From Planctomycetota bacterium (GTDB lineage: Bacteria; Planctomycetota; Phycisphaerae; Phycisphaerales; SM1A02): DNA of 44,225 bases. Positions 1 to 44,225 of this stretch are shown one piece after another (within the stretch, counting starts at the first letter, position 1; each line of letters begins with the position of its first letter). The stretch is taken from the NCBI GenBank assembly GCA_003671055.1, contig QWPV01000015.1, positions 1 to 44,225 on the forward strand, given 5' to 3'. The position numbers were made by a program, and so were the translations under genes. Below the pieces are notes generated by a model. It did not search any database and was not told where the DNA came from. It was given only the letters and a program-made list of their open reading frames with translations.

Positions 1-3000
1 GCTTTCGCAGGCGCTTCCTCAAGTTGCTTGAGCACCATCGCGATGACTTCAAAGCTCGGCTCATCCGCAGTCACGACGAGCGCGTTCGATCGCTTGTCCG
101 CAACGATGCGCGCATTGACCTGCACCGCAGGAGCATCTGGATTCACTTTGATCGCAACACCTTGCGTGCGACCCTTCGAGTCGAGTTGCAATGCTTGCGT
201 GAGAATACGAACGGCTTCTTCGGCTTTCGCGTTCGTGAGTTGGAAGGTTCGGATCGCGGTCTCGTCCGCACTTGAGGGCGAATCAAGACGATCCATCAAC
301 GCGCGAACTTGTTCGAACTGCGTCGCTGGGGCGTTGAGAACGATGCTATTCGTCCGAACGTCAGGCGTTGCAATCACGCCTTGCACATCAGATCCACGCT
401 TCGCGAATTGCTCGCTAATCAACCGCGCGACATCCGACGCTTGCGCCTTCTTCAGCACAATAATTTCAATGCGACGATCCACGCCTGATGCAGGGAGGTC
501 GAGCTTCGCGAGTAAGTCTCGGATGATGCGAAGGTCTTCGGCAGTGCCCGCGACCAAGAGCGCGCCACCAGCGGCTGAAGGAATCACGGTTGCGCTCGAC
601 GCGCTTCCCGATGCGGCGGTGCTCTCCTCGAGGAAGGACTTGAGTGACTGCGCAAGTTCGGGCGCTTGCACGAACTGCACTGGCAAGACTGCTGACTCAC
701 GATCAGGCGCAGCGAGTGAACTCTCGAGTGAGGAGAGCAGCGACGCGACTGCTTCGTGTTGCTTCGTCGTCGCGCGCACAACAATCTGCCGCGATCGTGG
801 ACTTGCAAAGAGCGAGGAACGACCACTCGTCGATCCCGCTTGCCCTTCACCTGGTCGTTGCGCGCGCTCACCGAGCGTCTCGCGAGCAAGCATTGCGAGT
901 GTGTCAACATCGCCATGCTTGACTGCATAGACCTTAACGACGCGCTGTTCAGCCTCCGTAGGTGCAACATCAAGCGACGTCACGATTTCCTGCACAAGTC
1001 CGTAGCGGTCGCCACGACCTGCGACGATCAGTACGTTTCGTCGATCATCGGCGCGCACGGAGACTGAGTCTTCCGCACCAGCGCCGCCCATCTCATTAAG
1101 CAGCGTCTCGACCGTCCGCGCAACTTCGCCCGCGCGTGCGTGCGCGAGTGGAATGACCCGGAACTGAAACTCGCGCGCTGCTTCTGGCACATCGAACACC
1201 TGCACGAGTTCCGTGATCTCCACAAGATCCGTCTCGCTCGCGGCAACAAAGACACTCGCGCTGCGTGGATCTCCCACGATCGACACGGTGCGCGCACCAA
1301 TTCGCGTGCGTCCGCCGGAAGCCAAGCGCGCGCGATCATCAAACAATTTCTGCAGTGCCTCTGCGACGCGCATTGCATCCGCGTGCTTGAGCGCGATCGG
1401 TCGCACTTTGAATTCCGCCGAAACAGGTCGATCGATTTCCTTCAGCAGCGTGCGGATCTCTGCGCGCACCGCATCATCCGCGCGCACAAGCAGAACACCC
1501 GCGCCATCCTCTGCGATCACAAGCACCGACGCGCGACGCTCACGGTCGCTGCCCACCACGACTTGCTCAATCATCTTCGCCGCTGCACTCGGCGCAAGCG
1601 CGACAAGCGGAATCACTTCGAGCGGCTTCGCTTCACTTGCGACAGGCTGATCAAGCGTTGCGACGAGACCATCAAGATCCTCGAAGTCGCCAGCGCCACT
1701 TATAACGATGGAGTTCGTGCGCACATCGGCAGCGAACTCTGGCGTGCGAACCACGATCCCCTGCTGCGAGAGCCCGCGCCCTCGTGCCGCGTAGATCTGC
1801 GTGAGCGTTGCAGCTAAGTCAACAGCTTTCGCGTTCTTCACAGGAAGAATGCGCACCGTGGGTAACGCGGCGATTTGTTCACGATCGATATACGCGATGA
1901 AGCGATCCGCAAACGCGATTGCTTCGGGTGATCCAATCACCGTCACCGCATTTGCGCCTGCCTCAGCAAACACACGAACGCGCGAAGGGTCGAACGCAAG
2001 TTGTTCCGCACCTTCGCCGCCAGTGCCAAGCGTCACTGCGAGTGAACGCAAGCGCGCACTACCAGTTCCCGGTTGAGCGAGTTGACGAAATGATTCCGCT
2101 ACACGAGTGCTCGATGCGTTCACGAGCGGATATGAACGCACCACGACACGCTCCGTCGCCGATCCACGCGCAAGCGTTGCGATCAATTGACCGACAGATT
2201 CAAAGTCCGCATCACTCGCCATGACCAACAACGAACGCTGCTCAAGATCCGCAACAATCGCAACACGCTTCGCAAGGTCGCCAGGCGCACCGCCATTGGG
2301 CGTCATCTTCGATACTGCTTGTTGCACAACGGCCGCGAGTTGCGCGGCATCCACGCTTGCAGGCAGAGGAATCGCGCGCACCTTTGTCGCACCCTTGGGC
2401 AAGCCTTTGGACGCTTGCTCAATGAGTTTCATCACACGCTCAATCTCTTTCGGACTACCGAGAAGGAGAAGGCTGTTCGACGCTTCGTCCACGGCGATCG
2501 TGACTCCGCCTTCTTCGACGGGTTCCGTCGGGCGCACGGGAAGCACGATGGGCTTGTCAGTGGACGATGGCGCGAGCGTTGGCGGTGTTGCAATCGGTGC
2601 GCCGTCTTGCGCCACCATCGTGAATAGTGACGAGAAAACATGCACCGCGAAAGGCATGCGCGGCGCGCCCGCATGCGAACGACCAGCTTCAGGTGGCACG
2701 GCGGTCGGCGTGGGGCTCGCTGCCTCTGGCTCGTATCGCTTGAGCAACTCATCAACGGAAATCACTTCAATGCCGCCTTGTTGCGATTCCAACATGCGTC
2801 GCAGCAACGCCGCAACTTCAATCGCCGACGCGCCCGCTCCATCGAGCGGCACCGAACGGAACTGTCTATTGCTCGCAATCGATGCGCGGTCGAGCTTCGC
2901 AACGATCTTTTCAATCGCGGCGTACTGCTCTTCCGTTGCGCGAACAAGCAGCGAGTTACTCGACACATTCACTCGGATGACCGGCGGCTGCTCAATGCCG

Positions 3001-6000
3001 TCATCCATTTCAAACACGTCCTTCAGTGCGGCAGCAATCTCCGCTGCGTCTGCGTTGCGCACCTCGAGGACCTGCACAAAGCGCGTCGCGCCGCCGGTTG
3101 GCCCCGCGTCGAGTTGCCGAAGCATTTCTTCAGCCGCATCAAGTTGCGAAGGCGTCGCACTAATGATGACTGCATTCAAACGCGCGTCCGCAGCAACTTT
3201 GAGGATCGGCTCCTGCGCCGCTTGCACGCCGCCGCGCGTGAATGCGCGACCTTGACGCGCCGTGTCGTCAACGAGCAATCGTTGGATGAGTGGCGCGAGT
3301 ATCTCCGCACGAGCGACCTTGAGAAACACGGTGCGAACACGCGCTGCGTCGCGCGGGCCTTGTACGTCAATCGCTGCGATGATCTTGTCCGACTCAGCAA
3401 GCAATTCAGGCGAGCCTGTCACGACGAGTGCGTTGCTCGATGGTTCCGCAGTAACCACTGGCTTTCGAAACTTTGGGTCGGCACTACTCCTTGCGTCGAG
3501 TGCTTGTTGCACACTCAGCGCGACATCAGCAGCCGACGCTTGTACGAGTGAGTACACGCGCGTCTCTGTCGTCACGCCTTCTTGGCGAGGCGCATCAAGT
3601 TGCGCGATGATCTCATTCGCCATCGGCATCAGCGTGGTGGGCGCAGTGATGATGACACGCATGTTGAGCGAATCCGCAACAACACGCGGCTCTGCTACTG
3701 GAAGCCCGGCCTTCACGATTGCGCTGAGCGCTTGCGGCCAGCGCGTGCGGTCGCTCAACATCGGTTGCAGTGCAGCAACGATGGTTTCTGGAGCGATGAA
3801 TCGCACAGGCACGACGCGAATATCGCTACTCGGAGCAGCGAACGCTTCCGCATCGAGACTCGTGAGAATGCCGCGCGCACGTTCCGCTTCGTCCTTCGAG
3901 CCAACGATGAGAATCGTTGCGCTTCCCGCAGGCACACTCAATTCCACTTTGAGCGCGCCGCTTGAAACGCTCGTGCGCTCAAGCACACGCGTGACCTGCT
4001 CAGCCAACTGACGCGCATCGCCCTTCGCAGGCGTATAGACAAACCATGTGCGATCAGCAAGATCGAGTGGCGAATCGAGATGCGTGATCAGACCTTCCGC
4101 AATGATCATGATCCGCGACGCACCACTCACGATGAGCGAGTTCGTGCGTGGATCTGCTTCGACACGCACAGGCGGCGTCGCATCGGGCTGTCCACGATTG
4201 CGGCGCATTCGCTCGAGCACGATGCGCGGATCGGTTTCCTGTTGATCCGCAAGCAATCGCTGCACGAGCGGTGCGACTTTCGCGGCGTCTGCATGCTTGA
4301 GAGAAAATGTCTTCGCATCCACGGCGTCGAGATTCGGAGAGTTGTCCAACTCCGTAATCAGCTTCTCCGCAATCGCGAGGTCGGAAGAACGACCGACAAG
4401 CAGCAGTGCATTCGAGCCACTCGCTGGCATCACTTTGACGCTGACCGCTTCGCCTGTTGCAGGATTGATAGCTCCAGCAAGCGCTTGCGTGAGTGACTGG
4501 GCTATGCCTGCAGCATCCGCATATTGCAACGGTCGCACACGCACACTCGCATCATCAAACGCGCCGACAGCTCCCTCTTGTGTTGATGAGCCTGGCGCTC
4601 CATCGAGCTGCAGGATGAGTGCTTCGGCAACTGGCATCAGCACATCAGGCGCACTCACGATGATCGTGTTCGAGCGGCGATCCGCAGCAACATCAAGGGC
4701 GCGTGCGCCGTCGCCGCGAAGACCTGGCTCCACTTGCGCGAGTCTTCCGGAGAGCGTTTCTTTCAAGAGCGGCGCAAGTTGATCCGCGCGCGCAGACTTC
4801 AACTTGAATACGCGCAACGTCGTTGCGGGAATGCTCGAGCCTTGCACGCCCTTCACGAGCGATTCAACTTTCACAAAAATATCAGGAGGCCCACTCACCA
4901 CAAGCGTCTTCGACACCGGTTCCGTGCTCACCACTGCTTGCGAGCTGCCTGGACCGAGTTGACTTGCTTGCGCGAGTTGGCGCAGCGTCGCCGCGATTGC
5001 ATCGAGGCTTCCATCCGTCACCTTCCACGTGCGAATCTCGGCTGGCGCAGCTTCCTGTTGACTATCGAGTTGCTCCACAAGTTTGGAGAAGCCCGGCATG
5101 CGCGCAATCGGCGCGTCAACAATCAACGCATTCATCTGCGCATCTGCACGCACAACAACTTCGCGCGGCTTCGCAAGTTCCGGACGCGGACGACCGCGCG
5201 GATCAACCGGCACTGTGGGCTGCGGGAACATCTCATCGAGCGTCTTCGCAAGATCAGTCGCTCGCGCAACCTTGAGTGGGAAGATTCGAATCTCGCGATC
5301 GTCAGCGTTGCCCTTGTTCGCGTCGTTGAGATCGGCAATGACTGCTTCGATCTCGGGAAGCAAATCAGCGTGCGCAGACACGATGATCGCATTCGTCTGT
5401 GGCTCCGCTGTAATCGACACTGGGCGCGCGCTGCGATCTTCAAGCGAGCGCGATGCATAGGTATTCGTCAACGCCAGCGCGAGGACGGATGCATCCGCGG
5501 TGCGAAGCTGCAAGATGCGAATCGGCGGCGCGACACCCGACTGCACATCGATCGACTTCAACAGACTCGCAAGCAGTTGATGCTGGGTGCCAGTCGCAGC
5601 GATGAGTAGCGAATTCGTCTTGTCAATTGCATCGATGATCGGCTCGCGCGCGAATCCAGCGGCTGTACTGAGCCGCCCTTGCGCCATGCCTTCCAAGAAC
5701 ACCTTCGCATCCGCTGCCTTCGCATACTGCAGTGGAACAACACGAATGTCCGCGGGCGGCGCTTGTGCGCGCAACACTTGATCGCACGCAGTCGCGAATC
5801 GCGTGGTTGCTTCTTCGGTACCTGAAATCAGCACTGTTCCATTCGTAGCGTCGACTTCAACCACGACTTCCGGAGTCGCACCCGCTGGCATCTCACTCGC
5901 AAGAAGTTTGCTCACGCGCTCAGCGAGCAGCGTTGGATCGAGTGCCAGTGCATCGATCACGCGCAATGTCTTGCGCACAGGAACCGCTTGAAGTTGCTCA

Positions 6001-9000
6001 AGGAGTTCTTCGGTCTTCTCAAAGGTTGTGGTGTCGCCCGCGACGATCAATGTGCGACTGTCGATCGACGTCTGCACGAGCACTTCAACAGCCTTGCCGC
6101 CGTTCACCGCTTGCGCACTGAGCATGCCGCGCGCTGCGAGGTCTCGCAAGTTCTGCGCAATCTTCTCCATATCGCCGCGCTCAACGTGATAGGTGCGCAG
6201 CGTCGCTTGTGGTGGCAGTGGAATGCGATCGAGTTCGGCAACGAGCGATTCGAAACTGACACGACGCTCTTTCGGTGCTTCAACGATCAGCGAGTTCGTT
6301 GTCGGATCGGCAGCAACGAACACTTCCTTCGGCTTCTGCAAGTGTGGAAGCGGTCGACCGCGTGAGTCGAGCGGCATGGGCGGAACTGGGAAGAGTCGAT
6401 CAAGCGCGAGAGCGAGGTCGGCTGCCTTCGCGGCCTTCAGTCCAACCACAAACGTTTCGCGCGCAGAAGCCTGACTCGTATCGCCCGCGCGATTCAATTG
6501 CTCAACAAACTCCTTCACGGAATCAAACAGTGCGGGGTGCGCACTCACGACGAGCGTGTTGGTCGATGCGTCCGCTTCAATCTTGAGCGGCTTCAGCCGT
6601 CGCTCCTCGGGTGCACGCTGTTCAAAGCGTGCGTTCAACATCGCCGCAATCTGCAGCGCATCGCCCGCGCGAAGTTGCAAGAGCCGCATGGGCTGCAACT
6701 CTCCGGACGTGGAAACATCGAGTTCGCGGACAAGTGATTCCAACATCGCAACTTGTGCCGCTTCGCCAACGACGAAGATTGTGTTCGTCGCGTCGACCAC
6801 TTCAATCGTCGCGTTCTGCACCGTGCGCGAGGGATCAATGAGCGTGGACTTCGCCACCAACTCGATAAGGATTGGCGCGATCTCCGATGCCTTCCCCTGC
6901 TTCACTGCGATCATCTTGCCTGAACGCGGTGGCGGCATGAGTTGACGCGCTTGCTGCAACGCCTGCTGATAGTTCGCGACGCTCTCGCGCGATCCACTGA
7001 GAATCAACATGCCGCTCTGCGCGTCGGCTTCAATCGTGGGGCGATCCATTTCGCCAGGCTTTGCGCCGCGCGCGAGCACTGTAAACACCGTGTCCGCGCG
7101 CTGCATCAACTGCACTGGATCGATGCCCGCCATCGGAACCGTCTGTACTTGCCATGAGCCTGGTGCCATGTGATCAAGCGACTGCACGAGCGATTGGAGT
7201 GTCGCGAATTGATCAGGTCTCGCACTCACAAGGAGCGAATGCGTTGCATCCATCGCTTCGACATCGGGTGCAGCAAACTCCGAACCATCGCGAGGATCAA
7301 GCATCTGCTTCGAGAGTGCTTGGACTTGCGCAGCGATCGCGGATGGAAGTGCGTTCTTCACTTCAAGTACGCGCGTTTCACGCTCGGCAGGTCGACTCTG
7401 CTCCAACTGCGCGAGCAATGCGGCGAAGCGTTCGATGGACTGTGCGCTTCCGATGAGCACGAGCTGACGACTCGTTGGATCGAGTTCGATGCGGATCGAA
7501 CGCGACACATCAGCGGCCGGCGTCTGCGCTTCAAAGAGTTCGCGCGCGCGAGCGACCATTGCTTCTGGTTGCGGCGAAGTCACCTTCAACAATCGAACCT
7601 GTCGCTCGATGTTGGCAGGAAGATCGAGCACTGTGACGATCTCGCGAATGCCAGTGATATCTGTGCTATCCGCTGACACGAGAATCGTGCGGCCATCCGG
7701 ACCACCGACAACCGTGACATCCGTTTGCTGTCGCGAAGTGAGCAGCGACTTCAACGCTTGCAACACCGTGTCGGATGTTGCGTTCGTCAGTGGAATCGCC
7801 GCGATCGCGCGATCGCCACGCAATCGCTCGCCGCGAACCATGCCGGGCTTCAGCGTGAAGCCTTCCATCTCCGCAACAAAGCGCTCTGCGTCATCGATGG
7901 AATCGAGTGAACCCACGAGCGTGACGCGACGCGCTTCTGGCAGCGCAACAACCGTCGGTCGTTTCTCTGGTGGATAGCCCGCGAACAATTGTTCGAGCCG
8001 AGACTTCGCGTCCACTGCTTCGATCTTCGTGAGCGTGAGCGTCTTCATGCCTCGACCAGGCGCGGCTGTCGCTGTTGCGCCGCCGAGCGCGGGCACATCA
8101 AGCAACTCAATCGTCTGCATCACTTGATCGATCTTCGCACGGGAACCGCGTGCAACGATGGAGTTCGTGCGGTCATCTGCAGCGAGCACTAATCCAGAGA
8201 CGCGATTCTCTTCAACTTTCGAGCGCTTGCCGTCGGCGGCGTTGATGATGTACTCCACGACGCGTTCACCCATGAGCGCACTCAGGCTCTTGAGCAATTC
8301 CGATGCTTTCGCGTTGCGAATCGGGATGAGCTCGATGATATTTTCAACATCTTTGCGATCGAGTTCATCGATGATGCGCTGCAAGCGTCGCACTTGCGCG
8401 GCGGTTTCGACAAGCAACACTGCGTTCTGTTGTTCAAGCGCCGTCACTGAGCCGTAACTTGCGACGAGATTCTTGAGCTGCTCTGCGACACCCTTCGCTT
8501 GCGCGTTCATCAGCGGCAGCAGCACAGTGACAATCGTGTCGTCACTCACTTGCGCAGGAATCGTGCCCACATAGGTCGGCACGTTCTCGCGCTTCATGTC
8601 ATCTAACTTCTGCAGGAATAGTCGACCTCCCTCCGCGCGCAACATGCAGTTCTGCGTTTGAAGAAGGATGTTCAGCGTTTGCAGCGCTTCATCAAGCGAG
8701 TAGTCGCGCGGCGAGATGTAGTCGACCGTGCCGACAGGAACTTCAATCTCGCGAACCACTGGCCAACCAGTTGTCCTGCTGAAGTAATCGAGAATCTGGT
8801 CGTAGGTTTGTCCCTTGAAATTGAAACGGAAGCGCGAAGCTGGAGCGGCGTCCTTCGGAGGTGCTGTAACCGCATCCTGTGTAGTGACGGGCGCGCCGGA
8901 TTGTGGAGTTGCAATCGCGGCGCCGTTCGAGAGGCAGCCAACCACGGTGAGGAGTGAAAGCGTTTGTTTCGGCAGCCGTGCTTTACGCTTGGTGTTTCCG

Positions 9001-9050
9001 GAACGCGCCTTCGCATCGGTCTTGGGCTTCTTCGGCTTCGAATCTCTCAT
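1..9050 (-). CDS. Giant secretin-family protein (GspD-like), 3' end beyond window
   Basis: The reading frame is open from the ATG at 9050 to the window edge (3016 codons, no stop). It starts with a basic stretch (residues 4-28) and a short hydrophobic segment (30-46), either an ordinary signal peptide or a lipoprotein signal with the lipobox VVGC at Cys39. Residues about 73-150 look like an N0/STN domain. From about residue 155 onward there are some 35 consecutive N1-like (secretin_N/NolW) domains of about 80 residues, each with a core like AD.RTNSLIV followed by a helix ending in LD. A GGAGAGAGG ribosome binding site precedes the ATG. It is the last visible gene of the type II secretion operon, where gspD is expected. 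GspD proteins are usually about 650-750 residues. The membrane-inserting C-terminal secretin domain is not visible, so calling it a pore is inference; a secretin-like scaffold without a pore is the alternative. Confidence 0.85.
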   Translation of the reverse strand, partial: MRDSKPKKPKTDAKARSGNTKRKARLPKQTLSLLTVVGCLSNGAAIATPQSGAPVTTQDAVTAPPKDAAPASRFRFNFKGQTYDQILDYFSRTTGWPVVREIEVPVGTVDYISPRDYSLDEALQTLNILLQTQNCMLRAEGGRLFLQKLDDMKRENVPTYVGTIPAQVSDDTIVTVLLPLMNAQAKGVAEQLKNLVASYGSVTALEQQNAVLLVETAAQVRRLQRIIDELDRKDVENIIELIPIRNAKASELLKSLSALMGERVVEYIINAADGKRSKVEENRVSGLVLAADDRTNSIVARGSRAKIDQVMQTIELLDVPALGGATATAAPGRGMKTLTLTKIEAVDAKSRLEQLFAGYPPEKRPTVVALPEARRVTLVGSLDSIDDAERFVAEMEGFTLKPGMVRGERLRGDRAIAAIPLTNATSDTVLQALKSLLTSRQQTDVTVVGGPDGRTILVSADSTDITGIREIVTVLDLPANIERQVRLLKVTSPQPEAMVARARELFEAQTPAADVSRSIRIELDPTSRQLVLIGSAQSIERFAALLAQLEQSRPAERETRVLEVKNALPSAIAAQVQALSKQMLDPRDGSEFAAPDVEAMDATHSLLVSARPDQFATLQSLVQSLDHMAPGSWQVQTVPMAGIDPVQLMQRADTVFTVLARGAKPGEMDRPTIEADAQSGMLILSGSRESVANYQQALQQARQLMPPPRSGKMIAVKQGKASEIAPILIELVAKSTLIDPSRTVQNATIEVVDATNTIFVVGEAAQVAMLESLVRELDVSTSGELQPMRLLQLRAGDALQIAAMLNARFEQRAPEERRLKPLKIEADASTNTLVVSAHPALFDSVKEFVEQLNRAGDTSQASARETFVVGLKAAKAADLALALDRLFPVPPMPLDSRGRPLPHLQKPKEVFVAADPTTNSLIVEAPKERRVSFESLVAELDRIPLPPQATLRTYHVERGDMEKIAQNLRDLAARGMLSAQAVNGGKAVEVLVQTSIDSRTLIVAGDTTTFEKTEELLEQLQAVPVRKTLRVIDALALDPTLLAERVSKLLASEMPAGATPEVVVEVDATNGTVLISGTEEATTRFATACDQVLRAQAPPADIRVVPLQYAKAADAKVFLEGMAQGRLSTAAGFAREPIIDAIDKTNSLLIAATGTQHQLLASLLKSIDVQSGVAPPIRILQLRTADASVLALALTNTYASRSLEDRSARPVSITAEPQTNAIIVSAHADLLPEIEAVIADLNDANKGNADDREIRIFPLKVARATDLAKTLDEMFPQPTVPVDPRGRPRPELAKPREVVVRADAQMNALIVDAPIARMPGFSKLVEQLDSQQEAAPAEIRTWKVTDGSLDAIAATLRQLAQASQLGPGSSQAVVSTEPVSKTLVVSGPPDIFVKVESLVKGVQGSSIPATTLRVFKLKSARADQLAPLLKETLSGRLAQVEPGLRGDGARALDVAADRRSNTIIVSAPDVLMPVAEALILQLDGAPGSSTQEGAVGAFDDASVRVRPLQYADAAGIAQSLTQALAGAINPATGEAVSVKVMPASGSNALLLVGRSSDLAIAEKLITELDNSPNLDAVDAKTFSLKHADAAKVAPLVQRLLADQQETDPRIVLERMRRNRGQPDATPPVRVEADPRTNSLIVSGASRIMIIAEGLITHLDSPLDLADRTWFVYTPAKGDARQLAEQVTRVLERTSVSSGALKVELSVPAGSATILIVGSKDEAERARGILTSLDAEAFAAPSSDIRVVPVRFIAPETIVAALQPMLSDRTRWPQALSAIVKAGLPVAEPRVVADSLNMRVIITAPTTLMPMANEIIAQLDAPRQEGVTTETRVYSLVQASAADVALSVQQALDARSSADPKFRKPVVTAEPSSNALVVTGSPELLAESDKIIAAIDVQGPRDAARVRTVFLKVARAEILAPLIQRLLVDDTARQGRAFTRGGVQAAQEPILKVAADARLNAVIISATPSQLDAAEEMLRQLDAGPTGGATRFVQVLEVRNADAAEIAAALKDVFEMDDGIEQPPVIRVNVSSNSLLVRATEEQYAAIEKIVAKLDRASIASNRQFRSVPLDGAGASAIEVAALLRRMLESQQGGIEVISVDELLKRYEPEAASPTPTAVPPEAGRSHAGAPRMPFAVHVFSSLFTMVAQDGAPIATPPTLAPSSTDKPIVLPVRPTEPVEEGGVTIAVDEASNSLLLLGSPKEIERVMKLIEQASKGLPKGATKVRAIPLPASVDAAQLAAVVQQAVSKMTPNGGAPGDLAKRVAIVADLEQRSLLVMASDADFESVGQLIATLARGSATERVVVRSYPLVNASSTRVAESFRQLAQPGTGSARLRSLAVTLGTGGEGAEQLAFDPSRVRVFAEAGANAVTVIGSPEAIAFADRFIAYIDREQIAALPTVRILPVKNAKAVDLAATLTQIYAARGRGLSQQGIVVRTPEFAADVRTNSIVISGAGDFEDLDGLVATLDQPVASEAKPLEVIPLVALAPSAAAKMIEQVVVGSDRERRASVLVIAEDGAGVLLVRADDAVRAEIRTLLKEIDRPVSAEFKVRPIALKHADAMRVAEALQKLFDDRARLASGGRTRIGARTVSIVGDPRSASVFVAASETDLVEITELVQVFDVPEAAREFQFRVIPLAHARAGEVARTVETLLNEMGGAGAEDSVSVRADDRRNVLIVAGRGDRYGLVQEIVTSLDVAPTEAEQRVVKVYAVKHGDVDTLAMLARETLGERAQRPGEGQAGSTSGRSSLFASPRSRQIVVRATTKQHEAVASLLSSLESSLAAPDRESAVLPVQFVQAPELAQSLKSFLEESTAASGSASSATVIPSAAGGALLVAGTAEDLRIIRDLLAKLDLPASGVDRRIEIIVLKKAQASDVARLISEQFAKRGSDVQGVIATPDVRTNSIVLNAPATQFEQVRALMDRLDSPSSADETAIRTFQLTNAKAEEAVRILTQALQLDSKGRTQGVAIKVNPDAPAVQVNARIVADKRSNALVVTADEPSFEVIAMVLKQLEEAPAK
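3..8586 (-). repeat. About 35 tandem N1/NolW-domain coding repeats
   Basis: The repeats are visible at protein level. Each unit of about 75-90 residues has a strand like R(V/I)xxLxxAxA, a helix, a second strand with D-x-R-(T/S)-N-(S/A)-(L/I)-(I/V)-V, and a final helix ending L(D/E). The count of 35 comes from my manual segmentation and may be off by one or two because some units lack the Asn core (for example near residues 260 and 2750). DNA identity between units is too low for a recent minisatellite, so the array is old. One unit, near residues 2095-2190, is interrupted by a proline-rich linker with a hydrophobic patch. Confidence 0.8.
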
Positions 9051-9110
9051 ACAAATCTGCCTCTCTCCGCCTCAAATGCAGGCGGCGTGAACATGCTTCT
9101 AACGCATTAC

Positions 9111-10130
9111 TTACTGCCCGATCGGACTGCGTTGCGAGAGATTGTCTCCAATCCTAACGCGAACGCGAACACCGGAACTCTCAAACTCTGCGAGGTCGTA
9201 CTCAACACTCCTGAACACGAGATCGCCAACTGCTTGCCCTGGCGCAAGTTGCAGCGCAGAACCATCTGCACAACGGAGGAATGCTTCGTCTCCCGTGGGG
9301 CCTCGAACGACCCCCGTCAACTTCCAAGTTCCATAGGGAAATCCAGAATTTGTGGGAGTTGCGGCCGCTACATCTGCCGTGAGCGGATTCGTCGCTGGTA
9401 TCGGCGGAACTGTGGGGGCAGCTCCGTTCTTCGCAACGACGATTGGAGGAGGCATCGGAATAAGGAACGGATTCGATCCTGCGAGCGCAGCATAGGGCGC
9501 GAATCCAACCACTGGGTCGCCATCGCGCATGAGCTCTGCGCTCTGCTGCGAGCCCACGATGAACATCGTTGTCAGGCGCACCGTCAAGCCCACGCGATCG
9601 CCGCTCGACTTTGGATCGAACCGAATCATGTCGATCCGATGCAGCCATGGTTCCGATGCCAATCGATAGAGCAATTGAAGCATCTGGTCATATCGACCTG
9701 AAGCTGCGACTGTCGCTTGAATCTCACCAAAGTCAGGCTCCTCGCGAAGCTTCTTCAAGCTTCCTTTCGCGAACTCGCTGCGTGCTGGGGTTCCCTGAAT
9801 CACTGCAGCGCTGGTTCCAACGCTCGCGTCAGAAAGACTCAGTTCTTCGAGCACTCGATTCATCCGAGCGCGCAGTGCGCTGTCGACGAGCTCACTCGAA
9901 CCGCCGAGCGATCGGTCGCCGAGTGATTTCAATTCCAATGCACGCTTGGGTTTCGCGATGCGTTCAGCGCGGAGGTTCGCGAGAACGCCTTCGGAAACTG
10001 CGATTGAGTCCTGTGCTGTGAGGCGAACGCTACTGGCGCGGCCGGAGCCTCCGAGGAAACCGAGCAGTGACGCGATGATCGCGATGCTTCCGAGCACAAG
10101 CGTAAAGCGGAATCGTTTGAGTGTGCTCAT
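9111..10130 (-). CDS. GspM/PilO-like protein fused to a PilP/GspC-like domain
   Basis: Inner-membrane assembly-platform protein of 339 residues. A single transmembrane segment lies at about residues 8-28, followed by a helical stretch (45-100) and a PilO-like periplasmic domain (about 105-205). A Pro/Ala-rich linker (about 215-260) follows. The last 75 residues, from WKLTGVV through FLRCADG to VRVRIGD, have the compact beta pattern of the PilP/GspC homology region that contacts the secretin N0 domain. The ATG at 10130 overlaps the upstream stop as TGATG; a GTG at 10133 is possible. It sits between the gspL-like gene and the giant secretin gene, fitting an inner-membrane anchor. The family call rests on topology and position because PilO and GspM sequences diverge strongly. 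Confidence 0.72.
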   Translation of the reverse strand: MSTLKRFRFTLVLGSIAIIASLLGFLGGSGRASSVRLTAQDSIAVSEGVLANLRAERIAKPKRALELKSLGDRSLGGSSELVDSALRARMNRVLEELSLSDASVGTSAAVIQGTPARSEFAKGSLKKLREEPDFGEIQATVAASGRYDQMLQLLYRLASEPWLHRIDMIRFDPKSSGDRVGLTVRLTTMFIVGSQQSAELMRDGDPVVGFAPYAALAGSNPFLIPMPPPIVVAKNGAAPTVPPIPATNPLTADVAAATPTNSGFPYGTWKLTGVVRGPTGDEAFLRCADGSALQLAPGQAVGDLVFRSVEYDLAEFESSGVRVRVRIGDNLSQRSPIGQ

Positions 10131-11752
10131 CACAGCGCGCCACCCTTCGTCGCCGAAGGAGCGGGCGCGGTTGGCGGCGCCGCCTTGGTGGGTCGCGCTT
10201 CACTCGTGCGGACGACATACGCGAACGGATACGGAAGTCGACGACCGCCACGCGCATCGGCGCCCGTTGAAGTGACGCCGAATGACTTCGCGTTCACGAG
10301 TGCATCGCGGAGCGCATCTGCGGTTGCGCGATCCTTCGCTTCGCCATCAAGCGTGAACTTCAATTCACGACCTGTGACTTCCCAGCGATCGCGCGCAAAC
10401 TCAATCTCGCCGGGCGCGAGCAGTCCGGACATCCCGTCAAGCACTACTAGTTTCGAATCGGGCGCAAAGCCACGCAGCGCGACGAGGTAGTCCATCCATG
10501 CAGGATCTGACGCGAGCCAAAGGTTGATGTGCTTCACGCGAAATTCTTCGCGCTTCGCTCGTTGAAGTTCGGGCAGTGCGATTGTGGCTTGTTCACGCAA
10601 CTTCTCGGCGTGCGACTGCAGTGCGTTCAATTCGAAGGATCCTGCCGACCAACCGAATACCGCCGCGAGAGCCGCCATCGCAGCGACACCGATCACACGC
10701 CTTCGCATCCGCGCAGCACGATCAATGGGCTGCGCGGGATGCAGGAGATCAACAACACGGCGAGCGCTCAGCCTTGCGAGCAACAATCCCGCGAGTGGCA
10801 AACACGACGCGCGCGCAGTGTCGCCTGCTGCACCCGCTGGCATTCGAAGGAGAGGGTGCGCCTCGAGCCGCTTCGCACTGCATCCCGCGGCAGCCGCGAG
10901 TTGCGGAATCAATTCGAGAGCGAGCGCACTCTCCGCGAGCACATACACCTGCGTGATCGCTGGAGCAACAGAAGCACTGCGCAGCGCGAGGAGTGCTCGT
11001 CGTGCTTCCATCAGAATGCGGGAACTTCGCTGCTCGGCGTTAAGACCGATTTCTGCCGCGCGCGAAAACGTGGGTGCGCCCTGGTCGATCAACAAGAACT
11101 CCACGCGATCGGCGACGCAATCGACGACAAATACACAGCTTTGCGCGCTGTCCTTGAGTGTGCGGAACAACGCGAGCGTGCCAAGCGTTCGCACGCTCAC
11201 GGCACCAGCAGGAGTGCTCACAGAAGACAGTACTGCACACAACGATTCAAATCGCGCGAGCGATAATGCTGCGCCGACGATCTTGCTCGCGCCATGCGCG
11301 GACTCGAGCACAACGTAATCGGTGACGCCACTCGCGCCTTCCACAGGTAAATCGCGCAAGACGGCGAGCCGCGCCATGTCACTCAATTCATCAACATCGT
11401 CAGTGGGCAAGTCGATGGTTCGCAACATCGCATCAAGACGCGAAAGCGAAAGCAACGCGCCGCTGTGCAGCGCGCCTTCGTTCCTGAGCGCATCGACGAC
11501 GCCTCGCTCTGCACTCATCGCATCGACACTGTCGCTCGGCGGCGCAACTTCCCACGCACGATGCACGACAACTGCGCCATTCAAGATCTCGGCGTCGATC
11601 GCGCGGCCACCACCGCTGGTCACTTCGACAACGCAGCGCGCATGCGTCTCACGCAAACTTGATTGCGCTGATCCTCTGTTCAACGCACGAGAAATCCACG
11701 AGCGACTGCTCGAAGTTTCAGGCGTCGATGGAGAATTCATCGCATTTTTCAT
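10130..11752 (-). CDS. gspL: GspL-like assembly-platform protein (PilM/PilN-like fusion)
   Basis: Protein of 540 residues. The N-terminal about 340 residues look like a cytoplasmic actin-like PilM/GspL domain. One transmembrane helix follows at about 350-370 after the basic cluster RMRRR, then a periplasmic PilN-like domain with a coiled stretch. The C-terminus is rich in Ala, Pro and Thr. In the known family GspL recruits the GspE ATPase through the cytoplasmic domain and pairs with GspM in the periplasm. Its stop overlaps the start of the GspM-like gene (TGATG), suggesting translational coupling and equal amounts. The ATG at 11752 was chosen because 52 bases separate it from the gspK stop and no better start is seen. 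The fold is inferred from layout and position. Confidence 0.7.
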   Translation of the reverse strand: MKNAMNSPSTPETSSSRSWISRALNRGSAQSSLRETHARCVVEVTSGGGRAIDAEILNGAVVVHRAWEVAPPSDSVDAMSAERGVVDALRNEGALHSGALLSLSRLDAMLRTIDLPTDDVDELSDMARLAVLRDLPVEGASGVTDYVVLESAHGASKIVGAALSLARFESLCAVLSSVSTPAGAVSVRTLGTLALFRTLKDSAQSCVFVVDCVADRVEFLLIDQGAPTFSRAAEIGLNAEQRSSRILMEARRALLALRSASVAPAITQVYVLAESALALELIPQLAAAAGCSAKRLEAHPLLRMPAGAAGDTARASCLPLAGLLLARLSARRVVDLLHPAQPIDRAARMRRRVIGVAAMAALAAVFGWSAGSFELNALQSHAEKLREQATIALPELQRAKREEFRVKHINLWLASDPAWMDYLVALRGFAPDSKLVVLDGMSGLLAPGEIEFARDRWEVTGRELKFTLDGEAKDRATADALRDALVNAKSFGVTSTGADARGGRRLPYPFAYVVRTSEARPTKAAPPTAPAPSATKGGAL

Positions 11753-11804
11753 CGGAGATCACAGTCATGCGCGGCACCAACGAAAGGCGCGCAATGGAAG
11801 AACA

Positions 11805-13244
11805 TTACCGCTCGACGCGGGGTGGTGTTGATCGTGGGGTCCCTGAGGAAACCCACCGCCCGACTGCATGACTTCCGAGCGGTCGTGAAGGTGTCGTCGG
11901 AACAGCCATCTTGTCAGATTCTCCCTCGTTCGCTGAAGAAAACTTGGGAATCGTAAAAGTCACTTCAGTGAATTTCATTTTCTCGTTATCAGCAATCTCA
12001 GGGTCGAGAATCTTCGAAGCGGTCATATCCGTCGAATCCAATTTTTCTTCGATCGGCGCAGTCTCGGCAGTTGTTGCGCTACGTTGCGTTGCGATTGCGG
12101 CGAATGCTCCGCGCATCGATGTGTCGCGGAGCAGTGCGAGCCGAGGCGTCGCGTCGGCGAAGTCAATCACGCAGTCGAAGCGAGCGGTGTTGCGTGCGGT
12201 GAATCGCTCATCCTTTGGCGCAACATCGAGTGGTTCATACCCTGCCTCGATGCTGAATCGCCACTGCAAGCATCGCGCAGTGCAACGCGACGCGACTGCC
12301 ACGAATTCTTCGGGAGTCAGAATGCCGTGCGACACGAGCCAGGCGCAACCGCGACGTTCGTCAAGGCTCAAGAGCGCGCGCTCTTCAACGATGCGCGCGC
12401 CACGCTCCACGCCGATGCCCTCGATTGCGCCCAACACTTCGCTTGGCGCGAATTGCACAGAGACGCGCCCATTCACACGATCGCCGTCTACCCCACTCAG
12501 TGCGAGGAGCGCTGCGTCCCACTCCTCAACCTCGACTGCTTCCGCGCGCAACGCTCTCACGACGCGCGATTCAAACGATTTGGAATCCCCTTCGGAATCT
12601 GCGAACGCGCGCGCTGCAACGCGGAGGAGCGCATCGCCCCCAACTTCCCGAAGCCGTCTCGTCGAAACATCGTCAAGCGATTCAGCAAGCAGCACACGCG
12701 GATCCCCTTCGCCATCGATCATGGGCTCGCTCGCGTAGCGCGTGAGAAAGGGCAACAACGCAGCACTTGTTGCGTCGACGGCTTCGAGCGCATGCAGTCC
12801 AGCCCGCGCACGAAACTGCGTCGGCGAGAGTTCCACTGCTGCTGATGCAAGGATGCGCTTCAACATGTCATCCGTGATGTCTTCCATCCCGAGCTTGCCC
12901 GCTTCGGCTTGAAAGAACGTTTCGTCTTCGAAAGGAACCAATCGCGTCACAAGCCGCTCCGAACCGACCGTGCGTTCAAGCAGCTCTCCATCACGCTGCG
13001 CGATCGAGGGAGGCGCGTTGCCTTGCAACAACTCCTGCCGCGCGGATGCGAGTGAAGCACTCACGAATGCCACGCCATCAAGTGCTGCTGCTCGCGCGAT
13101 GGCCGAGCGTTCACCGCCTCTGGTATCCGCGACCGCGCCTCGCGCGATGGAGATTGCGCCCGCCGCAGCGAGCAGCGCCATCGCGAGTGCGATGAGCACG
13201 GCAAGCAAGACGAATGCGCGCCTGCCATTGATTTGTGCGCGCAT
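11805..13244 (-). CDS. gspK: GspK-type minor pseudopilin
   Basis: Large minor pseudopilin of 479 residues that would cap the pseudopilus tip with GspI and GspJ. The N-terminus RRAFVLLAVLIALAM is a prepilin-like segment. The usual Glu at +5 is replaced by a small residue, as is typical of GspK. The residue before the presumed cleavage site is Ala rather than Gly. The long globular part contains a helical region with IEGIGVERGARIVEE, resembling the helix-hairpin-helix-like segment of GspK. The C-terminal about 90 residues are low-complexity and probably disordered. The ATG at 13244 overlaps, as TGATG, the stop that gspJ would use without its duplication. A GTG at 13247 is an alternative start. 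Confidence 0.8.
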   Translation of the reverse strand: MRAQINGRRAFVLLAVLIALAMALLAAAGAISIARGAVADTRGGERSAIARAAALDGVAFVSASLASARQELLQGNAPPSIAQRDGELLERTVGSERLVTRLVPFEDETFFQAEAGKLGMEDITDDMLKRILASAAVELSPTQFRARAGLHALEAVDATSAALLPFLTRYASEPMIDGEGDPRVLLAESLDDVSTRRLREVGGDALLRVAARAFADSEGDSKSFESRVVRALRAEAVEVEEWDAALLALSGVDGDRVNGRVSVQFAPSEVLGAIEGIGVERGARIVEERALLSLDERRGCAWLVSHGILTPEEFVAVASRCTARCLQWRFSIEAGYEPLDVAPKDERFTARNTARFDCVIDFADATPRLALLRDTSMRGAFAAIATQRSATTAETAPIEEKLDSTDMTASKILDPEIADNEKMKFTEVTFTIPKFSSANEGESDKMAVPTTPSRPLGSHAVGRWVSSGTPRSTPPRVER

Positions 13245-13944
13245 CACTCATCCTCCACATCGTCGCGTGCGCGAAGCATTGCCCGCACATCAACAACAGG
13301 CGCATCAAGTGTGCGGAACAACCGTCGACGATCTGGCGTCGGCGCGAGTTCAGCGAGAGCGTCCGAATCTTCGCCGCGCACAAACCAAATTGACATCTCA
13401 ATCGCAACGGGAAATCCGCCCTCGGTGCGCGCATCAAACGCGTCACGCCATCCGTCTTGCGCGAGATAGCGCACGAATCAAACGCGTCACGCCATCCGTC
13501 TTGCGCGAGATAGCGCACGCGGAGCGCGCGAACAAGCGCATCCAGTTGCGTGGAGCCGCGCCCAACATCAAGCGCGAGTTGACCATTGTTCAGCGCGATC
13601 CACAGCGTCACAAACTCACTCGGCGCAGTCTCTGCTGATGGCGTCTCATCAAGTTGTACCGAACTAGATCGCACGCGCAGCGATGCTTCGCTGCCAACAA
13701 TTCCGCTCGCGCCTCCGTCGGCTTCGACGACTGCGGTATCCATCGCACGCTCAAGCGCCGTGAAAACAGCTTCCGCGCACGATGCTTCTGTCGCATTTCG
13801 CGCGAGTCTTCCGCGAGCGAGCGAGATGTCCCATGCGAATTTCCCGACCGCGCCGAGCAGCAGTGATGCGATGGAGATTGCGAGCAGCACTTCGAGAAGT
13901 GTGAATGCGCGGGCCGCGCGGGGATGGTGGCACGCACGGCTCAC
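13111..13944 (-). CDS. gspJ: GspJ-type minor pseudopilin, C-terminus frameshifted by a 44-base duplication
   Basis: The N-terminus RAFTLLEVLLAISIAS is a prepilin signal with Glu at +5 and Ala at -1. The GTG at 13944 overlaps the gspI stop (GTGA). After residue about 157 (sequence GWRDAFD) a 44-base tandem duplication shifts the frame. As written, translation then runs through an Arg/Cys-rich sequence unlike a pseudopilin and stops at 13111, inside gspK. Without the duplication the frame continues ARTEGGFPVAIEMSIWFV and ends at 13244, exactly overlapping the gspK start as in neighbouring gene pairs. That alternative end is clearly native. The copy is therefore either a mutated, possibly non-functional allele or an assembly error. 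Confidence 0.8.
   Translation of the reverse strand: MSRACHHPRAARAFTLLEVLLAISIASLLLGAVGKFAWDISLARGRLARNATEASCAEAVFTALERAMDTAVVEADGGASGIVGSEASLRVRSSSVQLDETPSAETAPSEFVTLWIALNNGQLALDVGRGSTQLDALVRALRVRYLAQDGWRDAFDSCAISRKTDGVTRLMRAPRADFPLRLRCQFGLCAAKIRTLSLNSRRRQIVDGCSAHLMRLLLMCGQCFAHATMWRMSDARTNQWQARIRLACRAHRTRDGAARCGGRNLHRARRGRGYQRR
13433..13519. repeat. 44-base-period tandem duplication in gspJ
   Basis: Bases 13433-13475 recur exactly at 13477-13519, a 43-base identity separated by one extra A at 13476. The period of 44 is not a multiple of three and changes the gspJ frame. Removing one copy restores a continuous pseudopilin frame. Confidence 0.97.
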
Positions 13945-14324
13945 TCTGCGTCGTCCTTCCGAAGTCGCACGAGCCGCTCACGCTCAATGATGATCGGACC
14001 GTCGACCGATGTTGCAAGTCGCACCGTCGCAACCGCACGCACAAGATCTCCAACCCCTGTTGGTTCGACAAGCAGCGTGACTGCGAATTCTTCTCCATTC
14101 ACCGCCGCGCTTGTCCCACGCAATTCGTCCGTCGAGACGAGTCCCGCATCAAGTTCAACAAGTCGCGAACACGCAAGGTCGTCGGCGCGAGCATGCATCG
14201 ACGCGCGCATCACGCCGTCCATCGATCCGCGCATAACTCCGATGATTACCGATGCGCCCGCAACGAACAGTGCGAGGCTGAGCATCAATTCAAGAAGGAT
14301 GCCGCCGCGCAATGCGCGTTGCAT
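13941..14324 (-). CDS. gspI: GspI-type minor pseudopilin
   Basis: Small pseudopilin of 127 residues. The N-terminus RGGILLELMLSLALF has Gly before the cleavage site and Glu at +5, followed by one hydrophobic helix. The rest is a short beta-rich domain with IIIERERLVRLRK near the end. Size and position between gspH and gspJ fit GspI, which nucleates the tip complex with GspJ and GspK. The ATG at 14324 overlaps the gspH stop as TGATG (a GTG lies one codon upstream), and its own stop overlaps the gspJ start, so translation is probably coupled along the four minor pseudopilins. The assignment to GspI rather than another minor pseudopilin rests on order and length. Confidence 0.75.
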   Translation of the reverse strand: MQRALRGGILLELMLSLALFVAGASVIIGVMRGSMDGVMRASMHARADDLACSRLVELDAGLVSTDELRGTSAAVNGEEFAVTLLVEPTGVGDLVRAVATVRLATSVDGPIIIERERLVRLRKDDAE

Positions 14325-14962
14325 CACTCCGCTCCGTCATCGCCAGAAACTGGCTCAAACTCCGGTCGATCTGTGTCGTCCACAACACGAACAACATCCG
14401 CACGGCGTGGACGACCTGTCACGGGATCAATCGAGAGGCTTCGCGCAGTGCCACCCTGCATCGCAAGCACGAGTGTGGGCGCGATCAACGCAGTGCCATC
14501 GGGAAGAAAGAGTGCGACGGTCCGCGTGCCACTTGCAGTCTCCTTCGACTTTGCATCCTCATCCTCGTCGTCGTCGTCCGTCTGCGCTGCAAACTGAATA
14601 TCAAGCGTCATTCCATCCGGAAGCGTCCAACGCGCCCACGACGCTCTGATGCACGCCTCGCCATCTGCGTGCCCCGCGTCCTCATCGTCTGCGGCTTCTG
14701 ATGTCGCCGGGGTTGTCGCGAAGAATCGTGCTTGCAGCGTCTCCGCGCCTTCGCCATCACTGAGCGCAACGATCTCGACTGCTTGGCCTTCTTCACGCGC
14801 TGCTGCGCGTGCCATCACAAGTTGCATCGTGAGATGGTCTTCACCTGCGTCGAGTTCATGTCGACCAAGCGCACTCCACGCATACGGCAACGCGATCGCT
14901 GCGAGGAGCAGCAAGATCCCGATGGAAACGAGGAGTTCGAGAATGGTGAAACCGCGCCGCAT
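14324..14962 (-). CDS. gspH: GspH-type minor pseudopilin
   Basis: Pseudopilin of 212 residues starting MRRGFTILELLVSIGILL, a textbook prepilin leader with Gly at -1, Phe at +1 and Glu at +5. A TTGGAGAG ribosome binding site just upstream selects the ATG at 14962; the in-frame TTG at 14974 is part of that site. The globular part contains an acidic loop (EAADDEDAGHADGE) and a run of Asp/Glu near residue 130. Order after gspG and length suggest GspH, which joins the pseudopilus tip to the GspG shaft. The acidic insertions are longer than I expect for GspH and may be lineage-specific. Confidence 0.75.
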   Translation of the reverse strand: MRRGFTILELLVSIGILLLLAAIALPYAWSALGRHELDAGEDHLTMQLVMARAAAREEGQAVEIVALSDGEGAETLQARFFATTPATSEAADDEDAGHADGEACIRASWARWTLPDGMTLDIQFAAQTDDDDEDEDAKSKETASGTRTVALFLPDGTALIAPTLVLAMQGGTARSLSIDPVTGRPRRADVVRVVDDTDRPEFEPVSGDDGAE

Positions 14963-14979
14963 GAATCTCTCCAAAGTGA

Positions 14980-15498
14980 TCAGCCGCCCGCAGGCGTGTT
15001 GCCCGAGGAGCCAGAGAACTCACCGAGGTCATCGCCTTCGGCAGCCTTGCGTGCATCATGATTCGTGATGTCATCATCGGTGCCTTCTTCGCCATCAGCG
15101 CCGATGGAAACAATGTCGAAGTCGAGACCTTCAGTTTCGCTTGGAATGTTGAAGATCCACTCGCGTCCCCATGCGTCTTTCGGCGCTGGATTCTTGAGAT
15201 ATGGACCACCGTACTTCGCTTGATCTTCTTCGCTGCTCACTGCGTCTTTCGACCAGATGACGGCGAGTCCCTCTTCTTCCGTGGGCCAACGCTTCATATC
15301 AAAGCGGAACGATTCGATACCGCGCTCCAACTCCTGCATCTGCAACCGAGTGGTGCCAACTTCGCTCTTTTCCTGAGCGCCGATGAGGTTCACAAAGACC
15401 AACCCGCCGATGGCGAGAAGGATGCCAATGACAATCAAGAGTTCAAGGATGGTGAAGCCGCGTCGTGTGCGGCGGGACGCTTGGGTCGATGTTCGCAT
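14980..15498 (-). CDS. gspG: GspG major pseudopilin
   Basis: Major pseudopilin of 172 residues that forms the pseudopilus shaft. The leader RRGFTILELLIVIGILLAI has Gly -1, Phe +1 and Glu +5. The body carries GspG hallmarks: a segment with RWPTEEEGL, then GGPYLKNPAPKDAWGREW, and an acidic calcium-binding loop SIGADGEEGTDDDI. The C-terminal 25 residues are Gly/Ser/Asp-rich. The ATG at 15498 is preceded by AGGAG at good spacing; the frame is open further upstream but that part is not pilin-like. A gap of 116 bases separates it from gspF, the largest gap inside the operon, which may allow separate, higher expression of this abundant subunit. Confidence 0.93.
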   Translation of the reverse strand: MRTSTQASRRTRRGFTILELLIVIGILLAIGGLVFVNLIGAQEKSEVGTTRLQMQELERGIESFRFDMKRWPTEEEGLAVIWSKDAVSSEEDQAKYGGPYLKNPAPKDAWGREWIFNIPSETEGLDFDIVSIGADGEEGTDDDITNHDARKAAEGDDLGEFSGSSGNTPAGG

Positions 15499-15525
15499 GC
15501 GTTTCTCCTGTGGAAGTTGGAATCG

Positions 15526-15531
15526 ATCATA
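15526..15531 (-). promoter_or_regulatory. gspG: Possible -10 element upstream of gspG
   Basis: TATGAT on the minus strand lies 27 bases before the gspG start in the only sizeable gap of the operon, leaving room for a short leader with the AGGAG site. No convincing -35 hexamer is seen, so this is weak. Confidence 0.3.
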
Positions 15532-15614
15532 GCGACATGCTCCGAAATCGCTGCATCGAGCTTTAGTTCCGAGAACTACGCGGAATTCGTAAACAGCTGC
15601 GGTGTGCGAAGCAC

Positions 15615-16796
15615 TCAAAGTTGCGATGACATCTGCATCATCGGAAGCACAAGCGCGAGGAAGATGAAAAAGACCAACCCCGCGAGGCTCAACAGCAGTG
15701 CTGGCTCCATCAATTTCAAGAGTGCAGTGAATGCGCGATCCACGCGGCGCTCCATCGTGTCAGCAAGTGAGACGAGCACGGTTGGCAAACTGTTTGCGCT
15801 CTCACCCACGGTGATCATTTCAATCACATCTTCTTCAAAGAGTCCACTCTGCGCGAGCGGCACGGAGAGTTGCTCGCCTTGGCGGACGGCTTCGGTTGCT
15901 TGCGTAATCGCGCGCGCCATCAACACATTGCCCGCGGCATCGCGCGCAATTTCGAGCGCGCCGATCATTGGAATGCCATTCTCAAGCAGTGTCCCGAGGA
16001 TGCGTGCGAAGCGCGCGACGGCGAGCGACGCGAAGAGTCCACCGATCTTTGGAAGCTTCAATACGCGTCGTGCAATCGCGAGCCGGAGTGTTTCCTTCTT
16101 CAACGCCACTCCAATCGCAACGACGATCGCAGCAACAAGCACGAGGAGGATTGGCCAGTACGCAACCATCGCTTCACTCGTGCCAAGCAGCAAACGCGTC
16201 GAGAATGGCAGCGGCATGTCGCCAAAAAGATCTTTGAACTTCGGCACAAAGAAGATAAGTGCGCCCACGATGACAGCGAGCGCAACGGTGAGCAGCACCA
16301 CTGGATACAGCAGATTGCCGATGATCTTCGACCGCAATTCCGCTTGGTTATCGAGGAAGGTCCCGAGCCGAGCGAGGACACTCTCCAGAAACGCACCGCG
16401 CTCTCCAGCACGAATCATCGCGACATGCACTTCACCAAAGATGTGCGGATGCAGCGCCATCGAATCGGAGAATCGTTCGCCCTTCGACACCGCCTCCGCA
16501 ACTTCACTCCAAACGCCTGCTAGGGTTGGATTAGATTTTCCACGCGAGAGCAATCGAAGCGCACGAAGAAGCGGCACGCCAGCACGCAGAAGTTCAGAGA
16601 GTTGCACGTAAGAACGTGCGAGTACTCGCGTCGACACGCGCTTGCGCCGCTTTCGTGTCGCGGCTTCAGATACGCGCAGCGGCGTCAGGCCACGCGCAGC
16701 AAGTTCCGTGAGAATCGACTGTTCGGTATTGCCTTCCGCTCGCCCGCGCACGCGACGACCATTCAAATCGCGCGCAATGTAGGCAAAGGTCGGCAC
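15615..16796 (-). CDS. gspF: GspF inner-membrane platform protein
   Basis: Polytopic platform protein of 393 residues that works with the secretion ATPase to assemble pseudopilins. It begins PTFAYIARDLNGRRV, the typical GspF opening. Two GspF domains follow: the first contains GVPLLRALRLLSRG and IRAGERGAFLESVL; the second contains ARFARILGTLLENGIPM and MITVGESANSLPTVL. Transmembrane segments lie after the first domain (LYPVVLLTVALAVIVGAL) and at the C-terminus (LLLSLAGLVFFIFLALVL). GTG at 16796 is chosen from this N-terminus and from a TACTCT hexamer six bases upstream. The frame is open upstream into the preceding gene, but that extension is not GspF-like. No gspE precedes it, unlike many type II operons. 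Confidence 0.93.
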   Translation of the reverse strand: MPTFAYIARDLNGRRVRGRAEGNTEQSILTELAARGLTPLRVSEAATRKRRKRVSTRVLARSYVQLSELLRAGVPLLRALRLLSRGKSNPTLAGVWSEVAEAVSKGERFSDSMALHPHIFGEVHVAMIRAGERGAFLESVLARLGTFLDNQAELRSKIIGNLLYPVVLLTVALAVIVGALIFFVPKFKDLFGDMPLPFSTRLLLGTSEAMVAYWPILLVLVAAIVVAIGVALKKETLRLAIARRVLKLPKIGGLFASLAVARFARILGTLLENGIPMIGALEIARDAAGNVLMARAITQATEAVRQGEQLSVPLAQSGLFEEDVIEMITVGESANSLPTVLVSLADTMERRVDRAFTALLKLMEPALLLSLAGLVFFIFLALVLPMMQMSSQL

Positions 16797-16802
16797 GCAA
16801 AC

Positions 16803-16808
16803 AGAGTA
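16803..16808 (-). promoter_or_regulatory. gspF: Putative leaderless -10 element of gspF
   Basis: TACTCT on the minus strand lies six bases before the GTG of gspF, just after the PEP-CTERM-like gene stop (16819). The spacing would place transcription start at the GTG itself. Confidence 0.4.
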
Positions 16809-16818
16809 CCAACAGTGT

Positions 16819-17625
16819 TCATCGAGGCCGGCGACGCGTGCAACCGACGAGCCCACTCAGTCCGAGTAGTGCGAGTGCGCCCGGTGCTGGGACTGCCGCG
16901 AATTCGAAGGTGATATCGAATCGTTCGCCCGCGCCAGCCTCCGACAAGGACAATCGCATGCCTTCCGTGACGAGTAAACCTTGAATCAATTGCGTTGAGC
17001 CTTCGCCACCGCCACCAGAGTCTCCGCCGCCGTTGGACGAACCTGGTCCGCTTGAACCTTCGCCACCGCTTCCGCTTGGAGGAATGCCAATCATGCTGCT
17101 GAAGTCAACGCGCATCGCACCCGACAAGCCCAGCGAGACAAAGTGCGACATGCCTGTATTTGAGTCGCCCACAATCGCATCCGCTGCAGCAAGGCGCGAA
17201 GCGAGCGCTGCTGAACTTTCATTCATGTGTTGGCCGACTGGACCGTTGTACGAGAATGCCATCTGCGCCGACGCATCCGCACCTTGCACAGAGAAGAAGT
17301 CCATGTCTGCGCCGGGGCTCGACGCACCGTACACATTGGTGCCAGTGTCCTGAATCGTGATCGATTTCAGCATCATGCCTGGTGCGGCCGATTGCATCGC
17401 TGCGAAGATGTCGACTTCGATAATCGTGCGCATGCCGGACGAATCCACCGCTGAATTGAAGCATTTGCCGTACGTACCTGTGTAAGAAATCGTCGGGCGC
17501 GCGGGCAGATGCTGCACGCGTCCGAGGTTGACGACTCCAGCATTTGCCGCGCCGGTGAGCGCGACACTCAGGAGTGCTGAGGAGCATGCGAAACGCAAGG
17601 CACGTTGGTTATTCATAGTCTTCAT
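16819..17625 (-). CDS. Secreted PEP-CTERM-like sorting-signal protein
   Basis: Exported protein of 268 residues with no recognised enzymatic domain. A signal peptide spans about residues 1-29 (hydrophobic SALLSVALTGAANAG). The C-terminus is VPAPGALALLGLSGLVG followed by CTRRRPR: a proline motif, a hydrophobic helix and a basic tail, which is the PEP-CTERM layout in its planctomycete VPAPG variant. A Gly/Ser-rich linker lies at about residues 180-210. In the family the tail is recognised by an exosortase and the protein is released or anchored at the surface. The start at 17625 has an AG-rich GAGAAG site upstream; ATG 17616 is possible. It ends 22 bases before gspF, so it may be co-transcribed with the secretion operon or merely adjacent. 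Confidence 0.8.
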   Translation of the reverse strand: MKTMNNQRALRFACSSALLSVALTGAANAGVVNLGRVQHLPARPTISYTGTYGKCFNSAVDSSGMRTIIEVDIFAAMQSAAPGMMLKSITIQDTGTNVYGASSPGADMDFFSVQGADASAQMAFSYNGPVGQHMNESSAALASRLAAADAIVGDSNTGMSHFVSLGLSGAMRVDFSSMIGIPPSGSGGEGSSGPGSSNGGGDSGGGGEGSTQLIQGLLVTEGMRLSLSEAGAGERFDITFEFAAVPAPGALALLGLSGLVGCTRRRPR

Positions 17626-17834
17626 TTGTCTTCTCGCTTCTCTTCTTCGCGCGTCCGAGTCCCCCGAAGGCCTCGGCGCACGCGATGTTTGAACACTTCA
17701 AAATGCCCCAGATTCAGGCGGTTTCAAGCGCTTTGGACGCCGCGCCACGGCACGCAGAACACGCATGCGGAGTACGCCGTCCGTACCGTCTCTGCAGGCG
17801 ATCCAAACGCATGACGGGCGCATTTATCACGCCG

Positions 17835-17840
17835 TACACT
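17835..17840 (+). promoter_or_regulatory. Putative leaderless promoter of the BtuF-like gene
   Basis: TACACT ends seven bases before the ATG at 17848. ATGACG (four of six matches to TTGACA) lies 18 bases upstream of it. The 222-base divergent gap toward the PEP-CTERM-like gene shows nothing else I can name. Confidence 0.5.
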
Positions 17841-17847
17841 CAGAAGA

Positions 17848-18774
17848 ATGCCTTCAAATCCGCGCGTCCTTAGTCTTCTCCCTTCCGCGACGGAAGTGCT
17901 GTGCGCGATAGGCGCTTCGGAACTCCTCGTGGGACGCAGCCACGAGTGCGATTTCCCACCGAGCATTCTCGATCGTCCCACGCTCACCCGCGCGCGCGCA
18001 CTCGGCACGACGAGCGCAGAGATCGATGCGAGCGTTCGAACACTTCTGCAGAGTGGTGCCGAGAGCCTCTATGCAATCGACGAGGAAATGATCCGTGCGC
18101 TTCGACCAGATGTCATCCTCACGCAGAGTCTTTGCGAGGTTTGCTCGATTGACTTGAAAAGTGTGGAGCGGCTTGTAGAAAGTCTTCCGCACAAACCGCA
18201 GATCATCAGCCTCAATCCGATGAGTGTCTTCGATGTGTTTGACGACATCCTGCGCGTCGGCGAAGCAGTCGATCGCCACGCGCTTGCCGAGGCTGCGATG
18301 GTGAAACTGCGCGACGAGTACTGGAGCGCGATCGACTTTGTGAATCCGTATGTCCCCGGACCTGAAGTCCTCTTTCTCGAATGGATGGATCCGATCTTTG
18401 TCGGTGGACACTGGACGCCGCAACTCATCGAAACGGCGGGCGGTCGTCATGCACTGAATCTCGCGGGCGCGAAGAGTCGGCAGGTCGCGCCCGAAGATGT
18501 GCTCGAGTCGATGCCGAGCCGCATCATCATCGCGCCTTGTGGGCTGAGTATCGATCGCATTCGCGAGGAACTCGATGTCCTCACAAAAACACGCTGGTGG
18601 CCGCTCCTTCCTGCTGTTCTCGACTCGAATCCGCAGAACATCGTGCTCGTCGACGGCAATCAAATGTTCAATCGCCCCGGACCGCGCCTTGTGGATGCAT
18701 TTCGCTTTCTCGTTGGATGGCTGAACAATCGTCAGGAATTGATTCCGAAAAATTTTCCTTTCGAAGTGCTCTGA
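17848..18774 (+). CDS. BtuF-like cobalamin-binding protein without signal peptide
   Basis: Protein of 308 residues of the periplasmic-binding-protein fold with a helical backbone (BtuF/FepB-like). The opening RVLSLLPSATEVLCAIGASE, followed by GRSHECDFP, is typical of proteins annotated as cobalamin-binding. Later it has RPDVILTQSLCEVC, FLEWMDPIFVGGHWTPQL and a C-terminal NQMFNRPGPRLVDA. There is no signal peptide or lipobox, so as written it is cytoplasmic and cannot be an ordinary ABC-transporter binding protein; no permease or ATPase gene is nearby. The vitamin is inferred from family, not from visible ligand residues. It lies 41 bases upstream of clpB on the same strand. Confidence 0.8.
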   Translation: MPSNPRVLSLLPSATEVLCAIGASELLVGRSHECDFPPSILDRPTLTRARALGTTSAEIDASVRTLLQSGAESLYAIDEEMIRALRPDVILTQSLCEVCSIDLKSVERLVESLPHKPQIISLNPMSVFDVFDDILRVGEAVDRHALAEAAMVKLRDEYWSAIDFVNPYVPGPEVLFLEWMDPIFVGGHWTPQLIETAGGRHALNLAGAKSRQVAPEDVLESMPSRIIIAPCGLSIDRIREELDVLTKTRWWPLLPAVLDSNPQNIVLVDGNQMFNRPGPRLVDAFRFLVGWLNNRQELIPKNFPFEVL

Positions 18775-18778
18775 GCTC

Positions 18779-18784
18779 TACGCT
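18779..18784 (+). promoter_or_regulatory. clpB: Possible -10 element of clpB
   Basis: TACGCT lies 31 bases before the clpB ATG, giving a short leader that contains the strong AGGGAGG ribosome binding site at 18801-18807. No CIRCE-type inverted repeat is seen. Read-through from the upstream gene is also possible. Confidence 0.3.
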
Positions 18785-18815
18785 TCTCACATCAACTCTG
18801 AGGGAGGATCTCACT

Positions 18816-21452
18816 ATGCGCATCGATCAATTCACCACGCAAGCTCAATCCGCAGTGCTTGAAGCACAAACTCTCGCAACGACGGAGAAGCATGCGGAGG
18901 TGCAGCCGATCCATCTGCTCACCGTCATGCTCGCAAGCAAGCAAGGCACCACGAGCAGCGTGCTCGGTCGTGCAGGCACCGACGCGACTCGGTTACTCGA
19001 TGTCGCGCGCGCAGAATTACGCCGACTTCCCAAAGTCTCGAGCACAAGCCAAGTTGGTATCTCGCGCGAACTCAACGAGGTCTTCCTCAAAGCAGAAGCT
19101 GAAGCAAAGCGCATGAAGGATGCGTTTGTCTCGAGCGAACATCTACTGCTTGCGTGTGCGGATGTGAAAAGCAGCGCAAAGGAAGTGCTCTCGACTGTGG
19201 GCCTCGATCGCGCGCAAATTCTCGCGAGCGTGGAAGCGATCCGCAAAGCATCGGGCGTTACGCAAATCAATGATCAGAACGCTGAAGATACCTACGAAGC
19301 ACTGAAGAAGTATGGGATCGATCTTGTGGAGAAAGCCCAGCAAGGCAAGATTGATCCAGTCATCGGACGCGATGAGGAAATCCGCCGCTGCATGCAAGTG
19401 CTTTCCCGTCGCACGAAAAACAATCCCGTGCTCATCGGCGAGCCAGGCGTTGGAAAGACGGCGATTGCTGAAGGACTCGCGACACGCATCGTCAACGGCG
19501 ATTGTCCCGAATCCATGCGCGATGCTCGGATCATCGCGCTTGATGTCGGCCAGTTGCTCGCGGGCGCGAAGTACCGCGGCGAGTTCGAAGAGCGATTAAA
19601 GGCCGTGCTTCGCGAGGTTGCGTCAAGCGACGGGCGCATCATTCTCTTCATCGATGAGTTGCACACCATCGTTGGCGCAGGCGCGAGCGAAGGCGCTGTC
19701 GGCGCAGGGCAACTCCTTAAACCTGCACTCGCGCGCGGAGAATTGCGCTGTATCGGCGCGACGACGCTTGACGAGTATCGCAAACACGTCGAGAAAGACG
19801 CCGCCTTCGAGCGCAGATTCCAACCCGTGAAAGTGGGCGAGCCTTCCGTCGAAGACACGATTGCGATTTTGCGTGGGCTCAAGGGTCGATACGAAGCACA
19901 CCACGGCATTCGCATTCAGGATGGCGCCATCATTTCCGCTGCGACGCTTTCGCATCGATACATCACCGAACGATTTCTTCCAGACAAGGCCATCGACCTT
20001 CTCGATGAAGCTGCATCTCGACTTCGCATCGAGAACGACTCGATGCCCGTGGAGCTTGACGAGGTGCGTCGCCGCATCATGCAACTTGAGATCGAGCGCG
20101 AAGCACTCAAACTCGAGAAGGATCCGGAGTCGAAGAAGCGATTGCTCGCCCTTGAAAGTGAACTTGCGACGCACAGTGAGATGAATCGCGCGCTGACCGC
20201 TCGCTGGGAGTTGGAGAAGAAGGAACTCGACGCGATCAAGGCGGTGCGCAACGAGATCGAACGCAAGCACACCGAACTCGAACAAGCCAAACGCCGCGCC
20301 GATCTTGCGACTGCCTCGCGCATCCAGTACGGCGATCTGCGTGATCTTGAACAGCGACTACAACTTGCGGAGTCAGCGTTGCGCGCGCAGCAGTCCACGG
20401 GCACTGCGCTTGTGAAAGAAGAAGTTGATAGCGAGCAGATTGCTGAAGTCGTCGCGAAATGGACGGGTATTCCCGTCACGAAACTTCTTGAGAGCGAGCG
20501 CGAGAAGTTGCTGCACATGGAGAGCGAACTCCAGACGCGTGTGGTTGGTCAGCGTGAAGCGTGCTCCTCAGTGAGTGAAGCGGTGCGCCGCAATCGCGCG
20601 GGACTCGGGGAACCGCATCGACCCATCGGCTCGTTTCTGTTCCTCGGTCCCACCGGCGTGGGCAAGACGGAGTTATGCAAGGCGCTCGCAGAGTTTCTCT
20701 TTGATACGCAAGACGCAATCGTGCGCATCGACGGCAGTGAATACATGGAGCAACACTCGGTGGCGCGCTTGATTGGCTCGCCTCCAGGCTATGTCGGTCA
20801 CGATGAAGGCGGACAACTCACCGAAGCTGTGCGCCGACGCCCGTACTGCGTCGTGCTCTTTGATGAGATGGAAAAAGCGCATCCCGATGTCGCGAACATC
20901 TTGCTGCAACTTCTCGATGACGGGCGGCTTACCGATGGGCAAGGTCGAACGATCGACTTTACGAACTCCATCGTCGTGATGACCTCAAACATTGGATCGC
21001 ACGCAATTCTCGAAATGAGCGAGAAAGGCGAAGACGAGTCGATCATCGAAGCGCATGTTCGCCACTTGTTGAAGAAGAGCCTTCGTCCCGAGCTCATCAA
21101 TCGCATCGACGACATCGTGATATTTCACGCGCTCACGCGCGAGCAACTTGGCTCCATCGCGGAGATTCAGCTGGGCAATCTTCGCCGCCGATTGAATGCT
21201 CGCGGCATGCAACTCGGCGTCTCGCAAGCCGCTTCGCTCGCACTTGCCAGCGAAGGCTACGACCCGCAATTCGGCGCTCGACCGCTCAAGCGCGTCATTC
21301 AACAACGGATCGAGAATCCCCTCGCGAGCAAAATCCTGTCTGGAGAATTCGCCGACGGCGATACGGTGAAGGTCGACTACCAAGGCAAGAGCTTCACCTT
21401 CACGAAGGCCATAGTGCACGCGCCGGAAGCAGACGCCAAATCACTTCTCTAG
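18816..21452 (+). CDS. clpB: ClpB disaggregase (Hsp100)
   Basis: Cytoplasmic AAA+ chaperone of 878 residues that threads aggregated protein through a hexameric pore together with DnaK. In order: Clp N-domain (1-145); AAA1 with Walker [14 protein letters not shown] near residue 208, Walker [12 protein letters not shown] and FERRFQPV; a coiled M-domain (about 400-530) with many Glu/Lys heptads; AAA2 with [14 protein letters not shown] near 611 and [14 protein letters not shown]; and a C-terminal Clp D2-small domain with [14 protein letters not shown]. The M-domain distinguishes it from ClpA and its length is normal for ClpB. ATG 18816 is fixed by AGGGAGG eight bases upstream; the frame is open further upstream but not conserved-looking. 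Confidence 0.97.
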
Positions 21453-21542
21453 TTGATCGAGGATCTGCTGAAGTTCCGTGCACTGCAACGCGTTCTCGCC
21501 CAGGTTGGCAGCGCAAGCAAGGAATCCACAAACCCAGGGGCG

Positions 21543-23495
21543 GTGTTCATCGCACAGCAACGTAACGATGATTGCGCGTTGCAACCCTTGGGCTACGCTG
21601 CACGCTTGCTCGCGTGGATTTGCACCGTCTTCATTCCGTCTCAGCGCGCCTCGTTCGCGCAGAATGCAATTGCGATCATTGCGGTCGCGTGCTGCACGCT
21701 GTTGTGGGGAACGCGCGCGATTCCTGTGACGGATCGTGATGAGCCGCGCTTTGCGCAAGCATCGCGACAGATGCTTGAGAGCGAAACGCTTGCGGGATGG
21801 GTCATTCCGCGCGTGGGTGAGGAGATTCGGCTGAAGAAGCCGCCGCTCATTTACTGGGCGCAAGCTGGAACTGTTGCTGCTGCCACTGCGGGCAACACTG
21901 CGCACGATTCGATTTGGATGTATCGACTGACCAGCGTGATCGCGGCAACGCTTGCAGCTCTCGCAACATGTTGGATCGGACGCGCGATGTTCGCGGGAAG
22001 CGTGGGACTTCTCGCAGGTTTGCTCTTGGTCGTCTCCCCAGTAGTGGTGATGGATTGCCACATGGCTCGCGCGGATGAACTGCTTCTCGCGATGACGACG
22101 ATCGCGATGGCGTTTCTCTGGTGGCTCTGGAGTCGGCATCGCGAGGATCGCAAGAGTGGTGTTGCGACGGGCGGGCTCCCGCTTCTTCCTTGCATTGGTT
22201 TATGGATATTCATCGCATTGGGCGTGCTCACGAAGGGACCGATCACGCCGTTTGTCGCTGGAACCGCGGTGATTGCTGTTGCAGTTGCGCGACGCGAATG
22301 GCGATTCATTCTTCGCATTCGACCCTTCACCGGCGCGCTTGTGCTGTTGATCGTCGCCCTGCCGTGGTTGTGGCTTGCGGTGCGCGAAGTGGGATTCGAC
22401 ACACTGCGCGCCGCGTTTGAGCGCGAAGTTTTGAATCGCGCGAGCGAAGGCGCTGAAGGTCACGCGTTTCCACCGGGCTACTACCTCGTCACACTCGTCG
22501 TGTTCTTCTTTCCTGGCTCACTGCTCGTCGCGCTCGCGTTCGGTCGACTCTTCACGCGCGCGTTCACGATTCCCAACGCTGCCGCGCACAGTTTGAGTTT
22601 CGTGACGCGCACGCGGATGCGACTCTTCTCCGTGACGGGTTGCAACGCCGAAATCTTTCTCCTCGCATGGTGTGTGCCGACATGGCTGGCATTCGAACTC
22701 ATCATGACGAAGCTTCCGCACTACATTCTTCCGATCTACCCCGCGATCGCACTCTTCACCGCGCGCGCGATCATTGGCGGCGTGCGCTCGCTGCCGACGA
22801 AAGTGAACGCGATGGATCGCTTTGGATTTGGGGCATGGCTTGTGGTGGGTCTGTGCTTGCTGCTCGCAGGACCAGCACTTTTTCTCGTGCTGCAAGCACG
22901 CGGCTTCACGACGTTCAATGCGCCTTCGTGGCCGTTGCTGCACGCGGGAACACCTGGACTGTTCGCCATCGCGTCGCTCGCAACTGCGCTTGCTGGAGCA
23001 CTCATGATGTTCGCGTGGAAGATGGCGCGCGACGGCGCGTTCGTCCGCAGCATGCAATACGCGATTCCCGCGACGGTGCTCACGGAGATGGCGTTGCTCG
23101 GCGTGTGGTTACCGCAGACGACATGGATCTGGAACACGCCGCGCGTGGTTGGCATGATGGTGCAGGATTCAAAACGCACACCGAGCGATGTTGATTTCCC
23201 ACGTCTCGGCGCGATTGGATACATCGAAGACAGCCTCATCTTCACAACACGCAATCGACTCGATCGACTCCATGAGGCAGATCTCGGCGCATGGATGACA
23301 GCGAATCATGGCGCGTATCTCTTCGTGCCGAGTGCGATGAGTGTTTCGCTCAGTAACACTGCGACACAATCCGCGTGTGCACTTCGCGAAGTGGGAAAGC
23401 AACGAGGATTCAACTACGCCAACGGTGACGATGTAGAACAAACGCTCTATCACGTCACGCAATTGCTTGAAGCAGCGCCGCGCCCGCAACCATAA
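21543..23495 (+). CDS. Family 39 glycosyltransferase (ArnT/PMT-like), membrane protein
   Basis: Integral membrane glycosyltransferase that would transfer a sugar from a lipid-linked donor on the periplasmic face. The hallmark is the first loop after transmembrane helix 1: IPVTDRDEPRFAQASRQML, with the catalytic-type Asp-Glu, followed by LKKPPLIYWAQ. About ten further hydrophobic segments follow, including VGLLAGLLLVVSPVVVMD and CLLLAGPALFLVLQARG, and a soluble C-terminal part. A second signature, TKLPHYILPIYPAIAL, matches the family. The start is uncertain: GTG 21543 is my choice, but the frame is open back to a TTG at 21453 directly after the clpB stop. The acceptor is unknown. Its end overlaps the convergent GAF gene by 41 bases. 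Confidence 0.83.
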   Translation: MFIAQQRNDDCALQPLGYAARLLAWICTVFIPSQRASFAQNAIAIIAVACCTLLWGTRAIPVTDRDEPRFAQASRQMLESETLAGWVIPRVGEEIRLKKPPLIYWAQAGTVAAATAGNTAHDSIWMYRLTSVIAATLAALATCWIGRAMFAGSVGLLAGLLLVVSPVVVMDCHMARADELLLAMTTIAMAFLWWLWSRHREDRKSGVATGGLPLLPCIGLWIFIALGVLTKGPITPFVAGTAVIAVAVARREWRFILRIRPFTGALVLLIVALPWLWLAVREVGFDTLRAAFEREVLNRASEGAEGHAFPPGYYLVTLVVFFFPGSLLVALAFGRLFTRAFTIPNAAAHSLSFVTRTRMRLFSVTGCNAEIFLLAWCVPTWLAFELIMTKLPHYILPIYPAIALFTARAIIGGVRSLPTKVNAMDRFGFGAWLVVGLCLLLAGPALFLVLQARGFTTFNAPSWPLLHAGTPGLFAIASLATALAGALMMFAWKMARDGAFVRSMQYAIPATVLTEMALLGVWLPQTTWIWNTPRVVGMMVQDSKRTPSDVDFPRLGAIGYIEDSLIFTTRNRLDRLHEADLGAWMTANHGAYLFVPSAMSVSLSNTATQSACALREVGKQRGFNYANGDDVEQTLYHVTQLLEAAPRPQP

Positions 23496-23889
23496 GGCGC
23501 GCCTCTTCGTCCTTCGTGAATACGCGCTCCGCTCGACAACCAACGCCGAGCGTTCCGCGCACACTTCCATCCGCACTCAGCAGTGGCACGCACACGCTTC
23601 CACCGAGTCCAGTCGCTTTCGCGCTAGGACTAATGTCGCCCGTGGAATCTGTTTGCAAGTTGCACGTCGACACTGGTTGCTTCCGTTCTGCAGCGAGTCC
23701 CGCCATGCCCTTTCCAACGGGCACGATGCGCACGATGTCGAGAACACTCGCGGGGATTCCAGAAGCTGCGCGCAAGTGCAAAGCGCCGTCGGACGCAACG
23801 GCGTGCAGTGTGCCGCTCTCGCATGCGAATGCCGTGAGCAGTGCGCCAAGTGCATCGTTGGTTGAAGAGTTTCCGTGCGATGGTTGCAT
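23455..23889 (-). CDS. Small GAF-domain protein
   Basis: Stand-alone GAF domain of 144 residues. The pattern is clear: an N-terminal helix (ALGALLTAFACESGTLH), then LHLRAASGIP, the central IVPVGKGMAGLAAERKQPV segment, CNLQTDSTGDI, SVCVPLLSADGSVRGTLGVG and a final helix. GAF domains bind small ligands such as cyclic nucleotides or sense redox state; no output domain is attached, so it probably acts through a partner. Two Cys residues in the central region (CNLQ, VCVP) are visible, but I cannot say they are functional. It has its own TAGCAT element six bases before the ATG and overlaps the convergent glycosyltransferase gene at its 3' end. Confidence 0.85.
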   Translation of the reverse strand: MQPSHGNSSTNDALGALLTAFACESGTLHAVASDGALHLRAASGIPASVLDIVRIVPVGKGMAGLAAERKQPVSTCNLQTDSTGDISPSAKATGLGGSVCVPLLSADGSVRGTLGVGCRAERVFTKDEEARLMVAGAALLQAIA

Positions 23890-23895
23890 GCGTGC

Positions 23896-23901
23896 ATGCT
23901 A
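23896..23901 (-). promoter_or_regulatory. Putative leaderless -10 element of the GAF gene
   Basis: TAGCAT on the minus strand is six bases from the ATG at 23889, with no ribosome binding site between. It lies in the 19-base gap after the NagB-LmbE gene. Confidence 0.45.
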
Positions 23902-23908
23902 CGAGAAC

Positions 23909-25900
23909 TTAATCAAGCGGACGACCATCCCAGCGCACGAACGCTTCGATCGCTTCATACTCAGGGAGGCCAAGTCGGTCGTACGCAGCGGCGGTCGATG
24001 CGTTTCGCTGCTCCGCACGCTCCCAGAATTCGCGCGCATCAGCGCCAGGGAACAACGCACGATCCTTCTGCGATTGATGCTTGAAGATCGCTGTGCGCTT
24101 GCGAGCAACCTCTTCAGGTGAAAGCGGAACCGCCATTTCGATTTGTTCGATGTCCCACTCTTGCCACGCGCCTCGATAGAGCCACGTTGCGCAGTCGGCT
24201 ATCCACGGATCTTGCGCACACTCATGCAGTGCTTTGAAAATCGCGCACAAGCACACGCGATGCGTGCCATGCGGATCACTCAAGTCACCCGCGGCGTAGA
24301 CCTGATGCGGTCGAATCGAGCGGAGCAAATCGGCGGTGAGGCGAATGTCCTCCGTGCCAAGCGGCTTCTTGCGCACGCGTCCTGTTTCATAGAACGGCAA
24401 GTCGAGAAAGTGCAGTCGTTCTTCGAGCACGCCGGAGTAGATACCTGCAGCCTTTGCTTCTCCGCGCCGAATCAAGCCTTTCAATTTCTGCACTTCAATC
24501 GCGTCCACTTCGCCAGGACGCTTCGCGCGCAGCAACCGCGCAATCTCGTGTTCCATCTTTGCAACGCGTGCCCCGTCGAAGCCAAAGGTCGCTGCGAAGT
24601 CAGAGGCAAAGTCGAGAAAGCGCAAGGCTTCTGCATCGAAGACCGCGATGTTGCCGGACGTCTGATACGCAACATGCACCTCGTGGCCTTGATCGACAAG
24701 TCGAATGAGCGTGCCGCCCATCGAGATCACATCGTCATCAGGGTGCGGCGAAAAGATCAGCACGCGCTTCGGAAAAATGTCGTCGCCGGGTCGATCGATG
24801 TCGCCGGACTGTTTGCGCGCTTCAGGTTTTCCGCCTGGCCAACCTGTGATGGATCGCTGCATCATGCGGAAGACTTGAATGTTCAAGTCATACGCTTTTC
24901 CGCGGCTTGCAAGCAAATCCTGCAGATGGTTCTCGTTGTAATCCTCAGCAGTCAACTTCAAGATCGGCTTCTGACACTTGCCCGCAAGCCACACAACTGC
25001 CTTGCGAATCATGCGCTCATCCCAGTGAACGCTGCTTGATTCCCAAGGACATTTGCAACGATGCAATTCCGCAGCAGCCGCGAGATCGAGATACATCTGC
25101 GCGTTGGGGTGTTCTTGAAGAAAACTCGCAGCGACCGCGTTCGTGATTGGTCCTTCCACTGCACGCGCAACCACCGGCGCTTTGCCTTCGCCGAACGCGA
25201 TCAAGATGATTCGTCGTGCATCAAGAATGCTTCCCACACCCATCGTGATCGCGCGAAGCGGCACATGCTCTTCGCCGAAGAAGTCGCTCGCTGCGTCCTT
25301 CTTCGTCACGCTGTCAAGCGCGATGAGTCGCGTGCGACTCGCTTTGGAGGAACCTGGTTCGTTGAAGCCGATGTGGCCAGTGCGCCCAACACCGAGGAGT
25401 TGGAGGTCAACGCCTCCAGCATCGCGAATCATCTGCTCGTATCGATCGCAGAACGCGCGCACATCATTGGTCGGCACGGTGCCATCCGGAATGTGCACGT
25501 TCGCAAGATCAATGTCGATGTGATCGAACAGATGCTCGCGCATGAAACGGTGGTAGCTCTGCAACTCATGCGGCTGCATCGGCCAGTATTCGTCGAGGTT
25601 GAAGGTGACAACATTGCGAAACGAGAGCTGTTCGTCGCGATGCATGCGCACGAGTTCGTCGTACACGGCGGTGGGCGTCGATCCCGTTGCCAACCCGAGC
25701 ACGCACTGTGTTCCTGCGGCTTGCTTCACACGAATGAGCGCGGCGATCTCCTGCGCAACGCGCACACTGACTTCTTGGGCGCGTTCATAAATGACGGTCG
25801 CGATTCGCTCGGATGCTGAAGGGCGTTGCCAATGTACGGCCTTCGAGTTCAAATTCGAGGTCGATGTGGATTGACTCTGCTCAGCAAGATCGATCTGCAT
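23909..25900 (-). CDS. NagB-LmbE fusion: glucosamine-6-phosphate deaminase-like plus PIG-L deacetylase-like
   Basis: Two-domain cytoplasmic protein of 663 residues. The first half is NagB-like: GLATGSTPTAVYDEL phosphate loop, VTFNLDEYW with the catalytic Asp, LGVGRTGHIGFNEPGSS and ITMGVGSILDARRI. The second half, from about residue 375, is a PIG-L/LmbE deacetylase: FSPHPDDDVISMGGTL with the zinc-binding HPDD motif, and DPHGTHRVC carrying the distal His. In the known families these convert glucosamine-6-phosphate to fructose-6-phosphate and remove N-acetyl groups, so the fusion could handle N-acetylated amino sugars in sequence. The same fusion is known from other bacteria, notably Bacteroidetes. 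ATG 25900 is preferred because of a TAGCGT element upstream; a GTG at 25921 is possible. Confidence 0.9.
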   Translation of the reverse strand: MQIDLAEQSQSTSTSNLNSKAVHWQRPSASERIATVIYERAQEVSVRVAQEIAALIRVKQAAGTQCVLGLATGSTPTAVYDELVRMHRDEQLSFRNVVTFNLDEYWPMQPHELQSYHRFMREHLFDHIDIDLANVHIPDGTVPTNDVRAFCDRYEQMIRDAGGVDLQLLGVGRTGHIGFNEPGSSKASRTRLIALDSVTKKDAASDFFGEEHVPLRAITMGVGSILDARRIILIAFGEGKAPVVARAVEGPITNAVAASFLQEHPNAQMYLDLAAAAELHRCKCPWESSSVHWDERMIRKAVVWLAGKCQKPILKLTAEDYNENHLQDLLASRGKAYDLNIQVFRMMQRSITGWPGGKPEARKQSGDIDRPGDDIFPKRVLIFSPHPDDDVISMGGTLIRLVDQGHEVHVAYQTSGNIAVFDAEALRFLDFASDFAATFGFDGARVAKMEHEIARLLRAKRPGEVDAIEVQKLKGLIRRGEAKAAGIYSGVLEERLHFLDLPFYETGRVRKKPLGTEDIRLTADLLRSIRPHQVYAAGDLSDPHGTHRVCLCAIFKALHECAQDPWIADCATWLYRGAWQEWDIEQIEMAVPLSPEEVARKRTAIFKHQSQKDRALFPGADAREFWERAEQRNASTAAAYDRLGLPEYEAIEAFVRWDGRPLD

Positions 25901-25908
25901 AACGATCG

Positions 25909-25914
25909 ACGCTA
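25909..25914 (-). promoter_or_regulatory. Putative leaderless -10 element of the NagB-LmbE gene
   Basis: TAGCGT on the minus strand lies eight bases before the ATG at 25900, just after the aroC stop (25941). No Shine-Dalgarno sequence fits the remaining space. Confidence 0.4.
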
Positions 25915-25940
25915 TCGCCACGCCTCGCAGAAGGCAAGTC

Positions 25941-27104
25941 TTACGAGGGGCGAGTCTCGCGGAAACGCTGATATGCGGCGCTTGTCTCGCGCATCGTGTC
26001 TCCGCCGAATTTCAGCAGGAACGCCCGAGCAATCTCGAACGCGACGACATGCTCCATGACCACGCTCGCTGCCGCGATCGCACTGACATCGCTTCGCTCG
26101 TACTGACTCCGCACCGCTTCATGCGTGGTGAGGTCAACCGACGGCATTCCTTGCAAGAGTGTGGAGATCGGTTTCATCGTTCCATGCACGACCACCGGCA
26201 TCCCGTTGGTCATGCCACCTTCAAGTCCGCCCGCATTGTTCGATGTGCGTTCAAATCCAAAGTTCGTCGCATTGCGCGCTGCTTCGTTGTAGGCAATGCC
26301 GTCGTGCACTTTGCTTCCAAACCTTGCCGCGCACTCTCGACCGAGTCCAATCTCCACTGCTTTGAATGCTTGAATGCCCATGACCGCGAAGGCAAGCCGT
26401 GCATCGAGCCGCTCATCCCAGTTCATGCAAGTGCCGAGGCCCGGAACACATCCGAAGACATGCGTTTCGCACCATCCACCGACCGTGTCCTTCTCAGTCT
26501 TCGCACGATGAATGAGATCGATGATGCCTTGCGATGCATGCGCATCTGGGCATGCAATCTCGCTTGCATCGCGCGCTTGCTTGAGCGTCGTCCAATTGTC
26601 ATTGGTCGGCATCACGTCAGTACGGACATCAATCGCCCCGCGCACGAAGCCGAATGTCTCGACGCCATATTCGCGCAACAAGAGTCGCGCGACTGCGCCA
26701 GCCGCAACGCGCGCTGCAGTTTCTCGCGCACTCGCTCGTTCAAGGGTTCCGCGGCAATCGGCGGTGCCGTACTTGATGCTGCCCGCAAGATCCGCGTGTC
26801 CTGGTCGTGGACGCGAGAGTGGCGGCGTCTTCGCAGCATCATCGAGTCGATGATCACGATTCACGATGCGCAGACACAGTGGCGAACCGATCGTCACACC
26901 CGCGCGCGTGCCCGCGAGAATTTCTGCAGTGTCACTCTCGATGCGTTGTCGCGCGCCACGCCCGTAGCCACCTTGCCGTCGATGGAGTTCCTGATTGATG
27001 AAGTCAAGGTCGACCCGCAGCCCTTCAGGCAGTCCATCGATCAACGCAACGAGTGAGTTCCCATGAGACTCACCTGCGGTTTGGTATCGAAGCGGCATTG
27101 GCAT
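25941..27104 (-). CDS. aroC: Chorismate synthase
   Basis: Last enzyme of the shikimate pathway, converting EPSP to chorismate with reduced FMN; cytoplasmic, 387 residues. Signature segments in order: YQTAGESHGNSLVALIDGLP at the N-terminus, RRQGGYGRGARQRIESD, PLSRPRPGHADLAGSIKYG, LERASARETAARVAAGA, and near the end NNAGGLEGGMTNGMPVVV with KPISTLLQGMPSVD. These include the FMN-binding His, Arg and Ser positions of the family, and length is normal. ATG 27104 (MPMPLRYQ) is chosen from homology; the frame continues to a TTG at 27140. No other aro gene is nearby. It lies 42 bases downstream of the sugar dehydrogenase gene and may be co-transcribed with it. Confidence 0.97.
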   Translation of the reverse strand: MPMPLRYQTAGESHGNSLVALIDGLPEGLRVDLDFINQELHRRQGGYGRGARQRIESDTAEILAGTRAGVTIGSPLCLRIVNRDHRLDDAAKTPPLSRPRPGHADLAGSIKYGTADCRGTLERASARETAARVAAGAVARLLLREYGVETFGFVRGAIDVRTDVMPTNDNWTTLKQARDASEIACPDAHASQGIIDLIHRAKTEKDTVGGWCETHVFGCVPGLGTCMNWDERLDARLAFAVMGIQAFKAVEIGLGRECAARFGSKVHDGIAYNEAARNATNFGFERTSNNAGGLEGGMTNGMPVVVHGTMKPISTLLQGMPSVDLTTHEAVRSQYERSDVSAIAAASVVMEHVVAFEIARAFLLKFGGDTMRETSAAYQRFRETRPS

Positions 27105-27110
27105 GGGGAC

Positions 27111-27116
27111 ATTGTC
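27111..27116 (-). promoter_or_regulatory. aroC: Weak -10-like element before aroC
   Basis: GACAAT on the minus strand lies six bases before the aroC ATG, matching TATAAT at four of six positions. It shares the spacing of the other leaderless-type sites but lacks the initial T, so read-through from upstream is equally likely. Confidence 0.22.
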
Positions 27117-27146
27117 GGCATTTGCCGAGGCATTGATCAAACGTCC

Positions 27147-28427
27147 TCAAGGTCGTACTTGAATCTTCCAGATTGAACCGGTGATTCCCGCATCCTGACC
27201 GCCATCGAACCCGATCACGTAGAGGCTCGCATCGTTCATCTCCGCAAAACTTGAGATGAGTTGCGTGGGCTTCTTGCAGAGCAACTCCGGCTTCGTGCAC
27301 TTGTCGCCTTCAAGCTTCGCGCCCCAAATCGTGCCGTAGCCAAAGTCCGCATAGATGTATGCGCCCTCGAGCATCGGAAGTTTCGGATCGCGGCAGACGT
27401 ATCCACCCGTGATGGAAACGGCTTCGCGGCGCGGATGCTCGATCAGCGGTTCAATCAAGACTGCTTCAGACTTTTGCTTCGAGAACGCATGGAATCCCTC
27501 GCGCAGATTCCAGCCGTAATTGCCGCCCTTCGTGATGAGGTCAATCTCTTCGTACTTGTTCTGTCCAACATCGCCCGCCCACAAATCACCATTCTTTCGA
27601 TCGAACTGCATGCGCCAGATGTTGCGCGTTCCCGTCGCCCAAATTTCAGGCAGATACGCGGTGTCATTCACAAATGGATTGTCGGACGGAATCGCGTACG
27701 CCTTGCCTTCAGACTTCGCATTGACATCGATGCGCAACACCTTCGAGAGGAAGGTCTGCGGATTCTGTCCATTTCCATGTGGATCGTTCGCTGCGCCGCC
27801 ATCGCCGAGGCTGAGATAGAGGAATCCATCTGGGCCGAACAAACAGGTCCCGCCGTTGTGATTCGAATACGGCTGCGACTGCGTGAGCAAGATCTCTTCG
27901 CTCGCGGGATCCATCGACTTTCCATCCGCCGCGATCGTGAAGCGCGAGAGGATGCTGCGAAGAGGCGATGCGGCTGTGTAAAACACGTAGAGTTCGCGCC
28001 GCTTGGGGTAGTCGGGATGAAATGCGATCGATAGCAAACCTTCTTCGTTTCCCGAATCCTTCACTCGCTCGCGAATATCAAGCGCGACTGAAGATTCCGT
28101 CGCGCTGTCTTGCGTGAGATCAGCAAGGATGATGCGGCCAGGTTGCTCCACGACGTACACAACACCGCCAGTTTCCGCGGGTAATTGCAACATCTGAATG
28201 GGACGGATGAACTTCAGGTTTGGCAACACGCGCTCAAGCGAGATATTGGGCAGCTTGGCCGCGGGCGCGTAACGACTGAACGCTACAGCCTTCGGTGGAG
28301 TCTCGACCGTTGCTGGAGTCTCGACCTTTGGTGGAGTCTCGACTTTCGGTTCCTGTGCAACAAGCGGCGACACCGCGAGGCTGACTGCGAGAATGTTGAG
28401 TGAAGCACGCGCGTAAGAAGGAAACAT
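27147..28427 (-). CDS. Secreted PQQ-type sugar dehydrogenase (glucose/sorbosone dehydrogenase family)
   Basis: Exported six-bladed beta-propeller oxidoreductase of 426 residues related to soluble PQQ glucose dehydrogenase. A signal peptide covers residues 1-25 (LNILAVSLAVSPLVAQ). A short Pro/Thr repeat of the type VETPPK follows (26-45). The propeller begins near residue 58 and shows VVYVVEQPGRI, NEEGLLSIAFHPDYP, the SNHNGGTCLFGPDGFLYLS motif with GDGGAANDPHG, IWATGTRNIWRMQFD and GGNYGWNLREG, all typical of the family including the acidic calcium/PQQ region. The substrate cannot be read from sequence. It is transcribed divergently from the DUF1080 gene, and both products carry signal peptides, so they may act on the same extracellular carbohydrate. 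Confidence 0.9.
   Translation of the reverse strand: MFPSYARASLNILAVSLAVSPLVAQEPKVETPPKVETPATVETPPKAVAFSRYAPAAKLPNISLERVLPNLKFIRPIQMLQLPAETGGVVYVVEQPGRIILADLTQDSATESSVALDIRERVKDSGNEEGLLSIAFHPDYPKRRELYVFYTAASPLRSILSRFTIAADGKSMDPASEEILLTQSQPYSNHNGGTCLFGPDGFLYLSLGDGGAANDPHGNGQNPQTFLSKVLRIDVNAKSEGKAYAIPSDNPFVNDTAYLPEIWATGTRNIWRMQFDRKNGDLWAGDVGQNKYEEIDLITKGGNYGWNLREGFHAFSKQKSEAVLIEPLIEHPRREAVSITGGYVCRDPKLPMLEGAYIYADFGYGTIWGAKLEGDKCTKPELLCKKPTQLISSFAEMNDASLYVIGFDGGQDAGITGSIWKIQVRP
28291..28347 (-). repeat. Three 18-base tandem repeats in the sugar dehydrogenase gene
   Basis: GGAGTCTCGAC (plus strand) recurs at 28297, 28315 and 28333 with period 18. It encodes an in-frame six-residue VETPPK-like repeat just after the signal peptide, so copy changes would alter linker length without frameshift. 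Confidence 0.85.
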
Positions 28428-28434
28428 GCGCTTA

Positions 28435-28440
28435 ATCGTA
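28435..28440 (-). promoter_or_regulatory. Putative leaderless -10 element of the sugar dehydrogenase gene
   Basis: TACGAT on the minus strand ends seven bases before the ATG at 28427. It shares the 63-base divergent region with the DUF1080 gene. Confidence 0.45.
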
Positions 28441-28478
28441 GTTGAAACCGATGCCGCGATCTATCTTTCACGCCTCGA

Positions 28479-28484
28479 TAGACT
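28479..28484 (+). promoter_or_regulatory. Putative leaderless -10 element of the DUF1080 gene
   Basis: TAGACT ends six bases before the ATG at 28491. A TTG at 28485 is the only other start nearby, and no ribosome binding site is seen. Confidence 0.45.
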
Positions 28485-28490
28485 TTGCGC

Positions 28491-29147
28491 ATGCGCACCT
28501 CAACCATCATCTCGTTTCTCTGCTCGCTCGCTGTCGCAATGATCGCAAGTGCTCCACTCGCGTTGACTGCGCCACCTTCCGCAACCGCCCAACTTTTTAA
28601 CGGCAAGGATCTCGCTGGGTGGGTTGGCGACACCGACGGCTACCGCGTTGAAGATGGTGCGATCGTCTGCACAGACAAGGGTGGAAATCTTTTCTCCGCG
28701 AAGGAGTACGGCGACTTCGAATGCACCTTTGAGTTTCGACTGACTGCTGGCGCGAATAACGGCATCGCGATCCGAAGTCCACTTGAAGGCGATCCTGCGT
28801 ACGCAGGTTTCGAGGTGCAGGTGCTCGACAACTCCGCGCCGCAATATGCGACGCTCAAGCCCTATCAGTATCACGGCTCTGTCTATGGAATCGCCGCAGC
28901 CAAGCGCGAAGGCATGAAGCCCATCGGCGAGTGGAACACGGAGACCATCGCATTCCGCGGCACGAAGATCAAAGTCACACTCAATGATGTGGTGATCTTG
29001 GATGTCGATCTCGCAGTTGTTGCGAAGGACGGCAAAACGATTGACGGGCAACCACACGCTGGACTCACGCGCACGAAGGGTCACTTCGGTTTATGTGGAC
29101 ACGGCGATTCTGTCGCGTTCCGCAATATCCGCATGACTGCGCTTTGA
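28491..29147 (+). CDS. Secreted DUF1080 (3-keto-disaccharide hydrolase-like) protein
   Basis: Exported protein of 218 residues with one DUF1080 domain (concanavalin-like fold). The signal peptide is about residues 1-27 (IISFLCSLAVAMIASAPLAL). The domain opens with LFNGKDLAGWVGD and DGAIVCTDKGGNLFSAKEYG, continues with FEFRLTAGANNGIAIRSP, FEVQVLDNSAP and EWNTETIAFRGTKIKVTLN, and ends GHFGLCGHGDSVAFRNIRM. These blocks are diagnostic of the family, very common in Planctomycetes, where some members hydrolyse 3-keto-glycosides and others bind carbohydrate. Its divergent neighbour is a sugar dehydrogenase, so an oxidation-hydrolysis pair is possible but unproven. It converges on the saccharopine-dehydrogenase-like gene, 19 bases away. 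Confidence 0.92.
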   Translation: MRTSTIISFLCSLAVAMIASAPLALTAPPSATAQLFNGKDLAGWVGDTDGYRVEDGAIVCTDKGGNLFSAKEYGDFECTFEFRLTAGANNGIAIRSPLEGDPAYAGFEVQVLDNSAPQYATLKPYQYHGSVYGIAAAKREGMKPIGEWNTETIAFRGTKIKVTLNDVVILDVDLAVVAKDGKTIDGQPHAGLTRTKGHFGLCGHGDSVAFRNIRMTAL

Positions 29148-29166
29148 TCGACGCGATGCGACGTCG

Positions 29167-30246
29167 TCACACCGCGTATCGCGCGCCGAAACGATTCGCC
29201 ATGAAGTCTTCGTAGCGAATGTCTTCCATGCGCACGACTCCCTTCGCAGGGATCTTGCCGTCACGAAGTAAATCGAGCACCGCACATACGCCCGCTGCGG
29301 TGGTGATCTGAATCCCAGTCCAGTGCTTGCCATCAATCTCGCACGCGGGAATGCGGCGCGCGTCGGTCTTCTCGACAAGCTTGCCGTTCTCGATGCCGAT
29401 CGCAACACACACCGTGACGATCACGTCATCCTGCGTGGTGGGAATAGCGCGCTCGAAAACATCGCAGAGGTCTTCGCGTCGATCGATGAATCCAAGATCC
29501 TGAAGCAGGAACTTCATCAACTTGCAGTGCCCTGGATATCGAATCGTCTTGTAGTTGACGTTGCGCGCCTTGCCTGCGAGTGATTCGCCAAGCGAACCAA
29601 GTCCGCCCGAGGTGTTGAACGCTTCGTACTGCGTTCCGTGAATCGTGAACTCTTCAAGATTCTCAAGCGGTGGAAGCAGCGTGATCTTTCCGTCCACAAG
29701 TGCTTCGCATGGATTGCAGTACTCATTCACGAGCCCGGCGGTCGACCACGTGAGGTTGTACTTGAGTTGATTCGATGGGAACTGTGGCAATGCGCCCACG
29801 CGGCAACGCAATTCGTGAATCTCCGACATGGGTGCGGCGAGATGATTCGCCGCGATCGTGATGTAGCCAGGCGCGAGGCCGCATTGCGGAATGAACGCTG
29901 TTGACGCGCCCTGCGCAAGCGCCATCACGTCCTTCGTGACAGCAACATCTTCCGTCAAGTCGAGGTAGTGCGTGCCTGCAGCCTTCGCGCGCTCCGCGAT
30001 CAATCGATTGCAAGCAAATGGCGCGCATGAAATCACTGCCCACGCGCCTTTCAATGCCGCATCGAGTTGCGCGCCGTTAGAAAAATCGACGGTCGAACCA
30101 GTTGTGTTTGGCAATCCATCCACCGCTGAGCGCCAAGAGCCTTCGTGCGCATCCACGCAACGCACCGCGTACTCCTTCGTATGTGCAAGGAAGTGCGCAG
30201 CCATTTTTCCAATCTTGCCAGCTCCAATGATCGTGACGGTCTTCAT
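29167..30246 (-). CDS. Saccharopine dehydrogenase-like NAD(P) oxidoreductase
   Basis: Cytoplasmic oxidoreductase of 359 residues. The N-terminal Rossmann fold starts VTIIGAGKIGKMAAHFLAH. Then come GTHYLDLTEDVAVTKDV, GLAPGYITIAANHLA and a catalytic-type domain with LTWSTAGLVNEYCNPCEAL and TIRYPGHCKLMKFLL, which match the saccharopine dehydrogenase / lysine 6-dehydrogenase / carboxynorspermidine synthase group. Related enzymes act on lysine or polyamine derivatives; the exact substrate cannot be told. ATG 30246 gives the natural Rossmann start; ATG 30255 adds three residues and cannot be excluded. It follows the Wsp-like operon on the same strand after 82 bases, but no functional link is evident. 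Confidence 0.85.
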   Translation of the reverse strand: MKTVTIIGAGKIGKMAAHFLAHTKEYAVRCVDAHEGSWRSAVDGLPNTTGSTVDFSNGAQLDAALKGAWAVISCAPFACNRLIAERAKAAGTHYLDLTEDVAVTKDVMALAQGASTAFIPQCGLAPGYITIAANHLAAPMSEIHELRCRVGALPQFPSNQLKYNLTWSTAGLVNEYCNPCEALVDGKITLLPPLENLEEFTIHGTQYEAFNTSGGLGSLGESLAGKARNVNYKTIRYPGHCKLMKFLLQDLGFIDRREDLCDVFERAIPTTQDDVIVTVCVAIGIENGKLVEKTDARRIPACEIDGKHWTGIQITTAAGVCAVLDLLRDGKIPAKGVVRMEDIRYEDFMANRFGARYAV

Positions 30247-30328
30247 AGCGTTCATGAGTGAGAATTGCTTTGCGTTACTGCGTGCGAAAGGGGGCGAAGT
30301 GTATGCAGGAACTACTGCGCTCGCGTGA

Positions 30329-31486
30329 TTAGGCGAACCGCAACTCAATCATGGAGTAATCGTCATCCCACGATGGCTTTCCCTGCAACGCTTGCGTGTG
30401 CGTCATAAGGCCGTCGAGCCGTTGATTCTCGGATGTACCCACGAAAAAATCAACGAAGTCTTCGTAGTCCCACATCGACCCTGTGGGAAGATGAATTTCG
30501 AAAACGCCGTCGGAATAGAGATACAAACGATCGCCCGCAAGCAATTGCACTCGCTCATTGGGCGCGTCGTAATCCTCCGTCACACCAACCATGTAACTCG
30601 TGGACTCAAGACGCTGCGCAACTCCATCACGCACGAGCAGTGCTGGAGGATGTCCTCCACCAGACCACACCAGCTCGCGCGTGCTCTTCGTATAGACGCC
30701 GTACCACACGGTGAAATACATGCCGTGATGACGCGCCATGGGGAATGATGCATTCAGCGCGAGAAGCACGCGCGATGGATCACACGCACGATCGATGTCC
30801 GTCGCGACTGAACGAATGTGATTCATCGCACTCACGCCCATCAACGCGGGACCGACGCCATGGCCGCTGACGTCGAGCACAAACATCGCGAGTCGATCAC
30901 TATCGATCCAGTGGTAGCCGAACACATCACCTCCGAGGTTCTCGGAAGGTACGAAGCGCCAGCCCGTGCTGACCTCCCCTTCTATCGGCGGATCGAGCAG
31001 CGTGCGAACGTATTCACTCGCCTTCTGAATCTCACCTGAGAGTCGCGCTTCACTTTCTTTGAGCGCGCTGTACGCGGCATTCCGTTCAAGCAACGCTTTG
31101 TAGCCACGCGAGTGATGCACGACTCGTGCGACAAGTTCAACAGGATCTGGGAGTTTGACGATGTAGTCATTCGCTCCACGCGCGAATGCTTCCGCTTTCG
31201 TTGCGGCCTCTTCCTTCGAGGAAAGCACGACGATCGGAACGTCTTTCGTCAACTCGTCGGCGCGATAAGCACGCACGAGATCGAGCCCGTCCACGCCAGG
31301 CATCACGAGATCTTGCAGAATGAGCGTCGGCGCGAATGCACGCGCGACCGCAAGTGCTTCGGAGGGATTATCTACTGCGCGATACTCAAGCCCCTCAATC
31401 GACGCGAGCATTCGGCGCACCGCTTCGCCAATGATGCGCTGATCGTCTACAAGAAGAACTCGGTCGGTGAAGTGCTTGCTTTCCAT
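30329..31486 (-). CDS. Response regulator with PP2C/RsbU-type phosphatase output
   Basis: Protein of 385 residues. An N-terminal receiver domain (about 8-125) contains DDQRIIGEAVRRML and the phospho-acceptor in LILQDLVMPGVDGLDL. A coiled linker follows (about 125-160), then a SpoIIE/RsbU-type PP2C phosphatase domain (about 170-385) with VPSENLGGDVFGYHWID, FVLDVSGHGVGPALMG and a late YLYSDGVFEI, the acidic metal-binding motifs of the family. In the family, phosphorylation of the receiver switches on dephosphorylation of a STAS-domain anti-anti-sigma factor. It occupies the place that wspR, a diguanylate cyclase, has in the Wsp operon. It lies 21 bases after cheB. No STAS or anti-sigma gene is in the window. 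Confidence 0.92.
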   Translation of the reverse strand: MESKHFTDRVLLVDDQRIIGEAVRRMLASIEGLEYRAVDNPSEALAVARAFAPTLILQDLVMPGVDGLDLVRAYRADELTKDVPIVVLSSKEEAATKAEAFARGANDYIVKLPDPVELVARVVHHSRGYKALLERNAAYSALKESEARLSGEIQKASEYVRTLLDPPIEGEVSTGWRFVPSENLGGDVFGYHWIDSDRLAMFVLDVSGHGVGPALMGVSAMNHIRSVATDIDRACDPSRVLLALNASFPMARHHGMYFTVWYGVYTKSTRELVWSGGGHPPALLVRDGVAQRLESTSYMVGVTEDYDAPNERVQLLAGDRLYLYSDGVFEIHLPTGSMWDYEDFVDFFVGTSENQRLDGLMTHTQALQGKPSWDDDYSMIELRFA

Positions 31487-31507
31487 AATCGTTCTCGAAG
31501 TCGCCGC

Positions 31508-32575
31508 TCAAACGCGACGCTGCCTAAATTTCGCCATGATCGCCGCGGAAATTTCCGGCAGCGACAGAACCTGTGTCGCTGCGCCGAGCGCAACTGCTGC
31601 GCCCGGCATCCCCCACACAACGCTTGATGCTTGGTCTTGTGCAATCGTGTGCCACCCCGCGCGACGCAACGCAAGCAGTCCCTGCGCGCCGTCTCTCCCC
31701 ATGCCAGTGAGCAGCAACGCAACACCAGGCGCACCGAAGGACGCGAACGAGTTGAACAACTCATCGACGCTCGGTCGATGCATGCGATCGGTCGGCACGT
31801 CTGTTTGCACCAACGCGCCGTTCACAGAAAGCACAAGATGACGGTCGTCGCCCGCGAGAATGATTTCACCGACGCTTGCGCGATCTGTCGGTTTCGCGAG
31901 TCGCACGGCGGCGTTGCATTGTGATGCGAGCCACTGCGCTAATCCCTCGGCAAAATCGCGGGAAATGTGCTGCACTACCACGACTGCGAAGGGCAGCGGC
32001 TTCGGAAGCGCGGCGAGAATCTCACCGAGCGCGCGGGGGCCGCCAGTCGAACAACCGATGAGCAATGTGGGGAATGGCGCAACGCCATGAGCATCATGAA
32101 GTACAGGCGCCGCAACGCGCGGAGGCACTGCGATCGATTTGGCGCGTGCAGGCTCCGCAACACGCACGATCATTTTCAACCGTCGAATGAGTTCCGCACC
32201 GCCACCTACTGCGCCGTCGAGCGTGAGTGTTGGCGTATTCACTGCGTCGCGTGCACCAGCACCGAGCGCGTCGTACACAAGGCCCGCGTTCCCGCTCACT
32301 GTCGCAGTGACCACGAGAATCGGGCACGGCGTCGCTTTCATAATGCGACGCGTCGCTTCAACACCATCCATTACAGGCATGATGAGATCCATCAGAATGA
32401 CGTCTGGCTTGTCCTTCGCGCACATCTCTACTGCTTCGCGGCCATCGCGTGCAATCCATGCGGGTTTAAGTGCAGTGTCAGAACACACCACGCGACGCAA
32501 TGCTTCACACGCAAGCGCGAGATCGTTCACGATCCCCACGCGCAAGGGTCGTGGTGCTTTCGAGGAAGGCGTCAT
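31508..32575 (-). CDS. cheB: CheB protein-glutamate methylesterase (WspF-like)
   Basis: Receptor methylesterase/deamidase of 355 residues that removes methyl groups from the MCP and provides adaptation. The receiver domain (about 10-125) has the phospho-acceptor in VILMDLIMPVMDGV. The catalytic domain (about 165-350) retains the full triad: Ser in LLIGCSTGGPRAL, His in VVVQHISRDFAEGL and Asp in LLTGMGRDGAQGL. Length is normal. Its ATG overlaps the cheA stop by four bases (ATGA). The order after a CheA-REC hybrid and before an output regulator is that of wspF. Confidence 0.96.
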   Translation of the reverse strand: MTPSSKAPRPLRVGIVNDLALACEALRRVVCSDTALKPAWIARDGREAVEMCAKDKPDVILMDLIMPVMDGVEATRRIMKATPCPILVVTATVSGNAGLVYDALGAGARDAVNTPTLTLDGAVGGGAELIRRLKMIVRVAEPARAKSIAVPPRVAAPVLHDAHGVAPFPTLLIGCSTGGPRALGEILAALPKPLPFAVVVVQHISRDFAEGLAQWLASQCNAAVRLAKPTDRASVGEIILAGDDRHLVLSVNGALVQTDVPTDRMHRPSVDELFNSFASFGAPGVALLLTGMGRDGAQGLLALRRAGWHTIAQDQASSVVWGMPGAAVALGAATQVLSLPEISAAIMAKFRQRRV

Positions 32576-34821
32576 CGCGCTGGCTCCCCGATGAGATCGC
32601 GCACTGTCGTCGCGAAAGTTTCATCTTGAAACGCGCCCTTTGTGAGATACGCGTTCGCGCCAGCTTCGAGTCCAGCGAGTCGATCTTCCTCACGATCCTT
32701 GTACGACACGATGATGATCGGAAGTCCGGCAAATCGTGGTTCCGCACGAGCAGCGCGGACGAGTTCAATGCCTGTCATGCGCGGCATATCCACATCACTC
32801 ACAAGGAGGTCGTAGGCTCCATTGCGAAGTGCGATGAGTCCATCCGCGCCGTCCTTTGCAGTCTCCACTTCGTAACCAAGTCGCACGAGCAACTGTCGCT
32901 CGACTTCGCGCACAGTGGCACTATCGTCCACGACGAGCACACGCTTGCGCTGCGCAGCACCCTCCGTGATCACGCGACGGCGTGCAGCGGGCGATCGACC
33001 CTCGGCGAGTTGCTGGCGCATCGACGAGAGAATGTCTTCGCAGTCGACGATGAGTGCGGCCTCACCATCCTCGCGAATTGCCGCCGCAGACAAGTGCGCC
33101 ACCTTGCCAAGCCGCGGATCGAGCGCGCGCACGACAAGGTCTTCTTCGCCGACAAACCGATGCACGAGAAATCCGTACCAGTCGTCACCGCCGAGCACGA
33201 CAACACTCGCGTCGTCGGCCTGCTCAACACTGCCGAGTTCGAGTAACGCCGCTGCGTCCACAAGACCAACGGATCGTTCATCAAGCATGAAGTGCAATCG
33301 ACCCTCCACTGATGTGAGCGCTGCGCGTGGAACTTGCACCACGCGCTCGATCCGTGACAGCGGGAATGCAAGCGTCTCGCCCGCGACGTCGACAAGGAGC
33401 GCGCGAATCACGCTCACTGTGATTGGCAATTCCAACTCGAAGGATGTGCCACGCCCGGGCTCACTGTCCACGCGCACGCTTCCTCCCACTTCGCGCACCG
33501 TGCTCTGCACAACATCAAGACCGACGCCGCGACCCGAGATATCCGTGACCTTCGCCGCAGTCGAAAATCCTGGAAGGAACAGAAATTCCAGCACTTCTTG
33601 CTTCGACATTCCTGCAACCATTTCACTCGACGCGAGTGCCTTCCGCACCACGCTCTCACGAATCTTCTCCGCGTGAATACCTCGTCCATCGTCCGACACG
33701 CGAATGCGCAACATGCCCGAATGATGCCGCGCTTCGACGCGCAGCACGCACGTTTCAGGCTTCGATGCGGCGCGACGATCCTCTGGCATCTCAACGCCGT
33801 GATCGAGCGAATTGCGTAGCAGGTGATTCAACGGCGCTTCGAGGCGCGCGAGAATGTCGCGATCCACTTGCACGTCCTCGCCGACGATGTCGAGTCGAAC
33901 GTTCTTCCCGAGTTGCCGTGCGAGATCGCGCACCAGTCGCGGCAGTCCGCCCGTCACATCACCGAAGGGGCGCATGCGACTCGAGAGCACTTCGTGATAG
34001 AGCGACGTTGCAGTCTCTTCGCCACGACGAATTGATTCGTCCACGCGTTCGATGTGCACGACAACTTCCGTGCGCGTGCGTTGCGCGATCTTTCGAAGTG
34101 GCGCGAGTGCGGTCGCATCCACTCCACTGCGGCGAAGCAGCGTGCGGAGTCGATCGAGCTCATCTTCGAATTCAATCACGCGCGACTTCAATGACTGCGA
34201 TTGCTTTCGGACAACTTCAAGGCGTCGCGATTCGAGCATCGTCTCGCCTGCGAGTTGCAAAAGTCGATCGAGTTTCTCCGCCGTCACACGCACGGCAGCC
34301 ACCCGCTCCGCAACTTGCACCTTCGCTGTCGCAACGACCTCTTGCGTCGCGACGGGCGTAACTGTCGCGGGCACTGCGGCGGGCACTGTCGCGGGCACTG
34401 CGGCAGGCACTGCGAGCGCCTGAGCGGCCACAGGGGCGAGAAGCGTTTGCGAAAGTGCGGTGATTGCAGAAGAGTGTTGCGTGGTCCACGCACCGAGCTC
34501 TTCTTCGCGAATGGCTGCGAGAGATGCAAGAAGATCCGTGCCCGCTAACAGCTGATCGATCCGCGCTGGCGTTGGTGCTTCGCGACCCGACTGCATTGCG
34601 ACGAGCGCATCTTCCATCGCGTGTGCGAGTTCCACTGCGCGCTCGAGTCCAACGACTTTCGCCGCACCCTTGATCGAATGCGCAGCGCGCATCAATGGTT
34701 CGATATCACTTGCTGCAGCACTCTGCTCGAGTTTTACTAAACCCGCCGAGAGAGTGAGTGAATGCTGCTCCGCTTCACCACGGAACAATTCAAAGAGCGA
34801 GAAACCTCCAAGGTCGCTCAT
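32572..34821 (-). CDS. cheA: CheA-type hybrid histidine kinase with C-terminal receiver (WspE-like)
   Basis: Kinase of 749 residues at the core of the chemosensory array. Domains in order: HPt (1-105) with phospho-His48 in RAAHSIKGAAK; a second helical/linker part with an Ala-Val-Pro-Thr repeat (about 135-155); dimerisation and ATPase domains with N-box HLLRNSLDHGVEMPEDR near 337, DDGRGI near 377 and SGRGVGLDVV; a CheW-like domain (about 470-605); and a receiver (about 625-745) with DDSATVRE and LLVSDVDMPRM. The terminal receiver is the WspE layout; classical CheA lacks it. ATG 34821 overlaps the upstream stop (ATGA) and has GAGGAG upstream; the frame is open nine codons further but is less likely. 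Confidence 0.95.
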   Translation of the reverse strand: MSDLGGFSLFELFRGEAEQHSLTLSAGLVKLEQSAAASDIEPLMRAAHSIKGAAKVVGLERAVELAHAMEDALVAMQSGREAPTPARIDQLLAGTDLLASLAAIREEELGAWTTQHSSAITALSQTLLAPVAAQALAVPAAVPATVPAAVPATVTPVATQEVVATAKVQVAERVAAVRVTAEKLDRLLQLAGETMLESRRLEVVRKQSQSLKSRVIEFEDELDRLRTLLRRSGVDATALAPLRKIAQRTRTEVVVHIERVDESIRRGEETATSLYHEVLSSRMRPFGDVTGGLPRLVRDLARQLGKNVRLDIVGEDVQVDRDILARLEAPLNHLLRNSLDHGVEMPEDRRAASKPETCVLRVEARHHSGMLRIRVSDDGRGIHAEKIRESVVRKALASSEMVAGMSKQEVLEFLFLPGFSTAAKVTDISGRGVGLDVVQSTVREVGGSVRVDSEPGRGTSFELELPITVSVIRALLVDVAGETLAFPLSRIERVVQVPRAALTSVEGRLHFMLDERSVGLVDAAALLELGSVEQADDASVVVLGGDDWYGFLVHRFVGEEDLVVRALDPRLGKVAHLSAAAIREDGEAALIVDCEDILSSMRQQLAEGRSPAARRRVITEGAAQRKRVLVVDDSATVREVERQLLVRLGYEVETAKDGADGLIALRNGAYDLLVSDVDMPRMTGIELVRAARAEPRFAGLPIIIVSYKDREEDRLAGLEAGANAYLTKGAFQDETFATTVRDLIGEPAR
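34364..34411 (-). repeat. Four 12-base tandem repeats in the cheA linker
   Basis: The plus-strand units GTCGCGGGCACT, GCGGCGGGCACT, GTCGCGGGCACT and GCGGCAGGCACT occur back to back. They encode an Ala-Val-Pro-Ala/Thr repeat in the flexible linker after the HPt domain. The unit length keeps the frame. Confidence 0.85.
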
Positions 34822-35411
34822 TGGAGGCTCCTCCCGAGCAGACTGCACACGCGCGCAACATCGAGAAGTGCGACGCGTGCGTCACTAGCGTCGACGCCCA
34901 ATCGAACGAGCGCGATTGTGCATCCATGCGCAGCGCGAGCGACGGTTGCGGGTGGCGCTTGAAATCGCCCTTCGCCCATGCGTTGCACGCCCTCGACTGC
35001 ATCCACAGCGAACGCCCAGCGTCCGCTCGTTGCCCCAATGACAATGAAGCGCGATGCGGAAGTGGATTGCCACTCCCCTGTTCCGAGCGCACGATCTAAT
35101 CGCGCGACCGGCGTTAACTCACCCGCGACATTGGCAAGTCCCGCGAACACTTGATTCGTGCGATGCGGAACTCTTCGCACAGGCGACAACGCGACGACGC
35201 GATACGAGTCGCCCGCTTCAATGGCAAAGCGCTCACCACCCAGTTCAAACACTAATAGGCTGCGCGTCACTCCGTCACTTGCTGCATCTGGCTGCGCGAC
35301 GATGCGCGTGTTCAACGCAACAACCACAGGGTCGATCGGACGCGCGAGCAATTCACGCATGCGACCGAATCCATCGGCGTCGACGGTGCGAGCGAGAGGT
35401 TTGTCGCTCAT
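34818..35411 (-). CDS. cheW: CheW-like adaptor with N-terminal extension (WspD-like)
   Basis: Adaptor of 197 residues. An N-terminal extension of about 48 residues precedes a CheW domain: SLLVFELGGERFAIEAGDSY, VVALSPVRRVPHRTNQVFAG, NVAGELTPVARLDRALG, and RWAFAVDAVEGVQRM near the end. Such domains bridge receptors and CheA. The longer N-terminus and the place between cheR and cheA match wspD rather than wspB. It overlaps both neighbours by four bases (ATGA), so translation of cheR, this gene and cheA is probably coupled. Confidence 0.93.
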   Translation of the reverse strand: MSDKPLARTVDADGFGRMRELLARPIDPVVVALNTRIVAQPDAASDGVTRSLLVFELGGERFAIEAGDSYRVVALSPVRRVPHRTNQVFAGLANVAGELTPVARLDRALGTGEWQSTSASRFIVIGATSGRWAFAVDAVEGVQRMGEGRFQAPPATVARAAHGCTIALVRLGVDASDARVALLDVARVCSLLGRSLQ

Positions 35412-36562
35412 CGCGCGCCTCCTTCAGTTGCAAGGTGCGCTCGGAATGCGCGCGCGCGAAGCCGATCTGCTTCTGGGCTGCGACCCTGCTGCTCGAGCAG
35501 CATTCCGAGTTTGAGGAGCGCAGACTCTCGTGTTTGCTCAAGATACAAAGCTCTGCGGAACGAATGCTCTGCACTCACAGAGTCGCCCAACGCCAGTTCT
35601 TCTTCGGCGAGTGCTTCATGGAGCGAGGCATTGGATGGATCGCGCGCGACCGCATCTTGCGCGAGCATCAGCGGCGACAGCGGCTCTCGCGCGGGTACAG
35701 GTTTCGCTGCAGGGCTCAGGTGCCGCACTTCGGTTGCGCGAACAACGTTATTGAAAGTCGTCTCTCGAAGCGGTTGCGCGACCACTGTTCTCTCGCGTCT
35801 CGCGCGAAGCACAAATGCACCAACTTCAGTAACTGGCGCGAAGCCGCACTGTTCCGCAAGGCGCATCTCCGCATGACCGACAAACAGCAAGCCGTCGGGC
35901 GCAAGCACATCGCGCAACCGAGTGAGCACGCGCGTGCGAACGCTGTCCGAAAGATAGATCGCGACGTTGCGGAAAAAAATGATGTCGTATCGGGATTGCA
36001 ACACGCAACTCCGCAGATCGCCACGCGCGCATGCGATGCGTGAGAAAAGCGAACTCCGCAGCGCGATGCCAGGCGTGCTTGCAGAGACTGGTGTGAAGAA
36101 CACGTTCGCCCACGACGGCAACGGTTCGCGCGCAAGCATGCCCGCAAACACATTCGGCGCGCGCACAGCGTCCACGCACTGATCGATGCTCTCGACTGTG
36201 ATGCTCTCAGCAGGAAGACCCGCCGCAGCGAGAGTCGCGGCGATGCTCGAGGGCTCCGCGAGTCCGCCGCTCCCTGCGCTCAACGCGCGAATAGGTTGCG
36301 TCGTGCGCTGGTGAAGTCGACGAATGAATTCGAAGCTCGCGGCATACCGAAAGAGCCAAGTCTCGCTCGGCGCGCACGCAGCGATCACTCGCGATTGTTC
36401 TTCTGGGTTTGCCTTCACCAACTCGAGATACGCATCTGTACTGGCGCATTGCAGTGCACGCATGCGGTCCATCTGCAACGGCGTAAGCGCCTCGACGCTC
36501 ACCGCATCCGTGCGCAGCGCCCCTGTTTGACAAAGCCATTCCGCGAGTCGATGCGCACTCAT
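35408..36562 (-). CDS. cheR: CheR methyltransferase with C-terminal TPR (WspC-like)
   Basis: SAM-dependent receptor methyltransferase of 384 residues that methylates glutamates of the MCP. The CheR catalytic domain (about 45-250) has ALSAGSGGLAEPSSIA, the SAM-binding region, and IIFFRNVAIYLSDSVRTRVL followed by PDGLLFVGHAEMRL, which are family hallmarks. After a linker, residues about 290-375 form helical TPR-like repeats with DPSNASLHEALAEEEL and AEHSFRRALYLEQTRESALLKLG. A C-terminal TPR is typical of WspC. Start ATG 36562 overlaps the upstream cheW stop (ATGA). Confidence 0.94.
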   Translation of the reverse strand: MSAHRLAEWLCQTGALRTDAVSVEALTPLQMDRMRALQCASTDAYLELVKANPEEQSRVIAACAPSETWLFRYAASFEFIRRLHQRTTQPIRALSAGSGGLAEPSSIAATLAAAGLPAESITVESIDQCVDAVRAPNVFAGMLAREPLPSWANVFFTPVSASTPGIALRSSLFSRIACARGDLRSCVLQSRYDIIFFRNVAIYLSDSVRTRVLTRLRDVLAPDGLLFVGHAEMRLAEQCGFAPVTEVGAFVLRARRERTVVAQPLRETTFNNVVRATEVRHLSPAAKPVPAREPLSPLMLAQDAVARDPSNASLHEALAEEELALGDSVSAEHSFRRALYLEQTRESALLKLGMLLEQQGRSPEADRLRARAFRAHLATEGGAR

Positions 36563-37020
36563 GCGGACACGTCTCCGTTCAATGCGATCTCTAGAGGTAA
36601 CCGTCGCTGATCTGCAAGAAGACGATCGCAGCGAATCAACTGCAGCGTGCCGCCCTCTTCAGGAATCGTTGGACCAAGGTGTGCCGCACCGCCAAAGGCA
36701 AACCCTGCATGCGCACCCGCACCTTCAAAGTCTCGATTGCCAAGGCCTGTCACTTCCGCAACAAGAAGTCCGAGCACATCGCCTTCAAGCAATTGCACGA
36801 CAACGATGCGAGAGCCCATGCACAGCGCAGCACCTGAACCCACAACGATGCGCGACAGATCAATCAGCGGCACAAGCGAGCCACGACGATTGAACAGACC
36901 AAGCAACCAATCCGGTCCTGCTTGCGCTGCTCGATACTCCACCATCGGAAGCACTTCAAGGATCTCGCTCGCATCAATCGCGTAGCGTCGTCCCTCCATT
37001 TCGATGAAGAGCGCTTGCAC
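36559..37020 (-). CDS. cheW: CheW adaptor (WspB-like)
   Basis: Single-domain CheW adaptor of 153 residues. It opens LFIEMEGRRYAIDASEILEVLPM and continues WLLGLFNRRGSLVPLIDLSR, VVQLLEGDVLGLLVAEVTGL and a C-terminal LIRCDRLLAD, the usual CheW blocks. It starts with GTG 37020 immediately after the MCP stop codon (TAAGTG), with AAGGTAGG upstream as a ribosome binding site. Two different CheW proteins in one operon is a Wsp feature. Confidence 0.93.
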   Translation of the reverse strand: MQALFIEMEGRRYAIDASEILEVLPMVEYRAAQAGPDWLLGLFNRRGSLVPLIDLSRIVVGSGAALCMGSRIVVVQLLEGDVLGLLVAEVTGLGNRDFEGAGAHAGFAFGGAAHLGPTIPEEGGTLQLIRCDRLLADQRRLPLEIALNGDVSA

Positions 37021-39099
37021 TTAGCGGCCTACCTTTGGGAGCGTGAAGCGCGCGACAGTTTCTTGCAGCGTCGCAACCGCGTGTGAAAGTTCGTCCGCAA
37101 CGCGCGAGCACTCAGCAACGCTCTGGCCAGTTTCACGCGCGCCTGAAACGAGCACTTGCATCGCTTCGTGAATTTGGCTCACGCCGATCGCTTGACTCTG
37201 CATGCCTTCCTTCACTGCGCCGAATCGCTCGCTCGTTCGACTGAACTCTTCGATGACGTGACTGAGCCCTTGCCCAATCTGCGCGACTTCCGTGAGCCCA
37301 CTACGCATGTCAATCGCGAGCTGCCCCATCTCGCGTGTACCACTCGAAACGGCGTCTTGCATCTGTTGCACCATCCGCCCAATGTCAAGTGTTGCGGATG
37401 CCGTCTGGTCCGCAAGGTGACGCACTTCGCGTGCGACCACAAGGAATCCTCGACCAGATTCGCCTGCTTTTTCCGCTTCAATCGCTGCGTTCACGGAAAG
37501 TAGATTCGTTTGATCCGCGACTTTCGCAATCGTTGTGACAACCGTCGTGATCGCTTGCGCCTTCTCGCGAATCGCCTCGAGCCGCTCAGCAACTTCCGCC
37601 GTCGATCGATCTAATCGTTGCATGGAAGCCGCCATCGCGTCAATACCTGCGCGCCCCGCAGTTGCCGACTCCGCACCTCGCCGCGCGCCCGAGTCAACTT
37701 CATCCACACTGCGCAGGAGTTCCGCGCCAGTTCCACTGATCTCACGGACCGCCGCGGCAATCTGCGCAGTCGAACCGCTGAAGGATTCCGCAGTGCGCGC
37801 TTGCTGTCGAGAGGTTGCGCTCAACTCCGCAGCACTCGCCGCGAGTCGTTGCGCATTGCCCCGCACGCTTCCCACGATCGCGCCGAGTTCACGGCGCATC
37901 GATTCGATTCCACGGAGCAACTCCGCAGTCTCATCTTGGCCTTCGACCGCTGCACCCTCAAGCGAAAGTTCGCCCTGCGCGATCGACCGTGCGGCAACCT
38001 GTGCGCGAAGCACGCGTGAAGAGGTGCGTGCGGCGACGAGCCACAGCAAGACGAACACGATGGCGAGTCCAACGAACGCAGAGACAACATTGATGAGCAG
38101 CGTCTCGAGCGTCTCGGCGAATACTTCGCTCCGCGGCTTACGCAACACGAAATGCCAATCCCCTGGCGCGATCGTTGCTGCAACGTAGTAGCACTCCTCA
38201 CCGAGGACGGGATCCATGCGTTGGGAGAGTGTGATCTCACCAGAGCGCGCAATTTCATCGAAGAATGAAGCGTAACTTGTGCCCTTGATTTCTTTCGTGC
38301 GCAGTTTCTTCGCGAGCGAAGCGGCGTCGGTTCCTGCAGGGTCCGTGGTGGCGAGGAGATAAAACCCGCGCGTCTCGAGAAAAATATCGCCGCCCAATTC
38401 TTTCGCCATCGCTTCGAGTTCGCGCTGCATACGCGCGAGTGGAATGTCGGCGCCCGCAACCCCCGCGAATCGATTGTTGATCACGATGGGATAGACGCAC
38501 TCGATGATGTCATCGCCGTGATACGAATAAGGCTTCGTAAGGACGGTGCCAACTTCGCGCGCGCGTTCGTACAACTCCTTCGGATGCCTGTACCACAACC
38601 CGCCACCATCGACGGTGTCTTCCGTCTCTTCGAGCACCATTCCACCGACAGCGCTCGCGTCGTTGCGCACATAGGGAACAAATCTACCGCTGGCGTCCAT
38701 CGACTCAGGCGGCAACGTTGTCGATGCGAGCGCTGCTGCATCAGTTCCATCTGAAGCGGGTTCGTACACGATGTATGCGCTGTGGAAGTTTGGATTCGAT
38801 TTCGCAACGCGTCGAAGCAGCGCGAGCGTTTCCTCGCGTCGACCAAACATCCCAGCCTCTTGGACCTCCGCGAGCGTCTTCGAGAGCAGCGCGGCCTGTG
38901 CGTTCTCGCGTTGAATCTGATCCACAGCGTTACGCGTGCGATCACGCAATTCATTCTCAAGCGAGTCTGTAGAGGAGCTGAATGCACGAATACCGTTGCT
39001 CGTGAGTACTACCGCCAGCACGAGTGCGGTTGGAAGCACGCCCATGGCAAGGCTTCGGCCAAGAATCGACTGGAAGAACGGCGCTTTGGTCGTTGACAT
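37021..39099 (-). CDS. Methyl-accepting chemoreceptor with periplasmic Cache-type domain (WspA-like)
   Basis: Membrane receptor of 692 residues. Transmembrane helix 1 lies at about 16-38, a large periplasmic sensor at about 40-330, helix 2 at about 331-354, then HAMP and a signalling domain. The sensor has [18 protein letters not shown] and [12 protein letters not shown], pointing to a double Cache/PDC domain like those that bind small organic ligands. The hairpin tip reads [20 protein letters not shown] and continues [19 protein letters not shown], which closely resembles WspA-type receptors. WspA itself has a different, four-helix-type sensor, so the stimulus here probably differs. ATG 39099 is chosen by position before helix 1; the frame is open another 30 codons. 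Confidence 0.93.
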
Positions 39100-39110
39100 C
39101 TCTACTGCGC

Positions 39111-39116
39111 AAGATA
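39111..39116 (-). promoter_or_regulatory. Possible -10 element of the chemosensory operon
   Basis: TATCTT on the minus strand lies 11 bases before the receptor ATG. On the plus strand the overlapping bases read GATACT, which could serve the divergent DUF1232 gene. Both readings are tentative. Confidence 0.3.
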
Positions 39117-39187
39117 CTCGACATGCCGTGATGAGCAGCGCGCTGTTGCATTCACCAACGCAGCGCAAGGCAACCGATGAATTGTGC

Positions 39188-39463
39188 ATGACGATTCCCG
39201 AACTTCCTCCAATACCGCCGAAGGTGGCGCCTCCGCCTGCGGTTGTGCAAGTACCACCTCGTGGTGGTTGGTCAAAGTTCCTCGCAATCCTCGTGTTGCT
39301 TCTCTCTGGGCTCTATCTGATCAACCCGACATTGGGGGTCTTCGAGCTCCTCCCCGACAATCTCCCTCTCGTCGGCAATCTTGACGAAGCGTTCTTCACG
39401 CTTGCCTTCGTGTCCGCGCTCGCGTCGCTCGGTCTTCGAATTCCGTTCCTGCACAAGCGTTGA
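39188..39463 (+). CDS. Small DUF1232 (YkvA-like) membrane protein
   Basis: Protein of 91 residues. A Pro-rich N-terminus (about 1-26, [19 protein letters not shown]) precedes two hydrophobic segments: [15 protein letters not shown] and [15 protein letters not shown]. The sequence between, [22 protein letters not shown], matches the DUF1232 pattern of two membrane helices joined by a P-D-x-x-P-x-x-G-x-x-D motif. The function of the family is unknown. It is divergent from the chemosensory operon and convergent with the fucokinase gene. No good ribosome binding site is visible and the start could be upstream in the same frame. Confidence 0.72.
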
Positions 39464-39501
39464 ACGCTCAAGCGCACGTACGCACGCAGCCTCAGCCGAA
39501 T

Positions 39502-39516
39502 GCGGGCTCTGCCCGC
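39502..39516. terminator. Hairpin between convergent genes, possible bidirectional terminator
   Basis: GCGGGC-TCT-GCCCGC is a perfect six-base stem with a three-base loop in the 135-base gap between the convergent DUF1232 and fucokinase genes. No T-run follows on either strand, so it is not a classical intrinsic terminator. Confidence 0.4.
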
Positions 39517-39598
39517 GAAGGCGTACAGAAGAGAGCGAAACCGCGCGCCGTCGACGCCGTCTGACGAATGCAACCCAACGCGCGGTCAGTCGCGAACG

Positions 39599-42538
39599 CT
39601 ATAACACCGCGCAGCGCAGACCAATCGGGTCGACTTCAAAGGGAAACGCTCGCGCTCGTGGATGTTGCGGGTGACGCTGAATGTCTTGACGAAGCGCCTC
39701 CGCGCGCTGTGCGTCCTTCGCGATGAGCAACATGAATCCGCCGCCGCCAGCGCCTGCGAAACATGCTGCGGACAGCTTCGATTTCCAACGCGTGAGAAGC
39801 GCATCCGACGATGGTGGACAGCAACCCGCGTCGATCGTTCGCTTCAGTCGCATATAGGTTGCGAGTTCGTCCGCGACACCATCAACGCTGCCTGATAGGA
39901 GTGCGCCACGCATGCGATGCGCGTTCTCATGAAGTTCGGCAACCGCGCGGCGCGTGGACGGGGTGCGCACGAGCCAATTCCAAACCACGGATTCGAGGAT
40001 GTTCTTCGCCATCCGCCGCTCGCCAGTGAAATAGAGGATCGCGCGACTTTGTAAGGCCTCGACCGTGCGTCGCGGGGGAACGATGACTTCAGGAACCGGA
40101 ATCTGCATCGCGCCAGCCGATGTGCGAGAGATTTTAAATCCACCGAGCGCGCCGCCGACTTGATCTTGCCAACCGCCGCGTGTGGAAAGCATCTGCTCGA
40201 GCACGCTCGTCGATGTGAACAGTTTTTCCAGCGGACACTCGCGACCGAACAATCGTTCGAGGCTGTAGATCGTCGATGCACCGAGGATCGAACTCGTTCC
40301 AAGTCCGCTTCCCTTGGGCACTGCGGAAAAGAGGGTGAGTGAAATCCCGCCGCCGATTTCCGCGAGCCACTCGGTGAGATTCGCTTTCGGATCACTCGGT
40401 GCTGCGCCCGAGAGCACGAGCGCGTTCTCCGCAAGTGAAGACCAGCGCGCGGGATCGTGGCGCGCATTGAGATCACTCATCGAGCGAATGACGCGCGTCT
40501 CGCCGAGATCTGTACTCGTGATGCGCAACACGAGTTCCTCTTCGAGCTTCGCAACAACTTGTGTTGGAAGTTGCCCGCGCAGCGTCACTGCGACATTGAC
40601 AACGCTTCCGCCAACTTCATTGCAAATCGGCGGCGTATCTGTCCAACCACCTGCAAGATCGATGCGCACTGGCGTCGATGTCCACACGGCTTGGTCAGGA
40701 AGAATCGCTGCGCGCGTAGGCGCCTCTGGAAGTTCGAAGCGGCTAAGCACCGCGTCACCCACTGCAGCGAATGCCGCTTCACGCAGTTCATTTGCGAAGA
40801 TGGCCGAGCCTGTGACGCGAACTTCTTGCGAGAGCCTCGCAGCGAGCGACGCCCGCATCACGGAATCACTCGCTTGCTTGATCGCTTGACGCGCTCGCGT
40901 CTTGTCTCGTGCGAGCCACAGCAGCGCGCGTGACGCTCGCTTACTCTCAAGCCCCGCCGCATCCGCAACGAGCAGGATTTCACGCATATTCATGCGTCGT
41001 GCGCTGAACCAACCCTTCGGTGGTTGCTCGCCCTTCCACATCCAATCGATCGCCCCCAACGGGTCCGAGCTGCCAGAAACCCGCCATAACTTCGCATCCC
41101 ACAATGCACCACCTGCGATGACGAGATCACGGACGCGCAGTCCGCATTGCGCAGCAAACTGCGCGAACGGTCGTCCTAAGAACGAGCCGCCTTGCTCAAG
41201 CGGTGTCTTGAAATCATCATCGCGTCCACAACAGACTGCGGCGCGCCCGCCGATGACTGGCATCACGCAGATCGAAACACCGTGTGGAAGTTGCAGCGTG
41301 TCGGTGTCGATCCCGACAAGCACATTCTCGCCACCAAGATCAAGCGTCTTCGCATGCACGAGATCAAGAACGGCTCGGTCGCGCGCAAGCGTGAGTGTTC
41401 CGATGGCAGATTCAAACATCACGGCGTTCGCGCACACGCCGTCGCTTGCACTCGCGATGGATCCTGCGTCGAAGCCAAAGCCGAAGCCAAAGCGATGTGC
41501 GACAGCAGCGTTGCCCACCACTGCATCGAGCAGTTCGCGCGTGGTGCCGATGTGCAGAAACTCGCCTGTCTCAGCGCGTTCACAGCGAAACGGTGTGCGA
41601 CGAAGTCCTGCATACATTGCACGGAGTTTGGGGCGAAGCGCGCGATCGCACTGCGCGAGATACGCCGCTTGCGTCACTCGTTTGGGCAGCGCGCAGAGAA
41701 TCTCGCGATACAGATCGAGTGGCGGAAGCTCGCCTCGGCTCGCCCGATCCGCGAGTGAACCCTTCTGCATCGACACACTCGCGTGCTTCAGAAGTCGTAC
41801 GCCGCTCGCCGACAGCAGTGCTTCCACCGCGTGCGGATCAAATGACATCAACCCCGTATCAACAAGCGCGGTGTCATCCTTCGCAAGTGCGCCAGCCGCG
41901 CGCATCAATTCGAGCGTGGGCTTCTGCAGAAACGCAACGACATCCTTCGTGCGTCCTTTCTGCACATACACGCCATGACGCGAGGCTCGATTCGCCGCCG
42001 CGCGCGTTGCAACACCGATGATGCCGGTTCCCTTGAAATGCACTGGCGCATGCTTCATGCCGAGTACACAGTCGCCAGCCGCGATCAACACTTCGCCGCC
42101 CTTTCGTGGCGGTAACGCGAGCAAGTCATCGAGCAGCAAATCGAACACCGCGCCCGCGCGTCCGTTTCCAACATCCATCGGAAGCGTCGCGAAAAGTTTG
42201 CCTTGCACGGCGTACATCGGCAGCCGTCGCGAGTCGCCTCCTGAATGCACAATGAGTATGCGTTGCTCTGCGAAGAGATCGCGCAGCTTTCGACGCGGCT
42301 TTGCGTCGCACTCCCGCAAGAGCTTCTCCGTCAGCGCTGCGAGTGCGAGCACGGTTGCTGCGCCCGAACCGATGCGTTGGTCGCGCGCGTCCGCGACAAC
42401 CAAACACTGCGCGCCGATCGGTAGTCGGCCTTCGCTCATTCGCGATGCGAGCGCAGCTTCATACGCAACAGCCTGACGGCGATTTGCTGCAGTCAGGACG
42501 ATCCAGTCAACGAGTGGAGGACTCGCACGCAGTCGCAT
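39599..42538 (-). CDS. fkp: Bifunctional L-fucokinase / GDP-L-fucose pyrophosphorylase (FKP-like)
   Basis: Cytoplasmic protein of 979 residues, near the 949 of Bacteroides FKP. The N-terminal half is a nucleotidyltransferase/fucokinase-type domain with VLTAANRRQAVAYEAAL, RIGSGAATVLALAAL and ILIVHSGGDSRRLPMYAVQG. A beta-helix-like middle has DLGGENVLVGID. The C-terminal GHMP kinase domain, from about residue 615, has STPVRIDLAGGWTDTPPI, SAVPKGSGLGTSSILGAS and CFAGAGGGGFMLLIAK, the three GHMP motifs. The known FKP phosphorylates L-fucose and then forms GDP-fucose from GTP. ATG 42538 is selected by the TACCTT element six bases upstream. A kinase for another 6-deoxy or heptose sugar is an alternative. 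Confidence 0.85.
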   Translation of the reverse strand: MRLRASPPLVDWIVLTAANRRQAVAYEAALASRMSEGRLPIGAQCLVVADARDQRIGSGAATVLALAALTEKLLRECDAKPRRKLRDLFAEQRILIVHSGGDSRRLPMYAVQGKLFATLPMDVGNGRAGAVFDLLLDDLLALPPRKGGEVLIAAGDCVLGMKHAPVHFKGTGIIGVATRAAANRASRHGVYVQKGRTKDVVAFLQKPTLELMRAAGALAKDDTALVDTGLMSFDPHAVEALLSASGVRLLKHASVSMQKGSLADRASRGELPPLDLYREILCALPKRVTQAAYLAQCDRALRPKLRAMYAGLRRTPFRCERAETGEFLHIGTTRELLDAVVGNAAVAHRFGFGFGFDAGSIASASDGVCANAVMFESAIGTLTLARDRAVLDLVHAKTLDLGGENVLVGIDTDTLQLPHGVSICVMPVIGGRAAVCCGRDDDFKTPLEQGGSFLGRPFAQFAAQCGLRVRDLVIAGGALWDAKLWRVSGSSDPLGAIDWMWKGEQPPKGWFSARRMNMREILLVADAAGLESKRASRALLWLARDKTRARQAIKQASDSVMRASLAARLSQEVRVTGSAIFANELREAAFAAVGDAVLSRFELPEAPTRAAILPDQAVWTSTPVRIDLAGGWTDTPPICNEVGGSVVNVAVTLRGQLPTQVVAKLEEELVLRITSTDLGETRVIRSMSDLNARHDPARWSSLAENALVLSGAAPSDPKANLTEWLAEIGGGISLTLFSAVPKGSGLGTSSILGASTIYSLERLFGRECPLEKLFTSTSVLEQMLSTRGGWQDQVGGALGGFKISRTSAGAMQIPVPEVIVPPRRTVEALQSRAILYFTGERRMAKNILESVVWNWLVRTPSTRRAVAELHENAHRMRGALLSGSVDGVADELATYMRLKRTIDAGCCPPSSDALLTRWKSKLSAACFAGAGGGGFMLLIAKDAQRAEALRQDIQRHPQHPRARAFPFEVDPIGLRCAVL

Positions 42539-42544
42539 GTTCGA

Positions 42545-42550
42545 AAGGTA
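42545..42550 (-). promoter_or_regulatory. fkp: Putative leaderless -10 element of the FKP gene
   Basis: TACCTT on the minus strand is six bases from the ATG at 42538. It shares the 59-base divergent region with the mutarotase gene. Confidence 0.5.
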
Positions 42551-42584
42551 GCACAGTGCACCGCGACTCAACGCATGAATCGGC

Positions 42585-42590
42585 TACCCT
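42585..42590 (+). promoter_or_regulatory. Putative leaderless -10 element of the mutarotase gene
   Basis: TACCCT ends seven bases before the ATG at 42598. It mirrors the TACCTT element of the divergent FKP gene 35 bases away, so one regulator could control both. Confidence 0.5.
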
Positions 42591-42597
42591 TAAGCTG

Positions 42598-42969
42598 ATG
42601 CGCGTCTTTGCTCAAGCTCTTGATCTCAAAGATGATCCCGCATTGATTGCGGAGTATGTCGCGCTCCACCGCGAGGTCTGGCCTGAAGTCACGCAGTCAC
42701 TGCGAAAGATTGGCATCACGTCGATGCGAATCTATCGAGGCGGGACTCGATTGTTTATGGTGATTGAAGCCGACGACGAATTTGATGTTGCGCGCTATCA
42801 GGCGTACGCGCAAGAACCCCGAACCGGTGCCTGGGATGCGCTCACGCGACGATTTCAACAACCAACACCGTTCGCGCAGCTCGGAGAGTGGTGGTCACCA
42901 CTCGAAGAAATATTCGACCTCAACGCCAACTTGGGCACAGTGAACAGACAGTCGTATCTCCATGAGTGA
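42598..42969 (+). CDS. L-rhamnose/L-fucose mutarotase family protein (DUF718)
   Basis: Small cytoplasmic epimerase-like protein of 123 residues. The family blocks are clear: QALDLKDDPALIAEYVALHREVWPEV, ITSMRIYRGGTRLFMVIEAD and a C-terminal EWWSPLEEIFDL. The His of the LHREVWPEV block and the aromatic WW pair correspond to active-site positions in RhaM. Members interconvert alpha and beta anomers of 6-deoxy-L-sugars. Next to a divergent fucokinase gene, L-fucose is the more likely substrate than rhamnose. Its stop overlaps the next gene's start (ATG at 42962) by eight bases, suggesting co-translation with the metallo-beta-lactamase gene. Confidence 0.9.
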   Translation: MRVFAQALDLKDDPALIAEYVALHREVWPEVTQSLRKIGITSMRIYRGGTRLFMVIEADDEFDVARYQAYAQEPRTGAWDALTRRFQQPTPFAQLGEWWSPLEEIFDLNANLGTVNRQSYLHE

Positions 42970-44225
42970 AATTGCACTAGAGTTTTTTGGCGCCGTTGGC
43001 GAAGTCACAGGATCCTGCACGCTCGTCCATGCAAACGGTCGACGCATCCTCGTGGATTTCGGCTTGTTTCAAGGCTCCGAAGACGCAGAGATCCGCAATC
43101 TCGTGCCACCGCGAGTTGATCTTTCAACATTGACTGCGGTCGTGGTGACGCACGCGCACATCGATCACTGCGGTCGATTGGGCCTGCTGCCGAAGTACGG
43201 TTTCACTGGCAAGATCTACGCAAGCACAGGAACCGCCGATCTCTTGCCACGCGTGCTGCGAAGTTCAGCGCGTCTGCAGCGCATGCGTTTTTACGAACGC
43301 ACCGACGGCACTGCGCCGTGGGCACGCGCGCTTATGCCAGGCGAAGAGCCAGGTCCCGCACCGAAGCTGCCTGTCATCGAACGCATGTATGAGATGGCGG
43401 AGTCACGCGATTGCGCCTCACGCATCGTGCCTGTGCCGCTCGGTAAAGAAATGGTGATCGCTGATGATGTCTCCGTTCGCTTCTGGAACGCAGGGCACGT
43501 GGTCGGCGCAGCGAGCGTGGAGATTCTCGTCGGAACTGGCAGCGATCGGAAGTCCGTTGTTTTCTCGGGAGATCTCGGCAGTTACGGTTCGCCGCTGCTC
43601 GCGCCTCCGGAGTCGCCGCGTCATGCAGACCTTGTCGTCATCGAGTCCACCAATGGCGGACGACGACGCGAATCTGGCATGAATCCCGAGCGCGACATCG
43701 CCGCAGTGCTCGCCGAAGCATCAGGTGATCGTGCAAAGATCATCGTGCCGTGTTTCGCACTCGGACGCGCGCAGCAGATCGTGCATCGATTGAGCGTGCT
43801 TCGCGCACGCGGTGAATTGCGCAACTTCAATGTCTATCTCGATTCACCCATGGCAGTCCACGGGATGGAGGCGCTCTACAAGCATCCCGAGTATCTCGCG
43901 CCTGCCTTACGCAGTGCAGTCGAAGCTGGCGAAGCGCCGCTGTGGTTCCCTGAGTTGCACTACCTCTTATCCAAGCGCGAATCGATGGCGCTTGATGGAC
44001 TCGTGCATGGCGGCATCGTGATCGCGGGCAGCGGATTCATGGATGCGGGTCCGATCTTGCGGCATCTCGAGATGTCGGTGGATCGCGAAGATGTGCGCGT
44101 GCTCATCGGCGGCTATCAGCCCGAAGGCGGGATGTCGTGGAAGCTTTCCAACGGTGCCGATCGCCTGCAATTCAACGGACGCATCGTGCCAGTGCGTGCA
44201 AAAATCGCCCGTGTTGAAGGTCTTT
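42962..44225 (+). CDS. Beta-CASP metallo-beta-lactamase, probable RNA-processing exonuclease, truncated by the window edge
   Basis: The visible 421 codons cover the metallo-beta-lactamase and beta-CASP domains. The N-terminus has EFFGAVGEVTGSCTLV, then LVDFGLFQG, the zinc motif VVTHAHIDHCGRLGLLP, FWNAGHVVGAASVEI and VFSGDLGSYG. The beta-CASP part contains IIVPCFALGRAQQIVHRL, VYLDSPMAVHG and IVIAGSGFMDAGPILRHL. These resemble the CPSF73-like RNA nucleases of bacteria and archaea. The usual ES-T-Y-G position reads ESTNGG. The C-terminus and the last zinc His lie beyond the window. The ATG overlaps the mutarotase stop. Confidence 0.92.
   Translation, partial: MSEIALEFFGAVGEVTGSCTLVHANGRRILVDFGLFQGSEDAEIRNLVPPRVDLSTLTAVVVTHAHIDHCGRLGLLPKYGFTGKIYASTGTADLLPRVLRSSARLQRMRFYERTDGTAPWARALMPGEEPGPAPKLPVIERMYEMAESRDCASRIVPVPLGKEMVIADDVSVRFWNAGHVVGAASVEILVGTGSDRKSVVFSGDLGSYGSPLLAPPESPRHADLVVIESTNGGRRRESGMNPERDIAAVLAEASGDRAKIIVPCFALGRAQQIVHRLSVLRARGELRNFNVYLDSPMAVHGMEALYKHPEYLAPALRSAVEAGEAPLWFPELHYLLSKRESMALDGLVHGGIVIAGSGFMDAGPILRHLEMSVDREDVRVLIGGYQPEGGMSWKLSNGADRLQFNGRIVPVRAKIARVEGL

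Follow-up and report, generated by a model that had tools for sequence, protein, structure and literature searches.

A putative giant type II secretin with 52 N1-type units encoded in the gsp operon of Phycisphaerales

The window, by which we mean the whole stretch of DNA analysed here (44,225 nucleotides), is contig C8 of a draft genome of 2.85 Mb, and its left end carries a giant gspD gene, which is the last gene of a gspF-G-H-I-J-K-L-M operon on the minus strand. The sequence-only reading of this DNA had placed a giant secretin at the gspD position of a type II operon, and this position is borne out, the giant being by homology the GspD that ends a gspF-to-gspM operon. The features of the locus, with the evidence used for each, are as follows.

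3..9050, minus: giant gspD, first 3016 codons, no stop (open at the left edge of the window)
8907..9050, minus: basic N-terminal region and hydrophobic leader, residues 1-48 (translation by eye)
8586..8837, minus: N0 domain, residues 72-155 (PF21305 in orthologues; PDB N0 matches)
3..8546, minus: N1-type (Secretin_N) units 1-35 (PF03958, 32 matches; own profile; N1-N3 of GspD in PDB)
2415..2867, minus: special unit 25, residues 2062-2212, divided by a long insert
2508..2732, minus: insert within unit 25 (disorder predicted); it has a hydrophobic patch that is conserved, and the motif VEVISVEELLKR, also conserved, comes before it
264..2153, minus: residues 2300-2929 (merged units 27-34), the part modelled by AF2 and compared with known folds (Foldseek, VIA-align)
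9111..10133, minus: gspM-like gene (NCBIfam GspM E 0.003, below cut-off; adjoins the giant gspD in relatives)
10130..11752, minus: gspL, with PilM/GspL-type cytoplasmic domain (PDB PilM; PF11104; co-occurrence)
11805..13247, minus: gspK (PF03934 T2SSK in 13/17 orthologues)
13111..13944, minus: prepilin-like gene at the GspJ position (N_methyl PF07963; conserved order)
13941..14327, minus: small prepilin-like ORF of 128 aa at the GspI position (hydrophobic N-terminus, by eye)
14324..14974, minus: prepilin-like gene at the GspH position (N_methyl; weak GspH matches)
14980..15618, minus: gspG, major pseudopilin (PF08334 E 5e-25)
15615..16856, minus: gspF (PF00482 E 9e-49)
Contig C88, L005:128-5525: giant gspD remainder, 1799 codons, stop included (NCBIfam gspD TIGR02517)

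Immediately upstream of the giant start, GGAGAGAGG, a ribosome-binding-like site, was read from the DNA, and the open frame of 3016 codons reported earlier, unfinished at the window edge, is present as described. Residues 1-48 likely form a signal sequence, since a hydrophobic stretch at residues 28-48 is seen by eye, and the leader noticed in the sequence-only reading, together with the N0-like domain that follows it, is retained here. For N0, the Pfam model of the GspD N0 domain (PF21305) is matched by 26 of 29 orthologues, with the window copy itself below threshold (E 0.036), and a profile of the domain matches the solved N0 domains of PilQ and GspD in PDB. N0 faces the inner-membrane platform in ordinary systems.

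The frame is carried on by a second contig, C88 (8466 bp), whose start is identical to the frame's final 127 bases on C8. This overlap is exact, and in a search of the whole genome full-length copies of the 127 bp were confined to C8 and C88, with no other contig joining C8 at the break. Because 320 residues spanning the junction align without gaps to two same-genus orthologues that each lie in a single contig (87.8% and 84.1%), the join is regarded as sound. The joined protein has 4815 residues (512 kDa), in the order N0, 52 N1-type units and C-terminal secretin domain, and is about seven times the usual size of a secretin, with about 52 modules of the ring-forming type as against three to five in pores known so far. 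A leftward extension had been proposed as the way of finding a secretin domain, and the domain does lie on C88: PF00263 (Secretin) is matched with E 9.5e-50, the NCBIfam GspD equivalog TIGR02517 (cut-off 351) scores the C88 part at 648.8 bits, and the secretin end matches GspD in PDB with E 1e-67.

Breaks inside the giant gene occur in several relatives. As in the window genome, the array lies on two separate contigs or frames in G388 (frames of 2128 and 2734 aa), G512 and G513, and the giant is split into several frames in the otherwise near-complete genomes PNC21 (L088 = G612; L143) and PNC22 (L167), where either sequencing errors or real decay may be the cause. Such breaks indicate that assemblies tend to split this gene, so that its size may be under-reported in databases. 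The strand opposite to the giant gene (window 1-9050; L015-L088) also has very long open frames, and in L022 the antisense frame of 4361 aa exceeds the fragment of the real gene there, which is a trap for gene callers.

The profile searches that had been suggested for the repeated units identify them as N1-type, in agreement with their predicted fold: Pfam Secretin_N (PF03958) matches 32 stretches in the window part (whole-protein E 7e-271), and a profile built from eight window units matches N1-N3 of solved GspD rings in PDB (best E 1e-23). The earlier count of about 35 N1/NolW-like units stands for the window, in which our own profile finds exactly 35 units up to residue 3016, and falls short for the whole protein, in which units 36-52 are located on C88 and the full array of 52 units, of about 78 residues each, ends at residue 4492 (one profile match divided by a 72-aa insert is merged in this count). 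Linkers between units have 6-8 residues in 85% of 3313 cases, most commonly 7, and in nearly all ordinary three-unit GspDs parsed from this class the N1-N2 and N2-N3 linkers have 6 residues each; joints of equal geometry would be expected to show such closeness.

Since the units of one protein are only 22-52% identical to their nearest sisters, the array is old and each position has its own history, and a probable duplication of five units (7-11 to 12-16) can still be seen. Between same-genus giants all 53 profile matches pair reciprocally one to one and in order (86.6% identity), and between families f1 and f2 reciprocal pairs exist for 36-40 units, with an identity of about 39% and an order that is kept in nearly all. 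When 4803 codons are compared with an orthologue of the same genus, dN/dS is 0.08. The 73 giants that were parsed have between 30 and 56 units, the commonest counts being 50 (15 genomes) and 52 (13 genomes), and the short giants lack contiguous blocks of units.

What sets unit 25 apart is an insert of 72 residues that follows its first helix and comes ahead of its second strand, with the conserved motif before it. The insert sequence itself is not conserved and is predicted to be disordered; a 13-residue stretch with mean hydropathy above 1.2 is present in 41 of 47 versions of the insert, as compared with 31% of shuffled sequences. Counted from the secretin end, the long-insert unit lies 25-27 units away in most main-clade giants and 20-21 units away in several short forms. 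The loop carrying the insert corresponds to the N3 loop that forms the constriction in ordinary GspD, and for this reason we speculate that the insert might act as a gate or brace in the middle of a tube. Constriction sites in N3 have been mentioned for a GspD-type secretin (PMC6882859).

The order of the operon is kept in about 70 loci of relatives. Assignment of gspL rests on a profile of its orthologues, which matches PilM in PDB (E 4e-18), on PF11104 in 11 of 18 orthologues, and on co-occurrence, GspL being present in 120 of the 127 genomes with the giant and in none of the 142 without it (Fisher p 9e-69, genomes taken as independent). The C-terminal part of the gspM-like protein resembles by eye the homology-region domain of GspC, and this GspM/C-like protein had no match in PDB. 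The operon does not contain gspE, and several T2SSE ATPases are encoded elsewhere in the genome. The gene at the GspJ position extends 136 bp into gspK and encodes 277 aa, as compared with 222-225 aa and a gspK overlap of about 1 bp in same-genus orthologues; a small frameshift near its end, natural or from assembly, is possible. Directly upstream of gspF (16819-17625, minus) lies the gene of an exported protein of 268 aa, whose tail weakly resembles PEP-CTERM; no counterpart was found upstream of the relatives' operons.

A survey was made of 269 genomes of the order that are at least 90% complete, and 127 of them have a strong match to the C-terminal part of the giant. The sequence-only reading had proposed a search for conserved length in related Phycisphaerae, and giant length is indeed widespread, with an open frame of at least 3000 aa in about 111 of these 127 genomes. 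Same-genus relatives have giants of 4844-4911 aa, each in one contig, and giants are also present in genomes consisting of a single contig (G320, 4856 aa; G087, 4634; G603, 4526; G555, 3776) as well as in further families of this class (G657, 4484 aa; G639, 4598; G638, 4144), that of G657 lying in one contig with both N0 and the secretin domain. The giant is absent altogether from some genera of the same family. In the tree of secretin domains, the giants fall into two supported clades, one with families f1, f2 and f5 (97/99) and the other with f3 and f4 (90/94). This tree needs two changes to gigantism; a single origin may apply. Giant and short GspD can coexist as paralogues, since G411 (L085 and L186) holds a 52-unit giant and an ordinary three-unit GspD. 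The nearest among the named records listed is Baikal-deep-G172, a genome from a lake metagenome. All 80 named records that were retrieved have the look of metagenome assemblies; the carriers appear to be uncultured.

For structure prediction, two stretches of the array (630 and 321 residues) were modelled by AlphaFold. The units are predicted to have a beta-alpha-beta-beta-alpha fold (mean pLDDT 78-79 for the two stretches), single units superpose on secretin N domains with an rmsd of 1.3-2 A over 59-74 residues (Z 9-10.7), and the top-ranked Foldseek and VIA matches are secretins; in these models, the array units fold like the N domains of solved GspD. Consecutive units gave pTM values of 0.36 and 0.55, at which the units are good and the stack is unreliable, and superpositions of several units on GspD were mostly poor (rmsd 4.7-19 A). 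Coevolution was analysed by mean-field DCA (4526 distinct units; 4195 pairs of neighbours) with an i/i+2 control; the fold within a single unit was recovered, and no coupling above the control was detected between consecutive units. Ring stacking of the units is what we infer; the unit fold and the linkers are consistent with it.

To our knowledge, known secretins have three to six N rings. The giant resembles GspD (PulD, XcpQ, EpsD) in its N0/N1-type/secretin order, gsp operon, unit fold, linker length and TIGR02517 match, but ordinary GspD has three N1-type domains in about 650-750 aa, whereas the giants have 30-56 units in 3100-5100 aa. In PulD, N0-N3 and the secretin core make a 20-nm channel in which N1-N3 are tightly packed, and N0 is bound by GspC (PMC6882859). 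Like the giant, PilQ of Thermus thermophilus is a secretin with extra N domains, and its six N rings, 35 nm long, are proposed to span a wide periplasm (PMC5745081, PMC4463427); PilQ, however, has N0-N5 in 757 aa and serves the type IV pilus and DNA uptake, while the giant has about 53 N domains and belongs to a type II operon. Expanded arrays are also present in other secretins of Planctomycetota (L091, L092; 1200-2300 aa, about 6-12 units), which differ from the giant in having four to eight times fewer units, longer gaps and a distant position in the secretin-domain tree. The ordinary GspD of some Phycisphaerales (L089, L090, L094; 721-936 aa) lies downstream of gspF and gspG with similar spacing and has the same N0 and linkers, but its three units are not expanded and it forms a branch separate from the giants. 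In the open-licence PMC literature, which was searched for giant or long secretins and for GspD or secretins in Planctomycetes or Phycisphaerales, no earlier description of such a giant was found.

From these data we propose, with a probability of roughly 0.6, that the giant is a type II secretin GspD whose 52 units are stacked as rings into one periplasmic tube. The protein would be the outer-membrane secretin of the type II system, of which 12-15 copies would assemble; the C-terminal secretin domains would form a gated outer-membrane pore, N0 would dock on the inner-membrane platform of GspM/C, L and F, and between them the 52 units would make a continuous tube through the periplasm, along which a pseudopilus or piston and the substrates would travel. 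A channel of 70-110 nm had been estimated earlier; its stacking logic is kept as an inference, and because there are 52 units instead of 35 the length becomes about 140-200 nm, assuming 2.5-4 nm per ring from PulD and Thermus PilQ. An assembly of 12-15 copies would have a mass of 6-8 MDa.

Other arrangements of the same units have to be weighed against this tube. The giant might be an ordinary pore in which the last few units form rings and the rest is a flexible or folded tether, so that 12-15 chains would run from the pore to the inner membrane or the peptidoglycan across a wide and variable periplasm. This is unlikely in our judgement and still deserves attention, since low inter-unit pTM and absent coevolution between units agree with it and a unit number varying between 30 and 56 through gain and loss of blocks would be tolerable for a tether; a flexible chain, however, does not suggest linkers that are short and constant along the whole array, nor positions each kept as a distinct unit between families with counts clustering at 50 and 52. 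The linkers also speak against an array that folds back or coils within the chain, with units side by side in a compact form suited to an ordinary periplasm, because 6-8 residues match the vertically stacked N1-N2-N3 of ordinary GspD, and a lateral interface within the chain should leave a coupling between consecutive units, and none was detected. Lateral packing of N1-type domains is seen in known rings and could in principle occur within one chain, and AF2 yielded no fixed stack; on balance folding back seems improbable.

We find it harder still to accept the array as a ruler or scaffold that sets the spacing of the membranes or binds peptidoglycan at a fixed depth, with secretion secondary, because a conserved gsp operon and a GspL that occurs strictly together with the giant favour a working secretion machine, even if in different families the long-insert unit keeps a distance of 25-27 units from the outer-membrane end and the N-terminal part is more variable. 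That the giant is an assembly artefact or a decaying gene would be suggested by the draft state of the genome and the spread of the gene over two contigs, but this was rejected and is given hardly any weight: the overlap between C8 and C88 is unique and exact, single-contig orthologues of the same genus match the junction without gaps, unbroken frames of 3776-4856 aa exist in single-contig genomes, and the low dN/dS (0.08) points in the same direction.

If the stacked tube is taken further, the spacing of the membranes would be set, or matched, by how many units there are, as proposed for the six rings of Thermus PilQ, and the long insert, at a depth of about 25-27 rings from the outer membrane, might on a speculative view be a mid-tube gate or brace. 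The full proposal is a conduit of about 53 rings and 140-200 nm that spans a permanently wide Phycisphaerae periplasm, with the ring number setting its length and the ring of hydrophobic inserts serving as a part-way gate or wall anchor; this we offer tentatively, as an idea somewhat more apt to fail than to hold. A wide periplasm in carriers of the giant is possible. Against the stacked tube, besides the low pTM values and the missing coupling between units, it counts that our literature search found no image of a Phycisphaerales cell with a periplasm of 140-200 nm and that, for type II systems, we know of no pseudopilus of 140-200 nm. The crateriform surface structures of planctomycetes, to which the array had also been linked earlier, were considered and judged an unlikely counterpart, because craters are absent from described Phycisphaeraceae (PMC8882080, PMC7783415), and those of Planctopirus are always close to the cytoplasmic membrane and are missing where that membrane invaginates (PMC5394234).

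In this group a ring module has been multiplied about tenfold in evolution, and its number is almost constant in many genera. A stack of these units would rank with the longest known channels across a cell envelope, and the membranes would then have to be kept more than 100 nm apart or be bridged at special sites, so that the disputed cell plan of planctomycetes becomes testable from one gene. The natural series from 30 to 56 units raises the question of whether ring number measures the width of the periplasm, and a further question is how a pseudopilus pushes its substrate along so long a tube.

Elsewhere in the window, a chemotaxis cluster (30329-39189, minus) encodes an MCP, two CheW proteins, CheR, a CheA-CheY fusion and CheB, together with a response regulator with a SpoIIE phosphatase, and the region 39599-42571 (minus) encodes a protein that has a fucose pyrophosphorylase and a GHMP kinase domain, as in the bifunctional FKP enzyme.
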